Source: Candidatus Poribacteria bacterium (GTDB taxonomy: Bacteria > Poribacteria > WGA-4E > JAJDTR01). From it: DNA of 64,000 bases. The position numbers and the translations under genes were made by a program. The notes beneath the pieces were generated by a model. It was given only the letters and a program-made list of their open reading frames with translations, did not search any database and was not told the origin of the DNA. The stretch's first letter is position 1. Every line of letters starts with the position of its first letter. This document shows, in pieces, positions 1 through 64,000 of this stretch. The stretch spans positions 1 to 64,000 of the forward strand of contig JAPPIK010000020.1 of the NCBI GenBank assembly GCA_028820655.1, written 5' to 3'.

Positions 1-376
1 AATCCGCCTAATCCGCGATTCAGACAATCCCTCCTCCCATCCCCCGACCCGTCCCCTCGTCTTCCTCTCTCTCCACTCCCCACTCTCCACTGCTTTTCCC
101 CCCTTCCATCCTTCCTGTCTTCCTATTTTCCTACCCTCACGAATCGCCCAACAACCCGCCTCTAATCCGCGAAATCCGCCTAATCCGCGATTCAGACAAT
201 CCCTCCTCCCATCCCCCGACCCGCCTCCTCGTCTTCCTCTCTCTCCACTAATCACTCTCCACTGCTTTTCCCCCCTTCCATCCTTCCTGTCTTCCCGTGT
301 TCGCCTTCTCGCAAATCGCACAATTACCCGCTCCCAATCCGTGAAATCCTATAATCCGTGTAATCCGTGATTCAGA
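1..376. repeat. Interspersed repeat: 'AATCCGCGAAATCCGCCTAATCCGCGATTCAGACAATCCC' followed by a C/T-rich tract; about two copies, period ~172 bp
   Basis: The same text recurs at ~8800-9110, ~9120-9370 and reverse-complemented at ~38160-38310. Confidence 0.85.
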
Positions 377-910
377 CAATCCCCTCCCTCTACTTCGCTC
401 CTTGCTACCTCTTTAATCTTCGTGTCCTATCACCCTCTCGCTTCCTCGCTACCCACTATATTTCCCCCGCCCCGACCCAACCCCATATCCCATTGCCAAT
501 TCCCCGACACCTATGCCATAATCTGAAACCGCGAACCATGTTGGATTCATGCAGATTGCACCATGTAATCTTGAACACACTACTGGACTGTCTGCAGACA
601 CCCCTACCATCGACTTCTTGAACCTATTGAGCGGCCCACAACAGCAACAGCCTGGACTTTATCGACTGAACTCGCTGCAAAAGAAGGCGCTAAACAACGC
701 CATATTAGACCTTATGCTGCGCTTCACGATGACTGATGCCTCAATAAAAAACGGCGCGGTTGAGTATCCCAAGAATGACGAATGAGTGCATTTGTATAGA
801 TGACATTCATCCATTTCGCGAGGTCGCGTGAAGAGATTATTCAGGTGCGGTATGAGATTACCATTGAATAATTGTCAGTCAACATTTATACTTTGTGAAG
901 GAGGGTTCAT

Positions 911-1951
911 ATGATTAAAGCGATTGACTTCTTCTGCGGGGCGGGCGGTTTGACGAGAGGTCTGTTAGATGCCGGAATCTCGGTGTTAGCTGGCGTAGAT
1001 AACGATGAGCACTTAGAGCGAACCTATTCTCATAACAATGTACCAAGTCGTTTCATCAATAGCGACATCAAGGACATTAATATCCACGCGCTCCGCGAAG
1101 CACTAGAGATTCAATCCGGGGATACAACGCTCTATGCTGCATGCACGCCGTGTCAACCGTTCTCGACCCTCAACAGACTGAAGGGCAATGATGAGCGAAA
1201 AATACTCCTTCTGTCATTTGCGCGAATCGTAGAAGAATGCCCGCCTGATTTCGTTCTGGTTGAAAATGTGCCGGGGCTGAACAACGCATATGGGAGGGAA
1301 ATCTCTCAACGATTTCTGAATATACTGAGGAGGTGCAGGTTCAAGGAGGCGGCGGATTTTCTTGATGCGAAGGATTTCGGAGTACCTCAAACGCGCAAAC
1401 GATTCATCCTTGTTGCCTCCCGTCACGGCTCAATCTCGCTGCCCGATTCTGGTTCAGATGGCAAAGATTATCCAACAGTCAGGGAATACATTGAAAAGTA
1501 TCCTGTAATTTCTGATGGCGAAGCATCGGCAGATTATCTGAACCATGCCGCAAGGAAACTTGCGCCCCATCACAAGCGTATTGTCGAAGCAATACCTAAA
1601 AACGGAGGTAGCCGCCGCGATGTGGCTGATACGTCGATACTTCTGAAGTGTCATCAAAAGAAACCTAACGTACACAAAGACGTATTTGGACGAATAGCAT
1701 GGGATGCCCCTGGACCAACCTTAACGTGTCGCTGCACGGATGTCTACTGTGGTCGCTTTGTACATCCGGAACAAGACAGAGGAATCTCATTGCGTGAAGC
1801 TGCCGCCCTTCAGACGTTTGAGGATGACTACGAATTTTTCGGCACTCACATTCTCGGGATATCGCGCCAAATCGGCAATGCTGTCCCCGTGAAATTTGCT
1901 GAACATTTGGGAAACTCAATCATTGACTCGCACCGATACGACCGGAGGTAA
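911..1951 (+). CDS. DNA (cytosine-5-)-methyltransferase
   Basis: IDFFCGAGGLTRGLLDAG (SAM motif I), TPCQPFS catalytic motif, ENVPG motif, C-terminal RQIGNAVPV motif; upstream RBS-like GAAGGAGGG. Confidence 0.95.
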   Translation: MIKAIDFFCGAGGLTRGLLDAGISVLAGVDNDEHLERTYSHNNVPSRFINSDIKDINIHALREALEIQSGDTTLYAACTPCQPFSTLNRLKGNDERKILLLSFARIVEECPPDFVLVENVPGLNNAYGREISQRFLNILRRCRFKEAADFLDAKDFGVPQTRKRFILVASRHGSISLPDSGSDGKDYPTVREYIEKYPVISDGEASADYLNHAARKLAPHHKRIVEAIPKNGGSRRDVADTSILLKCHQKKPNVHKDVFGRIAWDAPGPTLTCRCTDVYCGRFVHPEQDRGISLREAAALQTFEDDYEFFGTHILGISRQIGNAVPVKFAEHLGNSIIDSHRYDRR

Positions 1952-1954
1952 TGT

Positions 1955-3904
1955 ATGAGCCAAGTTAGAGATGGTTCAAAAAACCCATATAAGATGGAGT
2001 TTGATGTTGGTACGATTAAACACCTCGGTCTGCAGATGTATTCAACGCTGCCGCCGGTTATTGGTGAATTGGTAGCCAATGCCTGGGACGCTAACGCAAC
2101 GAAGGTTGATATTAAAATTCCATCAGACCGAATCAACGAAGATACCTCAGAAATTGTCATAAGCGACAATGGCGACGGTATGTCGGATAACGATATACGG
2201 GAAAAGTACCTCAAGATAGGACGGGATCGACGCGAAAATGGACTATTTGATGAGACCGATCCCCCGTTCCGTCGAAAGATAATGGGGAGAAAAGGGATCG
2301 GAAAATTCTCGGCTTTTGGCATCGCGAGGGAAATCGTTATAGAAAGTATGCAGAATGGGGAAGTCATCCATTTTCGAATGAATTACGATGAGATACTAAA
2401 GAAGGCCGATGAGCGAGAGATTTTATTCTCTCCGCGACCACCTTCTGGAAACGTACCTGAAGGAACGAGAATCACACTCAAGTATATTACAAAATTCAAG
2501 AGTCGCCCAATTTCAACCGACATAATCCGACGAGGGCTTGCACGCCGCTTCGCCATTATCGGCCCAAATAACGAATTTGAGGTGGTGTTAAATGGCGAGC
2601 CAATTTCGCCGGAAGACCGCAATTTGAAACGACTACTCGAACGAGATACGAATGGTAATCGGTATCTGTGGGAATACAATGACGAAATAGAGCCAAACAC
2701 CGGCTGGATAGTGTCCGGCTGGATTGGCGCACTAAAACGTACGTCGCAGGACATTGATGGAATAGACCGAGGAATCGCCCTTATGGCAAGAGGTAAGTTG
2801 GTACAAGAACCGTTCGTTTTCGATGCGATTGTCGGTCAGCAATATGCGCTGTCATATCTCATAGGCGAACTTCATGTTGAATTTGTAGACGAAAAAGAAG
2901 ACACGATAGGAACAACCAGAAACTCATTGGTATGGGACACGGAAGCAAACACTGCGCTAAAGGAATGGGGCAAGAATGAGATCAATAAGATAGCTCGCGA
3001 ATGGGCGGACAAACGCAGTAAAGACAATGAGACGATACTACAAAAAAACGAGTTATATATTGACTTTCAACGGCGAACAAGAGAAATTGGTAACAAGCGT
3101 GCATTCAAACTTGCGGATCAGTTAGTGCGCCAAGCTTTCACGAAGAATCCTACAGCCGAAGTCAAAGAAGTTGAACCGGTGATTGAAACGTCTTTGGATT
3201 TTCTGGAATTTGATGCCTTCTGGGAGATTGCCCAAGAACTAACCCGAGCGGATCTTGAAGACACTGAAAAACTCTTTGAGTTGTTTCGGGAATTGGAAAT
3301 TTTTGAAGCCAAAGAAATGGCACGGGTTACCCAAGGGCGGATAACGGCCATTGAGAAACTTCAAAATCTGATAGTTGAAAACGCGTTGGAATTCCCAACT
3401 CTCCACAATTTCTTGAAAGAATTCCCTTGGGTAATTGATCCGCGTTGGACACTGGTCGATGACCAAGTTACGTATAGTAAGCTACTGCGCGATAAATTTC
3501 CGGAAAGTCGCAACGTACCCGAGGAAAACAAACGAATAGATTTTCTATGTGTGCGTGAGGGGACAAACTTGGTTGTCGTGGAGATAAAACGCGCGAAATC
3601 AAGTGTTTCCAAGGAGGAACTTGACCAAATAGAAGAATACGTCAACTTTCTCCGCGATCACATTCAATCGACAACTGACCCTGTGTACGGTTACAAGGAA
3701 GTCACGGGATATCTCCTATGTGGTGATTTGGTAAACACCTATCAAGCAAGAGGCAAGCGTGACAATTTGGAAAAAGCGCAGATTTACGTCAGGCGATATT
3801 TGGATTTGCTTGCGATGGTAAGAAAGGCGCACGCTGAATTTCTAGATAGGTATAATCAACTTCGAGAGGCAAAGCAAAACGCGACAAAGGATGTTGCTAC
3901 TTGA
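1955..3904 (+). CDS. GHKL (HSP90/MORC-like) ATPase with C-terminal PD-(D/E)XK/DUF4263-like nuclease domain; probable restriction-associated protein
   Basis: ELVANAWDANAT, ISDNGDGM and GRKGIGKFSAFG match the GHKL N, G1 and G2 boxes; C-terminal IDFLCVREGTNLVVVEIKRA fits D-x(n)-ExK; starts 3 bp after the methyltransferase stop. Confidence 0.85.
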   Translation: MSQVRDGSKNPYKMEFDVGTIKHLGLQMYSTLPPVIGELVANAWDANATKVDIKIPSDRINEDTSEIVISDNGDGMSDNDIREKYLKIGRDRRENGLFDETDPPFRRKIMGRKGIGKFSAFGIAREIVIESMQNGEVIHFRMNYDEILKKADEREILFSPRPPSGNVPEGTRITLKYITKFKSRPISTDIIRRGLARRFAIIGPNNEFEVVLNGEPISPEDRNLKRLLERDTNGNRYLWEYNDEIEPNTGWIVSGWIGALKRTSQDIDGIDRGIALMARGKLVQEPFVFDAIVGQQYALSYLIGELHVEFVDEKEDTIGTTRNSLVWDTEANTALKEWGKNEINKIAREWADKRSKDNETILQKNELYIDFQRRTREIGNKRAFKLADQLVRQAFTKNPTAEVKEVEPVIETSLDFLEFDAFWEIAQELTRADLEDTEKLFELFRELEIFEAKEMARVTQGRITAIEKLQNLIVENALEFPTLHNFLKEFPWVIDPRWTLVDDQVTYSKLLRDKFPESRNVPEENKRIDFLCVREGTNLVVVEIKRAKSSVSKEELDQIEEYVNFLRDHIQSTTDPVYGYKEVTGYLLCGDLVNTYQARGKRDNLEKAQIYVRRYLDLLAMVRKAHAEFLDRYNQLREAKQNATKDVAT

Positions 3905-4031
3905 TGGCAGACTCGTCTGTTTTGTAATAGCCACTTTATTGCCAAGTAGACGACGATTTGCCGTATGACGCATTGTCGTGTATACGAATAGAGCGGATTG
4001 GAGTAGATTGGGGAGATTCTGACAGATTGGC

Positions 4032-4049
4032 ATTTGAAACGTTTCAAAT
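4032..4049. promoter_or_regulatory. Perfect 18-bp palindrome ATTTGAAACGTTTCAAAT, possible operator
   Basis: Read directly; lies in the spacer between the ATPase and vsr. Confidence 0.4.
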
Positions 4050-4306
4050 AACTATATACTGCGGATTGCGTTTGCACATGCAAAACAATCCAATGTTCGT
4101 ATTGCATCTCTTTACCAATGCTCGGTCGCGTCCCTTGTGCCTACTTGTTGTACATTATGGTTTCAAACCTGCAAATCCGCGGTGGTCTCGTTTATGATGG
4201 GCAGTGATTGGCAATTAGGGTCTCGTTATTGTGTGAAAATTTGCTACCCACAAATCCTCTCTATTATCCTCTTGTCACGCGCCGGGTTCCGCGTGACCGA
4301 TGTCGC

Positions 4307-4699
4307 ATGGATATGTTTTCCAAAGAAAAACGAAGCGATTTGATGTCTCGAGTAAAAAGCCGAGACAGCAAAATGGAAGTTTCTTTCCGTAAAGCGCTGT
4401 GGAAACACGGCTTTCGATACAGAAAGAACTCGCCAAAACATTTCGGAAAACCTGATGTCGTATTGCCAAAATACGAGACGGTAATATTTCTTGACTCCTG
4501 TTTTTGGCACGGTTGCGAACAGCATTGCAGCTTGCCTGCAACGAGATCAACTTTTTGGAAAGAAAAAATCGCGCGAAACATCGCACGAGATAAGGAAGTG
4601 AATCGACATTACGATAAGATTGGCTGGCGCGTCATCAGGCTTTGGGAACACGACCTAATGAGAAAGGATTTCAAGTTCGACTTTGACACGCTCAAATAG
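4307..4699 (+). CDS. vsr: Very short patch repair (Vsr) family endonuclease
   Basis: MDMFSKEKRSDLMSRVKSRDSKMEVSFRKALWKHGFRYRKN...GKPDVVLPKYETVIFLDSCFWHGCEQHC...RDKEVNRHYDKIGWRVIRLWEHDL is characteristic Vsr; internal ATG preferred over the track start at 4208. Confidence 0.93.
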   Translation: MDMFSKEKRSDLMSRVKSRDSKMEVSFRKALWKHGFRYRKNSPKHFGKPDVVLPKYETVIFLDSCFWHGCEQHCSLPATRSTFWKEKIARNIARDKEVNRHYDKIGWRVIRLWEHDLMRKDFKFDFDTLK

Positions 4700-4817
4700 A
4701 CATCTTTCCTAATTTACCCTAGTCGCTGCCGATTGATGATCCATTGCTTCTAAGCCCCAGCGGGGCGGTGCGCGCCCTGCTCAAATGAGACTGCTAATTC
4801 GTTCATGATATATCACC

Positions 4818-5015
4818 TCACTCCGGTATTAGCGCGTTATAGTTAGCTGTTCCGGGTTTGCCAAACACTGCAACGATACCCACCCCAACTGCATTAACCA
4901 TCATTGCGGCCGCGGGCTTGCCTTCCGAATCACTCACACCAACGACACCACCAGTTTCATCGGTACCCATCGTGGCGACGATCTTGCCTTCCGCGTCAGT
5001 TTGTAGGGTGCGCAC
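4818..5015 (-). pseudogene. C-terminal remnant of a small repetitive protein; N-terminal codons come from an intergenic repeat
   Basis: Codons for M-R-T-L-Q are the complement of TTGTAGGGTGCGCAC, a repeat seen elsewhere in the window; remaining residues look like a protein tail. Confidence 0.4.
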
Positions 5016-5227
5016 CAGCCTCTAATAGCCCCGGAGGGGATCAATCGAACGGATAGAGAGTGCGATAGAGATCTTGAAGGTGTGTAGAAATGCCAAAACC
5101 CCGTACCCTAAGCCCCCGCGGGGATCAAGCGAGCGGACAACGAGCGCGATAGAGTTCCCACAGGTATATGGCGGGAAATCACAAGACGTGTCGGCAAATG
5201 ACCAAAAATGGCTAGACTACGGACTTT

Positions 5228-5758
5228 TCAAACAGGTTCTAACGTCCGCATATCGACCTGGAATTCTTTCGCTGTACGCCGGCAATACACGACATAAAGC
5301 ATCCAATCCTCAAACTTGGCGTCGCAACTCTCCTTCTCAACCCCGACGGTCGCTAACGCCCGAAGAGTGTAGATCGGATAATCATCGTCATGAAACCAAT
5401 GCAGGATGGCGGAAGCGACGGCAACTCTTACGCCGTGCAACCGGCACAAGTAGGCAATTCCATTCTCCTCGGTTTGAGCCGCCAGAGATAATCTGGGCAT
5501 TTCTTCGATGAACCCCTCAGGATTTCTTTCCATGTTGTGCCTGTTGCTCGGCATCGCCTCCCAGTCTGAAAGTTCTATCAATTCGGGGCGTTCCAGATAA
5601 CCTCTCGCTTTAACTTCAGGCACAAGACCCTCTATTCGGTTCTCACCCTCTCTCATATTCTCAATATACCGTTCCGCATAATCGAGAATCCCAGATTTAT
5701 TGATCGGTAGTTTCACGTCTATTCCTCCTCTTACCGCGAATTTGCCGCCCTCCCTCAC
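5228..5758 (-). CDS. Hypothetical protein, weakly reminiscent of HhH DNA-glycosylase-like proteins
   Basis: 176-aa ORF; motif VAVASAILHWFHDDDYPIYTLRALATVG. Confidence 0.6.
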   Translation of the reverse strand: MREGGKFAVRGGIDVKLPINKSGILDYAERYIENMREGENRIEGLVPEVKARGYLERPELIELSDWEAMPSNRHNMERNPEGFIEEMPRLSLAAQTEENGIAYLCRLHGVRVAVASAILHWFHDDDYPIYTLRALATVGVEKESCDAKFEDWMLYVVYCRRTAKEFQVDMRTLEPV

Positions 5759-5838
5759 AAAAAGACCCCATATTTGCGTTTTAAGGGCATCGTTTTAAGT
5801 GATGGATCTTACTTCCCCGAACCCAAAAAACTTCATTT

Positions 5839-6174
5839 TCACCCCGTAGCGTTAAGATTTGCCCGTCTCGTGTATGTCCCTGGGCTTGCAATCGGCTTTG
5901 CGAGTTGCCGTGCAAGGTAGTCGTGGTATTTCTCGACAGCTTGCCTGAATTGTTCAAACTGATCGATGCCGACGTTCAATTCGGGCGGAAACGGCAATTC
6001 TCCGGTCTCGCGGTTATTCCAGTAGATCTCATAGAGCCTGTCATTCAAGTCGTAGCATCCGATGCCGAAGCGTCGCAGTAGTTTAGGGATACTTATATCG
6101 CCTCGCGCCCGGAAATAGTAAGCAATCGCCTCATCGATGTGCCGGCGTCGGTCGTCAGGCAAAATTGACAACAT
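5839..6174 (-). CDS. Hypothetical protein
   Basis: Start chosen at internal MLSILPDDRRRHIDEAIAYYFRARG; RBS-like AGGAGGA upstream. Confidence 0.55.
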   Translation of the reverse strand: MLSILPDDRRRHIDEAIAYYFRARGDISIPKLLRRFGIGCYDLNDRLYEIYWNNRETGELPFPPELNVGIDQFEQFRQAVEKYHDYLARQLAKPIASPGTYTRRANLNATG

Positions 6175-6200
6175 TTTTGTCCTCCTCGCATTTTCGGGTT

Positions 6201-6425
6201 TTACTTCCCATCTTTGCGCCTTGCCCCGAGGACACCGCCAATAATGCCGCCGATTATGGCAAGGCATATCGTGCTTGTCCACGCTTTTACATCCTCCGTA
6301 ACCCAGTGCCCGAATTCGTACGAGTAATAATCCGTATACCAACCTTGAAAATTAGCAACAAGCACTCCGGCACATACGCCTACAATCGCACCAAGCAACA
6401 CTCCAATCTTCGCCAATCTATTCAT
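6201..6425 (-). CDS. Small membrane protein
   Basis: MNRLAKIGVLLGAIVGVCAGVLVANF...ICLAIIGGIIGGVLGARRKDGK; two hydrophobic segments; purine-rich RBS upstream. Confidence 0.55.
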   Translation of the reverse strand: MNRLAKIGVLLGAIVGVCAGVLVANFQGWYTDYYSYEFGHWVTEDVKAWTSTICLAIIGGIIGGVLGARRKDGK

Positions 6426-6441
6426 CCGATTCCCCTCCCCT

Positions 6442-6768
6442 TTACTTCCCATCTTTCAACCGGGCGATCGCGCCCCGTTCCGCCAGTACCGCTTTGGCAT
6501 AATGCGCCGGCATACTCGGCGATTGCCATCTGCCCGCCGTCTGCATATCCACAACGGACGCCCCCGCCCGCGCCGGTGAAATCGCAGACCCAACACGCAG
6601 CGAGTGTCCACTGATGAATCCTTCGGTGCCCGCTTCGTTTGCCCACCGCTTGATCGCGCGCCTTGTGGATTCGCAGATATACAGCGCTACGCGTCTGCTT
6701 TCCTGATCCCTCTTCCTAGATTTGAGTCTTAACACACTCATCATTATCCACAATTCTCGACCCATCAT
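6442..6768 (-). pseudogene. C-terminal fragment of a tyrosine recombinase/phage integrase
   Basis: GHSLRVGSAISPARAGASVVDMQTAGRWQSPSMPAHYAKAVLAERGAIARL resembles the integrase catalytic C-terminus (HxLR...GRW...Y); N-terminal part missing. Confidence 0.75.
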
Positions 6769-6989
6769 TCAGCACCTGGATTCTATGTGAATGTCACTGG
6801 GGACCCTTCGCGGCGTTCCTCGCATCTCCCCTGCTTTTCCGCCCTCATTACCATAGGCGCGTTCAGAAATAAATGAATGAAACGGTCTCCCGAGAAATCC
6901 GGAAGCCTTGAAATCTTGAATCCAAGACTCGCAGAATGCGGTGACCGGGATTGGACTCAAGTCAACGCAAAACTTTCGTCCGGAACGGA

Positions 6990-7271
6990 CTACTTGTAAA
7001 CCTTGCTCCGATGTCCAATCTTCTCCACGATAACCAGCTTCTGCCGTTCATCTATTCGATACACCACTCGGTAATCCCGACGAACCGTAATGCGGTATTT
7101 GCCCTTCAACGGCCCCCTTAGGCGCATCCCCGAATATGGATCCTGCTGCAAACCGTCAATCTTCTCTCTGATGCTCTCGACGATACCCCTATCAATCTCT
7201 CTGTCAAGGCTGCGCCGTGCTCCCCGCTCTATCGCAATCTGATATCGAATTCCCGCTTCACTTCCTCCCAC
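6990..7271 (-). CDS. RelE/ParE-superfamily toxin (GTG start)
   Basis: GLQQDPYSGMRLRGPLKGKYRITVRRDYRVVYRIDERQKLVIVEKIGHRSKVYK; 43-nt overlap with the upstream gene. Confidence 0.88.
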   Translation of the reverse strand: MGGSEAGIRYQIAIERGARRSLDREIDRGIVESIREKIDGLQQDPYSGMRLRGPLKGKYRITVRRDYRVVYRIDERQKLVIVEKIGHRSKVYK

Positions 7272-7810
7272 GGAATAACCTCATCGGCTTCGATCTTCCT
7301 CTTGGATTCGGTGAGAATTTCAGCATTATCGGCGTCCGCCATCTCTTCGGCGGTCGCTTTCCAAGCCTCGATATCAATCTCCAATAAGGAACTGTAATAC
7401 TGAGCCATAGAATCGAGCATGATTTCGGCATTGCCTTGCTCCGTCGGAGATAAGTCGCCTCGAGCCTCGATCCACGGCGGTTCCGAATGCGAAAGCCTAA
7501 CCAGCCAATACGCCGGTTTGTCGCCGTAGTGATTCAGCACCATATCCACCGTCGCTTTCTCGTCTGCATCCAATTTGCCGGAATCCCCCGCCTCGATCTC
7601 CGACACATAATACTGGCCTCGATGATACTCAAATAGATCTCTGACAACAGGGCCATTCGACCACGCCTCAATCTTCTCATCGAACAGAGGTCTTTCATCC
7701 CACACCAGCGACCACGCTTGAGAATAATAAACCAACTTCTGCAACTTTAAAGTGATCATTTGTCCCTGTTTTTCCAGAATGTACGCCGCCGCATCAAATA
7801 CATTTACCAT
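7229..7810 (-). CDS. Panacea-domain (DUF4065/SocA-like) antitoxin
   Basis: MVNVFDAAAYILEKQGQMITLKLQKLVYYSQAWSLVWDERPLFDEKIEAWSNGPVVRDLFEYHRG; RBS GGTAGGAGGG before the ATG. Confidence 0.88.
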   Translation of the reverse strand: MVNVFDAAAYILEKQGQMITLKLQKLVYYSQAWSLVWDERPLFDEKIEAWSNGPVVRDLFEYHRGQYYVSEIEAGDSGKLDADEKATVDMVLNHYGDKPAYWLVRLSHSEPPWIEARGDLSPTEQGNAEIMLDSMAQYYSSLLEIDIEAWKATAEEMADADNAEILTESKRKIEADEVIPWEEVKREFDIRLR

Positions 7811-8303
7811 CGTTCTATCCCTCCTACCTCGGACCATTTGTCCCGTTTCCTTCGCGTCCAATCTGGTCTACTTCCTTGCCAGATATACTTATCCTACCAA
7901 GCCATGTGTGTGTATGTCAACTCGATCTACGTCCGAGCGCCGCCTCGGCGTTGCTTTCCCGAGAAACCACCCAACTCCCTAATCCAACACTTCAATCAAT
8001 CCGGAACTCTTGGAATCTTGAATCCAGCGATTAAAGATTTCAAGTTGGTCCAAACCTACTGCGGTACGGGTATATTTTCGCCTTACTGGTGGAATTTCTG
8101 CCTGCCCCTGTCTTTGCGGTTCCCACCCGGTGTGGTCTCCCTCTCCCAACCGTCAATCCCACAAACCACTAAAAGATCCCGCCGAGCCGCGAACCGGTAA
8201 TCTCCCTTTCCAAGACCGGACAAATGATGGTATATTTCCGCAGCATTCGGGAACCAAACCGTTTATGAGAAGGATTCTCAAGAAAAACTGAAAGGAGACT
8301 ATC

Positions 8304-8645
8304 ATGTCGGACTCACCCGCCGCCACCATGAAAAAAAACCCATCTTATAGCGTGGCCTTGTCACTAATCTTTACTCCTGAATTGGAAGAAGTGGGGTACA
8401 CCGTAACCTGCAAGGAGTTCCCGGAACTCATAACATACGGTCAAACGCTAGACGAGGTATTCAAAAACGCCGGAGACGCTTTCAATGCAGTGTTTGAAGC
8501 CTATGAGGAGCTGAGACGTGATTTGCCTGAATCAACCAAGAGATACCACAAAGCAGAACCTGATAACGCACTTGATTTACTAATTGAAGCCGCCGTTCCC
8601 ATGAAAATACCTCAACAGCCGCCCGCAACTGCGACCCAAATCTAA
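8304..8645 (+). CDS. HicB-like antitoxin-family protein without adjacent HicA
   Basis: YSVALSLIFTPELEEVGYTVTCKEFPELITYGQTLDEVFKNAGDAFNAVFEAYEE matches the HicB fold pattern; RBS AAAGGAGA. Confidence 0.6.
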   Translation: MSDSPAATMKKNPSYSVALSLIFTPELEEVGYTVTCKEFPELITYGQTLDEVFKNAGDAFNAVFEAYEELRRDLPESTKRYHKAEPDNALDLLIEAAVPMKIPQQPPATATQI

Positions 8646-8799
8646 ATGCAATGCGAAATACAGCGACATAGCGAAGCGGCTCCGAAGATTAGCTCATGTG
8701 CAATCTGAGCGCAAGACCCGCGGATCCCATAGATTCTGATACCACCCCGAAACGCATAAAACCGCCACCGTACCAGACTTTGGCGCACGCGACCTGCCA

Positions 8800-9370
8800 A
8801 TCCGTGAATTCCGCCTAATCCGCGATTCAGACAATCCCTCCTCCTATCCCCCGACCCGCCTCCTCGTCTTCCTCTCTCTCCACTAATCACTCTCCACTGC
8901 TTTTCCCCCCTTCCACGCCTTCCAATCTTCCTCCCCTACCCTCACAAATCGCCCAACACCCCGCTTTTAATCCGCGAAATCCGCCTAATCCGCCTAATCC
9001 GCGATTCAGACAACCCTCCCCCTTCCCCTCACACCTCCGCCCCTAATCCTGCCAATCCCCAAATCTCATAAATCACAGTTCAGACAATCCCCGCTCCCTT
9101 ACCTCGCCTGCCATCCTCCCTTTCATCCCGTTTTCGCACCCTCACGAATCGCCCAACAACCCGCCTCTAATCCGCGAAATCCGCCTAATCCAGCAAGTGA
9201 GTGAATAGCGAGCGCGGTAGAGATCCCCTAATCCGCGATTCAGACAATCCTTCCTCCCATCCCCCGACCCGTCCCCTCGTCTTCCTCTCTCTCCACTCCC
9301 CACTCTCCACTGCCTTTCCCCCTCCTTCCCACTGGCCACTGACCACTAACCACTGACCACTGCCTCTCAA
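8800..9370. repeat. Further copies of the AATCCGC/C-T-rich repeat
   Basis: Repeats the text of 1-376. Confidence 0.85.
9192..9228 (-). repeat. 37-bp short insertion-like element (SIE) inside the AATCCGC repeat, flanked by TAATCC on both sides
   Basis: TAATCC-AGCAAGTGAGTGAATAGCGAGCGCGGTAGAGATCCCC-TAATCC; uninterrupted CCTAATCCGCGATTCAG occurs at ~8 and ~180. Confidence 0.75.
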
Positions 9371-9587
9371 TGTTTTGACAAATTTCCAACCATTGAAAAA
9401 ACCGCCCAAACATGTTACAATTCCCCCCGATAACACCCTCCGCGGCACTGGTCCGCACCGCACCCAACTTTTAAGTGCAACCAAGACAAGCCCGTTAGTG
9501 GAAGTCTTTGATCTCAATCAACAGACATCCGCTGGTGGGCTTTTTTTGTTCCATCTGTCCGCCACATACCCCTGAAAGGTTCCAAGC

Positions 9588-10157
9588 ATGACACCCGAAA
9601 ACAACCAACCCGAAATCTCACTGACCCACGAAGAACATCGCGCAACCCTCTGGCGCCGCGTATTTCAAGGCGCCACCACCACCTCCCTGATAGACTGGCT
9701 CGTCGAAACCCATCCCGAATGGGAAAATGTCCCCCGGAAAAAGATTGCCGACGCACTAAGAAACTCCAATCCGCGCTCAAACGCGTTCACGCAGGAGTGG
9801 CGCCAAGAATATAATCGCATAAATTCGCAGTATTTCGCACACTGCCGAAGAATGGTCGAAGCCGCACTTCGACCCGCTTCCGCCGCCATTTCAACCATTG
9901 CCATAAAACTGCGAGAAAGTGCGTCCAAGATCCAAATCGAAACCGCCAACGACCTGCTCGCCGCCTCTCGCTCCCTCATACCAATCAAACAAGTCGTCCT
10001 TGACGTAATTTCGGACGCAATCACTAACGGTATTTCCGATGATCAATCCGAGCAAATATCTGATTCAACTGTTCCGGACGAAGACGCTGAGCGATTCGCT
10101 CGACTTTATCTCGAAGGCGATCTCGATGAAACGCTGGAAACTGGTTCGGACATATAA
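9588..10157 (+). CDS. Putative phage terminase small subunit-like protein
   Basis: 189 aa directly upstream of and overlapping the large terminase; TLWRRVFQGATTTSLIDWLVETHPEWENVPRKKI. Call relies mainly on position. Confidence 0.5.
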   Translation: MTPENNQPEISLTHEEHRATLWRRVFQGATTTSLIDWLVETHPEWENVPRKKIADALRNSNPRSNAFTQEWRQEYNRINSQYFAHCRRMVEAALRPASAAISTIAIKLRESASKIQIETANDLLAASRSLIPIKQVVLDVISDAITNGISDDQSEQISDSTVPDEDAERFARLYLEGDLDETLETGSDI

Positions 10158-11832
10158 CGCCCACATCGGCTACGTCTTCCCAGAATACTTCGTCGATTAC
10201 TACATCAAGAACATCAGCTACCCCATGCTCCCACTCAAACCGTTCCATGTCCAGATCCTCGGCGCCGTCAATCCCGGCCAATACGGCGCGCAAATAAACG
10301 TCCAAGCCCCCCGCGGCACCGGCAAGACCACCCTCGTCAACCGCCTCATCCCCCTATGGCGAATCTGCTACAAACAGTTCGATCTCGTGATGGAGGTGCC
10401 GCCCGAAGAATTCATCCTCATCGTCGGACGCAACGAACGCATGGCGCGCCAACGCATCGCCGAAATCCGATACGTCCTCGAACACAATCCCCACATTAAC
10501 CGCGACTTCGGAAGCTTGGTCGGCGCTCCGTGGACAAAAACCGAGACCGACACTAGCAACGGCATCGGACTCAGGCCGCTCGGACGCGGCTCCTCGCCCC
10601 GCGGCGCGCTCCTCGGCGGCGCCCGACCCACGCTCAAGCTCTGCGACGACATCGAAGACCCCAAACGATGCCTCAATCCCGAACTCCGAGCCGAAGACAG
10701 AGACTGGTTCATGACCGACTTCATGTACGCCGGCGATCTCGGTAGCGTCCATTCCAACACCATGATCGTCGATACCGTGAAACACCCCGAATCCCTCTCC
10801 GAACATCTGCGGGCGATACCCGGTTGGACCACGCTGCGGTATGAAGCCGTCATGCATCCGAAAGACATCTACCACCCCGCCGCCGAGCGCCTGTGGAAGC
10901 AGTGGGAGACACTGTACGGCGATACCACGCTCGACGATACGGAACGCGAAGAAAACGCGGATAAGTTCTACGCGAAACATCAAGAAGAGATGACCGGCGG
11001 CGTGAAGATGCTCTGGCACGAGAAACTGCCCTACGTCCACGTCCGCAAAGAAATCGTCGAGCGCGGCTACCACAGCGTCATGCGCGAACTCCAGAACGAC
11101 GCCCGAGACCCCGCCATGTCATTCTTCAAGATGAATGCTGCCGTCACCTTTGACGTAACCGGCGAAGGCTTTCGCCGCAGCGACGGGCGCCTCGTCCCCT
11201 GGCACGACATCGGCGGATTCACGGCATACCTCGACACCATGGGCGGACGCGACGCGCTGGCAAACAGCTACGCCTGCGCCGTCGTGGTGGCGTGGGAACC
11301 GCTTCCCGGCGGCGCTTCCATGAACCCCGATTCACTCTCCGGCGTGAACGGCTACGTCCTGCTGGCGTGGCTCGACCGCGTTCCGTTGTCCGCGCAGATG
11401 GAGAACGCCATCCTTCTCGCCCAGCGCGCCGAAGCCATGTTGGCGCCCGCGTATCCGAAATCTCACTTCGTCTGCGAGCAGCGCCCCGACAAAGACGGCA
11501 CCATAAAGATGTCGACCGACCACGCGTTCCGTGTGATGAAAGAGCGCCACCGCTTTGAACCCCGGATCATGTATCACACACAGCACCAGAACAAAGAAGA
11601 CCGCATCCAAACACTGGAGCCGGCCATAGCCAACGGATGGCTCGCCTTCAACGAGCGGGACCTGCCCCCCGAATTCTGGACACAGTTCAGGCAATACCCA
11701 TCCGCCGACCACAACGACGCACCCGACGCCGTACAAGGCGCCTGCCGCTCCCGCATCACCACCACCGCGCAGCAGCGACTGGACATTCGCGCCTTCACCA
11801 GATTCCAACGCCGGCCCGTCGTTCGACTGTAA
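10039..11832 (+). CDS. Phage terminase large subunit
   Basis: Walker A-like APRGTGKTT, Walker B-like LKLCDDIED, nuclease-like acidic residues in the C-terminal half; true start may be downstream of 10039. Confidence 0.8.
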   Translation: MINPSKYLIQLFRTKTLSDSLDFISKAISMKRWKLVRTYNAHIGYVFPEYFVDYYIKNISYPMLPLKPFHVQILGAVNPGQYGAQINVQAPRGTGKTTLVNRLIPLWRICYKQFDLVMEVPPEEFILIVGRNERMARQRIAEIRYVLEHNPHINRDFGSLVGAPWTKTETDTSNGIGLRPLGRGSSPRGALLGGARPTLKLCDDIEDPKRCLNPELRAEDRDWFMTDFMYAGDLGSVHSNTMIVDTVKHPESLSEHLRAIPGWTTLRYEAVMHPKDIYHPAAERLWKQWETLYGDTTLDDTEREENADKFYAKHQEEMTGGVKMLWHEKLPYVHVRKEIVERGYHSVMRELQNDARDPAMSFFKMNAAVTFDVTGEGFRRSDGRLVPWHDIGGFTAYLDTMGGRDALANSYACAVVVAWEPLPGGASMNPDSLSGVNGYVLLAWLDRVPLSAQMENAILLAQRAEAMLAPAYPKSHFVCEQRPDKDGTIKMSTDHAFRVMKERHRFEPRIMYHTQHQNKEDRIQTLEPAIANGWLAFNERDLPPEFWTQFRQYPSADHNDAPDAVQGACRSRITTTAQQRLDIRAFTRFQRRPVVRL

Positions 11833-11869
11833 TTAACCTTGTAGGGTGCGCACCGCGCACCAGCCGTTT

Positions 11870-12165
11870 GTAGGAGATCAAAGGAATGAATAATGACTGC
11901 GATAGAAATCTTCTCCGAATCGCGACTCCCCTGTTGTAGCCGTTTGTAGGAGCGATCTCCGAATCGCGATTCCCCTGTTGTAGTTTGTAGGAGCGATCTC
12001 CCAATCGCGACTCCCCACTCCGTCGGCCGCCAACCGACCCCGGTAGGAGCGATCTCTAGGTCGCGATTTGGTAGTTGTAGGGTGCGCACCGCGCACCAGC
12101 CTTTTATCTGTAGGAGATCAAGCGAATGGATAATGAGTGATCAAGGGAATGGATAACGACCGCGA
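11870..12165. repeat. Cluster of REP-like units (GTAGGAGCGATCTCC-n-RTCGCGA), TTGTAGGGTGCGCACCGCGCACCAGCC units and SIE copies
   Basis: Several near-identical copies read directly. Confidence 0.85.
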
Positions 12166-12453
12166 TAGAAACCCCGGTTTCCCGCGCCGGATGCGACTAA
12201 AATGCCGACACTCGTGCCGGGACGCTGTCCTATTTTGTTTCTTTTCCACCGGAACCGTGCTACACTTCCCAAGATTGGTTTCGCCAAGCGGTGCAACGGC
12301 TGCAAACGGGCAAACGCCGCGCTTTACGCAGGTCAGCATGGCGATTCACGATAAAGCAAGCCTATGACGTGCAATCCGATTCTAAACACACCAAAATGAA
12401 AAGCGAATGACAGGCTTTCCGTCGCGCTGCCAAGGTTAAAGGGAGAATTACAG

Positions 12454-14964
12454 ATGAAAACGGCGCTAACGTTTCTTATCCTTCTCACTCTGATTCCACT
12501 CAACGCGTTTGCTCAAGACTCCCCGCAGTGGGGATTGCCAGACGACGCCCTCGCACGGCTTGGCAAGGGCATAATTTCGGGTAACATCGTTTATTCGCCG
12601 GACGGTAACCGGCTCGCCGTTGCCAGCGCCATTGGCGTCTGGGTTTACGACGCGACATCCTACGAGCCAATTTTCCTGCTCTCCGGTCATACGGAGGAAG
12701 TCACGAGCGTTGCCTTCAGTGTGGACGGCAACACAATCGCAAGCGCCGACGGCAATTGGGAAGAGGACAATCTCCGTTTATGGGACGCAGTGACCGGCGA
12801 AGAAAAATTCGCGCTCTCCGGAGGCTTTCTTGAGTTTGGCGCCATAGCGTTCAGTCCGGATGGGAAGACACTTGCCAGCACCGATTTTGGAGGAGTCAAG
12901 CTATGGGACACGGACACGGGCGAGGAATAGCGGGTGATCAAAACCGGACAGAGCTTTGCTAGCTTGGCGTTCAGTCCGGACGGCGAGACGCTCGCCAGCG
13001 GCGGGAGGTTGCAGGATGGCACAATCCGCCTCTGGGATGTGGAGACGGGCGAGGAGAAACTTTCTATCACGGAGGGTTCGGATTCGGCAGATCATCTTAC
13101 ATTTAGCTATGACGGAACAACCATCGCCAGCGCCGGCGGTTTTTCTGACTCGAACATCTATCTCTGGGATGCCGCCACGGGTGAACTGAAGCAAACCCTC
13201 GAGGGCAAAGAATATGAAGGCGTTACTAGCATCGCATTCAGCCGGGACAGCGCCACGTTGGCTAGCAGCACCGAATTTGGCGATTCCGACATTCGTCTTT
13301 GGGACGTGGAGACGGGGCAACAGAAGGGCTCAGTCACCGGTCACACTTCGGATGTCGTGGCCCTCGCGTTCAGTCCCGATGAGGTAACTATGGCGAGCGG
13401 CAGCGAGGATGGCAGCATCCGGTTTTGGGATTTTGAAGAAGCGAAACAAGAAGGGGCTATCACTGGTCATACGAGCGGGATTAACCGCCTCGCGTTCAGT
13501 TCGGACGGCACTACGCTGGTTACCGTCAATTATCACACGGTCGAACTTTGGGATGCCGCGACCGGTGAATTCAGGAACTCAGCCATCGAAGAAGGATTCA
13601 TCTTTCGTGCGGGATTGAGCGGGGATGGGGACACATTCGCTATTAGCGACTACGACGAATCCATCAGGCTGTTGGATGTCTCGACCGGAGATACCAAGAT
13701 AACACTCACCGGACATACCGATTCGGTTAACACTGTCGCGATTAGCTTGGACGGCAATACGGTCGCGAGCGCGAGCGGACCTCTGTTTGGGGATGGGGAA
13801 CACTCAATCTTCATCTGGGATGCTGTTGCGGGAGCACACATGCATACGCTAAGCGGTCATACCGGTGCCATAGAAGTCCTCGCGTTCAGTCCGGACGGAA
13901 ACCTTCTCGCCAGCGGAAGTGAAGATACTACCGTCCGCTTGTGGCACACCGCTGCAGGACTTCAAGCGTTTTCATTTGAACTTCACACCGATGCAATTAC
14001 CAGCTTAACCTTCAGTGCGGACGGGGGCGTTCTCGCAAGCGGGAGCAGAGACGGGACGGTCCGACTATGGAATATCGATACGGCGGAAAATGAACACACG
14101 CTGTCTGTGGATGCAATTTGGCCCGAAAGCGTCGCGTTCGGTATCGACGACGAGACATTTGCCGCGGGCACTTATGAGAATACGGTCGAATTGTGGGATA
14201 CAATGACGGGCGAACGTCAGGCTGTGCTTGACGGACATAGGGGGAGCGTCAACGCTTTGGCGTTCAATCCCGTGAACGGAATGCTTGCCAGCGGGAGCGA
14301 CGACGGCACGGTGCTGTTGTGGGATATCACGCTTGATACGGAGGTTGCCGTTCTGAAGGGCGACGTCAACAAGGACGGGGTGGTGGACATACTGGACTTG
14401 GTGTTGGTCGCGACACGGTTGGGGAGTACGGGACCCAACACCGCGGACGCCAACGGCGACGGAAACGTCAACATCTTGGACCTGGTGTTGGTCGCGGGCG
14501 AGATGGTCGTCGCGCCCGCCGCGCCGTCGATCCATTCAGGCGATATGGCGCTGTTACGCCCGAGCGAAGTGAAACAGTGGCTGGAAGAGGCGCGGGGTTT
14601 GGGTCTCGACGATGTCACCTCACTGAGGGGTATTCGGTTCTTGGAAGGCTTATTGGCGGTACTCACACCGAGGGAGACAGCGCTTCTGCCCAACTATCCG
14701 AACCCGTTTAATCCGGAGACGTGGATACCCTACCGGCTCGCAGCCGATGCGGACGTCCAGATCTCGATCTATGACGGCAGAGGCGTCCTGGTGCGGCAGT
14801 TGAATCCGGGACATCAGCAGGCGGGTCACTACATCGACAGAGGACGCGCGGCATACTGGGACGGTAAGAACGAGCACGCCGAAACCGTTGCGAGCGGCGT
14901 CTACTTCTACCAACTCCGCGCCGCGGATTTTTCGCACATGCGACGCATGGTGGTGGTCAAGTAG
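12454..14964 (+). pseudogene. Secreted WD40-repeat protein with dockerin-like repeats and FlgD/T9SS-like C-terminal domain, interrupted by one in-frame TAG (12928-12930)
   Basis: Both ORFs (12454-12930, 12934-14964) are in the same frame and WD40 repeats continue across the stop; DVNKDGVVDILDLVLV and DANGDGNVNILDLVLV; LPNYPNPFNPETWIPYRL...ASGVYFYQLRA. Confidence 0.85.
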
Positions 14965-15005
14965 CGCCGCACACGCGGGGCGGGAAACCTAACAACACAT
15001 GATCT

Positions 15006-15305
15006 GTGGGAGCGATCTCCAGGTCGCGATTTGACAGTTGTAGGGTGCAATCAAGCGAGTGGATAGCGAGTGCGATAGAGATCCCCCGCACACCAGCCTT
15101 TTGTAGGAGCGATCTCCAGGTCGCGATTGGACGTTGTAGGGTGTGCACCGCGCACCAGCCTTTTAAACCGTTGGGTCAACCGGCCCCTGTAGGAGCGATC
15201 TCCAGGTGGCGACTTCCCACTCCGGCGTCCATCACCCGACCCCGTGGGAGCGATCTCCCGATCGCGATTTCCCGCTCCAGCGGAGCGGCATGTCAATAGA
15301 AACTC
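15006..15305. repeat. Cluster of REP-like, GTGCGCACC and SIE repeats
   Basis: SIE at ~15049-15086 splits a TAGGGTGC...GCACACCAGCC unit. Confidence 0.8.
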
Positions 15306-15454
15306 AAAGTTGCGGGCATAACCTGAAACGACTCACATTATTTTGGAAAGATGTCCATTTTTGAGAAACGCGATTAAGAATCATTGCTCCCCTGGCAGGT
15401 CAGACACTGGTAGCAAATAGTTAATCTTTGCTTACGCAAATGGAGGGTCACATC

Positions 15455-15766
15455 ATGACTTGGAAAAGGGCGGTGTCATACATCGCGGTAGCGATCGCCG
15501 GTTGCGTCTTAACGGTAATCGTCATACAATTTGTGATAGCCGGAATCGCAGGTTACTATTTGGTAGGACAAACCGAGGAATTTCGAGATTTGGTGGGGGC
15601 TGAAGTCTTGAAAGCAGACGATCCGCCGCTGCAAATGGGCATAAGGCCTGTCGGCGAAGAAGCATTAACTACAAGGGTCATCGATGTAACTAGCCTGACC
15701 GACGAACAAAGAGCGAGGCTTGACAAATTCATTGATGAGTTGAAATCGGAACAAAAAGCCGAATAA
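15455..15766 (+). CDS. Small membrane-anchored hypothetical protein
   Basis: MTWKRAVSYIAVAIAGCVLTVIVIQFVIAGIAGYYLV hydrophobic N-terminus; GGAGGG RBS. Confidence 0.6.
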   Translation: MTWKRAVSYIAVAIAGCVLTVIVIQFVIAGIAGYYLVGQTEEFRDLVGAEVLKADDPPLQMGIRPVGEEALTTRVIDVTSLTDEQRARLDKFIDELKSEQKAE

Positions 15767-16066
15767 TTCTGAGCGAACGCTATCGTGTCCAGGTCACGTT
15801 TTATAAACCCATGAAGGTGGGAAGTATACCTTACCTGCGGACTTGCTGGAGGATGGATTGGTTGTCGGATCTAAGTTGGGTTTCACTGTGCTTCTCGTGG
15901 ATTCCGCGCGATGGAGCGACAGAAATTGGTTAGACGCCGGGCGACCTTATGGTTGGTGAGGTTCAACCCAACCTACGGACTCATAACAGACTACCGCCCT
16001 GAATCCGATGGCTGCGCCTGAATTCTCGCGGCTCGATTTGCCGTTATCAACATTTCGGGAGATGGG

Positions 16067-16495
16067 TTATTCAAAATAAATCCCCCTCCCATTCATGTCC
16101 TCGATAAAATCATCGATTATCGGGGCGGCAAGGTCGGTATAATCCACTCTATCAAGTTCTTTCGTCAAACGCGTCATATAGTCCATGAGGAATTGTTGGC
16201 GTGTCTCCAGGGATAGACCGGACAAATATTTAGCCGTTTTTGTGCGATCATCTTCACGAAACGGCGCGGTAATCCACCCAAACACCTTTGCTCGGAGTTC
16301 ATTCACCGTCGAAATTACGGGTATTTCGTGTACCGGAATCTCAAGTACCGGTATCATGGGTACCGGTATATCGGGTACTGGTATTTCGAGGATCGGAGTG
16401 TCGTCTTTTAACAGCGCGAGTACACCGAACTGGATTACACACAGCACAATTACCAGTGGTAGCGTGAATCGCAGGATTTTCTCAACGTAAGACAT
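16067..16495 (-). CDS. Membrane-anchored protein with a pentapeptide (x-x-I-P-V) linker repeat
   Basis: ILEIPVPDIPVPMIPVLEIPVHEIPVIS after an N-terminal TM segment. Confidence 0.65.
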   Translation of the reverse strand: MSYVEKILRFTLPLVIVLCVIQFGVLALLKDDTPILEIPVPDIPVPMIPVLEIPVHEIPVISTVNELRAKVFGWITAPFREDDRTKTAKYLSGLSLETRQQFLMDYMTRLTKELDRVDYTDLAAPIIDDFIEDMNGRGIYFE

Positions 16496-16572
16496 AGGTG
16501 CGTCTCCCGTTCAGGCAATGTAGTCCGCGGCGACAAGCGCCGGGCACCGTCCCGGAACGTTTTTCGGTATCC

Positions 16573-17217
16573 CTATTCCGCAGAGGGGGCGAATCGGACA
16601 TCCACCAAGTGATCTACAAATCCTTCAAAACCGCCGTGTGACGCTATAATGCGCGTGTAGGTATCATAGGTGGCGAACGCCTCTTCAATTTCCAAGAGTA
16701 AAGCATCGGCATTCTCGCCGAATGCCTCTTCAACCTTTATACGCGCCGAGGCGGGAAGGGAGTTCTCGATAGTGAACGGTTCCGCGCCCTTTTCGTGGGA
16801 TTTTAGAGCGGCAATGATAACTTTATTCACGGCTATCTTTTTGGCTAAGGGCTCGCTTCGGAGCTCCCGTTCTATACTATCCGCTACGCTTTCCGCATAC
16901 GATATTTTGAATTCTTCAATCTTTCGATCGAGCACGGCGAATACAGCACTTGTGAACCGCGCGTCGGATTTAGTCCAGTCGTCCGGGTCTGCGGGAACCG
17001 TGTCGGCAGGGAATCGCATTTCTCCGCGGCTAAGACGCACAATTTCGGGGTGTTGCGCTATCTCTTCCGGAGAATAACCCTCGGCAACGAGCCATTGGAT
17101 TGTGTGGCTGAATCCGATGCCTCGAATCGTAGGCCGCCAGAAATCAGCGAGACTCATGACCAAACTGATGCCGAGAATTGATGCCGTTAGGAGCAATAGC
17201 TTGTGCAAGATTCTCAT
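16573..17217 (-). CDS. Membrane-anchored hypothetical protein, paralog of 17972-18439
   Basis: Shared FWRPTIRGIGFSHTIQWLVAEGYSPEEIAQHPEIVRLSRGEMRFPADTVPADPDDW. Confidence 0.65.
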   Translation of the reverse strand: MRILHKLLLLTASILGISLVMSLADFWRPTIRGIGFSHTIQWLVAEGYSPEEIAQHPEIVRLSRGEMRFPADTVPADPDDWTKSDARFTSAVFAVLDRKIEEFKISYAESVADSIERELRSEPLAKKIAVNKVIIAALKSHEKGAEPFTIENSLPASARIKVEEAFGENADALLLEIEEAFATYDTYTRIIASHGGFEGFVDHLVDVRFAPSAE

Positions 17218-17460
17218 TCGATTCTTATGTCCGGGTTTTGTAATTCGGTTAGCGCGAGTTTCCGAACCGTGGAAAAATGTGCAAACACAAACATCGACCG
17301 GTCAGAAGATTATTTCTTAAACAGCCGCTTGGCGATGCGGGCGGCATAGCGAATCTCGCTGCGATTGTAGAAGTCTGTCGTTTGGTGCAAATGGCGCGAA
17401 ACACGCAAGGTTTCATTCAGGTGAACATTCATTGGGATGATCACACTGTTCGACCCGGGT

Positions 17461-17769
17461 TTAACGGGATGGTGCCGTTTGATCAGCCAAAGCCTGAGCC
17501 TCCGCCAATTCCTTGCGTGCTTCGGCAACGTTCGCTTCCGAATTAGCTAATCTTTTCATTGCGTACTCGGATCTTCGGTCCAGTTGCGGCTTGAGCACAT
17601 GATCATAGTGGTAGATTGCTTCTCTGGACGTCATGCCCGGAAAAAACTTGTGATAGAAGGGGTAACGATGCTCTCCACGATCAATGAGACGATACAACGT
17701 GAAAATGGCGACTGATGCGATCAAAAGAACCGCAAGGGAAGTGCGCCAGCGATTCTTCAGGAAAGGCAT
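17461..17769 (-). CDS. Small membrane-anchored hypothetical protein
   Basis: MPFLKNRWRTSLAVLLIASVAIFTLYRLID hydrophobic N-terminus; RBS AAAGGAGAC. Confidence 0.5.
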   Translation of the reverse strand: MPFLKNRWRTSLAVLLIASVAIFTLYRLIDRGEHRYPFYHKFFPGMTSREAIYHYDHVLKPQLDRRSEYAMKRLANSEANVAEARKELAEAQALADQTAPSR

Positions 17770-17839
17770 GGGGGTGTCTCCTTTAATCAACATTGTCCGT
17801 AGAGGATCGCTCCGGGCTCAACCGGGAGCGTTTTCGCTT

Positions 17840-18439
17840 GCCCCTAGTCGTCAGCGTCGGCAGATTGGGATTCTATCAAGTGGTTCACATAACTTTCAAA
17901 ACCACCGTGCGCCTCCATAACACGGCGGGAAGCGTCTTGGTTAACGCGCACTACTGTCATTCATTAACGTTTTAGTGGAGGAATTCACGAGCAATCCTCC
18001 TGAGGCCCAAGCGTTGCATTTCCTCCTCTAGAGCGGCAATGGCGGCTTCTGTCTCGGTTATTTCTTTGACCAATGGAGCGCGTTGACGGTCCCATTCTTC
18101 ACTTCTGGCTATGCTTGCCTCAACCCTTTCGCCTAGCTCTTCATACTCTTGACGCAGCACGGCGAGTACTGCGAGTATAAACTGCGCGTCGCGTTTATTC
18201 CAGTCGTCCGGGTCGGGAGGCACTGCATCGGGAGGGAATCGAAAATCTCCACGCGTTAGGCGTTCAATCTCGGGGTGTTTCGCTATCTCCTCCGGAGAAT
18301 AGCCCTCGTCAATGAGCCAATGGATGGTTTGGCTGATTCCGATGGCGCGAATCGCCGGTCTCCAAAAAACGGAGAGGCAAATGACCGAAATCACCCCGAG
18401 AATTGATGTTGCTGCGACTAATATGCGCATGATTTTCAA
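17840..18439 (-). pseudogene. Paralog of 16573-17217; ORF 17972-18439 ends early and its C-terminal homologous segment lies downstream in another frame
   Basis: Complement of ~17850-17945 reads NQDASRRVMEAHGGFESYVNHLIESQSAD, matching TYTRIIASHGGFEGFVDHLVDVRF. Confidence 0.65.
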
Positions 18440-18819
18440 TCCTCTTCTTCCGAGCGGATTGTGGTAAAATGTGTGACCGCAAATATTGAGCGTTCAGGCG
18501 AATGGTGATTGAGGTGTTACAGATAGTATAGTGCATTTCGCGGGAATTGTAAAATCCTAACGTCTGTCTGTGGTTGCATGGATCCCGGTAATCCTTCATT
18601 GGGAGCCGGTTGGTTTTACGGAATCGCATCCGGCAGGGAACATTCGGCGCATCAGCGGCAATTGGTGTTGGAGCGGCATGACGTCATTCGGTCGCCTCCG
18701 ATCGCGACTTGGAGATCGCTCCTACAGAAGACGTGCAGTGTAGAAGGCTCTGGTGCATTAGGATTTCCGTCACATGCGAATTACTATCTGTTTGGTTGAA
18801 CCTAGGAGAACGCGACGCA

Positions 18820-19761
18820 ATGTACCGTGCTAGAAAAATCTTTGAACGTATTACCGGCTTCCCGTCTTGTCACGCCTCAACCCTCGTCGAGCTGCCCGAC
18901 GGCGACCTGCGTGCCGCTTGGTATGCCGGATCGCGGGAAGGCGCGAAAGATGTCGCAATCTTCGCTTCAAGAAAGCGACAAGGCAGCGATCACTGGATGT
19001 ACCCGAAAATGATCGTGAACACGCCGAACTGCTCCGAAGGCAACCCCGTGCTTTTTGCCGATGCGAAGGGGCAAATCCGGCTGTTCTACGTGACGATGTA
19101 CGGCGACCGGTGGACGGAGTGCAAAGTTTACTATCTGAAGTCGCGGACGATGGGAAAGAGTTGGAGCGAGAGGGGTGTTCTCCGGGACGAGTTGGGGTGG
19201 ATGACGCGCAACAAACCGCTCTATCTCTCAAACGGCGGCATATTGCTGCCGGTCTACGACGAGCGCAACTGGCATTCCATGGTCATGATTTCGGAGGATG
19301 GCGGGGACACGTGGAACACGTACGGGGATCTGTCGAGCCCGAAGGGCGTTATCCAGCCCACCGTCGTGCAGCGGGGCGACGGCAGTTTGCTGATGCTGAT
19401 GCGCAGCCGCGACGGAGAGATTTGGCGTTCAACCTCGGTTGATTTGGGGCGGAATTGGGAGGCGGCGCACCCCACGGATCTTCCGAATCCCAACTGCGGC
19501 GTCGATATGGTGCGTCTGCACAGCGGGAACATCGCGCTCGTCTACAATGACACCCGGTGCGGGCGAACGCCCCTCACAGTCGCGCTATCGACAGACGAAG
19601 GGGAATCGTGGGAATACAAAAGAGATCTCGAAACGGAGTTGGGAGAATACTCCTATCCCGCGGTGATCCAAACGCGTGACGGCGGGATCCACATCACGTA
19701 TACCTACCGGCGCGTCAGCATCATGCACGTAGAAGTCGATGAGGCGTGGATTCGGGGTTAG
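18820..19761 (+). CDS. Sialidase/BNR-repeat family protein (exo-alpha-sialidase-like)
   Basis: SCHASTLVELPDGDLRAAWYAGSREG, SEDGGDTWNTYGD, STDEGESWEYKRDL Asp-box-like motifs; RBS AGGAGAA before 18820. Confidence 0.85.
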   Translation: MYRARKIFERITGFPSCHASTLVELPDGDLRAAWYAGSREGAKDVAIFASRKRQGSDHWMYPKMIVNTPNCSEGNPVLFADAKGQIRLFYVTMYGDRWTECKVYYLKSRTMGKSWSERGVLRDELGWMTRNKPLYLSNGGILLPVYDERNWHSMVMISEDGGDTWNTYGDLSSPKGVIQPTVVQRGDGSLLMLMRSRDGEIWRSTSVDLGRNWEAAHPTDLPNPNCGVDMVRLHSGNIALVYNDTRCGRTPLTVALSTDEGESWEYKRDLETELGEYSYPAVIQTRDGGIHITYTYRRVSIMHVEVDEAWIRG

Positions 19762-19890
19762 GGTTGTTTCAGCAATTGTTTGAAATGCCAGTGCATGAAT
19801 GGCCAGGGTAAAACTAGTAACTATTTAGACACCTCATACCTACCCGCATCCTTCAAGTTAATTCTAACTAGTGAGTGCGGGCGTTAACCA

Positions 19891-20238
19891 CTATTCGTTC
19901 TCATTTTCCGTTTCAGGATTCTTGGGAGGTTCTTTAACCTCATTTTCTTTGTCTAGATTTTCTTGCATTTCTTTAATGGCGCTTTCCCTACCTCTTTCAT
20001 ATGCCTCTGCCAATGCTTTATCACGTTTTTCTTTGTATCTCTCGTAAAAGTACATTACGGTCATGCCTCCTATTTCTATCAACACAGTTAGAGCAACGGC
20101 AACGGGTATAGCGTGCCCCAAACGATCAACTAACCAAGGTAATCGATGATTATCAGAGGGGATCTTTATGAAAAATGTAACTATGGCATAAATTGTCAAT
20201 ATGGCAAAGAAGCACTTATCTTCCGCATTATCGAGCAC
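19891..20238 (-). CDS. Membrane hypothetical protein with charged C-terminus
   Basis: Two hydrophobic segments then YKEKRDKALAEAYERGRESAIKEMQ. Confidence 0.5.
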   Translation of the reverse strand: MLDNAEDKCFFAILTIYAIVTFFIKIPSDNHRLPWLVDRLGHAIPVAVALTVLIEIGGMTVMYFYERYKEKRDKALAEAYERGRESAIKEMQENLDKENEVKEPPKNPETENENE

Positions 20239-20473
20239 TCAAAAGTTTAATTTCTCAGGTGGCCGTATCCCGCATCACAATTGACAGTAATGAGAATTTG
20301 CTCGAAAAGTACAATTGAAAGGTGCAATCAGGCGAGTGGATAACGAGTGATCAACCGACTGATTAAGGAGGGCGATAGAACTCCCATAGAGATCTTCTCC
20401 CTGTCGTGACTTGGCAGTTGTAGGGTGCGCACTGCGCACCAGCCTCTATAAGCCCCAGCGGGGCGACACCCAT

Positions 20474-20556
20474 GTGCGCACTCCGGAGGAGTGCCATGTC
20501 AATAGAAAGGAGAAGCCTCAATTCTTGCACTCCAGCGGAGTGTCATGCTAATAGAT
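20474..20556 (-). repeat. Inverted-repeat element CACTCCGGAGGAGTGCCATGTCAATAGAAA, two copies
   Basis: Complement matches elements at 25581, 29211 and 50655. Confidence 0.75.
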
Positions 20557-20646
20557 TCTCTCGGTAGTGTCTAGGTGATTTTTTGTTCGTTCGAAGAGAT
20601 ATGTCCTAAAATCTAGGATGCAAAAATTCGAGATTTCACAAGTTTA

Positions 20647-20781
20647 TTATGCGGAAGGTGAGAAGCATGTTAAGTCAGCCTTCAAATACTTTGGTATTTG
20701 GAAATACACCTCGTAAGGGGTACGGTAGTCGAGCGATTGATGAAACCGCTCTCGGTTGTAAAAGTTGAAATAACGTAGAAA
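20647..20781 (-). mobile_element. IS3-family transposase C-terminal remnant
   Basis: Complement translates FLRYFNFYNRERFHQSLDYRTPYEVYFQIPKYLKADLTCFSPSA*, typical rve integrase C-terminus; not in the ORF track. Confidence 0.8.
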
Positions 20782-20846
20782 ATTTGACTGTTTTTTGCTG
20801 TTTTGTCAACTAATATCATATTACAGGGAATGCGGGTGAGTCAATC

Positions 20847-21143
20847 ATGACGTGGACATTAGTAACCCAAGTGCTTGTAATAGTGGCAGCATACGTTGGA
20901 GGATTGTTAGGCGTTGCCCACTTTATAAACAATTCAATAGGAAAACGTATTGACAACCTCGACACTAGTCTCAACAAGCGAATTGACGACCTTCGAGATC
21001 AAATGAAAACAGACCATGCCAACCTTGCTAATCAGCTAATACGGGTTGAGAATAACTTGGATACTCATATAACCCGAGTCGAGAATAAACTCGACCAACA
21101 TATCAGCAACTATGACATCCACAAAGAAGGGGCAGAAAATTGA
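20847..21143 (+). CDS. Membrane-anchored coiled-coil protein
   Basis: N-terminal TM then KRIDDLRDQMKTDHANLANQL; related to 46368-46667 and 47088-47321. Confidence 0.65.
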   Translation: MTWTLVTQVLVIVAAYVGGLLGVAHFINNSIGKRIDNLDTSLNKRIDDLRDQMKTDHANLANQLIRVENNLDTHITRVENKLDQHISNYDIHKEGAEN

Positions 21144-21310
21144 AAAAACGAAGTGAGAAAAAACAGGAGAGCAAAAAGAAGGTTGGACGCCCAACAAAGC
21201 GTGTTGTTGAACCGATACCCGATACGCCAGAGAACGTTGCAAAGGCATTGTCCGGAATGCCGTCGGATAATCCGAAAATCAAGAAATTGACGCGACAAGC
21301 ACGAAATTAG
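21140..21310 (+). CDS. Small basic protein (56 aa, TTG start) overlapping the upstream stop by 4 nt; not in the ORF track
   Basis: MKKRSEKKQESKKKVGRPTKRVVEPIPDTPENVAKALSGMPSDNPKIKKLTRQARN; TTGA overlap. Confidence 0.5.
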   Translation: MKKRSEKKQESKKKVGRPTKRVVEPIPDTPENVAKALSGMPSDNPKIKKLTRQARN

Positions 21311-21745
21311 TCAACGTCCGTGCTTCGGTACTATTGTATATAATCCCCTATTGTAACCATTTCGAAGAGGAAAGGTAAAGGCTGTTTAGAAACATTGATT
21401 CTCCCTCACTTCATTGTACTTCGTATACTATAGGCACGACGAACGTTTATCCTCTTGCGATGAATATATTCGTTTACCGCTGTGATCAGACGGCCATACT
21501 TCAGTCGTAAAACGATGGGGTGTTTATTTGTACACCGCAGTAGGTTCGGTTTCCTAACCGAACCGGTATTATTCCTGTCTCGTAGGTACGGTTGGATGGA
21601 ATCACGAATTGTCAGGTAATGCCCTAACGATGCTCGGTGCGGTTGGAAACCGCACCTACGTCTCCGCACGGAGCCGGCGGGGCAAAGCGAGCCCTATCGC
21701 GCTCCCTTTTCGGTCGCTTGATCCCCGCCTACACTAATGACAGTA

Positions 21746-22531
21746 TTAGAACTCATCCGCTAGCGGCACGTATTCCGGAAAGATTTTCGGAAAACGTTGT
21801 CCGGTCGGGGCGCGATAGGTTGCCGCATCGACGTAGCATACGCTGAATGCCCGCCGCGGTCGGTCCGTGGTGTTGACCTCCGAGCGGTGCAGCGTCCAGT
21901 TGTGGAGCAGCACCACCTCTCCCGTCTCCATCTCCAGATAAAGCCGCTTCTCGTCCGGCGCATGGATGGCTCGCTCCTCCGGTGACAACAGGTCGCCATT
22001 CTCGGGGATCATGCTCTTGTGCGAGCCCGGAATAATCTGCAGACAGCCGTTGGCGACGCTCGTCGCATCCAGCGCCGTCCAGATGGTCACCTTCGGCGGA
22101 ATGCTCAATTTCCAGCCGCCCGCGCCGTCCTGATGCCAATTGATGGGGACGCCTTGGCCCGCGGGCTTGTTGAAGAACATCGTCCGAAAGGCGGACACAT
22201 CGTCGCCGATAATCTTCCGCGTAATGTCCCGAAACAGCGGGTGCTGTATGTAGGGGAGGAACAACGGGTCCTGTTCGAGGTCTTGAACTTTCCGGTATTT
22301 GAGCGTGGAACCTTTGAACACCTTCGTCTGCTTCGACAATTCCGGTTCGCCGGCCGACGGGCACAACTGCATCAGCATGTTGTCGTACCGGATTTTTCCC
22401 AGCATGATGTCGTCGATGCGCCGGCAGAGCGCTTTGATCTCGTAGTCCGGAGCGACTTTGCCCAAGCGCACATAGCCGTGTTCGTGGTATGCCGCGAGTT
22501 CGTCGTCAGTCAATACGGGCGCGTGGGTCAT
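21746..22531 (-). CDS. Phytanoyl-CoA dioxygenase (PhyH) family protein
   Basis: INWHQDGAGGWKL (HxD), LLHNWTLHRSEVNTTDRPRRAFSVCYVDA. Confidence 0.88.
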   Translation of the reverse strand: MTHAPVLTDDELAAYHEHGYVRLGKVAPDYEIKALCRRIDDIMLGKIRYDNMLMQLCPSAGEPELSKQTKVFKGSTLKYRKVQDLEQDPLFLPYIQHPLFRDITRKIIGDDVSAFRTMFFNKPAGQGVPINWHQDGAGGWKLSIPPKVTIWTALDATSVANGCLQIIPGSHKSMIPENGDLLSPEERAIHAPDEKRLYLEMETGEVVLLHNWTLHRSEVNTTDRPRRAFSVCYVDAATYRAPTGQRFPKIFPEYVPLADEF

Positions 22532-22778
22532 GGTACGATCTCCTGAAAAGTGTAGGAGCGATATCTAGGTGTATCTACGGGAACGAATGGTGTTGGGTTT
22601 CGCTGCGGCCAACCCGATTTTGCACAATAGGGCGAGGGGACCTGGGATTTCTATCGCGGTCGTTATGGGAATTCTATCGCACTCACTATTCGTTCGTTTG
22701 ATTCCCTTGATCCCCTACGGGCACAACTGTTCACTCGGCTGAAGGGTCTGCGCGGGATCTCCGTGGGAGGCGAGCGTT

Positions 22779-25187
22779 TCAATTATTGTTTTGGACCTGG
22801 TTTACCACTAACACCAGGTCGAAGATATTGACAACCCCGTCTCCGTTCACGTCGGCGGTCGAATCGTCCGTGCCAAATCCTTGAGCCACCAACGTCAAGT
22901 CCAAGATATTCACCTCGCCGTCGTTGTTGAGGTCTGCCGGGTTTCGAGGATTGATTCTTATGTAAATCTCGCCGTCTAAGTTCGATAACTCGTGCTCGGT
23001 GCCTTGGATTCCGGAGGAGGCACCCCGCACCTTCTCCGGAAGGCGCAATATCCGCGCCTCTCCGCTGCGGTTGTACACCGCCCAGCCGTTCGTGAACTCT
23101 CGTATGAAAAGCCCCGGTTGGTCGTCGTAAGGCCGCGCCTTGTCTCCGATCGGACCGCCCAGGTTCGCATCCCAAAACTCGTACCAAAGCTTGACGGAAC
23201 GCCCCAGCACGCCAGTACCGTACTTGAAGTAGCCGTCGGAATGCGTAAGGTTAAGTGCCGTCGTGGCGCGCATCAGTCGGGAATTCTTTTCACTCAACAA
23301 ATACTCGCCGGGGATCGACCATACTTCCAAGCAGTTAATCTGCGGCGCCTTCAGATTCCGGTCTGCCCAGATGAGATGATTCTCAACCTCGATTAGCGCC
23401 CGTGTAATGATTCTGTCGTCGTGTGCGTCGTCCCACCTGTCAACTTTCAGTTCCAAGAAAATGCCGTTGACATAGTCCCCGATACCCGGGACGTTCCGCC
23501 AGCCGGCGCCGACCAAAATCAGGAACTCGTCACCGGTTTCGGCGCGGATGTGCCGCAGATAGTGCTCTCTTGCGGTTGCGAGCGCTTCATCGGCACGATC
23601 GCCTCGGGTACCTTGGACCTTGTCTCGCTCATCATTAAACATGATGCCATCGTACACGCCGCAGCGATAGACGGCGAGCGCACGTTGGAATTGTACATTC
23701 TCAACCGGCGGCCGCAAAAAATTCCCCGTGGTTGACACACCGGACGGCACCGAAATCAGGTACAGGAAATCTGGGTTTATGGATTGAGTTTTTTTCCTCT
23801 CGTATAAGGCGCCATCGATGTCCCCGCCAACCGTAACGGTCGTAGGACCGAACGCAAAATGCAATCTGAAGCCACGGGGCCCGTATCCGAGATCGTGGCG
23901 CGCCAATTTTGCGTTCGGAGAGTAGCGAATAACATCAGGAATCGGCAGGATTATCGAGGGGTAGTCTCGGTTGTTAATTCGATCGGCAATCGGGAGCCGC
24001 GGCACTGCGCAAGATTCGGTGTAGAAAAATCTCCGCAGCGAGAGTCCGTCAAGCGGACTGTGGTCCAGGATAGGATTATAACGTATGTATAACTCCTTCA
24101 AGTTTGACAGATTTGCCAGCGGACTCACATCTTCGATGCGGTTGCGCTCCAATGCCAATTTGGTAAGTTGCGCCAGATTGGCGAGCGGTCTTACATCCAC
24201 GATGCGGTTCGTACTCAATTCCAGTTCGGTAAGTTGTGCCAGGCTTGCGAGCGGTCTCACATCATCAATTTGGTTATTGTTCAGTTCCAAATAGGTAAGG
24301 TTTGCGAGATTCGCAAGCGCACTTATATCTCGCAGCCGGCAGCCGTTCAACTCCAGCGCGGTAAGCTGGGCCAGGTTGGCAAGGGGACCGATGTCCGTGA
24401 GTCGGTTGCCGCTCAAGTCTAATTTAGTGAGATTCTGCAGATTTGACAGCGCTCCGATTTCCTCGATCCAATTACTATCCGCCGCCAGCACCGTTAGGTT
24501 GCCGAGATTAGCCAGCGGACGAATATCAACAGTCCCGCAGCCGTTCAAATACAACTCGGTCAGGCGGGTCAAATTGGCTAGTGCGGAGAGATCCTCGATG
24601 AAGTTGTTGGATAGCCTCAATTCGGTGAGTTCGGTCATACCTTCGAGCGGACTAATGTCGCTAAACGAATTGAAACTGAGATTCAATACTTCGAGTCGCA
24701 CCATACCGCGGAGCGGCGCGATGTCTTCAATCCTGTTTAAGCGTAAGTTCAATTTTGTGAGACCAGTCAAGTTTGCAAGTCCGCTGATGTCTTCCAGGCG
24801 GCAGTCCCAAAGACTTAGCTCGCTGAGGTTCGCCAGATTTGCCAACGGGTTCAAGCTCTCAATGTTTAAGCATTCGCTCAAATCCAGTTCTCGAAGTCGG
24901 ATGAGGTCTTTTAAGGGGCTAATGTCAACAATCCAGTTGCGGTTTAACCGCAGGGAGGTTAGGTTCACGGCGTGTTCCAATCCGGAAAGGTTGATGATCT
25001 GCATGTGTACGGCATGCAACCGTGTCAATCGCCTCATGTCGGCTTCGGTGACAGGATCATCGAATCCCAACTTCAGGGTGTGTTGGATGGCGCGCCGGAG
25101 GTACAGGTCGGGGATTTCAACGAATTGGGCGTGAGCGGCGGCACAGAAAGCGAGCAGCAGGATGATGGCACAGATGTGTCGCAGCAT
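22779..25187 (-). CDS. Secreted leucine-rich-repeat protein with central TIM-barrel-like domain and dockerin-like C-terminus (copy 1)
   Basis: Signal peptide; many LANLTxLTxLxLNxN repeats; DLNNDGEVNILDLTLVAQ and DVNGDGVVNIFDLVLVVN. Confidence 0.85.
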   Translation of the reverse strand: MLRHICAIILLLAFCAAAHAQFVEIPDLYLRRAIQHTLKLGFDDPVTEADMRRLTRLHAVHMQIINLSGLEHAVNLTSLRLNRNWIVDISPLKDLIRLRELDLSECLNIESLNPLANLANLSELSLWDCRLEDISGLANLTGLTKLNLRLNRIEDIAPLRGMVRLEVLNLSFNSFSDISPLEGMTELTELRLSNNFIEDLSALANLTRLTELYLNGCGTVDIRPLANLGNLTVLAADSNWIEEIGALSNLQNLTKLDLSGNRLTDIGPLANLAQLTALELNGCRLRDISALANLANLTYLELNNNQIDDVRPLASLAQLTELELSTNRIVDVRPLANLAQLTKLALERNRIEDVSPLANLSNLKELYIRYNPILDHSPLDGLSLRRFFYTESCAVPRLPIADRINNRDYPSIILPIPDVIRYSPNAKLARHDLGYGPRGFRLHFAFGPTTVTVGGDIDGALYERKKTQSINPDFLYLISVPSGVSTTGNFLRPPVENVQFQRALAVYRCGVYDGIMFNDERDKVQGTRGDRADEALATAREHYLRHIRAETGDEFLILVGAGWRNVPGIGDYVNGIFLELKVDRWDDAHDDRIITRALIEVENHLIWADRNLKAPQINCLEVWSIPGEYLLSEKNSRLMRATTALNLTHSDGYFKYGTGVLGRSVKLWYEFWDANLGGPIGDKARPYDDQPGLFIREFTNGWAVYNRSGEARILRLPEKVRGASSGIQGTEHELSNLDGEIYIRINPRNPADLNNDGEVNILDLTLVAQGFGTDDSTADVNGDGVVNIFDLVLVVNQVQNNN

Positions 25188-25305
25188 TGGAGTTCTCCTC
25201 TATTCCGTGTTGATACCGCACTGGCGGGGATGGTGGAGCGGTGTCACGACCCGCCCGGACGATTATACAGGATTGGGACGAAGAATAACAGGAGGATCTG
25301 ATTCA
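25188..25305 (-). promoter_or_regulatory. Conserved upstream region of LRR copy 1
   Basis: Similar sequence precedes all three LRR genes (28590-28710, 31780-31890). Confidence 0.5.
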
Positions 25306-25580
25306 GAGCAGCCGTGTATGCCGTTGTTCTATAATGGCGATGCATCAATAGCGTCGATTGCCAGCGGAATCGTGGGGGAGGAAACCTCGCTCATAAGCGA
25401 TAGTCGCGACCTGGAAAAGATTCCTATCGTCCTCGTTATTCACTCGGTTGATCTCCTACAGGAGTGATTGGGTGATATTTGAGTGCAATCTAAGGATTGG
25501 GCGCGGGGCCCCCGAGATTTCTATGGGAGGTCTATCGTGCTCGCTATTCACTCGCTTGAATGCACCCTACAACTATTGAC

Positions 25581-25660
25581 ATTGCGCTCCGCTGGAGCGC
25601 GTAGACGGGTGTCGCTTGTTTCTATTGACATACCACTCCTAACGGAGTGGGGAGTCGCGA
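25581..25660 (+). repeat. Inverted-repeat pair element GCGCTCCGCTGGAGCGC...TTTCTATTGACATACCACTCCTAACGGAGTGG
   Basis: Same architecture at 29211-29293 and 50655-50740. Confidence 0.75.
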
Positions 25661-26156
25661 TTTGGAGAAGATCTCTATCGGATTTCTACCGCGCTCGCTA
25701 TCCACTCGCTTGCTGGATTTCTATCGCGGTCCTTATTCAGTCGCTTAATCAGTCATTATCCATTTCCTTGATCTCCTACAGAGGGAATCGCGATTTGGAA
25801 ATCGCTCCCACAGTTGGAGATCGCTTCTACGGATAAAAAGGCTGGTGCGCGGAAGATCCCTATGGGAATTCTGTCGCACTCACTATTCGTTCGTTTGATT
25901 CCCTTGATCCCCTACGAGATCGTCGCGATTCGGAGATTGATCCCACAGGAGTAAGTTTGCCGGGCACGAAGGGAGTTCGCTATCCATTCGCTTGAGTGCA
26001 CCCTATGGGTACGAATGGTGTTGAGTTTCGCTGTGCTCTAGCCAACCTACCAACTTCCAGAGGACATGGTGGGCAGGGGACTCTCTATCGCGGTCGCTAT
26101 CCACTCCCTTGATTCCACCCTACAGGTACTACGGGTATACGTGGGAGGCGAGCGTT

Positions 26157-28589
26157 TCAATTATTGTTCTGGAGCTGGTTTACCACTAACACCAGGTCGA
26201 AGATATTGACAACCCCGTCTCCGTTCACGTCGGCGGTCGAATCGTCCGTGCCAAATCCTTGAGCCACCAACGTCAAGTCCAAGATATTCACCTCGCCGTC
26301 GTTGTTGAGGTCTGCCGGGTTTCGAGGATTGATTCTTATGTAAATCTCGCCGTCTAAGTTCGATAACTCGTGCTCGGTGCCTTGGATTCCGGAGGAGGCA
26401 CCCCGCACCTTCTCCGGAAGGCGCAATATCCGCGCCTCTCCGCTGCGGTTGTACACCGCCCAGCCGTTCGTGAACTCTCGTATGAAAAGCCCTGGTTGGT
26501 CGTCGTAACGCCGCGCCTTTTCTCCGATCGGACGGCCCAGGTTAGCATCCCAAAAATCGTACCAATAATTGATGGAGGGCCCATTCCCGCCAACGCCGAA
26601 CTTGAAGTAGCCGTCGGAATGCGTAAGGTTAAGTGTCGTCGTGGCACGCATCCATTGGTGATTCTTTTCACGCCACGTATTCTTTTTACGCCACGAATTC
26701 TCATCGGGACCGGGCGCCGGCCATACTTCCAAGCAGTTAATCTGAGGCGTCTTCAGATGCCGGTCTGCCCAGAGGAGTAGATTCTCAATCTCGATTAGAG
26801 CCCGCGTGATTCTTCTGTCGTCGTGTGCGTCGTCCCATTTGTCAATTTTCAGTTCCAAGTAAATGCCGTTGACATAGTCCCCGATACGCGGGACGTTCCG
26901 CCAGCCGCCGCCGACCACAATCAGGAACTCGTCACCGGTTTCGGCGCGGATGTGCCGCAGGTAGTGCCCTCTTGCGGCTGCGAGCGCTTCATCGCTTCGA
27001 TTGCCTCGGGGACCTTGGATCTTGTCTCCCACACCATTAAACATGATGCCATCGTACACGCCGCAGCGATAGACAGCGAGTACACTCTGGAACTGTCTAT
27101 TCTTAACCGGCGGCAACAAGAAATTCGTCGAGGTTGACACACCGGCTGGCACCGAAAGCAGGTAAACGAATTCAGGGTTTACTGATAGAGCTCTATTCCT
27201 CTCGTATACGGCACCGCTAATGTTTCCGCCAACCTTAACGATCGTAGGACCGAACGCAAAATCCAAATGGAAGCCGCGGCCACCGTATCCGAGATCGTGG
27301 CGCGCCAATTTTGCGTTCGGAGAGAAGCTAACAATATGTGGAATCGGCAGGATTATCGAGGGGTAGTCTCGGTTGTTAATTCGATCGGCAATCGGGAGCC
27401 GCGGCACTGCGCAAGATTCGGTGTAGAAAAATCTCCGCAGCGAGAGTCCGTCAAGCGGACTGTGGTCCAGGATAGGATTATAACGTATGTATAACTCCTT
27501 CAAGTTTGACAGATTTGCCAGCGGACTCACATCTTCGATGCGGTTGCGCTCCAATGCCAATTTGGTAAGTTGCGCCAGATTGGCGAGCGGTCTTACATCC
27601 ACGATGCGGTTCGTACTCAATTCCAGTTCGGTAAGTTGTGCCAGGCTTGCGAGCGGGCTCACATCTTCAATTTGGTTATTGTTCAGTACCAAATGGGTAA
27701 GGTTTGCGATATTCGCAAGCGCACTTATATCTCGCAGCCGGCAGCCGTTCAACACCAGCGCGGTAAGCTGGGCAAGGTTGGCAAGGGGACCGAGGTCCGT
27801 GATTGCGTTGCCGCTCAAGTCTAATTCAGTGAGATTTTGCAGATTTGACAGCGCACCGATTTCCTCGATCCGATTACTATCCGCCGCCAGCACCGTCAGG
27901 TTGCCGAGATTAGCCAGCGGACGAATATCAACAATCCCACACCGGTGCAAATTCAACTTGGTGAGGCGAGTCAGATTGGCAAGCGCAGCGAGATCCTCGA
28001 TGACGTTTTGGGATAGGTTCAAGTCGGTGAGTTCGGTCATACCGGCGAGCGGGTCGGCGTCCAAAATATCATTCGAATAGAGATTCAATACTTCGAGCCG
28101 CACCATACCGCGGAGCGGCGCGATGTCTTCAATCCTGTTTAAGCTCAGATCCAATTTTGTGAGACCGGTCACGTTTGCCAGTCCGCTGATGTCTTCCAGG
28201 CGGCAGTCCCAAAGACTTAGCTCGCTGAGGTTCACTAGATTTGCCAACGGGTTCAAGCTTTCAATGTTTAAGCATTCGCTCAAATCCAGTTCTCGTAGTC
28301 GGATGAGATCCTTTAAGGGGCTAATGTCGACAATCCAGTTGCGGCTTAACCGCAGGGAGGTTAGGTTCTCGGCGTGTTCCAATCCGGAAAGGTCGCGGAT
28401 CTGCATGTGTACGGCATGCAACTGCGTCAATCGCCTCATGTCGGCTTCGGTGACAGGATCATCGAATCCCAGCTTCAGGGTGTGTTGGATGGCGCGCCGG
28501 AGGTACAGGTCGGGGATTTCAACGAATTGGGCGTGAGCGGCGGCACAGAAAGCGAGCAGCAGAATGAGCGCACAGATGTGTCGCAGCAT
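26157..28589 (-). CDS. Secreted LRR protein with dockerin-like C-terminus (copy 2)
   Basis: Very similar to copy 1; last ~110 residues nearly identical. Confidence 0.85.
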   Translation of the reverse strand: MLRHICALILLLAFCAAAHAQFVEIPDLYLRRAIQHTLKLGFDDPVTEADMRRLTQLHAVHMQIRDLSGLEHAENLTSLRLSRNWIVDISPLKDLIRLRELDLSECLNIESLNPLANLVNLSELSLWDCRLEDISGLANVTGLTKLDLSLNRIEDIAPLRGMVRLEVLNLYSNDILDADPLAGMTELTDLNLSQNVIEDLAALANLTRLTKLNLHRCGIVDIRPLANLGNLTVLAADSNRIEEIGALSNLQNLTELDLSGNAITDLGPLANLAQLTALVLNGCRLRDISALANIANLTHLVLNNNQIEDVSPLASLAQLTELELSTNRIVDVRPLANLAQLTKLALERNRIEDVSPLANLSNLKELYIRYNPILDHSPLDGLSLRRFFYTESCAVPRLPIADRINNRDYPSIILPIPHIVSFSPNAKLARHDLGYGGRGFHLDFAFGPTIVKVGGNISGAVYERNRALSVNPEFVYLLSVPAGVSTSTNFLLPPVKNRQFQSVLAVYRCGVYDGIMFNGVGDKIQGPRGNRSDEALAAARGHYLRHIRAETGDEFLIVVGGGWRNVPRIGDYVNGIYLELKIDKWDDAHDDRRITRALIEIENLLLWADRHLKTPQINCLEVWPAPGPDENSWRKKNTWREKNHQWMRATTTLNLTHSDGYFKFGVGGNGPSINYWYDFWDANLGRPIGEKARRYDDQPGLFIREFTNGWAVYNRSGEARILRLPEKVRGASSGIQGTEHELSNLDGEIYIRINPRNPADLNNDGEVNILDLTLVAQGFGTDDSTADVNGDGVVNIFDLVLVVNQLQNNN

Positions 28590-28710
28590 TGGAGTTGTCC
28601 TTTATACCGTGTTGATACCGCGCTTGCGGGACCGGTGGAGCGGTGTCACGACCAGCCCGGACGATTATACAGGATTGGGACGAAAAATAACAGGAGGATC
28701 TGATTCACAG
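28590..28710 (-). promoter_or_regulatory. Conserved upstream region of LRR copy 2
   Basis: Nearly identical to 31780-31890. Confidence 0.5.
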
Positions 28711-29210
28711 GAGCCGTTTCGGGTAGATTGATACACGGATGGCGTTCTTGCTGTGCGCGATTTCTTTTCAGTCCGCCTACGGTTTGGGTGAGGAAACCCG
28801 GGATTTCTATCGCGCTCGTTATTCACTCGCTTGATCCCTTACGGCGAAGGCATGAGCGGGCGGTCGGTTGATGGTCGCGATTCGGAGATCGCTCCTACGG
28901 GGGGTGGTTGGGTGATATTTGAGTGTAACCTACGGATTGGGCGCGGAAACCACGACCCTACGCCGGAGGTATGAGCGGTCGGTCGGTTGATGGTCGCGAT
29001 TCGGAGATCGCTCCTACAGGAGTGGTTTGACGGTCACGAAGGGAGCTCGTCAGTCATTCCATTGATCGCACACCGCGCAAAGTACAAAAGGCTGGTGCGC
29101 GGGGGAACTCTGTCGCACTCGCTATCCACTCGCTTGATTGCACCGTACAGTTGCTAAATCGCGACCGGAAGTTTCTTGGATATTCGGTCGCTTGATTGCA
29201 GTCTTTACCT

Positions 29211-29293
29211 CACATTGCACTCCGCTGGAGTGCGTCAATGAATATCGTCCGTTTCTATTGACATTCCACTCCTCTGGAGTGGGGAGTCGCGAC
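29211..29293 (+). repeat. Inverted-repeat pair element CACTCCGCTGGAGTG...TTTCTATTGACATTCCACTCCTCTGGAGTGG
   Basis: Two short hairpins separated by a conserved spacer. Confidence 0.75.
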
Positions 29294-29352
29294 CGGTGCG
29301 GATTTGCTATCGCCCCCGTTGACCACAAAGTTGATTTTTTGCCTGCCCGTGG

Positions 29353-31779
29353 TCAATCCCCTTCGTCTTCGATTCGGAGTTCGCCTGCCACAGCCACCAA
29401 ATCAAGAATATTAACCTGTCCGTCGCCATTCAGGTCCAGGCCGGGTATGTCGGTGCCGAAGCCTTGAGCCACCTGAATCAGGTCCAAAACATTCACTTCG
29501 CCGTCGTTATTGACGTCCGCTGGGGTTTGCCGTTTGATTCTGAGAAAGATTTCGCCGTCAAAGTTCGGCAGTTGGTGCTCGGCGGCTTGGACGCCGGCGG
29601 ATTTGCTCCTCACGTCCTCCGGCAGCCGTATCAACTGCGTCTCGCCGCTGCGGTTGTACACCGCCCACCCGTTCGTGAACTCGCGTATGAAGAGTCCGGG
29701 ACGATTATCGTAGCGCTGAGCCATCTCGCCGACGGGGCGTCCGAGGTCAACATTCCAGAACTCGTACCAATCCGCGCCGGAAAGCGCACGCGCACCGGTG
29801 CCAAACTTCATGAAGCCGTCGGAGTGCGTAAGGCTCAGTGCCGTCATGGCGCGCATCCAGCGTACATTCGTCTCGCTCCACGAATATTCGCCGGGAAACG
29901 ACCAACCCTCCAGGCAGATGATTTGAGGCGCCTTGAGATTCCGCTGCGCCCAAAGGAGTCGATTCTCCATCGTGATTAGAGTTCTTTTCGTGCCGTTGCT
30001 ATCCTGTTTCCCGTCCTCGCCGCCGACTTTTAGCTCCAAGTATAGCCCGTTCACATAGTCCTCGATTCGCGGGACATTCTGCCAACTGCCGTTAGCCAAA
30101 ATCAGGAACTCGTCTCCAACTTCAGATCGGATGCGGCGCAGGATGTTCTCCCTCGTGCCGATGATCGCTTGTTCGCTCCAGTAACCCTCATAATTTTGGA
30201 CGTAATCTCTCCCATAATCAAAGACGATGCCGTCGTACAAGCCGCAGCGATAGATGGAGAGCGCTCGCTGGACAATGATATCCTGAACCTCCGGTTGAAC
30301 AAAATCAACCAAAAACCCATCAGCCGTTTCCTGGAACCACCCCCTCTCGTCAAGGATATAGTGCGGTGAGTCATAGCGTAATTCGCGGTATGATAATCCG
30401 ATCATTGGCACTGAAATAAGGTAAATCAAGTTGGGGTTTACGGAGCGTATCTTGTTTCGCTGCATTACCGCACCCTCAATGTATCCGCCAACCGTAGCGG
30501 TAGTCGGACCGTGTGCGTAATGCAAGCCGAAGGCTTCGCCGCTGAATTGGAGATCGTGGAGCGCCAGATGTTCCTGCGGTCCCGAATCATAAAGATAAGG
30601 CCACGGCAAAATTATGGATGGGAAGTCTCTATTGTTAATCCGATCACTGAGCGGAGGGCGCGGCTCTGCGCAAGGCGGGGTGTAGAGAAATCTCCCTATT
30701 GAAAGCGCTTCAAGCGGGCTATAGTCGAGGATAGGATTAAAGCGTATGGCTAACTCCTCCAAGTTTGTCAGATTCGCGAGCGGGCTCACGTCCTCAATGC
30801 GGTTGTTCTCCAATACCAGTTCGGTAAGTTGTGTCAGGCTGGCAAGCGGGCTGACATCTTCAACACTGGCTCGTAGGTCCAATTTCGTAAGTTTAGTGAG
30901 ATTCGCGAGTGCGCTGATATCCCGAATCGCACCGCCGATTAACTCCAACTCAAGGAGTTTCGTCAAGTTGCCTAGCGGACGGATATCTCTGATCCGGTTG
31001 GCGCCAAGGACCAATTTTGTGAGATTGGTTAGATTTTCCAAGGGGCTGATATCCGCGACCCTGTTATAGGACAGGTCCAGTATCCTGAGATTCGCCAAAT
31101 CCTGCAGCGGACGTATATCAACAATCGAATTCCCGTTGAGATACAACTCGGTAAGGCTGGTGAGACCAGCGAGAGGGTTGACATTATCAATGCCAAAATT
31201 GGCGAGATGCAGTTGGCGGAGCTGTGTGAGTTTGGCAAGAGGACGAATGTCCCCGGTATAGTTGTAGCTCAAATAGAGGGTGCGGAGTTGTGTGAGATCT
31301 GCGAGCGGGCCAATGTCCCGAATCCGGTTCTGAACCAGGTTTAATTCGGTGAGACGAGTCAGGTTTGCGAGTGCACTGATGTCCTCGATGTCGCAGTCCC
31401 AAAGACCAAGTACGCTGAGGTCCACTAGATTCGACAACGGGTGCAAGTTCTTTAAGCTTGAGCATTGGCTCAAATCCAGTTCTCGAAGTCGGCTGAGGTT
31501 TTTTAAGGGGCTAATGTCAACAATCCCGTTGCGGTTTAACCGCAGGGAGGTTAGGTTTACGGCGTGTTCCAATCCGGAAAGGTCGATGATTTGCATGTGT
31601 TCGGCATGCAACCGCGTCAATCGCCGCATATCGGCTTCGGTGACAGGATCATCGAAACCCAGTTTCAGGGTGTGTTGGATGGCGCGCCGGAGGTACAGGT
31701 CGGGGATTTCAACGAATTGGGCGTGAGCGGCGGCACAGAAAGCGAGCAGCAGAATGAGCGCACAGATGTGTCGCAGCAT
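29353..31779 (-). CDS. Secreted LRR protein with dockerin-like C-terminus (copy 3, more diverged)
   Basis: N-terminal ~70 aa nearly identical to copies 1 and 2; DVNNDGEVNVLDLIQVAQ and DLNGDGQVNILDLVAVAG. Confidence 0.85.
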   Translation of the reverse strand: MLRHICALILLLAFCAAAHAQFVEIPDLYLRRAIQHTLKLGFDDPVTEADMRRLTRLHAEHMQIIDLSGLEHAVNLTSLRLNRNGIVDISPLKNLSRLRELDLSQCSSLKNLHPLSNLVDLSVLGLWDCDIEDISALANLTRLTELNLVQNRIRDIGPLADLTQLRTLYLSYNYTGDIRPLAKLTQLRQLHLANFGIDNVNPLAGLTSLTELYLNGNSIVDIRPLQDLANLRILDLSYNRVADISPLENLTNLTKLVLGANRIRDIRPLGNLTKLLELELIGGAIRDISALANLTKLTKLDLRASVEDVSPLASLTQLTELVLENNRIEDVSPLANLTNLEELAIRFNPILDYSPLEALSIGRFLYTPPCAEPRPPLSDRINNRDFPSIILPWPYLYDSGPQEHLALHDLQFSGEAFGLHYAHGPTTATVGGYIEGAVMQRNKIRSVNPNLIYLISVPMIGLSYRELRYDSPHYILDERGWFQETADGFLVDFVQPEVQDIIVQRALSIYRCGLYDGIVFDYGRDYVQNYEGYWSEQAIIGTRENILRRIRSEVGDEFLILANGSWQNVPRIEDYVNGLYLELKVGGEDGKQDSNGTKRTLITMENRLLWAQRNLKAPQIICLEGWSFPGEYSWSETNVRWMRAMTALSLTHSDGFMKFGTGARALSGADWYEFWNVDLGRPVGEMAQRYDNRPGLFIREFTNGWAVYNRSGETQLIRLPEDVRSKSAGVQAAEHQLPNFDGEIFLRIKRQTPADVNNDGEVNVLDLIQVAQGFGTDIPGLDLNGDGQVNILDLVAVAGELRIEDEGD

Positions 31780-32518
31780 TGGAGTTGTCCTTTATACCGT
31801 GTTGATACCGCGCTTGCGGGACCGGTGGAGCGGTGTCACGACCAGCCCGGACGATTATACAGGATTGGGACGAAAAATAACAGGGCGATCTGATTCCGAG
31901 CGGCTGTTTCGGGTAGATAGAAACACGGATGGGGTTCTTGCTGTGCGTGATTTCTTTTCAGTCCGGCTACGGTTTGGGAGAGGAAACCGCGTCCCGACGG
32001 CGGAGGCATGAGCGGTCCGTCGTTTGATGGTCGCGATTCGGAGAAGATTTCTATCGTCCTCGTTATTCACTCGGTTGATCTCCTACGGGGGTGGTTGGGT
32101 GATATTTGAGTGCAACCTACAGATCGGGCGCGGCGACCGCGTCCCTACGGCGAAGCGTGACCGGCCGGTCGGTTGAAGGTCGCGATTCGGAGATCGCTCC
32201 TACAGGGGTGGTTGGGTGATATTTGCGTGCAACCTACGGATTGGGCACGGAGCCCCGGGATCTCTATCGCGCTCGCTATTCACTCGCTTGATCCCTTACG
32301 GCTGAGGTATGAGCGGCCGGTCGGTTGATGGTCGCGATTCGGAGATCGCGCCTACAGAAGTTGGTTTGCCGGTCACCAAGGGAGCTCGTCAGTCATTCCA
32401 TTGATCGCACCGCGCAAAGTCCAAAAGGCTGGTGCGCATGGGAATTCTATCGCACTCCTTATCCAGTCGTTTGATTGCACCCTACAAAGAACTCCGCTCA
32501 GCAATTAATCAACCCGTG

Positions 32519-34420
32519 TTAGCGGGGGTAGTCCCATAACAGTATCGTGCCGTCGCTGCTCCCGCTCACCAGCGTGTCGCCGTCCGAGTTGAAGCCGAGA
32601 CTGCGCACCCACGCAGTGTGCCCCTTCAGCGCCCGTCGATGCACGCCGGTCGCGGCGTCCCAGAAATCGATGCCGCCGTTGGTCCCTCCCGTTGCCACTT
32701 CGCCGCCATTCGGGGTGAAAACCACACTCATGGCACCCATTTCGGGTTGAAGGGTGTGGCGGTTCGCACCTGTCACCGTGTCCCAGAGCCGCACGGTTTT
32801 GTCCCCGCTAACACTCGCCAACGCGCCGCCGGTGGGACTGAATACAACGCTGATGATGTCAAGCTCGTGCCCTCTAAGTGTGTGCAGAGAGGTGCCCTCC
32901 GCCGTATCAAGTACACGAATCGTATAGTCGTCGCTGCCGCTCGCCAGCATTCTTCCGTCCGGGCTGAACGCGAGACTGGTGCGTACGGGTCGATATATGG
33001 TCATAGGGACAGGCGCGGGTTTCCATGTGTATGATTTCAGTTTAGCCCCGGTTTTAGCGTCCCACAGCGTGGCGGAACTGACGCCGTCGCCGCTCGCGAA
33101 CATGGAGCCGTCCGCACTGTACGCGAAGACAACGCCATCTCCGGCGTCTTTCACCAAGGTGCGCAGTTCGCGGCCCGTCAAAACATCCCAGAGTCTGATG
33201 CTGTGGTAGTCGTCTCCTCGCACCAGCGTTTGTCCATCCGGTCGAAAGACGAAATTGGGCGACAGCGACATATCGTCGTCCAGCGAACGCATGTATGCCC
33301 CCGTGGTAGTATCCCACACGCGAATGGGTTGTCTCGATCCTTCGCTTGCCAACGCGCCGCCGTCGGGGCTGATAGCCACGAAATCTACATGATCGAAATG
33401 ACCTCCCATGCCCCACAAGTATTCTCCCGTCGTTAAGTCCCACTCACGAATGGTAGAATCCGCGGTTGCCAGCCGCCCGCCGTCGGGGCTAAAAGCGACC
33501 GCTTCAAGTGAGCCGAAATCAGTCGTGTCAACGGTGTAGGTAAGTTCACCAAGTGTTCGCAGTCGTTTCCCCGTCGCTGCCTCCCAGATATGCACGGAAT
33601 CATAGATGTCCCCGCCCGCCAGCGTAGCGCCATCCGGACTAAAACCCACGCATGTAACTCCGGTCTCGGTACCCTCCAGTTGGCGCAGAAATTCGCCGCT
33701 CCCGACATCCCATAGGCGCGTACTTCCACTCCAACTCGTGCTTGCCAGTTTCGACCCATTCGTGCTAAATGCAACGCTCGAGACATTCTTCGTATGCCCC
33801 TTGAGGGTGCGTAGATGTTCTCCCGTTGACGCATTCCATAGCTCGATGTCGGTGTCGACAAAACTCCAAACCGCCAGCCTCGAGGTATCCGGGTTAAACA
33901 CGGCGCCTACACCCCTTTGCACCATATCCTCCTGCCTCTGCGCACGGAATGACTGCTCCTTCTCGCCGGACAACGAATCCCAAATTTGGACGTTAGTGTC
34001 GAAATCTATGCTTGCGAGTTTGGCACCGTCTCGGCTAAAAGCCACGTCGATGATTCTCGACGTGTGACCTTCGAACGTCCGCAAATGCGCGCCCGTTGAA
34101 GCGTTCCGGAGATGAATGTTGTTATCCCACCCTCCACTCGCCAATACACTGCTATCCGGACTAAAGGCTAGACACCAGACAACACCCTCGTGCGCGGCGA
34201 ACAGGGCAGGTTCGCTGCGATCCACGGTGTCGTGGATCCAGATACCGATGCCCGTCGCAACGGCGAGCCGAGAGCCGTCGGGCGAATACCGCATCTCGGT
34301 GATCTTCCCGCTTCCAAGGCGCAACCTAGCGCCGTCAGGCAGTCCCGATTGAGGGAATATTTCGGCGGCGCTTGGAAAGGAGAACGCAAAAAGTGACAGT
34401 AGGGTCAACACAGACTTCAT
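32519..34420 (-). CDS. Secreted WD40-repeat protein
   Basis: Start at MKSVLTLLSLFAFSFPSAAE; repeated AFSPDGxxLASGSxDxTIRxWD. Confidence 0.85.
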   Translation of the reverse strand: MKSVLTLLSLFAFSFPSAAEIFPQSGLPDGARLRLGSGKITEMRYSPDGSRLAVATGIGIWIHDTVDRSEPALFAAHEGVVWCLAFSPDSSVLASGGWDNNIHLRNASTGAHLRTFEGHTSRIIDVAFSRDGAKLASIDFDTNVQIWDSLSGEKEQSFRAQRQEDMVQRGVGAVFNPDTSRLAVWSFVDTDIELWNASTGEHLRTLKGHTKNVSSVAFSTNGSKLASTSWSGSTRLWDVGSGEFLRQLEGTETGVTCVGFSPDGATLAGGDIYDSVHIWEAATGKRLRTLGELTYTVDTTDFGSLEAVAFSPDGGRLATADSTIREWDLTTGEYLWGMGGHFDHVDFVAISPDGGALASEGSRQPIRVWDTTTGAYMRSLDDDMSLSPNFVFRPDGQTLVRGDDYHSIRLWDVLTGRELRTLVKDAGDGVVFAYSADGSMFASGDGVSSATLWDAKTGAKLKSYTWKPAPVPMTIYRPVRTSLAFSPDGRMLASGSDDYTIRVLDTAEGTSLHTLRGHELDIISVVFSPTGGALASVSGDKTVRLWDTVTGANRHTLQPEMGAMSVVFTPNGGEVATGGTNGGIDFWDAATGVHRRALKGHTAWVRSLGFNSDGDTLVSGSSDGTILLWDYPR

Positions 34421-34683
34421 AACAATTCCTCCCGAATTATAAGGATAACGGCAATTCGTCGATTCGCCGAGTCGTACGCTGGATTTACTTTCGTCCTCCC
34501 GAGTCAGTCGGATGATCACTCATTATCCATTCGCTTGATACCACCGTTTCCTGCCGGCTTATGGTCGCGACCGGGAGGTCGCTCCTACAGAAGAGGTTGG
34601 GTGGTATTTTAGTGTATCTACGGGAACAGATGGAGTTGGGTTTCGCGGCGCTCTACCCAACCTACGAATCGGGCGCGGGCCCC

Positions 34684-35135
34684 GGGATTTCTATGGGACT
34701 TCTATGGGAGTTCTATCGCGGTCATTATCCATTCGCTTGATACCACCGTTTCCTGCCGGCTGATGGTCGCGACCGGGAGGTCGCTCCTACAGAAGAGGTT
34801 GGGTGGTATTTTAGTGTATCTACGGGAACAGATGGAGTTGGGTTTCGCGGCGCTCTACCCAACCTACGAATCGGGCGCGGGTACCCGGGATTTCTATGGG
34901 ATTTCTATAGCGCTCGCTATTCATTCGCTTGATCCCCCACGTCTGAGGTATGAGCGGCCGGTCGGTTGATGGTCGCGATTCGGAGATCGCTCCTACGGGG
35001 GTGGTTGGCTGATATTTGAGTGTAACCTACCGGTTGGGCGCGGGTACCCGGGATTTCTATGGGATTTCTATGGGAGTTCTATCGCGGTCATTATCCATTC
35101 CCTTGATCACTCGCTATTCACTCGCTTGATCCCCT
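34684..35135. repeat. Dense SIE array with iterated GGGATTTCTAT heads, plus REP-like units
   Basis: GGGATTTCTATGGGACTTCTATGGGAGTTCTATCGCGGTCATTATCCATTCGCTTGAT and variants. Confidence 0.8.
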
Positions 35136-35147
35136 ACGAAGGAGGCG

Positions 35148-37052
35148 CTAAAGGGGGAAGTCCCATAACAGTATTGTGCCGTCGCCGCTCCCGCTCACCA
35201 GCGTGTTGCCATCAGGGGCGAAAACGAGGCTATTGACCGCCCAACCGTGCCCCTTCAGCGCCCGCTGATGCGTGCCGGTCGCGGCGTCCCAGAAATCGAT
35301 ACTGCCATTGATGCCCCCGGTGGCGATTTCACCCCCATTCGGGGTGAAGACCACACTCAGGGCACCCGTTCCCGGTTGTAGGGTGAGGAGATCCGCACCT
35401 GTCACCGTGTCCCAGAGCCGCACGGTATTATCGCCGCTAACACTCGCCAGCACACCTCCGTCCGGACTGAATACGACGCTAACGATGTCCAACTCATGCC
35501 CTTTCAGTGTATGCAGAGGGGTGCCCTCCGCCGTGTCAAATAGACGAATCGTATAGTCCTCGCTGCCGCTCGCCAGCAGTTTTCCGTCGGGACTGAATGC
35601 TAGACTGGTGCGAATCGGCCGGTAAATGACTTGTGAGAAATCGAAAAGTTCCCAGTTAAACGTGCGTAGTTTCGCGCCGGTTTGCGCATCCCAGAGCGTG
35701 GCGGAACTGACAGCATCGCCGCTCGCGAACATGGAGCCGTCCGCGGTGTACGCGAAGACTACGTCATTTCCTGCATCTTTCACTAAGGTGCGCAGTTCGC
35801 CGCCCCTGCGCAAATCCCAGAGTCTGATGCTATGGTAATCGTCTCCTCGCACCAGCGTTTGTCCATCCGGTCGAAAGACAAAGTTGGGCGACAGGGACAT
35901 ATCGTGCTCGAGCGAGCGCTTGTGTACCCCCGTGGCGGCGTCCCATACGCTTATGGGTTGTCTCGCGCCCTGGCTCGCCAAGGTGGCGCCGTCGGGGCTG
36001 ATCGCCGCGAAATTCACCGAGTCAAAATGACCTCCTATGCCCCACAAGCGTTTTCCGGTCATTGAGTCCCACACTCGGATGGTCGAATCCGCGGTAGCCA
36101 GCCGCCCGCCATCGGGGCTAAATGCGATCGCGGCGACGGATTTGAAAGTGAACGAGGCAAGGGTGTCGCTACGTCCTCCCAGCGTTCGCAGCAGTTCCCC
36201 CGTTCCGGCGTCCCATATTCGGGTGGATTCGTCGCTGTGCCCGGACGACAGCGTGGAGCCATTCGGACTAAAATCCACGCACTGGACGCCAGCCTCCGTA
36301 CCCTCCAGTCGGCGCAGATGACTTCCGGACACAACATCCCACAGACGAATACTGTCGCGCCAACTTCCACTTGCCAACATTGATCCATCGGGGCTAAAAG
36401 CAACGCAGGTGAGGTACTCTGTATGTCCTTGCAAGGATCGTAGATGTTTTCCCGTCGATATATCCCACAAGTCAATGTCATGCTTATTTCTATAATTCCA
36501 AGCTGCCAGCATTGAGCCATCCGGACTTAGAACCGCTTCTGCGGGCATGTACTCCATACCCTCCTGCGTACGTGCATCGAAAGAGAGCTGCTCCTCACCC
36601 GTCGCGGTGTCCCAAATACGGACGGAGTTCTCATAATCTACACTTGCGAGGGCGGAGCCGTCTCGGCTGAAAATCACGTCGATGACTCTTGACGTGTGAC
36701 CTTCCAACGCCCGCAAATGCGCGCCCGTTGAAGCGTTCCGGAGATGAACGGCGTTGTCCGTACTTCCACTCGCCAATAGGTTTCCATCCGGGCTGTAGGC
36801 TAGACATGATATGCCCCCTTCATGTGCGGACAACAAGGCAGGTTCCTTACGGTTCGCCGCGTCGTAGATCCAGATGCCGATGCCCGTTGCAACGGCGAGC
36901 CGAGCGCCGTCGGGCGAGTACTGCATTTCGGTAATATTACCGTTTCCAAGCCGCAGCCTAGCGCCGTCAGGCAGTCCCGATTGAGGGGATCCTTGGGCGG
37001 GGCCAAGTGAGGAGAACGCAGCCAGTGAGAATAGGGTCAGCATAAACTTCAT
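35148..37052 (-). CDS. Secreted WD40-repeat protein, paralog of 32519-34420
   Basis: PQSGLPDGARLRLGNGNITEMQYSPDGARLAVATGIGIWIYDA; parallel repeat order. Confidence 0.85.
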   Translation of the reverse strand: MKFMLTLFSLAAFSSLGPAQGSPQSGLPDGARLRLGNGNITEMQYSPDGARLAVATGIGIWIYDAANRKEPALLSAHEGGISCLAYSPDGNLLASGSTDNAVHLRNASTGAHLRALEGHTSRVIDVIFSRDGSALASVDYENSVRIWDTATGEEQLSFDARTQEGMEYMPAEAVLSPDGSMLAAWNYRNKHDIDLWDISTGKHLRSLQGHTEYLTCVAFSPDGSMLASGSWRDSIRLWDVVSGSHLRRLEGTEAGVQCVDFSPNGSTLSSGHSDESTRIWDAGTGELLRTLGGRSDTLASFTFKSVAAIAFSPDGGRLATADSTIRVWDSMTGKRLWGIGGHFDSVNFAAISPDGATLASQGARQPISVWDAATGVHKRSLEHDMSLSPNFVFRPDGQTLVRGDDYHSIRLWDLRRGGELRTLVKDAGNDVVFAYTADGSMFASGDAVSSATLWDAQTGAKLRTFNWELFDFSQVIYRPIRTSLAFSPDGKLLASGSEDYTIRLFDTAEGTPLHTLKGHELDIVSVVFSPDGGVLASVSGDNTVRLWDTVTGADLLTLQPGTGALSVVFTPNGGEIATGGINGSIDFWDAATGTHQRALKGHGWAVNSLVFAPDGNTLVSGSGDGTILLWDFPL

Positions 37053-37223
37053 CGCAATACCTCCTGTATTTTAAGGGTAGCGACAGGTCGTCGATTCGCC
37101 CAGTCGTTCGTTGGATGTACTATCGTCCTCGTAATTGCACTCGGTTGGCCCCCCGCCGGAGAGCGGTTGATCACGTCTTGAACCTTGGATCGATCGTCGG
37201 TCGCGGTGTGGGCTGGTGTTGGG

Positions 37224-37580
37224 TCAGGAGCGTGGGCGGGTGAAACGGATAAGCAGACCTATGCCAACTATGATTGCCAATGCCAAGAGCACTCGATTGC
37301 CGGTCTCTCTATCCTTTTTCTCGCGATGTTCGTACACGCTAATCTCCGTCCTGAGATTTGCGATTTTCACCTCTGCCTCCCGAAGCACCCTCTTAAGTTT
37401 GGCATTCTCTTTCACCAATTGCTCCATTGTATTGCCCCGATTTCGTTCGTCCCCCACAATCTTGGACAGAGGCCGCTTTTCCGATTCCGCAATCGAATTC
37501 CACGTGCACAGGCAGACGACCACACAAAACACAAAAAGGGCCCGCACGTATCGAGACGGGTGCCCGTTAGTGCGCATCAT
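37224..37580 (-). CDS. Membrane coiled-coil hypothetical protein
   Basis: Signal-like N-terminus, coiled-coil region, C-terminal TM segment. Confidence 0.5.
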   Translation of the reverse strand: MMRTNGHPSRYVRALFVFCVVVCLCTWNSIAESEKRPLSKIVGDERNRGNTMEQLVKENAKLKRVLREAEVKIANLRTEISVYEHREKKDRETGNRVLLALAIIVGIGLLIRFTRPRS

Positions 37581-38159
37581 GATGATTCCTCTCTTAATGT
37601 GGACAGATCGATGTGTTGGCAGCGGTTCCGTCGCCCAAATTTACATGGACACCGCCGGTTCAAGGCATTGAAACCGGGCGACTCGCCTGCCAAATCGCTT
37701 TAATTGAACCCTACAGGGGCAAACAGATGGGGACACCTCTCAACATACGGGAAAACTGTTTTCAAGTCAACGGTATTCGTGTCTGGTTCTGTCGGAAGAC
37801 GGGAACGGCTGGAACGGGATAATCGAAGAATTTGTCCGCAGCGTCTCGTGTGGATAGTTGGGGAAGAAGGGTTCCATTCTGCCACGGGGCGGGAAGGGTG
37901 GAAGGTTGGATCGGGGAATGGGGAACCCAATCGAAAAAAGTCGTTGGAAGGGAAGAAGCTAGTGGCGGCGGGTACTCGTAAGGCTTCATCGGAAAGAACG
38001 GAACGGATGGAACGGGAGTAATCTAAAAGTTCCCGTAAGGATTATATATGGATGGGTAAGGAAAATGGGTTCCATCCGTTCCAAAACTCCGTAAAATAGG
38101 GGATGAAGCTAGTCGTGGCGCGGCTTTGGCGGGTGGAACGTAACGACGGTAGGAAGAAA

Positions 38160-38310
38160 AGCAGTGGAGAGTGATGGGTGATGAGTGGAGAGCGGAAGGG
38201 GGAAAAAGCAGTGGCCAGTGCCCGGTCGCCAGTGATCAGTGGGGAAGGGAAGAAGACAGGAAGATTGGAAGAGAGATGGGAGGAGGGATTGTCTGAATCA
38301 CGGATTACGG
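38160..38310 (-). repeat. Inverted copy of the AATCCGC/C-T-rich repeat
   Basis: ...GGGAGGAGGGATTGTCTGAATCACGGATTA. Confidence 0.75.
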
Positions 38311-38389
38311 GATCTCTACGGGAATTCCACGGGATTTCTATCGCGGTCGTTATTCACTTCCTTGATCGTTCGCTATTCACTCGCTTGCT
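38308..38389 (+). repeat. Composite SIE (82 bp) inside the inverted AATCCGC repeat, flanked by GGATTA on both sides
   Basis: GGATTA at 38302-38307 and 38390-38395; nested head and tail segments. Confidence 0.7.
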
Positions 38390-39711
38390 GGATTACACGG
38401 ATTGGGAAAGATGGGCGGCGGCGGAGACGTGCAGCGGGCGGGGGAATCGCGACTTGGTGAAGATTTCCATAGCAGTCATAATCCAGTCGCTTGATCCTAC
38501 AGAGGCTGGTCAGGTAATTATCGCGCCAAAGGCTGGTGGGCAGAAGATTAGCTATCGCCTTCGCTATTCACTCGGTTGATGGATCTCGATCGCACTCACT
38601 ATCCATTCGCTTGATTCCACCCTACATAATCTAAAGGCGGGGTGGGGCAAGGGGACCCCTATCGCACTCGCTGTTCACTCGTTTGATTCCCCTCTACGGT
38701 TTCAACGATATCGCGACCGGGAGGTCGCTCCTACCTAAAATAGGCATCTTTCCAAAATGGATCTATGTGGTTATAGTAATGTTGGAGATCTGAATATCTA
38801 CACCGATTGGCAACCAGCCTCGGGGTATCTCAAGTGAACAATCTTTGGTTTTGGCCGGATTATTGCTGAAAAAAATCTCTTGCGTTGTCACGCCTCGATT
38901 TTAACTTGATTACTTAACACTTATGTGGTATACTGGCATAGCGCTCCTTCTGCAGGGTGCATTTCAAATGATGCCAGGTGTCGCAACTCTATGAAATCAG
39001 ATTCGAATTTATATCGTCGACCTCCCCGTAGTTTGGCTAAGCGGGAGGAGGCGCGCTGAAGCATATTCGCAGCATATCGCAGAATACGGCATGGCGCCCG
39101 AAACCCGTCAAACCCGTGTCATCACTGGATTCCAGGCCGATTCTTGCGAATAGTCACCGTCTGCGACGACATCCGGCATCGCAGGTAGAGTTGAATCACG
39201 CAAACAGGGGGAACAAGCAGCGTAACCGTCAATCATGGAAGATCGATTGCGAATCACGGGAACCAGAAAATCCGGACAGAAATCGCCTCAATTGATTCAC
39301 GGAGATACCTGCCTTCGGCCGGCAAAATGAAGGGCAATCGGACGAACAACCTTAACCGAATCGCCCAAATCAATTAATCGTTCATGCACGCCTGTGGCTA
39401 CTCAACGCTCGGAAAATACCCCGTAACGACTGTTTATATTTTGGAAACATGTCTAATTACTAATCGTATGATTGATTGCAAAAAAAGTCGAATCGATCTC
39501 TCCTCTACAAGCGTGGAGTTCACGACACTTTCGCTTGACTGAGGCGGAACATAGTGCCATACTTCTGTCGGATAGAATGAGGTAAGGATACCCGCCGCGC
39601 ATTTGGCGGCGTGACAGGATTCTTCAGTGGATTCAGATAGTTTCTAAGAAAAAAACAGTGAGGCATTGAATGATGTTCAGCAGTCGAATTGCGAGTTTGG
39701 TTATTGTATGA

Positions 39712-40875
39712 ATGATTGTGGGATCAGTTCTCCTGTTATCCTCTTGCGACGAGCTTGTGTCCGTATTTTCCGGGGGCGACATCGACGCGGAACCTGAAGC
39801 AGTGTCTGTGGGCGTGGTTCTGCCGAGGACGGGTTATCTGGGTCCGGGGGAATTTGGACCGGGTGCGCTTGTCATGGAGGACGCTTTTAACTTGGCGCTG
39901 GAGGAGGCCAATTACTCTCAATCGGGCGGCGCAAAATTAAAATTCATCGTTGAGGATGACCGAAGCACCACCGACGGAGCGGTCTCCGCTTTCAACAAAC
40001 TGATACACCAGGACAGGGTGCCGGTAATTCTGGGTGTTTGGACCTCGCACGTTGCCCGTACGGTTTTTCCGATTGCGCAAGAGAACGGTGTTGTGGCATT
40101 CAGCCCTGTCACGCTCGCAGCCGGATTGACCGATGTGGGGGACTTTGTATTTCGCGCCGGTCAGCCTACGGATGTGCTGATTCCCGCGGGGATTAAGGTG
40201 ACGCACGAGCAACTCGGCTATCAGCGGGCGGCGATGATATCCGATTCCGTCGATGATTTTTCCCGGAGCAGCGCCGAGGTGATCCGGAACACACTCTCGG
40301 ATTTCGGCGTCGATATTGTGGGCGCCGAGACGTTCGAAACAGGCGAAACAAGCTTCTCCGATCAACTCACTCGCATAAAGGACGCAGATCCCGAGGCGAT
40401 TTTCTTGTCTGCTCAACAGATTGAGTCGATTCATATCCTAAAAGAGGCGCGCAAACTCGGTATTCCCGCCGATGTGCCCTTTATCGGCGCAATTCTGTCG
40501 GCGGACGACATAGAAAGCGCCGAAGGGGCTGCCGAGGGGGCGATCACGTTTGCGGCGTGGAGAACTGACGCAGACACGCCGGGCAACCAAGAGTTTGTCG
40601 AGAAATACCGCACGCGATTCGGAAGAGAACCCAGCATTTGGGCTGCGCTATCGTATGCCGCGGTGCATATCCTTGACGAAGCGATTGACAACGCCGAAAC
40701 GAAGGACTCGGTAGGGATCCGGGACGCTTTGGCGAATATCAGCAATCTGGATACTATTTTGGGGCAGTTTTCGTTTAGTGAGGTCGGCGACGGGGCTTAC
40801 GATCCGACCGTGCTCATCGTGAATGACGGCAAGCTCGAGGTGTTTGGCGAGGGCGGCATGGAGCAAGCGAAATAA
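39712..40875 (+). CDS. Substrate-binding lipoprotein (LivK/Peripla_BP_6-like); signal peptide interrupted by in-frame TGA at 39709-39711
   Basis: LLLSSCDELVSVFSGGD lipobox; VGVVLPRTGYLGPGE; paralogous to 42267, 43726 and 53078 genes; upstream in-frame ATG at 39670 reads MMFSSRIASLVIV*. Confidence 0.8.
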   Translation: MIVGSVLLLSSCDELVSVFSGGDIDAEPEAVSVGVVLPRTGYLGPGEFGPGALVMEDAFNLALEEANYSQSGGAKLKFIVEDDRSTTDGAVSAFNKLIHQDRVPVILGVWTSHVARTVFPIAQENGVVAFSPVTLAAGLTDVGDFVFRAGQPTDVLIPAGIKVTHEQLGYQRAAMISDSVDDFSRSSAEVIRNTLSDFGVDIVGAETFETGETSFSDQLTRIKDADPEAIFLSAQQIESIHILKEARKLGIPADVPFIGAILSADDIESAEGAAEGAITFAAWRTDADTPGNQEFVEKYRTRFGREPSIWAALSYAAVHILDEAIDNAETKDSVGIRDALANISNLDTILGQFSFSEVGDGAYDPTVLIVNDGKLEVFGEGGMEQAK

Positions 40876-41048
40876 AGGTCGGCGGACGGGAGATAGAGAA
40901 CGCCGCCTCGTATCCAGTCAGTTGATGCTACAGAAATGGCTCGATAGGTCGCGGGTTCTCATTCAAGACCGTGGCGCCGGTAGGGTTTTACCACGATCTG
41001 AAGCCTAGATTATGACACCATGACCTTAATTCAAAGGGAGACGATCCG

Positions 41049-41669
41049 ATGATACGCTCCATCGTTGTTGCCTTGATGATTTGTTGCGCAACATCCGTGA
41101 CAGCGTCCCAACTTGAGGATGTTGTTTATCTCAAAGATGGTTCCGTCGTGCGCGGAACAATAATTGACCGGAACCAAGGGCAATCTTTGAGTATACGAAC
41201 CGCGGACAATCGTGTGTTGACCTATAGCGAACAACAGATTCTCAAGGTGGCCCGCCAATCTACCGCAATCTCGGAAAAACGGGGAAAAAACCCCGCATCC
41301 GCGAGTTGTTTGTCCTGCATGATACCCGGTCTCGGGCAATTTTATAACGGCGAACCGGGGAAAGGCTGCCTCCAATTTGGTATGGTTTCTGGAGGCTTGA
41401 CATACGCATTTTTGGTTGGAATGGTGGAGATTTATAATTCCTTCGGCGGAGGTTCGAGCGACTCGAGTGATGCTGCGTTCTATGGAAGTTTAGGTGTCGC
41501 GGCAGTCGGCTGGCTTTGGTCGGTGATCGATGCCGCAGAATCCGCCAAAAGGATTAACGAACGGAATGAAAAACAACGGCACGGTCATTTGACGGAGTCT
41601 AATGATGTCGGAATAGGCTCTATCATTGGGCGCAATCTATACGGAGCCAAAGTTACGTTGCGTTTCTGA
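41049..41669 (+). CDS. Exported/membrane protein with TM2/DUF5683-like segment
   Basis: LSCMIPGLGQFYNGEPGKGCLQFG; signal peptide; GGGAGACG RBS. Confidence 0.6.
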   Translation: MIRSIVVALMICCATSVTASQLEDVVYLKDGSVVRGTIIDRNQGQSLSIRTADNRVLTYSEQQILKVARQSTAISEKRGKNPASASCLSCMIPGLGQFYNGEPGKGCLQFGMVSGGLTYAFLVGMVEIYNSFGGGSSDSSDAAFYGSLGVAAVGWLWSVIDAAESAKRINERNEKQRHGHLTESNDVGIGSIIGRNLYGAKVTLRF

Positions 41670-42266
41670 GCCGGTATAGGCGCCAAGCTGGATGTAGAGG
41701 TCGTATCGAGCGGCATTAATTTATACATGCTGATGGCTGGGGATTCCTCGGCTACACGGAAAATTCTTGTTAGGTCGAAGCATATGGGAGCAAACCGGAA
41801 AAGCCGGGTTTCTTTATCAAACTCGGCTTTCTCTGTACAATTTTGGAAGATTGGACGATTGGAGGGTGGTGACCTAGGGAATAGGTGAGCGGGACCAAGA
41901 GGCGGACAGAAGATTGGCGGTGGCGGGGGAGATACAGTGACCAGTGGATCTCTACCGCACTCGCTAATCACTCGCTTGCTGGCTAGTGGAGAGGCGGACG
42001 TGCGGGTTGTCGGGCGTTTGCCGGAGGTACGGAGGAATGGTAGTCTATGAATCTCTAAGGGTGTTGTATTGCAGGGGATTGGGCGCGGGAATCCAGGATT
42101 TCTATGGCGGTCGCTATTCGCTCGCTTGATGGTCGCGATTCGGAGATCGCTCCTACTCCCTTGATCCCCTACGCGATGATCGCGATTCGGAAATCGCTCC
42201 CACAGATCGGTTGTGTGATACTGCGGTATGTTGACCGCAAGGGAGGCTTCTATCGCACCGTACCAT

Positions 42267-43439
42267 CTAGAACGACTGCAATTCACCGCCGCGCACAACC
42301 AAGACGACGGGATCGTATTCGGCGTCGCCGACAGCGTCATATGAGAACGCCCCGAGAACGGTCTCAAAATCGCTTGTTGCAGCCAAAGCCTGTCGGATCG
42401 CATCCGAATCGGTTGACCCTGCTTCAGAAATAGCGTCCACGAGAAGCTGCACCGATGTGTACGCCAACGCGGTGTACACCGTCGGTTGTTCGCCGTATCT
42501 CGAGGCGTAGTTCCGCACAAACGCCTGACTGGCGGGCGTCTCAGCCGTGCTCGTCCACGCCGCGAACGTGATTGCTCCCTCCGCGGCGGCGCCTGCCTCC
42601 TGCACCTGGCCCAAACCCAACGCCGGTACGATGAAGGGTACATCGTCCGGAATCCCCACCTCGCGCCCCTGCACGAGTACCGTCGGCTGGTCAAACGTAT
42701 TTGCGGCGACAAGTACGGCGTCCGGTTCCAAATCCCGTATCCTGGATAGTTGGGGGCGGAGATCCTCGGCGTGGGAGGTGAAGGTTTCCGTGGTCAAGAC
42801 CTTCACGTTGAGTTCGGCGAGAATTTCGGAATACACGCCGGCGGCGCTTAGGGAAAACACATCGATGTTGTCCGCCAGTATGGCGACTCTCTGATATCCG
42901 AGTGTTGCCTGTGTGAGACGTAGACCGGGCGGAATCCGTTTCTCCACGGACAGGTTCACGCGAAAAACAAAGTCGCCGAGGGCGCTGAGTCCTTGCGCCG
43001 CGGATGACGGCGCAATCGCCACGATCCGGTTGTGTTCCGCCACCGGGAAGGCTGCCTCGGTCAGGGTCGAGGCCGCGGGACCTAGCAGCGCGACCACGCC
43101 GTCCTCGTGGATTAGCTTGTTGTAGGCGGCAATCGCTCCCTCGGGGGTGCTCTTGTTGTCCTCCAAGATGAAACGGATGCGCGGCGGCGCAAGTTGGGCG
43201 TTGTTCATCTCGTCGCGCGCCATATAAAAACCGTTGATATACCTGATGATGTTCGGGTCGTCGGGGCCGTCGACGTAGGCGCCGGACTGCGGCATCACCA
43301 AGCCGATGAGGAGCTCATCGGGAAGCGGTGAAGGCGGCTCGCTCTCGGAAAGTATGGAAACCAATTCGTCGCAGCCGTATAACCCGAAGATGAGTGCGGC
43401 GCCGACGATCAATAGACAGATTTTCCGGATAGGATTCAC
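42267..43439 (-). CDS. Substrate-binding lipoprotein (LivK/Peripla_BP_6-like)
   Basis: LIFGLYGCDELVSILSE lipobox; IGLVMPQSGAYVDGPDDPN; IRFILEDNKSTPEGAIAAYNKLI. Confidence 0.88.
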   Translation of the reverse strand: MNPIRKICLLIVGAALIFGLYGCDELVSILSESEPPSPLPDELLIGLVMPQSGAYVDGPDDPNIIRYINGFYMARDEMNNAQLAPPRIRFILEDNKSTPEGAIAAYNKLIHEDGVVALLGPAASTLTEAAFPVAEHNRIVAIAPSSAAQGLSALGDFVFRVNLSVEKRIPPGLRLTQATLGYQRVAILADNIDVFSLSAAGVYSEILAELNVKVLTTETFTSHAEDLRPQLSRIRDLEPDAVLVAANTFDQPTVLVQGREVGIPDDVPFIVPALGLGQVQEAGAAAEGAITFAAWTSTAETPASQAFVRNYASRYGEQPTVYTALAYTSVQLLVDAISEAGSTDSDAIRQALAATSDFETVLGAFSYDAVGDAEYDPVVLVVRGGELQSF

Positions 43440-43725
43440 TAGGTTAGACCTCCATGATATATTTCGGTTCGCAGTGTGTATTTTTCCTTGCGAATATGGA
43501 CGAACTGCTCGTCCATGAACGCGGGTATTGTATCCGACTCGGCGGCGTAATTCAAGACGGTTGTAAAACCGTTGGGCACTAATCGCGTTGGACTCGCCAT
43601 GGGATTTCTATCGCGCTCCTTATCCAGTCGCTTGATGGTCGTGACCTGGAGATCGCTCCTACAGATTGGTTGTGTGATACTGCGATAGCTCGAACGCAAG
43701 GAAGGTTACTACCGCACCGTACAAT

Positions 43726-44898
43726 CTAGAACGGCTGCAAATCCCCGCCGCGCACAACCAAAACGACGGGATCGTATTCGGCGTCGCCGACGGCGTCGAA
43801 TGAGAAGCCCCCGAGAACGGTGTCAAAATCGCTTGTCGCAGCCAACGCCTCCCGGATCGCTTCCGAATCGGTTGAGCCCGCTTCAGAGATGGCGTTCACC
43901 AGAAGCTGCACCGATGTGTACGCCAACGCGCTGAAGACCGACGGCTCAGAATCGTAAGAATCGATGAAGTCCCGCACAAACGCCTGATTGCCGGGTGTGT
44001 CCGCCGCGCTGGTCCACGCCGTGATCGAAATCGCCCCCTCCGCGGCTGCACCCGCATGCAGCACCTCGCCCACACTCATCAACGGCACGATGAAGGGCAC
44101 ATCGTCGGGAATCCCCACTTCGCGTCCCTGAACGAGTACCGTCGGTTGGTCAAACGAATTCGCGGCGACCAGAACGGCGTCCGGCTCCAGATCCCGAATC
44201 CGCGTCAATTGGGGACGGAGATCCGCGTCGACGGTGGAAAACGTCTCCGTAGTCAGGGGCTTGACGCCGATCGCCGCGAGGGTTTCCGCGTACACCTCGT
44301 TGGCGCTGCGGGAGAACCCATCACGGGTGTCAACTATAATTGCCACGCTCTGGTAACCCAGCTTTTCCTGCGTAACTCGCACGCCGTGCGGAATTAGTTT
44401 GTCCACGGTCAGGTTTACGCGAAAAACAAAGTCGCCAAGCGCGCTCAGTCCCTGCGACGCGGATGTCGGCGCTATGGCGACGATCCGATTCTCTTCCGCC
44501 ACCGGGAACGCTGCCCCGGTGAGGGTCGAGGTCGCGGGACCTAGCAGCGCAACCACGCCGTGCTCGTGGATCAGCTTGTTGTAGGCGGCAATCGCTCCAT
44601 CCGCGGTGCTTTTGTTGTCCTCCAGGATAAAGCGGATACGCGGCGGCGTAATTTGCGCGTTGTTAATCTCGTCGCGCGCCAGATAAAATCCGTTCAGATA
44701 CCTGACGATGTCCGGGTCGTCGGGGCCGTCGACGAAAGCGCCGGACTGCGGCATCACCAGACCGATGAGTAGCTCATCCGGAAGCGGCGACGGCGGCTCG
44801 CCCTCGGAAAGTATTGAAACCAATTCATCGCAGCCGTATAACCCGAAGATGAGTGCGGCGCCGACAGCCAATAGAAAGAGTTTATTGATAGTATTCAC
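43726..44898 (-). CDS. Substrate-binding lipoprotein, tandem duplicate of 42267-43439
   Basis: Near-parallel sequence; flanking DNA also duplicated. Confidence 0.88.
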   Translation of the reverse strand: MNTINKLFLLAVGAALIFGLYGCDELVSILSEGEPPSPLPDELLIGLVMPQSGAFVDGPDDPDIVRYLNGFYLARDEINNAQITPPRIRFILEDNKSTADGAIAAYNKLIHEHGVVALLGPATSTLTGAAFPVAEENRIVAIAPTSASQGLSALGDFVFRVNLTVDKLIPHGVRVTQEKLGYQSVAIIVDTRDGFSRSANEVYAETLAAIGVKPLTTETFSTVDADLRPQLTRIRDLEPDAVLVAANSFDQPTVLVQGREVGIPDDVPFIVPLMSVGEVLHAGAAAEGAISITAWTSAADTPGNQAFVRDFIDSYDSEPSVFSALAYTSVQLLVNAISEAGSTDSEAIREALAATSDFDTVLGGFSFDAVGDAEYDPVVLVVRGGDLQPF

Positions 44899-45171
44899 TC
44901 GGTTAGACCTCCCTGATTTAGTGCAGTTTGTTCACTGTTTTCCTCGTTACGGGGATGGACGACCTGCTCGCCCTTGAATGCGGGTATTGTATCCGACTTG
45001 AGGGCGTAATTCAAGCCCGTTGTAACTCCCGCTGAACGACATCGTGCGGGATGTCCGCTTCGTTCCCGGTTCCGCTTGCGCCCGATCGGAGAATGCTGTT
45101 AAACTGTTACCGTGACAGCAGCGTCTTTGGGCACAGAAGTAGCTAACACTCAACGGGACGGAGGAATCGCC

Positions 45172-45693
45172 ATGGACCGCAACTTTAGCGTGAATTTGGC
45201 AGAGCAACCGGAGGGCGGTTATACGCTAACCAGCAATGAACTGCCCGAACTGGTGACCGAGGGAGATTCGGTGGAGGAGGCGATGGAGAATCTGGAGGAC
45301 GCCTACGCCGCCGCGCTTGAACTGTATGAGGATTTGGGGCGTTCCGCCCCTGCTGGCGGGGAGAAGCCCCCCGGAAGACGCCCGCGGTTTGCAGCGTTTC
45401 CGCCCGATTCTCGGGTTGATTCCCATTCGGATGTGCCCGCGGATAACGGTCAGCTCCGGTTTGAGGCGACGTTGTGCGAGTATGAACTGAGACTGCCCGC
45501 GCGGAAGCTGAGGGCGCTGGGGTGTCAGGAACTAGCGAGGCGCGCGCACGGATCGCACCGGATATGGCGAAACCCGCTTACGGGAGGGTCGGCGGTCGTG
45601 CCGGACTACGGGAGCCGGGATTTGAGGGTAGGGACGATTCGAGCGGTGCTGCGGAATTTGGGGGTTGGATGGCGGGAGTTTGTGATGAAGTGA
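45172..45693 (+). CDS. Single ORF combining HicB-like and HicA-like segments
   Basis: N-term FSVNLAEQPEGGYTLTSNELPELVTEGDSVEEAMENLEDAYAAALELYEDLG (HicB-like); C-term RKLRALGCQELARRAHGSHRIWRNPLTGGSAVVPDYGSRDLRVGTIRAVLRNLGVGWREF (HicA-like). Confidence 0.7.
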   Translation: MDRNFSVNLAEQPEGGYTLTSNELPELVTEGDSVEEAMENLEDAYAAALELYEDLGRSAPAGGEKPPGRRPRFAAFPPDSRVDSHSDVPADNGQLRFEATLCEYELRLPARKLRALGCQELARRAHGSHRIWRNPLTGGSAVVPDYGSRDLRVGTIRAVLRNLGVGWREFVMK

Positions 45694-45737
45694 AATGGTA
45701 TAATGGGAGCAGTCGTTAAACAGGGAGATGAATTTTC

Positions 45738-45941
45738 ATGGCGACAAAGAAGGACAAGATTCACAAGGCGTCGCCTGCTATCGACTCAACGGCAGGACGT
45801 ACAGTGGAAGCAGACGGCGAAGAGTGGGATGAATCTCAGGAGTTGCTTAATGATCCTGTCTTTATGGAAAGCCATGAGCGGGCGGAGAATGACAGGGCGA
45901 ATGGTGACTCGAGGAGGTTTGCGGAAATCAGAAGAAAATAG
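45738..45941 (+). CDS. Small hypothetical, possibly antitoxin-like; duplicated at 47662
   Basis: MATKKDKIHKASPAIDSTAGR...EEWDESQELLNDPVFMESHERAENDRANGDSRRFAEIRRK. Confidence 0.55.
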   Translation: MATKKDKIHKASPAIDSTAGRTVEADGEEWDESQELLNDPVFMESHERAENDRANGDSRRFAEIRRK

Positions 45942-46367
45942 TTGGTTCTCCGACCAATCTGGTAATGCGAGCTTAAAAGGAATGCCATACCGCTCTTTGA
46001 GCGATGGTGTCGGTCGTAACTCCTCGGCCAGAAATTTCAAAACGTTTCTAGCCCCTTCCAAGCCACCTCTAGGGAAGCATGAGTTTCTCCACAGACAGCA
46101 CGAACAGATAGAATAATCTACAGCAGCGGCCGTCTGAAGGTCAATTTCGCGCCGAGCGGTCAAACGGGATTTAAGGTTTATGGTGGAGTTTTTGACGGAT
46201 GGGGGCCGGATTTTCACACCGTGGTAGGTGTTGATACCCTAAGAGGCGGGAGCGACCTCGGCAATTAAAGCGTTTCGGCTCTGGATGAGAAGCGGTGATA
46301 CGCGCAGAAGTTAGTCGGATGTTTTATTGAAAGTTCGGAAGATCGCGCGTAAATCGTCCCTTGTCAC

Positions 46368-46667
46368 TCATTGTTTGAGATTGTGAATGGCATAGTTACT
46401 GATGTGTTCATCCAACTTCTGTTCAACTTCTGTTAGATGATTCGCCAGATTTGCGTGATCCGATTTCATTTGTTCGCGCAAATCGTCTATACGCTTGTCG
46501 AAGCGTGTGCCAAGATCGTCTATGCGCTTGTCGAAGCGTGTGCCAAGATCATCTATACGCTTGTCGAAACGTGTGCCAAGATCGTCGATACGCTTGCTGA
46601 GAATTGTGTTAAAAGCCACCATGACCGCAATAATAACGGCCGGGGGCAGCCAGGTTTCGATAGACAT
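46368..46667 (-). CDS. Membrane-anchored coiled-coil protein with three KRIDDLGTRFD units
   Basis: MSIETWLPPAVIIAVMVAFNTILS(KRIDDLGTRFD)x3 KRIDDLREQMK. Confidence 0.7.
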   Translation of the reverse strand: MSIETWLPPAVIIAVMVAFNTILSKRIDDLGTRFDKRIDDLGTRFDKRIDDLGTRFDKRIDDLREQMKSDHANLANHLTEVEQKLDEHISNYAIHNLKQ

Positions 46668-47087
46668 TCTTCGTCCTCCGCGTCCGGTGGTAGTTTGGAC
46701 ATTTGCGGCAACTTGCATCAACGCTATTATAGTCTTCTATGAAAAGGAATGCAAGTGTTTGTGGAGGATCGGTGGACTTGCTGTGGGGCGGAAGAATCGG
46801 GTAGTTGAAGGAATGGCAATTCGGATCGTATGTCGCGGCAGTTCGTTCTAGTCGCCGCATTGAAGGAAAGAAGCAATGACTGAGGAAAGGAAACGCGAAC
46901 TGAGGCGGTTGCTTTCCATTTTGGATTAGACCTACTCTTCGCGTATCACGCACGCGCACATAATTGAGGATTCTGTACTACATTCATGCGCAGTTGGCTC
47001 CATTCATTCATAACGACAAGACTACCGTTGCCAGCTATTTCACTGAAAGCACCGCTACCGAAAGTCCCCGTGCGTATCCCATGTCAC

Positions 47088-47321
47088 TCATTGTTTGAGA
47101 TTATGAATGGCATAGTTACTGATGTGTTCATCCAACTTCTGTTCGACTTTTGTTAGATGATTCGCCAGATTTGCGTGATCTGTTTTCATTTGTTCGCGCA
47201 GATCGTCTATACGCTTGTCGAAACGTGTGCCAAGATCGTCGATACGCTTGCTGAGAATTGTGTTAAAAGCCACCATGACCGCAATAATAACGGCTGGGGG
47301 CAGCCAGGTTTCGATAGACAT
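47088..47321 (-). CDS. Membrane-anchored coiled-coil protein with one KRIDDLGTRFD unit
   Basis: Same as 46368-46667 but 66 bp shorter (2 x 33 bp). Confidence 0.7.
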   Translation of the reverse strand: MSIETWLPPAVIIAVMVAFNTILSKRIDDLGTRFDKRIDDLREQMKTDHANLANHLTKVEQKLDEHISNYAIHNLKQ

Positions 47322-47474
47322 TTTTCTTCCTCCGAGTCCGATGGTAGTCTAGACATTTGCGGCAACTTGCAGCAACGCTATTATATTCTTCTATGAAAAG
47401 GAATGCAAGTGTTTGTGGAGGAACAGGGGGCTTGCTGTGGGGCGGAAGAATCGGGTAGTTGAAGGAATGGAAAG

Positions 47475-47606
47475 ATGACTGAGGAAAGAAAGCGGGAGCT
47501 TAGGCGGTTGCTTGAGGAAGCAAGGGGGAGTTTGGAGGTATGCCAAGAGTATGGGGGACGATTCGGGCGGTGCTGTGGAAATTGGGGGTTGGCTGGAGGC
47601 AGTTTT
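47475..47606 (+). pseudogene. Chimeric remnant: MTEERKRELRRLLEEARGSLEV start joined to a HicA C-terminal remnant in another frame
   Basis: ~47547-47606 reads GTIRAVLWKLGVGWRQFLRG*, matching GTIRAVLRNLGVGWREF of 45172-45693. Confidence 0.6.
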
Positions 47607-47661
47607 TGAGGGGATGATATGGAATAAACGGGGCAGTCGTTCAAAAAGGAGATGGATTTTC

Positions 47662-47865
47662 ATGGCGACAAAGAAGGACAAGCTTCACAAGGCGCCGACC
47701 GCTATCGACTCGATGGCAGGACGCAGAGGAGAGACAGACATCGAGGAGTGGGATGAAACGCAAGAGTTGCTTAATGATCCCGTCTTTATGGAAAGCCATG
47801 CGCGGGCGGAGAAGGACAGGGCAGATGGAATTTCAAGGAAGTTTGCGGTAATCAGAAGGATTTAG
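47662..47865 (+). CDS. Duplicate of the 45738-45941 small protein
   Basis: MATKKDKLHKAPTAIDSMAGRRGETDIEEWDETQELLNDPVFMESHARAEKDRADGISRKFAVIRRI. Confidence 0.55.
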   Translation: MATKKDKLHKAPTAIDSMAGRRGETDIEEWDETQELLNDPVFMESHARAEKDRADGISRKFAVIRRI

Positions 47866-48017
47866 TTGTTTCTTCGACCAATCTCAGACACACCAGAGGA
47901 TGTAGCGGAGTCGTTGTATGGGATTAAGACAACGGAAAACCTAGCACGAAAAAATGGGCAATAAAAAAGCCGAGCACAAATGGTCTCGGCAGTAAATATC
48001 AGATGGTGTCAGCTAAC

Positions 48018-48302
48018 TTACTCCTGATGATCTATTTGTTTCCTTTTATAATATTTCTTGAATAACTCTTCAGTTTCTGGCATGTCAACCCCGGCAATAA
48101 CTTGTGACATGTCATTGCCAATAGCTAACCAGTCAGATTTGAGGGCATCATAATCAGACCATTCATTGTCTGCGTTAACAAAGTCGTTACGTTGACTTAA
48201 ACTTTGAGTGCCAAACAGATCGACCACACTACCAATTCCCATTATTATATTTCGTAATGAATTGGTATACTTCATGCCATCGTATACTACAGGTAATGTC
48301 AT
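48018..48302 (-). CDS. Hypothetical protein
   Basis: 94-aa ORF with AAAGGATAAGG RBS-like sequence upstream. Confidence 0.5.
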   Translation of the reverse strand: MTLPVVYDGMKYTNSLRNIIMGIGSVVDLFGTQSLSQRNDFVNADNEWSDYDALKSDWLAIGNDMSQVIAGVDMPETEELFKKYYKRKQIDHQE

Positions 48303-49079
48303 GGCCTTATCCTTTCATATGCAAGGGGTAAATATCTATTCACGTTTAAATTAAACTTTCTAGTCAATAACGCAGGTATACTTCCCCTTAAACAAAAGAA
48401 CATCACATAAAGATGCATTTTTCGCCAACAACAATTATATCTTTACCGAAAAACGGTGTCAACTAGATATTCGCTGAATTGAAAATAGTGTAATTGCGCT
48501 TATTTGTCGAGTGCCAACTTCATTTTCTTCGACACTGCGCTAGTGGCTATAATCCCCTTTTCAAGACCGGAAAAATCGGGATGCATAGCCGTATTTCGTT
48601 ACGCACTCGAATATGCCCAATCTCATTTTGCTAACTATGATGGTTTGGTTAGTAACACTTCTTTGCAAGTATCCGAGGCGGCACCAAAGTCGCAAGCTGG
48701 GTTGCAGGCTGTGGATCATCTTGTTTGGGTGTTGCAGAGGCTCTTTGAGCGCAGCGAAGAGCGGTTTGTGGGCTATCTATGGCGCGCCTTTCGGTTGGTA
48801 CAGGACATTGACGATAGGCGGGAAACAGGGCAGGGCGTGTATTATACACAAAAAAAGCCGCTTAACGCGGCGGCTTTAAAGTGGCGAGGAGAAATAGAGA
48901 GCCAGGGATATAGCATTGCGCGAACCGCAGCCCGGCAATCACACGGCGTGGAGCCGAATTTTGTCCCTAGTAACAGCCATATTGTAGTCGTTTAGAGTTT
49001 GAATGTCAAGCAAATGTTACGCATGGCGGTATGTCATTGTTGCAATCCTTCCGAACAGCCGGATTGAAGGAAAAAAGAG

Positions 49080-50537
49080 ATGACTGAGGAACGGAAGCAG
49101 GAACTGAGGCAGTTGCTTGAGGAAGCGATTGGGAGTTTGGAAATACGCTATGGCTATGGCGGGCTATTGTCTCTCCCTAGAGAGGTATATCAGAAGTATT
49201 TAGAGGAACGTTGGAGATACTTTGGGGTAGACTTTTTATCTTTTGCGTTTTTAATCCGTCTTGAACCTGACATTACAGATGAATCCTCAAAATCTATTCT
49301 TCTTAACTTTATAAGGGAGGAGTTAGCTCAGTTTGTTGATAATCATTCTTTGAAGGACACTATTCCAACCGCTAGCTATTTTATAAAGAGTTACCCTAAA
49401 GGAAAGTTAAAGCTGCATAACCGGCAGTTTCATCGTCTCCCTCTGAACCTCGTTTTAGAGCGTCTTCTGCAAATCACGATTGTCCGTGGAGCAGAGGAGG
49501 CAGTAGCGGTTTTTGACAGATGCAGTCGCGTCGAAGGTACACTGGGTTTCTACCAAGATGTGAATTTACTAGAGGGGATAAAGCTCGACAAGGAAGTTCA
49601 AGTCTTCCCAGGAGTGCGGCTTGTTCCGTTACCTTCTTCAGAAGTGTCGGCTGAAGTCACGCTATATTTACCAGGTTTTCCTCAAAATGCCATTTCTGAT
49701 TTAAGGCCTTATTTTTTCGGAAAAACTTTACTTGTGATTGACTGTCCCGCACTCTCCATATTCCACGAGCCCGCTCCAAAGCCAATGTTTCCGCAAGGAC
49801 ATCCATTAGAGGACGTTCCATTTAAAATTGCGAAAAATAACCTGAAGTTTAGGAATTCCAATGAACTGGTTTCGGTTAAACAAGATATTTGCCAGGTCCT
49901 ATCTTTAGTGTGTAATTCACCAGTTCATGTTACGCATGGCGGATGGTTTTTAGATGAAGAGAAATCCTTCAATCCTCATCATGAAACTATCAGTATGTTC
50001 CGGCCTCCCACTCCTATAGGGAACTTCGGATTTGGCGGTTGCAGTGAAGCGAACGAAGATCACATAGTAAACGCCAGATATCTATATTCGAAATTAGTTA
50101 AGCTAAAACCAGGCGATAGGGAAAAACTACAGATCGGCATTGGTCGTTGGATGAAGTCAAAAGCTATTGGAGGTTATGTTGATAAGGTGATTGATTTGGG
50201 TATAGCTTTTGAGGCCCTTTATTTACCTGGGATAAAGGACGAATTAACCTTTAGATTAGGGGTTCGCGCGGCCTGGTACTTGGGAAAGGACAAAGAGGAT
50301 CGCGAGAACTTGCTTACAAAGTTTGGAGACATTTATAAATGCCGTTCCAATGCTGTCCATAACGGGCAAGTTGACGAAAAGGTTAAATTTGGAGGAGAAA
50401 AGATTGGTAGGTCAGAGTTTATTCACCAGGCTCAAGATTTATGTGGGAAATCCATCGTGAAGATTCTTGAAGATGGGGGATTTCCTGATTGGGACGATTT
50501 GATTTTGGGTAGCGTGGTGGAGAATGCAGAAAACTAA
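49080..50537 (+). CDS. HEPN-like (ApeA-HEPN-type) hypothetical protein
   Basis: C-terminal LGIAFEALYLPG...ELTFRLGVRAAWYLGKDKEDRENLLTKFGDIYKCRSNAVHNGQV with an Rx4H motif (RSNAVH). Confidence 0.65.
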   Translation: MTEERKQELRQLLEEAIGSLEIRYGYGGLLSLPREVYQKYLEERWRYFGVDFLSFAFLIRLEPDITDESSKSILLNFIREELAQFVDNHSLKDTIPTASYFIKSYPKGKLKLHNRQFHRLPLNLVLERLLQITIVRGAEEAVAVFDRCSRVEGTLGFYQDVNLLEGIKLDKEVQVFPGVRLVPLPSSEVSAEVTLYLPGFPQNAISDLRPYFFGKTLLVIDCPALSIFHEPAPKPMFPQGHPLEDVPFKIAKNNLKFRNSNELVSVKQDICQVLSLVCNSPVHVTHGGWFLDEEKSFNPHHETISMFRPPTPIGNFGFGGCSEANEDHIVNARYLYSKLVKLKPGDREKLQIGIGRWMKSKAIGGYVDKVIDLGIAFEALYLPGIKDELTFRLGVRAAWYLGKDKEDRENLLTKFGDIYKCRSNAVHNGQVDEKVKFGGEKIGRSEFIHQAQDLCGKSIVKILEDGGFPDWDDLILGSVVENAEN

Positions 50538-50654
50538 ATTATCGGGTTGGGATTATGTAGCGTGGGAAATGTTCGATCGGTCGGAATATGTGGAAACAGG
50601 TCAGGATTAAAGGTTGGTGAAATGTCTGCCGCTCGATCAACCTCACCCTATAGC

Positions 50655-50740
50655 TCACATTGCGCTCCGCTGGAGCGCGATAATTGGACGTAGCATGATT
50701 CTACTGACATTTCACTCCTCTGGAGTGGGGAGTCGCGACC
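50655..50740 (+). repeat. Inverted-repeat pair element
   Basis: GCGCTCCGCTGGAGCGC...TTCTACTGACATTTCACTCCTCTGGAGTGGGGAGTCGCGACC. Confidence 0.75.
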
Positions 50741-50887
50741 TGGAGCAAATCTCTATCGTCCTCGTTATTCACTCAGTTGATGTCCTACGGGTGCTAGTTG
50801 ATCGTGTCCTGAAGTAAAGAAGTCCAAAAGGCTGGTGCGCATTGCACACCCTACATGCTTCAAATACGCAACGAAAGGAGTTAAACC

Positions 50888-51304
50888 ATGATTGAGCGTA
50901 AAGCGGCGATGCTTCGGATAGTCACATGTGCAGTTGGGGGAGCGGTTTTTCTTCTGCTGTTGGTACAACTCTTCCCGTTCGGCTTGATTCATCCTGATGA
51001 CGGTGCGTACGCGGAAAGTGCGCCTGTCCTTTTCATTTTTGGCGTGGGCGCATTCCTCGGGTTGCTGCCGGGAATTGCGTGGGCGATCGACCAGAAGTCG
51101 GCGCGGCGGCGGTTTCTGCTATGGTCGATCTCGGGCATCGTGGTTGGCGTCATCTTGGCGGCGGTTACGGGCCGCTTTCTACTGATGTTTGCGTTCTGGC
51201 TATCGGGGGTGTATGTCGGCGTCGTCTCGGCGTTGAAGCGGCTGGGGATGTATAAGGTCCAGGAAGACAATCAAGCGGCTGAGGGGAATGAATTGAGTGA
51301 ATAA
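50888..51304 (+). CDS. Four-TM hypothetical membrane protein
   Basis: MIERKAAMLRIVTCAVGGAVFLLLLVQ...GLLPGIAWAIDQKSARRRFLLWSISG. Confidence 0.65.
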   Translation: MIERKAAMLRIVTCAVGGAVFLLLLVQLFPFGLIHPDDGAYAESAPVLFIFGVGAFLGLLPGIAWAIDQKSARRRFLLWSISGIVVGVILAAVTGRFLLMFAFWLSGVYVGVVSALKRLGMYKVQEDNQAAEGNELSE

Positions 51305-51415
51305 AAGGCTGGTGGGCAGGGGATCTCTATCGCGCTCGCTATCCACTCGCTTGATTCCACCCTACAGGTTGTATCGCACCCTGGTGCAAAAACGAGGCAA
51401 AAATGCTGGTGCGCA

Positions 51416-51451
51416 TAGGATCTCTATCGCGCTCACTATTCATTCGCTTGA
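51416..51451 (+). repeat. 36-bp SIE copy, filled site
   Basis: GCGCA[TAGGATCTCTATCGCGCTCACTATTCATTCGCTTGA]TTGCACCCTACAT; uninterrupted GCGCATTGCACACCCTACAT upstream of the paralogous gene (~50837-50856). Confidence 0.8.
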
Positions 51452-51496
51452 TTGCACCCTACATCTTTCAAACGCGCAAACGGAAGGGGTTGAACG

Positions 51497-51937
51497 ATGG
51501 TAAATCATAGAACGGCGCTGATTCGGATCGTCACGTGTATGATCGGGGGAATCGTCTTTATTCTTGTGCTTCGTAGCTTTATCCCGCTTGAAGCCGGGCC
51601 TTATGCAATCATATGGAGAGACGATGCACCTGTATGGGATCCCAATCCCCATCACGAAGCCCTTGGCTTCTCGGTTCGACCGTTCTGGGGAATCATTGGG
51701 GTCGGCGCGCTTCTCGGTTTGCTGCCCGGAATCGCGTGGGCCATCGACCAGAAGTCGGCGCGGCGGCGTTTTCTCGTGTGGTCAATAATGGGCGTGGTGA
51801 TCGGGTTTATCTTGTCGATGGCGAGCTACCGGGCCGAACCGATGATTGTGTTTTCGATTGCCGGGGTGTATGTCGGAGCCGTCACGGCGTTGAACCGGCT
51901 TGGAGTGTTTGAGGCTAAGGATCGGCGGAGTGAGTAG
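51497..51937 (+). CDS. Four-TM hypothetical membrane protein, paralog of 50888-51304
   Basis: Shared GLLPGIAWAIDQKSARRRFLVWSIMG. Confidence 0.65.
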   Translation: MVNHRTALIRIVTCMIGGIVFILVLRSFIPLEAGPYAIIWRDDAPVWDPNPHHEALGFSVRPFWGIIGVGALLGLLPGIAWAIDQKSARRRFLVWSIMGVVIGFILSMASYRAEPMIVFSIAGVYVGAVTALNRLGVFEAKDRRSE

Positions 51938-52168
51938 GAAGCCATTTTCGTGGTTGGGTGGCTTGATGGGCGCGACCTGGAGGGGAACTCCTACTAGGTT
52001 GAGTCGGTTGATGGCTCCGTCGGGTGGGGCGGAGCAAGATGCTCCGCCTACGGATTGTGTGGGGGCGCGGCCGGGAGGTAGCACATACACGGGCGAGGCG
52101 GTTGATGACTTCGCCAAAGGCTGGTGGGCAGTGCCCACCCTACAAGAATAAAATGGAGGTGTTGGCAG

Positions 52169-52561
52169 ATGAAACGCACAGTTGTGAGATTGACGCTTAT
52201 ACTGGTCGGGGTGATCATCGCGGCGAGCGGTAACCTGCTAAATCACGCGGATGTTGGCGGGCGAGAGGTAACAGTACTCGATGAGATTCATTGCCGCAAG
52301 ATAGTGATTGAGTGGGGTGACCCGGAAGAAGCGAACATCGTGCTTGAGGTCAAAGACGGCGTGCCTTCCATTGATATCAACGGCAGTTACGGAGCCTCAT
52401 TCAGTGTGAAGGCGGGCGAAAGCGCCGAGATGGTCATGCAGCACAACGATCTGGACACGGGGACAACGACAAGCGAATTGCGGCTCACAGCCGGTAAATA
52501 CAGCACGGGTATCACCCATTTTGTCGAGCAGAACGAGAGCGATCAACCGAACGAGCCGTAA
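52169..52561 (+). CDS. Signal/TM-anchored hypothetical protein
   Basis: MKRTVVRLTLILVGVIIAASGNLLNHADVGGREVTVLDEIHCRKIVI. Confidence 0.6.
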   Translation: MKRTVVRLTLILVGVIIAASGNLLNHADVGGREVTVLDEIHCRKIVIEWGDPEEANIVLEVKDGVPSIDINGSYGASFSVKAGESAEMVMQHNDLDTGTTTSELRLTAGKYSTGITHFVEQNESDQPNEP

Positions 52562-52661
52562 GGGCTAAATAGAGCCGTGAATTACGAGCGGAATCTCCCG
52601 ATTCGGTAGAGATCCGCCAAAAACTTGCCTTAAAACGAAACGCACAGAAAGGGCTTCACTC

Positions 52662-53027
52662 ATGAAGCGTCTGCTCGAAGGGTTAACATTTATTCTCATC
52701 GGTGTGGTCATAGCCGGCGGCGGAAACATGCTGAACTATGCGGATGTCGGCGCTCAAAAGGTGACAACACTCGACGAAATTCAATGCCGACAGATCATCG
52801 TCTACGAAGATATGATGTCGAAAAGCGTTTGGCTGGAGGTCAACAACGACACGCCGCACATTACCGTCTCGAATGCTACGGAACGCGTCTCATTCAGCGT
52901 GTTCGCGTTAAGCAGAACCAACCTGCAGTTGAAGTACGAGCACTCGAACACGGGAATGAAAAGAAACGAGATTCTACTCAAGTCCGGAAAAAACCACATA
53001 AGCGTCACGCAATCCATACCCGAATAA
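52662..53027 (+). CDS. Paralog of 52169-52561
   Basis: MKRLLEGLTFILIGVVIAGGGNMLNYADVGAQKVTTLDEIQCRQIIV. Confidence 0.6.
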   Translation: MKRLLEGLTFILIGVVIAGGGNMLNYADVGAQKVTTLDEIQCRQIIVYEDMMSKSVWLEVNNDTPHITVSNATERVSFSVFALSRTNLQLKYEHSNTGMKRNEILLKSGKNHISVTQSIPE

Positions 53028-53077
53028 GGGGAAGGAGCGACCCAAGATTCCCGGAAAAAGGAGATTCAATTCTAACA

Positions 53078-54268
53078 ATGACAAATATCAAAAACTCTGT
53101 ATTGGCTGTTGCTATGGCGGTGTTGATAGCTGGGCTTACCGGCTGCGACCGGTTATTGAATATAATTTCCGACGGCGATATGCCCCGATTGGACGGCGAG
53201 ATTCCTCAATTCGAAGGGCTGCATGGCGAGATATCTATCGGCGTCGTGTACCCTAGCCCGGTAGGGAAATTCGAGCCGGTCCGTACACGGCTTGAACACG
53301 GTTTGGAGTTGGCGCTTGAAGAAATCAATAACGCCCAGTTGGGCGACGCGAGAATCCGGCTCATCGCGGAAGAGGATAGCAACAACGTCGATGGCGCGGT
53401 TGAAGCCTTCAACAAACTGATTCACGAGGACGGTGTGCCCGCCATCATTGGACCGCTGACCTCAAGCCAGTCCGAAGCGGCGTTTCCGATTGCCCAAGAG
53501 AATCGGGTGGTAGCCTTCAGTTCTACCTCGTTCGCCACCGGTCTAAGCGCGCTCGGCGATTACATCTTCCGCGTGAGCTTGACCTCGGACGCGCTAATTC
53601 CTCATCTCGTCGAAGTGACGCATACGAAACTCGGCTACCAGCGCGCGGCGATCATCACCGACGAAACCGACTTGGTCTCGCAGTCCGGCGACCGGGCGTT
53701 TCGTGACGCGCTAAGCGAGAACGGCGTGACGATAGTGAGCAGGGAAGGCTGGCGGCCCGGCGAAACCGACCTTGCGGCGCATCTGACTCGAATTAAGGAA
53801 TCGGATCCCCAAGTCGTCTTTATCGCAACGGTGCCGAACGACATGCCCGAAATCATGATCATGGGGCGCGAACTTGGACTCCCCTTCTCTGTCCCCTATA
53901 TTGTCGCGCAAGTGAGCAACGACGAAGTTCATGCCGCCAGCGGCGCTGCCGAAGGTCTGTTCTCCACCTCAAATTGGATGAGCACGACCTCTACACCTAT
54001 GAATCAAGCCTTTAACCGGAATTATCACGCGAAATTCGGGCGCGAGCCGAACACGTGGGCGGCTCAATCCTACACGACGCTCTATATCTTGGCCGAAGCG
54101 ATTGCGAATGCCCGAACAGCCGATTCGGAATCGATCCGAAACGCGTTGGCGGATATCAGGGATTTGGATACCGTGCTGGGATCGTTCTCTTTTGACGCGG
54201 TTGGGGATGCACTCTACGACCCGACGATAATCGTTGTGGAGAACGGTGAACTTAAGAGGTTGGAGTAG
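53078..54268 (+). CDS. Substrate-binding lipoprotein (LivK/Peripla_BP_6-like)
   Basis: MTNIKNSVLAVAMAVLIAGLTGCDRLLNIIS lipobox; SIGVVYPSPVGKFEP; VDGAVEAFNKLIHEDGVPAIIGPLTSSQ; track start 52784 is too far upstream. Confidence 0.88.
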   Translation: MTNIKNSVLAVAMAVLIAGLTGCDRLLNIISDGDMPRLDGEIPQFEGLHGEISIGVVYPSPVGKFEPVRTRLEHGLELALEEINNAQLGDARIRLIAEEDSNNVDGAVEAFNKLIHEDGVPAIIGPLTSSQSEAAFPIAQENRVVAFSSTSFATGLSALGDYIFRVSLTSDALIPHLVEVTHTKLGYQRAAIITDETDLVSQSGDRAFRDALSENGVTIVSREGWRPGETDLAAHLTRIKESDPQVVFIATVPNDMPEIMIMGRELGLPFSVPYIVAQVSNDEVHAASGAAEGLFSTSNWMSTTSTPMNQAFNRNYHAKFGREPNTWAAQSYTTLYILAEAIANARTADSESIRNALADIRDLDTVLGSFSFDAVGDALYDPTIIVVENGELKRLE

Positions 54269-54835
54269 GTATGCCAATACGTCGCCAGTCGGGAGCCCGA
54301 TAGCAATTTATTTGCCGAGATTCGACCGTCAATCACCCTCGGCGGCAACTTGGGGCGGGAGAAAGGATGTTTTGCATTGATGAAGGGGATGTTAAACGAG
54401 GTAGTTGCCACCGAAACTGCGGTTGTCGCCTAACGTCGATGGCTGAAGCAACAGTCGCCATAATGTAGTGCGGTTTGTAAACCGTCCGCGTCATTTCATC
54501 GCAGATCTGCCCTTTCCGTGTACACGATGTGTTTTTGATAAATCTGACCATGCGAACCGAATCTCAATCGTATGAAAAGCCCTCTAAGTATCATCTCACA
54601 AGTAACATAACCTGAATGGTTGCGAATACTGATTGGCGCAATGGCCTTTACGTGTGCGATAATATGAGGCGGGAGACGAATGCAAACCTTTGTGGTCCAT
54701 TTAGCGTTGACATAAACAATCAAGAATGAGCATAATTGTGCGATTTCAACCGTTTTGATAAGATGAATCTTTCCCGCAGGTGGTCGTCGAACAGAAGCAA
54801 CCTGGCGGGACACCTACAGGTAGAGCGAGAATGAA

Positions 54836-55279
54836 ATGAAGACAACCGGACAACGAACCATAGAATATAAGAAACCACCTATCGATGAAATTGCTAAGAA
54901 TCCACCCTCGGAAATTCAATGGCTTCAGATGTCGGAGCGTTTTGATATCATATCCCGGCGGGAAGACAACTGGGATGGGTATGAATCTGGAAAGCCAAAA
55001 AAAAGAAGCCTAGACCATTCGAGGAAGTTCATGGATGAATTCCTTGACGTTGTCATTTCCGAAGGGTATTCGTGGCTACCGCCATTAATTTCTAGCGACG
55101 AAGACGGGCATATTACCGTAGAATGGTACGCGGAAGAAAGACAACTGCACTTCCAGATCGAAGAAGATGATGTGTTGTACATTCAAGCATGGGGGCCAAA
55201 CATTGATACCGAAATGCACGTAGACACGCTGTATCCTAAGGACTATCTCACGCTTTGGGCATGGTTACTGTATGGATAG
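54836..55279 (+). CDS. Hypothetical protein, first gene of an overlapping pair
   Basis: FDIISRREDNWDGYESGKPKKRSLDHSRKFMDEFLD...PPLISSDEDGHITVEWYAEERQLHFQIEEDDVLYIQAWG. Confidence 0.65.
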   Translation: MKTTGQRTIEYKKPPIDEIAKNPPSEIQWLQMSERFDIISRREDNWDGYESGKPKKRSLDHSRKFMDEFLDVVISEGYSWLPPLISSDEDGHITVEWYAEERQLHFQIEEDDVLYIQAWGPNIDTEMHVDTLYPKDYLTLWAWLLYG

Positions 55280-55733
55280 AGATGACATTGTTCGAGATGA
55301 CGAGGAACTCTACCGTAGCGTACGAGGTAGATTAGAAGATGAAGAGTATATGTACAACCAAGGGAAACTCAGAATCCTCCCTAAGGCCTTTCGAGACAGG
55401 CACCGAAAACCGTCTGTTGATAGAGCAATATTGCGGGAACATCCCTCACTTTCTCGATTGAATGAAATGGACGGCATCGTTAGTCTGATAGCTGGCGAGA
55501 TTCGTGCGTTGAAAGCAGTGGAGACAAAAACTGATGACAACGAAGTTCCACACGCGGTTGATGTAGTCTATGACCCCAAACAGGAAAATCGCGCGCACTC
55601 ACAGATAATTGTAACTCCTGAATACTTTGGCTCGAAGAATAAACAGAAACTTGCATTTCGCTTGCTAAGAATCGCACTCGCCGAACTTGCCACTCAGAAA
55701 GGAAGATGGACCCTTCAGCCAAAGCTAGATTAA
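55272..55733 (+). CDS. Hypothetical protein, second gene of an overlapping pair
   Basis: Overlaps the previous gene by 8 nt; MDRDDIVRDDEELYRSVRGRLEDEEYMYNQGKLRILPKAFRDRHRKPSVDRA. Confidence 0.65.
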   Translation: MDRDDIVRDDEELYRSVRGRLEDEEYMYNQGKLRILPKAFRDRHRKPSVDRAILREHPSLSRLNEMDGIVSLIAGEIRALKAVETKTDDNEVPHAVDVVYDPKQENRAHSQIIVTPEYFGSKNKQKLAFRLLRIALAELATQKGRWTLQPKLD

Positions 55734-56043
55734 CATTTCTACCCTTCTGGGCGCCTGCCACTCTCTTTTATTCACGATCCTGATCCGCACCCACATCAAA
55801 TCCGTCGACACATTCGACAGCTGCGCTATAGTCAATCCCACGATCCGACATCAAATAAAAGTTGTGTCGGAGATTCCCGTAAACTTAGACACGCCATTCG
55901 CTTCCGAACCCGCCTCTCGACCATTACTTTCCAATTCGACGGAAACTTTCCTCCTCCGTATTAGCCATCCGGGCGCTCTTGACGATTCTGCCTCGCACCG
56001 TTGTCCACACACTTGATTGTTACCTATATTGCTATCGCGAATC

Positions 56044-56988
56044 TCAAAACCGCGGGCGACGCTTCAGGGCGCCCCAGGTTGTCGTCAGCTTGCCGCGGAG
56101 TCTGACCGTAAGCGATCCGCCAGGGAACAAGGTGTAGCCGTTGCCGGATGAATCCCGATATAGGGGTGCGTCTGGTCCCTCCTCAAACTTCCAGAGCGCT
56201 ATCGTCTTCCCATCCGCGCGAAACTTTCGTTCCGGTTGGATTCGATTCCCCCTCTCCGTGCCGTAACGAAATCCCTTGGACACGCGAATTTCGTCGACAT
56301 AGCCCCGCATGGATTCGTAAAGGCGCCCCCACTCAGAGCCTTCGGCGAATTCCACGACCGGGGTGCCGCCGATAAAGAACGGCGCGGGCGTGCGGCCCAC
56401 CGGTTCCAGCGGACCGGCCTGCGAGACGAGGCCGTGCTCGAAATAGTGATAGGCGTGCGCTTCGTCGTTGTTCTCCACAAGCTGCTGTGCGACGTGCACC
56501 CAGCGGGAGTGCGGATAGAATTCGGTCGGAATCGATTCTCCCCTCGTATCCCACGTCCAGCCGAGAGTATCGGGTTGCACCCCGATTCCGAAATTGAGCC
56601 AGGTGCTGCCTTCCGGCAGTATGACGCCGCGTTGGGGGAGGTGCAACCCGCTGATGGAAACGTAATAGCTCCCGGGTTTGGCAAAGATTATCCACTGTCC
56701 CACGCTTGAAAGCTCATGATCCCCATCCCCGGGCTTGCCGGTCAAGTAGATCCACGCCTCGATGGTGATACCGTCTCCCTCCACATCGTCAAACACGCCG
56801 GGGTAATCGGCATAGACGTAACCGCCGGGCTGCAGTTTCAGCACGTCCGCGGGCACCTCTTCGGGCTGCGCGAACCCGTGGGGCAAGGCAAAAGCCCAGA
56901 CTGTCAAGGTCAGAATAGTCAAGGGTGAATCCGGTTTGAGTCTGACGGCGCCCGCCGATTGGATAATTTGCGATGCTTTTTCTCTCAT
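56044..56988 (-). CDS. LamG/concanavalin A-like domain protein
   Basis: GDGITIEAWIYLTGKP...WVHVAQQLVENN...MRGYVDEIRVSKGFRYG...ALWKFEEGPDAPLYRDSSGNGYTL; RBS AGGAGGTGTGGAG. Confidence 0.8.
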   Translation of the reverse strand: MREKASQIIQSAGAVRLKPDSPLTILTLTVWAFALPHGFAQPEEVPADVLKLQPGGYVYADYPGVFDDVEGDGITIEAWIYLTGKPGDGDHELSSVGQWIIFAKPGSYYVSISGLHLPQRGVILPEGSTWLNFGIGVQPDTLGWTWDTRGESIPTEFYPHSRWVHVAQQLVENNDEAHAYHYFEHGLVSQAGPLEPVGRTPAPFFIGGTPVVEFAEGSEWGRLYESMRGYVDEIRVSKGFRYGTERGNRIQPERKFRADGKTIALWKFEEGPDAPLYRDSSGNGYTLFPGGSLTVRLRGKLTTTWGALKRRPRF

Positions 56989-57272
56989 CTCCACACCTCC
57001 TATTTTTTTGTAGCGCGCCCCGTTGTAAAACTTCATACGTGGTGCGTCTGCGGAGGTGTGGTTGCGAGCGCCGTAGAGCGGAATGAACGGGGTAGTGGGA
57101 CCCCTAACCGGACTGGGTTGAGCCCCATTTCGCCTTTCCGTTAACTCTCCCCCTCATTCTTTTTGCAATATTTTTTTGACAACGTAACACACGTATAGTA
57201 TAATACCACAAATAAGCTACACATACGTTAACCAACAGGGCCGAAATCCGGGGTGACAGGAGGTGTGGTGTT

Positions 57273-57362
57273 ATGCGATTGCTTTCTCTTGTTTTCGTGA
57301 TTCTGCTCGGAATCGTTGCCGGGGGATGGTTCTCCCATTGGTTCGCGCTGAGTTACATGTAA
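57273..57362 (+). CDS. 29-aa single-TM peptide, not in the ORF track
   Basis: MRLLSLVFVILLGIVAGGWFSHWFALSYM preceded by AGGAGGTGTGGTGTT. Confidence 0.35.
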   Translation: MRLLSLVFVILLGIVAGGWFSHWFALSYM

Positions 57363-57515
57363 ATCGGGGGATAATCGTATGATGAATGCAACGGGTGTTA
57401 GGAACCAAACCGGCGTCGGCGGGGTGCTCACTATAGACAGCCGATGCGCTGAACCGGGCGCCTTGGTTCGACAAATGCTCGGTAAATCAACCCTAATTCG
57501 AAAGGAGATACCAAG

Positions 57516-57773
57516 ATGACAAAGTACGACATTGAGATGTACCAACACGGGGAACGCACCAGGATTGTCCCCTGTTGGGCGAATTCCATCCCCGCCGCCA
57601 AGAACTATGCCACACGGTGGGCGCTCCGTGTCTGCAAAGTGCCGCTGAACAAGCGCCGCCACTGGACGCCGCTGCAGAACGCCGTGCACGAGGTCATCGG
57701 GTATACCAGGGATTTCGTGAACTGCGAGATTGTGTTGAAAAAGGCGAAACGAAGACTGCGAAATAGTGCCTAG
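57516..57773 (+). CDS. Small basic hypothetical protein
   Basis: MTKYDIEMYQHGERTRIVPCWANSIPAAKNYATRW; RBS GAAAGGAGAT. Confidence 0.55.
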   Translation: MTKYDIEMYQHGERTRIVPCWANSIPAAKNYATRWALRVCKVPLNKRRHWTPLQNAVHEVIGYTRDFVNCEIVLKKAKRRLRNSA

Positions 57774-58693
57774 CGGCGATTGGCGCGCCAGATATTGAGC
57801 GAGAAACAGCATCTGGTGAATAAAAGATGTGTTAGAAAGGCCGGGTTTCTACTAGGGAACTCGGCTTTTTTATGCAATTTAACTCAAGGTACAGCGCTGG
57901 ACAGTTGGGTTTCACTCAGTTTTTCGGTACATGAGGCAGTACGAGAATACCGCGTACCTTTGACAATTACATTTTCTACAGAAGGACCGTTCAACCCAAC
58001 CTACGGACCTTCCACACTGAGTTAGCGCCTCTTGCCCCGTATCCGATGAGTTGGAATTCGTGACCGGGAGAGGATCTCTATCGCAGTCATTATCCATTCC
58101 TTTGATCTCCTACAGATGCGCAGAAACGCTATGGTGGGTAGGGGAGTCCTATCGTGCGGGATTTACTATCGCCCTCACTATTCGTTCGGTTGATTCTATT
58201 CAGTCGCTTGATGGATTTACTATCGCGGTCGTTATTCACTCACTTGATTGCACGCTACGTACTCCGAATCAGAATGTAACGCACTTGACGTAGTAGGCGG
58301 TTCCCACCTCGTGGTTATTCCTGTCGTCTCATCAATCGCTCAAGACTACGCCAATCGAAAAAGCTCATCATTCGTCTACTTCCCTCCGACCCATTTACCC
58401 TCGGTACTGCATTCTTTGAACCTACCCCCAAATTTATCACGAATCTTCGATTCCAAAGCAGTTAGTTTGAACTTACACGCGTTCAGTGCGGCGACGTGTG
58501 GAGAATCGAATGGGTCTATTATTCTTTTGAGAATTTTTAGATTGACAACTTTACATGTGTATAGTATATTTTACGGAGAATTGGCACCCTTAAGATCGAT
58601 ATGCGGTGCATTGGGCGTCTGAAATTGGGAGGCAAGTCGGCACTCGAGGTGTCTTCGGTATTCTTTAGAATATACGTGACGAGGTGAAAAATC

Positions 58694-59017
58694 ATGAGCA
58701 CGCCGCTACCGAATAACATTGCATTGAGCGCGCGTCAGAAGGAATCGAAACCGCTTAAATTCGACTCCGGCGAGGTTCTGATCGCCGCCGGTGTCACACG
58801 GGGCAACAACCTGCCGGAAACGATTGTACTCCAGATGCGGTTTGGGGATGAGTCGGGTGCGATGACGGAATGGCGAGATACGGATGTCGTCTTAAGCGAG
58901 GAGAACGGCTGGCAGGATACATTCTCCGCGTCGCCGTTTGTGGAGTTCAAGGTTGTGGCATCCGCGACCGGCGCAACAGTCCATACGTCGCTGATTACAC
59001 AGTCGGTGACGCTGTGA
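58694..59017 (+). CDS. Hypothetical protein, possibly a phage structural protein
   Basis: 107 aa, upstream of tail-fibre-like paralogs; GTGAAAAATC upstream. Confidence 0.5.
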   Translation: MSTPLPNNIALSARQKESKPLKFDSGEVLIAAGVTRGNNLPETIVLQMRFGDESGAMTEWRDTDVVLSEENGWQDTFSASPFVEFKVVASATGATVHTSLITQSVTL

Positions 59018-59218
59018 AAGAGACAGAGGCAAGAGAATCTGCTAGTGCACTCCCTATTCAGTCGCTTGATGGTTAGTGGTCAGTGGCCAGTAACAAGAGA
59101 ACGGTTGTGCGATGAAGTATTCTTTTCAAGTGAAAACGAAGTTTCGCACGACTGGACAGATGAAGCGGAGTATCCATAGAAAAACTCTGCTTCGCGTTCA
59201 TCGCGGGGAGATGATATC

Positions 59219-60559
59219 ATGGGGATTAGTCGCTCACGCCTACGAGGCGCCAAGTTGCCCGGCCTGATCACCGAGGAAGTTGCCATTGCTGGCGCGGACA
59301 CGGAGCCGCGGATGTTGAGTGCGCTCCGAGCGCGGCAGGCGGCGCGTTATGCGGTGGATGTCGTGGACGCGCGGGCAGGTTTGCCTACCGCCGACGGCGG
59401 GGGCGAGGACGACGGAAAGGTTGCCATCCGGAACGACGGTCTCTACACAGTCGAGGTGACGCGGCACCATGGGACGGATCCGACGGGCGCTTGGGGGGCG
59501 TACGGCGAATCAAGTTACCGAGGATCGCACCCGCGGTACGATGTACCGGCATCGCCGCAAGCCGGGCAGACCTACTACAACACGTCGGAACGGACGTGGT
59601 ACCGGGGCGCTTCGGCGGAAGGTTCCCGCGTGCGGTGGATTCACACCACGGATCCGGTAAGGTGGATTGGGCATTTCGATTCTCGGGACGAAGCACTGGC
59701 TCATGCCGGCGGGGACGGACTGGCGTACACGGGATCGGGGGTCGAGGCGCTCTCGTCGTTCGCGGCGGGGAGTGGCACCTATACCGGGCGCAGGTGGGTG
59801 AGGCGTTCCGATCATGAGAGAGAACGCGAGTTGATTTATGAGACTCGGGATTTCAATGACTATCACCAAAAGGCGCAATTGATAAACCTCCGGCGGTCGA
59901 TGACGGGCGAGAGAAATGCGTTTTTCCTTTTTCACTACTTCAATCTTCCGGAAACAATCACGACGGAGCGTACATTCGTCGCGTCGACGGGGGAGCACGG
60001 GGCATCGACGGTGCACGTCGCCGCGGACAATTCGCGCGTGTCGTTCACCGTGGGTGACGGTTTTCCGAGCGCAACCTCAAGATATGACGGCTTAAAAATC
60101 ATCATTGAGGGATTGTCGAGCGGCGCGTACCGCATCGCGCGGGAAACGGGGGCCACGCCTCAGGACATTACCTACGACTCCGCATCCGGGACTATCTCGT
60201 TTCCGCTTCGAATTCAGCAGACCGGCGGGACGTTCACGGTTGGCGAAACGGTGCGCCTCACTTTGACATACCCGTTTTCGCACTCGGGCTTTTCCGATCC
60301 GATACCGGTTGAGGAGTGGTTGGCGCTGCCGCGTTCTTTGGGGACTGCGGGAGATACGAGCGCCAGAAATCTCGACCAGAAGATTTTCGTGGTTATATCG
60401 AGATTGTCCGAAGCCGGCTTGAATAGTTGGGGGCACGCGCGGATGGCGTTGGGACGTGTGACGGATTCGCAGATGGTTACGACATTTTCGCATACGCTTG
60501 AGGTGGTGGGGGGCACAAGTTCGCTCGGGCTCAGAATCTATCTTTACCGAGGAGCATAA
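59219..60559 (+). CDS. Tail-fibre-like/hypothetical protein (tandem paralog 1)
   Basis: MGISRSRLRGAKLPGLITEEVAIAG...DVPASPQAGQTYYNTSERTWYRG; family not identified with certainty. Confidence 0.6.
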   Translation: MGISRSRLRGAKLPGLITEEVAIAGADTEPRMLSALRARQAARYAVDVVDARAGLPTADGGGEDDGKVAIRNDGLYTVEVTRHHGTDPTGAWGAYGESSYRGSHPRYDVPASPQAGQTYYNTSERTWYRGASAEGSRVRWIHTTDPVRWIGHFDSRDEALAHAGGDGLAYTGSGVEALSSFAAGSGTYTGRRWVRRSDHERERELIYETRDFNDYHQKAQLINLRRSMTGERNAFFLFHYFNLPETITTERTFVASTGEHGASTVHVAADNSRVSFTVGDGFPSATSRYDGLKIIIEGLSSGAYRIARETGATPQDITYDSASGTISFPLRIQQTGGTFTVGETVRLTLTYPFSHSGFSDPIPVEEWLALPRSLGTAGDTSARNLDQKIFVVISRLSEAGLNSWGHARMALGRVTDSQMVTTFSHTLEVVGGTSSLGLRIYLYRGA

Positions 60560-60629
60560 AAACAGGGATTAGTGGAGAGTGATTAGTGGTTAGTAAAAAC
60601 CAGAAAGAAGTGCAAGTAGAGGAGAATTC

Positions 60630-61958
60630 ATGGGCATTAGTCGAGCGCGACTTGGCGGCGCCAAGTTGCCGAGTCTGATTACCGAGGAAGCCGCTTTGGC
60701 AGGCACAGACACCAAGCGGCGTATGTTCAGCGCGCTCCGGGCGCGGCAGGCGGCGCGTTATGCGGTGGATGTCGTGGACGCGCGGGCGGGCTTGCCCGCA
60801 GCCGACAGCACGGGCGGGGACGACGGGAAGGTCGCCATCCGGAACGACGGGCTCTATACAATCGAGGTGACACCGCACTACGGCACCAATCCGACCGGCT
60901 CTTGGGGGACATACGACAACACCGGTTTTCGAGGATCGCACTCGCGGTACGATGTTCCTGCATCGCCGCAAGCCGGGCAAACCTACTACAACACCTCGGA
61001 TCGGACGTGGTACCGGGGCGCCGCGGCGGAAGGTTCTCGCGTGCGGTGGATTCACGCAGCGGATCCGGAGAACTGGATCGGACATTTCGATTCTCGGGAC
61101 GCGGCGCTGGCTCATGCCGGCGGCGACGGACCGGCGTACACGGGATCGGAGGTCGAAACGCTGTCGTCGTTCGCGGCGGGGAGTGACGCCTATACGGAGC
61201 GCAGGTGGGTCAGACGCTCGGATCATGAGAGAGAACGCGAGTTGATCTACGAGAATCTGGACTTTAACGACTACCTTCGACAGGCGCGTCTGCTGGACCT
61301 CCGGCGGTCAATGTCGGGCGAGCGGAATGCGTTTTTCACCTTTCACTACTTTAATCTTCCCGAGACCGTTACGGCGGAGCGTGCGTTCGTGTCGGCAACG
61401 GCGGATCACAGCGCGTCAACCGCCCATGTCAACGGGGATAACACGAGCGTGTCGTTTGCCGTCGGAGATGAGTTCCCGGATGATGTTGTGGCTTATGACG
61501 GCAAGAGACTCGTCATCGAAGGGTTGTCGAGCGGCGCGCACCGCATCGTGCGGCAAGATGGCACCACGGCATACGACGCGACGGCAGGAATAGTCACATT
61601 GCCGGTAGCATCACAGGAAGCGGGCGGAAACTTTACGGCTGGGGAGACGGTTCGCATCACGTTGACAAACCCGTTTTCGCACTCGGCATTCTCGCAGCCG
61701 ATACCGGTGGAGGAGTGGCTGGCGCTGCCGCGGTCTTGGGGTACCGCGGGAGACACGAACGCAAGGAATCTGGATCAGAAGATTTATGTGGTCATCTCGC
61801 GGTTGTCGAATACGGAATTGAGCGAGTGGAGTCATGCGCGCATGGCGTTGGGGCGTGTGACGGACTCGCAGATGGTCACGACATTTTCGCATGCACTGGA
61901 AGTGTCGGGTGGCACTACAAAGTTGGGAGTACGGGTTTATCTGCAGCGCGGGGCATGA
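60630..61958 (+). CDS. Tail-fibre-like/hypothetical protein (tandem paralog 2)
   Basis: High similarity to 59219-60559 throughout; RBS AGAGGAG. Confidence 0.6.
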   Translation: MGISRARLGGAKLPSLITEEAALAGTDTKRRMFSALRARQAARYAVDVVDARAGLPAADSTGGDDGKVAIRNDGLYTIEVTPHYGTNPTGSWGTYDNTGFRGSHSRYDVPASPQAGQTYYNTSDRTWYRGAAAEGSRVRWIHAADPENWIGHFDSRDAALAHAGGDGPAYTGSEVETLSSFAAGSDAYTERRWVRRSDHERERELIYENLDFNDYLRQARLLDLRRSMSGERNAFFTFHYFNLPETVTAERAFVSATADHSASTAHVNGDNTSVSFAVGDEFPDDVVAYDGKRLVIEGLSSGAHRIVRQDGTTAYDATAGIVTLPVASQEAGGNFTAGETVRITLTNPFSHSAFSQPIPVEEWLALPRSWGTAGDTNARNLDQKIYVVISRLSNTELSEWSHARMALGRVTDSQMVTTFSHALEVSGGTTKLGVRVYLQRGA

Positions 61959-62272
61959 ATCGGCGTCCATAATCCGGAATTACGAAGGGGGTGGTGCCCA
62001 AGGGTGGCTGCACGTGCGGAAGGAGAGCGATGGTCGTCAATGTGCAAAGGACGATGCCAAGAGCGCCGATTTCCCACTTGCGAATCCCTGCGTCACGCGT
62101 TTCGTATCATGCGTGCATGCCGTTGCCAAATCCCCACAATACCAGCTTGCTTATGTACATAAAGCGAATTCTCTGTTAGACTGTCTACAATCGGATCCAC
62201 GCAACCCAAGCCATCGCGTCCGCCGCAACGTGTCATGTTCCGCGTCGCATCCCCTTCGCGAGGAGGAATCCA

Positions 62273-62854
62273 ATGAAACTGCTCTTAGTGCTTATCTGTC
62301 TCATCGTTCCTGTTTCAGGATGCTCCAGCACGTACGACTACATCGTTTATCGCGACGTACCGGACTCCCCTTCATTCGTAGTCCTCCCGGCAAATTCCTA
62401 CATGTCCGAAGCAACCTTCGCTATCGCAGTCGAGAAGGCGCTGATTAGCTGCTGGGTTAAAGTCGTAAGGCGCCCCGGCACCAAGCAGGTTACAACCGAG
62501 CAGGCTGCGGCAACCCTAAAGAAGGGTCAATTGCGCGATTCAAACGCGGCCGCCGCCGCGGTACAGGGTACGGATGTCAAACGAGTGGAGCATTTTCGAG
62601 AGTACGAGGACATTAGTGCCGACTACCTGGTAGAGACGTATGCCGACGAAAAGCAGGTCAGGATCTCAAACAAGGAGACGGATGAGATTCTGGCGGTGTT
62701 CTACCTTCCTGAACCGGCCCATAGATTTACCGTATATCACACGCTGAAAAACATGGGCGTTCAAGTGCATGGCCCCGAGCCAACTAAATCAGAGACGTTT
62801 TTTGACAAACGAACACCTGAAGCCAAGCACATTTCAATCACACCATCTTTTTGA
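62273..62854 (+). CDS. Lipoprotein of unknown function
   Basis: MKLLLVLICLIVPVSGCSS lipobox; RBS GAGGAGG. Confidence 0.7.
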   Translation: MKLLLVLICLIVPVSGCSSTYDYIVYRDVPDSPSFVVLPANSYMSEATFAIAVEKALISCWVKVVRRPGTKQVTTEQAAATLKKGQLRDSNAAAAAVQGTDVKRVEHFREYEDISADYLVETYADEKQVRISNKETDEILAVFYLPEPAHRFTVYHTLKNMGVQVHGPEPTKSETFFDKRTPEAKHISITPSF

Positions 62855-62889
62855 ATTGCTAATTCCTAAGACCGATATCTCCCTCGATC

Positions 62890-63000
62890 TTTGGAAGGGG
62901 AGACGGTGCGCATAACGTAGACAAACCCGTTTTCCCACTCGGCATTTTCGCAGCCCATAACAGTCGAGGAGTCGCTGACATTCCCGCAAGGAATATGGAA
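62890..63000 (+). pseudogene. Remnant of a third tail-fibre-like paralog
   Basis: GETVRIT*TNPFSHSAFSQPITVEES matches GETVRITLTNPFSHSAFSQPIPVEEW. Confidence 0.7.
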
Positions 63001-63214
63001 ACCACAACGTACCAAGGTAAGCTCTACTGCGAGCCTAGACGACCTCTTAACCGGTCCTATTGGCGACACCAAGTTTCTGAGTTTGTCTGAAATCTTGAGC
63101 ATGAACGTCCCATTCTCGCAATCGCCGCCACTGCGAACGCTATGAAATTGGACGTTAATCTCGAACCTGTATTCTCGCCGCCCTTCATGGTCCCTCCTCT
63201 TTAAGAACTGTAAT

Positions 63215-63700
63215 ATATAACTTGCCTTCCGCATTATCGAGCACCTAAAAGTTTGATTTCTCATGTGGCCGTGTCGCGCACCATTATTGACAGAAATGAG
63301 CCCGTTTGAAAAGTACATTTGTAGGGTGCGCACTGCGCACCAGCATTTAAAAGCCCCAGAGGGGATCAAGCGAATGGATAGTGAGTGCGATAGAGATCTT
63401 GAAGGTGTGTAGAAATGCCAGAACCCCGTGCACCTAAGCCCCAGAGGGGCAACAGGTACATAGCAGACAACAATAAAAGCACGAAAAACCTTCCTACGAA
63501 TGAACAAAATGGCTCTGCTACCGATTATTCAAACAGGCTCTAAAGCTGATGATGGAAGGGAAAAACGGTCAATCAATCGGACTCGGGGTAGTATCTCGGT
63601 GATTTTTGGTCGTTCGAGGAGATACGCCCAAGATCTAGTATGTGAGAATTTGAGATTACACAAGTCTATTATGCGGATGATAAGTATAACTTTAGTCGGT
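63215..63700. repeat. Second, shuffled copy of segments at ~20220-20330, ~5040-5240 and ~20570-20660 (IS-end-like)
   Basis: CTTCCGCATTATCGAGCAC, GATAGAGATCTTGAAGGTGTGTAGAAATGCCA, GGTGATTTTTGGTCGTTCGAGGAGATA. Confidence 0.7.
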
Positions 63701-63771
63701 GTTGTGTTGAGGATTCATGAGCGCCTCTATGTCTTCTTCGGCACACACCACTGAATGACACAGGCACATTC

Positions 63772-64000
63772 ATGATGATCCAACTCCGGAAGCGACGGAC
63801 ATGCGCCATCATTGCTATCGTTGTGCTGGGAGCCGCGGTCGGCGCTTTTCTGCATTGGCGCACACGCCAACCCCCGCCCCCGACGACCGTCTATGTCATG
63901 CCGGAGCCGAACCCCGACCGCGCCAAAATCCTCGATGACATGACGCGCGCCAGCAAGCATACCTTCCGCCGCCCCAAGCCGGAACAGAACGCGACACCCC
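63772..64000 (+). CDS. N-terminal part of a membrane-anchored protein running off the window
   Basis: MMIQLRKRRTCAIIAIVVLGAAVGAFLHWRTRQPPPPTTVYVMPEPNPDRAKILDDM...; no stop before 64000. Confidence 0.5.
   Translation, partial: MMIQLRKRRTCAIIAIVVLGAAVGAFLHWRTRQPPPPTTVYVMPEPNPDRAKILDDMTRASKHTFRRPKPEQNATP

Follow-up and report, generated by a model that had tools for sequence, protein, structure and literature searches.

The window analysed here, a stretch of 64,000 bp, corresponds to C32:1-64000 of a 5.88 Mb genome in 61 contigs (G000) from Candidatus Poribacteria, a sponge symbiont. Its genes include a cytosine-C5 DNA methylase adjoining a 649-aa GHKL-ATPase protein (HATPase_c_3) at 911-3904, possibly a modification/defence pair, and two large WD40 beta-propeller proteins at 12934-14964 and 35148-37052; eukaryote-like repeat proteins of the WD40 kind are known in Poribacteria. 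Three consecutive ORFs of similar size (802-810 aa) lie at 22779-31779. Two of them carry 66-bp internal repeats, and scanning of two identified each as an LRR protein that has a dockerin type I domain. Tandem repeats are present at 1-349 (a 172-bp AATCC-bearing unit in two copies), 34520-34908 (a 202-bp unit in two copies, 97% match) and 46482-46596 (a 33-bp unit in 3.5 copies).

At 9192-9226 a TAATCC host repeat is broken by AGCAAGTGAGTGAATAGCGAGCGCGGTAGAGATCC, after which CC and TAATCC come next. The host repeat, CCTAATCCGCGATTCAG, is intact at positions 7, 179, 8814 and 8993, in agreement with the copies that the earlier note had placed at about 8, 180 and 9000, and has seven matches with at most three mismatches in the window against 0.16 expected. 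The site is composed of the following features:

9140..9245, + strand: interrupted host repeat with AATCCGNNT units and a TTCAG end; its intact paralogue is at 8950-9009
8969..9009, + strand: empty-site paralogue, AATCCGCGA AATCCGCCT AATCCGCCT AATCCGCGA TTCAG, with the extra unit present without an insert
9192..9226, + strand: 35-bp element of the AGC type; head 9192-9214, tail 9215-9226 (CGGTAGAGATCC)

The insert is real and not a product of chance, being one member of a large genome-wide family: its 24-nt core occurs eight times in the window (0.00 expected), and 88 copies with at most three mismatches in 33 positions are found throughout G000, compared to none for the reversed pattern. The earlier note had described a 37-bp element inside another repeat. 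Its discrete nature, sequence and coordinates hold, but the length is best defined as 35 bp, because the near-identical paralogue 200 bp upstream (8969-9009) reads AATCC-G-CCT-AATCC and the occupied copy AATCC-[35 bp]-CCT-AATCC; the paralogue thus carries CCT without an insert and the extra CC is host sequence. The proposal that TAATCC represents a 6-bp target-site duplication has to be abandoned, since the flanks match the 9-bp periodicity of the host itself and the extra unit is present in the neighbouring paralogue even without an insert, as the note's own caveat of a pre-existing duplication had suspected. A comparison of interrupted and intact AATCC copies points the same way and yields the result that the note had itself named as refuting its reading. 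The flanking duplicates follow the host period rather than a constant length, corresponding to host units AATCCGNNT, with CCTAATCC in GCCT hosts and GTAATCC in GTGT hosts. Elsewhere, a cluster of AATCC/ATTCAGAC repeats spaced by about 87 bp and present on both strands (L082:3900-5700) is free of element interruption.

The window contains about 40 copies of the element. Heads matching the exact pattern number 664 in G000, 521 in G001 (Candidatus Poribacteria MAG jk18x1bzbins.36, of the same genus as G000) and 164 in G004 (MAG RHO2_bin_7), with zero matches for the reversed pattern. A PWM scan of 1.23 Mb of G000 yielded 339 copies and, at the same threshold, none in the reversed sequence. The density of 2.0 copies per 10 kb on two almost fully read contigs corresponds to about 1,200 per genome, and G000 thus probably contains more than 1,000 copies by this extrapolation. 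Copies avoid genes: only 14 of the 339 lie in ORFs of at least 200 aa, against 242 expected.

The complete unit measures 35 bp and combines a 23-nt, hairpin-forming head with a 12-nt tail, CGATAGARATCC. The head follows the pattern ATCAA-ss-GA-ss-GRATA-ss-GA-ss-G, in which four covarying pairs flank a conserved GA/GA and the loop is GRATA. From a gap-free alignment of 37 window copies, RNAalifold recovered, unaided, the pairs 6-22, 7-21, 10-18 and 11-17 with compensatory changes. Hairpin cells are paired in 93.2% versus 67.9% in shuffles, 39 cells versus 9.3 are altered on both sides, and covariation amounts to 0.84 versus 0.33 (0/500 shuffles as high), slid controls being far lower. Mutual information over 325 copies ranks 10-18, 7-21 and 6-22 as the top three column pairs. 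About 86% of copies carry GA/GA at positions 8-9 and 19-20, which holds for G001 and G004 too. From this covariation the head is predicted to fold into a short hairpin that has two G.A pairs in tandem and GRATA as its loop. One fold additionally contains an outer ATC/GAT stem, and MFE folding of single copies is unremarkable and uninformative. Two subtypes are distinguished, an ATC head with a CGATAG tail and an AGC head with a CGGTAG tail. A CsrA-type GGA loop was considered and dropped, as about half of the copies carry GAA; Rfam gave no match at the gathering threshold, the best sub-threshold match being irrelevant.

AATCC repeats and CCACTGA heptamers serve as hosts of the element, as do GTAG-tagged REP-like palindromes and its own copies. 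Besides the insert described above, the window provides these examples in other repeats:

11877..11911, + strand: copy that interrupts a GTAGGAG-CGA-TCTCC REP-like palindrome, of which an empty copy begins at 11935
32045..32079, - strand: copy in the GTAGGAG-CGA-TCTCC REP type; an empty copy with matching flanks lies near 34960-35007 (- strand)
41948..41980, - strand: AGC-type copy inside CCACTRR heptamer repeats; an exact heptamer empty site is known for L134:8458
63365..63397, + strand: copy within a CCCCnGAGGGG palindrome, a host type present at 5040-5072 as well

In G000, occupied and empty pairs are available for GTAGGAG-CGA-TCTCC, GTAGGGTGC-GCA, CCCCGGAGGGG-CG-GAAGG, CTCCAGCGG-AGT and the CCACTGA heptamers. 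The net gain is mostly +34, with +32 in GTAGGAG-CGA-TCTCC (REP-A) and +35 in the heptamer, and in most hosts the element takes the place of 1-5 host bases; a constant target-site duplication is absent across these host pairs. A single orthologous pair (n=1) shows a plain REP in G001 where G000 has the element. A general preference for the loops of host hairpins was rejected: flank pairing (-7.60) is only slightly stronger than that of mismatched flanks (-7.23, sd 0.14), and in one host the insertion lies in a stem arm.

The element also inserts into its own copies, and the window holds the following nests:

12117..12174, + strand: nested pair; heads 12117-12139 and 12140-12162, tail 12163-12174
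20327..20395, + strand: nested pair; heads 20327-20349 and 20350-20372, then the inner and the outer tail, CATAGAGATCT
35051..35130, - strand: nested pair; two heads (35108-35130, 35085-35107) and three tails (35073-35084, 35062-35072, 35051-35061)
38310..38389, - strand: AGC-type parent split by an ATC-type insert, inside a TAATCC host; parent head 38367-38389, insert head 38344-38366 with an ATAG tail, outermost tail CGTAGAGATCC of the GTAG type
22670..22712, - strand: element inserted in the loop region of another copy's head

The distance between successive heads shows sharp peaks at 23 and 35 nt. Neighbours spaced by 35 nt resemble one another, like tandem duplicates, whereas those spaced by 23 nt differ more than permuted partners (P=0.003), and the 23-spaced nests are therefore not tandem duplications. 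Such nests reach five heads in a row, and 147 chains were counted in G000 and 113 in G001 against 0 for the reversed pattern. Tail number tracks head number (Fisher p=1.8e-11, and in G000 and G001 separately, with copies that are not fully independent): single heads have mostly one tail, two heads have at least two tails in 31/49 cases and three heads have three tails in 4/6. The subtypes provide the most telling test: in nests with equal numbers of tails and heads, they match in bracket order (Fisher 1.3e-10). An outermost ATC head goes with an outermost ATAG tail in 50/50 nests, an outermost AGC head with a GTAG tail in 11/13, and inner ATC heads with ATAG tails in 60/60. This places the parts in the order H1[H2 T2]T1, a newer unit having entered an older one where head and tail meet. 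At the start of the parent tail the change is nearly constant: tails begin with CG in singles (295) and inner tails (63/63), whereas the outer tail begins with C in 53/69 and with TG in 12/69.

Successive stages of this process are preserved as well. Before/after pairs that agree in their flanks, their outer head and their outer tail were found for L199 versus L085, L113 versus L062 and L259 versus L101, and where one host occurs both nested and un-nested, a single unit (net +34) separates the two. In the case of the host palindrome CCGGTAGGTGCGGTTTCTAACCGCACCGG (GTAGG), copies are empty (L113, L013), occupied by one unit (L085), nested (L040/L199) or filled by a tandem run (L150). L199 and L085 were rejected as orthologous loci, since only about 200 bp are shared, and are copies of a dispersed host repeat. 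A rarer second nesting site is the loop of the head instead of the head/tail junction (L065:5439-5520 and the window copy at 22670-22712, - strand).

Unit insertion, nesting at a fixed junction and conservation of structure are documented by these data. We propose, with a probability of roughly three in four, that the family is a very small non-autonomous, SDR-like mobile element of 35 nt, made of a head hairpin and a tail, which would move as a folded single strand. The unit inserts whole, mostly intergenically, into other repeats and its own head/tail junctions, and the newly arrived unit ends up flanked by the head and tail of its parent, which match each other. If the moving strand is indeed single-stranded and folded, the hairpin would for that reason stay base-paired while its sequence drifts. 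A putative nuclease or transferase may cut near G^CG and replace 1-3 nt.

Other explanations have to be weighed against this proposal. The unit could be a passive passenger of composite GTAG-tagged REPs that are moved by RAYT/TnpA-REP, with gene conversion or recombination producing the nests. GTAG lies at most 20 nt upstream of 36% of the isolated copies versus a background of 4%, copies occur within about 1 kb of 4/7 Y1 genes in G000 (random rate 23%, not significant) and the net gain is constant per REP type (REP-A +32, most others +34). Yet, many hosts are not REPs at all (AATCC, CCACTGA heptamers, the own head/tail junction), very different members of the element occupy nearly identical hosts, and element-free relatives have Y1 genes as well. 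In addition, the bracket matching and the before/after pairs that differ by one unit require insertion of one unit, and we consider a passenger origin unlikely. A functional structured RNA or protein-binding array, the hairpins of which are selected for regulation and spread by tandem duplication, would agree with the strong compensatory change, with the dissimilarity of neighbouring hairpins, with the resemblance of 35-spaced copies to tandem duplicates and with a bias of the G000 copies towards the sense strand of the genes flanking them (54 versus 26 gaps, p=0.002). This bias is absent in both G001 and G004, however, the 23-spaced nests keep bracket order and are not duplications, Rfam provides no match and the presence is patchy, most of the phylum being without the element, making selection of this kind improbable.

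A conventional transposon or MITE-like insertion with a 6-bp target-site duplication is suggested by TAATCC on both sides of the insert (9186-9232), but is highly implausible, as this duplication follows the host period, no constant duplication is found elsewhere and no terminal inverted repeats are seen. Even less credible is an assembly artefact of short-read MAGs. Repeats assemble poorly, the genomes are MAGs and some matches are located on small contigs that are probably misbinned. Nevertheless, the family recurs with the same structure and nesting in separately assembled MAGs from two studies (jk18x1bzbins.36 and RHO2_bin_7), and structures of 35-80 nt are well inside read length.

With regard to how the proposed SDR-like mobile element would move, an ssDNA route, by an HUH/Y1-type enzyme or by fork-associated insertion, seems slightly favoured over an RNA route, since no RVT_1 reverse transcriptase was found in two of the three genomes rich in the element. 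RVT_1 (PF00078) has no match in G000 and G004 and one sub-threshold match in G001, as judged for one HMM family in 95-96% complete MAGs. Y1 transposases are encoded by G000 (7), G001 (4) and G004 (3), and by most element-free relatives too, and in the Y1 tree no clade is restricted to genomes that bear the element. Lagging-strand transposition would predict a strand bias with GC skew, of which none was found. IS200/IS605 elements insert cleanly, whereas the Poribacteria element replaces 1-5 bp of its target. No polymorphism was seen within a strain, and present-day activity is accordingly putative. The availability of element-rich and element-free relatives allows for comparison in the search for the enzyme.

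The closest known kind appears to be the cyanobacterial SDR elements (SDR1-SDR8), to which we liken the family by features and not by sequence homology, filing it as SDR-like on that basis. Reportedly described in 2008 by Elhai and colleagues as "very small mobile repeated elements" in Nostoc and related cyanobacteria, SDRs are said to measure tens of nucleotides (21-27 nt), to occur in many dispersed copies, to form a hairpin with compensatory changes, and to be embedded in heptamer and other repeats and nested in their own copies; the authors reportedly favoured RNA intermediates for their spread. The Poribacteria element shares the compensatory-change hairpin, the embedding in other repeats, including heptamers, and the self-nesting. 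Its head measures 23 nt and its full unit 35 nt, with 664 exact-pattern heads in G000. It differs by its occurrence in another phylum, a separate tail split from the head by nesting, a copy number of probably more than 1,000 per genome, two head/tail subtypes and the near-constant change of CG to C or TG. No RVT_1 match was found in G000 and G004, which speaks somewhat against RNA intermediates. A passage in PMC4390886 gives SDR5 a precise insertion point in HIP1, GCGATCGC, comparable to the G^CG junction of the Poribacteria element, and a passage in PMC3116915 groups SDRs among unexplained short repeats. A distinct, DNA-borne class of about 35 nt, unrelated to SDRs and RT-free, of which a putative enzyme would recognise the G.A hairpin and insert site-specifically at the own head/tail junction, so as to produce the self-nested brackets, is a tentative alternative that we regard as less likely than not.

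GTAG-REPs and REPINs with their RAYT (PMC3733652, PMC3116915) are also short, intergenic, high-copy and structured, and REP-like GTAG palindromes are frequent hosts of the element. REPs are defined by a GTAG tag and stems of 6-13 bp (PMC3733652), whereas the element lacks both a 5' GTAG and such a stem, its own consisting of 2 bp, GA/GA and 2 bp; GTAG is absent from the ATC type and confined to the 3' tail in the AGC type. Moreover, the element inserts into REP-like palindromes, the arms of which it can break, and appears to have no RAYT clade of its own. MITEs of bacteria are likewise small, non-autonomous and dispersed, but the element is far smaller and has neither terminal inverted repeats nor a constant target-site duplication. 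No paper on this family in Poribacteria was found within a partial coverage of the literature. The mobility of 20-40 nt DNA or RNA fragments is the question posed by the cyanobacterial SDRs. To this question the family adds an unrelated phylum, a copy number probably above 1,000 per genome, two natural subtypes marking the partnership of head and tail, and before/after stages in one host repeat. Owing to these subtypes and stages, the insertion unit and the junction become measurable.

The distribution of the element is patchy, with matches in only 7/85 Poribacteria genomes. In G014, G010, G068, G069 and one alphaproteobacterial MAG the matches are few and mostly on short contigs, which in otherwise element-free genomes are probably misbinned Poribacteria contigs. 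The few copies concerned lie on L067 and L042/L047 (G085, G014) and, in G010, G068 and G069, on small contigs; horizontal transfer is the less likely alternative. Within G000, the first 100 kb of contig C15 (L069-L074, G000:C15:1-120000), syntenic with C20 of G001, contain no copies, and other 20-kb stretches contain up to 13, frequently all on the same strand.

Follow-up and report, generated by a model that had tools for sequence, protein, structure and literature searches.

The window analysed here, a stretch of 64,000 nucleotides from Candidatus Poribacteria, a sponge-symbiont-type bacterium, contains a pair of paralogous genes (46% identity, E=3e-40), neither of which gave a match in a Pfam search. 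The leaders of the two genes have the flanks CTGGTGCGCA and CCCTACAT in common. One leader (50832-50856) reads CTGGTGCGCA-TTGCACA-CCCTACAT and the other (51406-51464) reads CTGGTGCGCA-TAGGATC...TTGATTGCA-CCCTACAT, i.e., 7 bases lie between the common flanks in the former and 41 in the latter, which is a net difference of +34, with two target bases lost on filling. The similarity of the leaders extends downstream of the hairpin, and their right flanks differ (TTGCACACCC versus TTGCACCC). A sequence-only reading had taken the two leaders for an empty and a filled site upstream of paralogous genes. Both leaders exist and the genes are paralogous, but the exact difference of 36 bp which had been claimed was not found, neither in this pair nor genome-wide, where the usual net gain is 33-35, with a mode of 34.

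The common flanks are the arms of a dispersed hairpin, C1 (GGTGCGC...GCGCACC-CTAC), and not arbitrary leader DNA; thus, the inserted piece, which is called element A in the following, is a repeat located within the hairpin loop of a second repeat. In the congener G001 both paralogous genes are absent at the syntenic place, and therefore this locus does not allow a cross-species comparison. Copies of A and related features of the window are compiled in Table 1.

Table 1. Coordinates of element A copies, host hairpins and empty sites in the window.
Feature	Position	Strand	Basis and remarks
Third A copy, in B hairpin (GTCGCGACCTGGAG ... TCCTAC)	50749..50781	+	profile match
C1 hairpin without A, paralogue leader (empty site)	50832..50856	+	sequence
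Second A copy, in C2 hairpin (GGTGGGC ... CCACC-CTAC), same intergenic region as the copy at 51416	51321..51355	+	profile match
Host C1 hairpin arms CTGGTGCGCA ... GCACCCTAC, filled with A	51406..51464	+	sequence
Element A copy at filled site, apex of C1 hairpin	51416..51452	+	nhmmer match 51418-51452; net +34 vs 50832-50856
A copy in C1 hairpin	15050..15084	-	profile match
A copy at filled site; empty homologue 31979-32003	28801..28835	+	flanks 158 bp 92.4%, 41 bp 92.7%; net +34
A copy in B hairpin; empty B homologue 34978-34999	32046..32079	+	net +32
A copy at filled site; empty homologue 28943-28965	32258..32292	+	flanks 106 bp 90.6%, 156 bp 91.7%; net +34
Nested A-in-A: outer 1-10 = 35062-35071, inner 35073-35107, outer 13-35 = 35108-35130	35062..35130	+	profile match
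Nested A-in-A, split within stem: inner 58159-58194, outer right part 58196-58212	58159..58212	+	profile match
A copy in H repeat (ACACCTTC ... CCCCTCTGGGGC); empty homologue in congener	63365..63398	-	net +34

Copy number and distribution of element A

Element A (GGATCTCTATCGCRCTCGCTATYCACTCGCTTGAT) is 35-36 nt long and has the consensus ends R-GGATC...TTGAT-Y. About 50 matches were obtained in the window by a profile search, and the genome from which the window is taken (G000; 5.88 Mb, 61 contigs) contained 678 matches with at most 3 mismatches, compared with 0 for a reversed control pattern, so that the recurrence of the block, originally put at dozens of copies, was confirmed. When 85 genomes of the phylum were searched, matches were spread over four genera: G001 had 489 copies, G004, a member of another family, 107, and G014 13, while the remaining genomes had 0 to 2 matches each. 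Only 12.6% of A copies were located in open frames of at least 200 aa, which hold 75% of random positions. Statistics on A are based on 1.65 Mb of the own genome, 390 kb of G001 and 398 kb of G004; the genomes are metagenome assemblies, where a collapse of repeats could drop copies of A but not create steps of +34.

A variant of A has CTACCG ... TTGCTGG instead of CTATCG ... TTGAT (e.g., at 9194-9226, 25680-25712 and 41946-41978 of the window); both distant changes occur together, yet they form no standard pair. The region 22600-37000 of the window is a tandem array of paralogues (leucine-rich-repeat-like and WD40-like genes), with spacers in which A, B, C, D and H repeats are intermingled.

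Hairpin structure of element A

With positions numbered on GGATCTCTATCGCRCTCGCTATYCACTCGCTTGAT, the three highest values of mutual information (0.89, 0.56 and 0.53; the next value was 0.22) belonged to the nested pairs 18-26, 14-30 and 15-29. Among distinct copies of the own genome the covarying pairs, with 18 pair combinations, were of the Watson-Crick type in 77-86%, compared with 37-41% after shuffling. The covariation was repeated in G001 and was weaker in G004. The three pairs surround an invariant TC/TC; on the complementary strand this corresponds to a tandem 5'-GA-3' mismatch (GA/GA). In standard DNA parameters the predicted hairpin is weak (z -0.5 to -0.7); the tandem G-A core may stabilise it. 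No Rfam match at the gathering threshold was obtained in the window, and a known Rfam RNA was rejected for A on these grounds.

Filled and empty sites

A total of 325 A clusters in 2.04 Mb (1.65 Mb of the own genome and 390 kb of G001) were surveyed for homologous sites free of A, with at least 40 bp matching on each side of the cluster. Such a homologue was found for 49 clusters. The length differences to the best homologues of these 49 sites were 30-35 in 16 cases (34 in seven and 33 in four of them) and 67-70 in six, and the mode was 34. Of random 35-bp intervals, 0/347 showed length differences of 30-36, and of intervals near A copies 1/313, whereas single A clusters which were put through the control procedure, filled homologues included, gave 10/56. 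The alignments had clean gaps, with 2-8 target bases replaced, usually 2-4; this accounts for a net gain of 33-35 rather than 36. No clear duplication of the target site was detected in the filled/empty alignments or in nested copies. Within the window the clearest pairs were those of the copies starting at 32258 and 28801 with their empty homologues (Table 1).

Comparison of syntenic intervals showed that 8 of 12 A clusters of the own genome and 22 of 25 of G001 were without A in the other species. In one case a 62-bp unit of B plus A, present in G001, had no counterpart in the own genome, where the flanks on its two sides (425 and 120 bp; 87% identity) were retained. Since most copies of A are not common to both congeners, the element has been mobile. 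The expectation of presence and absence in a sister genome was thus correct, but not that of exact steps of 36-37 bp, the mode being 34.

It could be argued that the filled/empty pattern is for the most part artefactual, being produced when longer composite repeats of a repeat-rich genome recombine, are deleted or are duplicated. Several pairs are situated in the tandem array of paralogues (22-37 kb) or in dispersed repeats of the H, D or E type, not all events are independent, and some gaps in the congener are far larger than A. Some pairs are indeed parts of longer duplicated repeats and may share one event; the number of independent insertions is therefore below the 49 sites, and about 10 unrelated target types is the safer figure. 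However, a net gain of +33 to +35 was found at unrelated targets (C1, E, B, H, D, A and a coding region), and intervals in the neighbourhood of A hardly ever gave it, which makes an artefact very improbable.

Nested copies and targets

Both halves of another A flanked 54 of 301 full copies, compared with 10 of 3000 random flanks. The outer A was split at 10|13 in 26 cases and at 16|19 in 7; at each split 2 bases were replaced by about 36, i.e., net +34. Duplication of separate left and right modules was considered and dropped in favour of nested insertion, since both halves sum to one A. Neighbouring copies within 300 bp were direct in 74 cases and inverted in one (n=75).

Besides A itself, five other hairpin families contained copies of A, which were located in loops or junctions of C1, C2, E, B, H and D hairpins. 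In G004 the element was present in the same E-hairpin loop; thus, the target preference is not confined to one family of the order. For most target types, the replaced bases have CG or TG at their end and C after it. A strict rule of CG/TG before C was rejected, since D targets and the pairs at 28-32 kb do not fit. The base following TTGAT was C or T in 94% of copies, and 98 of 301 copies had CTAC (GTAG on the other strand) no more than about 14 nt downstream, which was mostly contributed by the host hairpin. Complementarity of the flanks was likewise discarded as a general rule: stems of at least 5 were found in 15% of cases versus 6% for shuffled flanks, an excess which is modest because many copies are nested or outside hairpins.

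Genes with names derived from sequence reading also contain A in an open frame that is kept, i.e., an IS1634-like transposase (GLSLGQ[RDLLPPSLSARL]LIVGW; position 256206 of contig C4) and, at C32:75632, a methyltransferase-like gene, which in the congener is without 63 nt, a difference that may be due to either gain or loss. Beside the insertion in the methyltransferase-like gene (contig C32, about 75560-75670) a repeat of the CCAGTGACCAGTGGCTAGTG type is also in frame, and short repeats other than A may enter genes too.

The notion of a discrete insertable unit was upheld by the quantised length differences as compared with the controls, by the recurrent nesting points, by presence and absence in the congener and by the in-frame insertions in genes. 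With about 36 nt, element A is very probably a micro-element which is mobile but non-autonomous, and which is gained and lost as one unit.

Search for a mobiliser

Three RAYT-type genes of the L032/L033/L034 kind are present in the own genome, two of which are confident RAYT members (above the NF047646 cut-off), and all three have A within 100 bp, against a background of 7.5% of genes. This proximity, together with the CTAC close downstream of about one third of the copies, would be in agreement with classical REP/RAYT relationships, A being a REP of the GTAG type that is moved by the RAYT genes of its own genome. However, the GTAG is part of the host hairpins (B, C and E), and about two thirds of A copies are without it; inverted doublets of A are nearly absent (1/75 neighbouring pairs). 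Moreover, G001 with its 489 copies has no close relative of these RAYTs (best 31% identity), and many genomes with such RAYTs carry no A. A classical REP/RAYT system is thus an improbable explanation for the spread of A.

In L033 (1420-1900) the RAYT-like gene has two internal stops; one of its sides is bordered by three A-in-B units in tandem, the opposite side by four B hairpins. Three further Poribacteria records (L098-L100) have RAYT genes that are flanked by other GTAG hairpins (e.g., CTGTAGGAGCGAGCTGTGCTCGCGA and CGTAGGCGGGGCATCTTGCCCCGCC), and no A is present there.

TnpA of the IS200 type was found in 54 of 73 genomes and hence does not track A; its genes are bordered by H or D hairpins of their own and not by A. 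It was therefore rejected as a partner of A. In L031, L183 and L185 (around 1300-2050 each), TnpA is flanked in inverted orientation by H, AAGCCCC-AGC-GGGGCGACAGGT ... ACCTGTCGCCCCGCTGGGGC, an arrangement suggestive of H being the REP partner of the IS200-type TnpA. Related TnpA of other genomes (L181, L182, L187, L188) have D-type hairpins (CCGCTCCTCCGGAGCGG) on their flanks, and a D-like repeat (50656-50727 of the window) occurs over much of the order.

Among the RAYT and TnpA candidates which were compared across genomes, no gene tracking A was found. The simplest view would pair B, C and E with RAYTs and H and D with TnpA, with A being present in all of these hairpins.

The lack of a tracking gene would also be expected if A were spread without a dedicated enzyme, for which template switching or DNA synthesis primed by hairpins, from one existing palindromic repeat to another during replication, could be responsible, and the strong preference for hairpins and for A itself, the small replaced target segments and the nested forms would be compatible with such a process. 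On the other hand, the copies are full-length with both ends uniform, nested splits recur at two exact points, copies are present in coding DNA, and the high copy number in few lineages only suggests a specific factor. Enzyme-free spread therefore appears rather unlikely.

The alignments show that an insertion usually replaces 2-4 bases (net +33 to +35) at recurrent sites, most often CG or TG and then C, and that these sites are largely found in A itself and where other hairpin repeats have a loop or junction. The central hairpin of A has paired bases that covary around the conserved TC/TC, and turnover between the congeners is high. It can be envisaged that a trans-acting enzyme would recognise this hairpin, most likely on single-stranded DNA (e.g., at a replication fork), and that a copy of A would be joined into another exposed hairpin.

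A HUH Y1 nuclease of the IS200/RAYT kind, acting on the single-stranded A hairpin, is the most plausible mobiliser and is proposed here tentatively. The proximity of A to all three RAYT-type genes of the own genome speaks for a Y1 enzyme. Points against it are the distribution of RAYT and TnpA genes, the weakness of the predicted hairpin and the chemistry of IS200/IS605, which is not known to replace target bases. Possible, albeit somewhat doubtful, is that A represents a new micro-transposable element, the entire recognition signal of which would be one single-stranded hairpin of 36 nt with tandem G-A at its core, and which would prey on hairpins and on itself, replacing about 2 target bases, by means of an enzyme or a replication process that would not be driven by RAYTs and would not yet have been described.

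Relation to known small repeats

Cyanobacterial SDRs reportedly measure 21-27 bp, and their mobility is said to have been deduced by Elhai et al. in 2008 from sites with and without the repeat, including sites inside other repeats. With SDRs of this size and REPs of 20-40 bp (PMC3733652), the claim that A is far shorter than known mobile repeats could not be maintained. By description A resembles the SDRs, which are likewise very short and dispersed, with filled/empty evidence for mobility; it differs from them by its length of about 36 nt, self-nesting at fixed points, replaced bases, covarying pairs around a GA/GA loop and its host, Poribacteria. REPs are known inside longer palindromes and reading frames (PMC3733652); SDRs have been named beside REPINs, which are inverted REP doublets (PMC3116915).

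With GTAG REPs A shares a size of 20-40 bp, hundreds of copies, a mostly intergenic location and a hairpin with complementary changes in the stem. However, A has no GTAG tag of its own, which is expected in more than 90% of members (CTAC was near A in 98/301), its stem is broken by the conserved TC/TC mismatch loop, and across genomes it does not appear to follow the distribution of RAYT genes, although all three of those in the own genome have A within 100 bp; it is the hairpins B, C and E of the own genome that resemble the GTAG REP/RAYT kind. REPINs are also non-autonomous mobile hairpin DNA, but neighbouring copies of A are direct in 74/75 and are not inverted doublets at fixed spacing.

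Rickettsia palindromic elements are in-frame insertions in genes (PMC10969869, PMC3733652) of about 150 bp (PMC10969869). They share with A the palindromic character and the in-frame location in genes that stay open, whereas A has 36 nt and is mainly intergenic. MITEs have 70-300 bp and inverted ends of 15-30 bp (PMC3733652). Bacterial MITEs are, like A, non-autonomous and inserted as units, although the inverted ends of A, with its 36 nt, have at most about 5-6 bp (GGATC/GATCC), and its insertion replaces bases, with no visible target duplication. Thus, A is an SDR/REP-like micro-element, and the description of SDRs fits best. No description of such repeats in Poribacteria was found in titles and abstracts of the open-access literature.

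How pieces of DNA of 20-40 bases move in bacteria is an open question for SDRs and is debated for REPs. In the case of A, the sequence reveals the unit, the points that are hit repeatedly in the targets, the bases replaced there and the positions that pair, and a congener with roughly 75-90% identity is available for comparison; the mechanism is therefore testable, with a hairpin of defined base pairs and a fixed expected product of +34. From the nested repeats it can also be seen how composite repeats between genes grow, and how proteins acquire short in-frame insertions.
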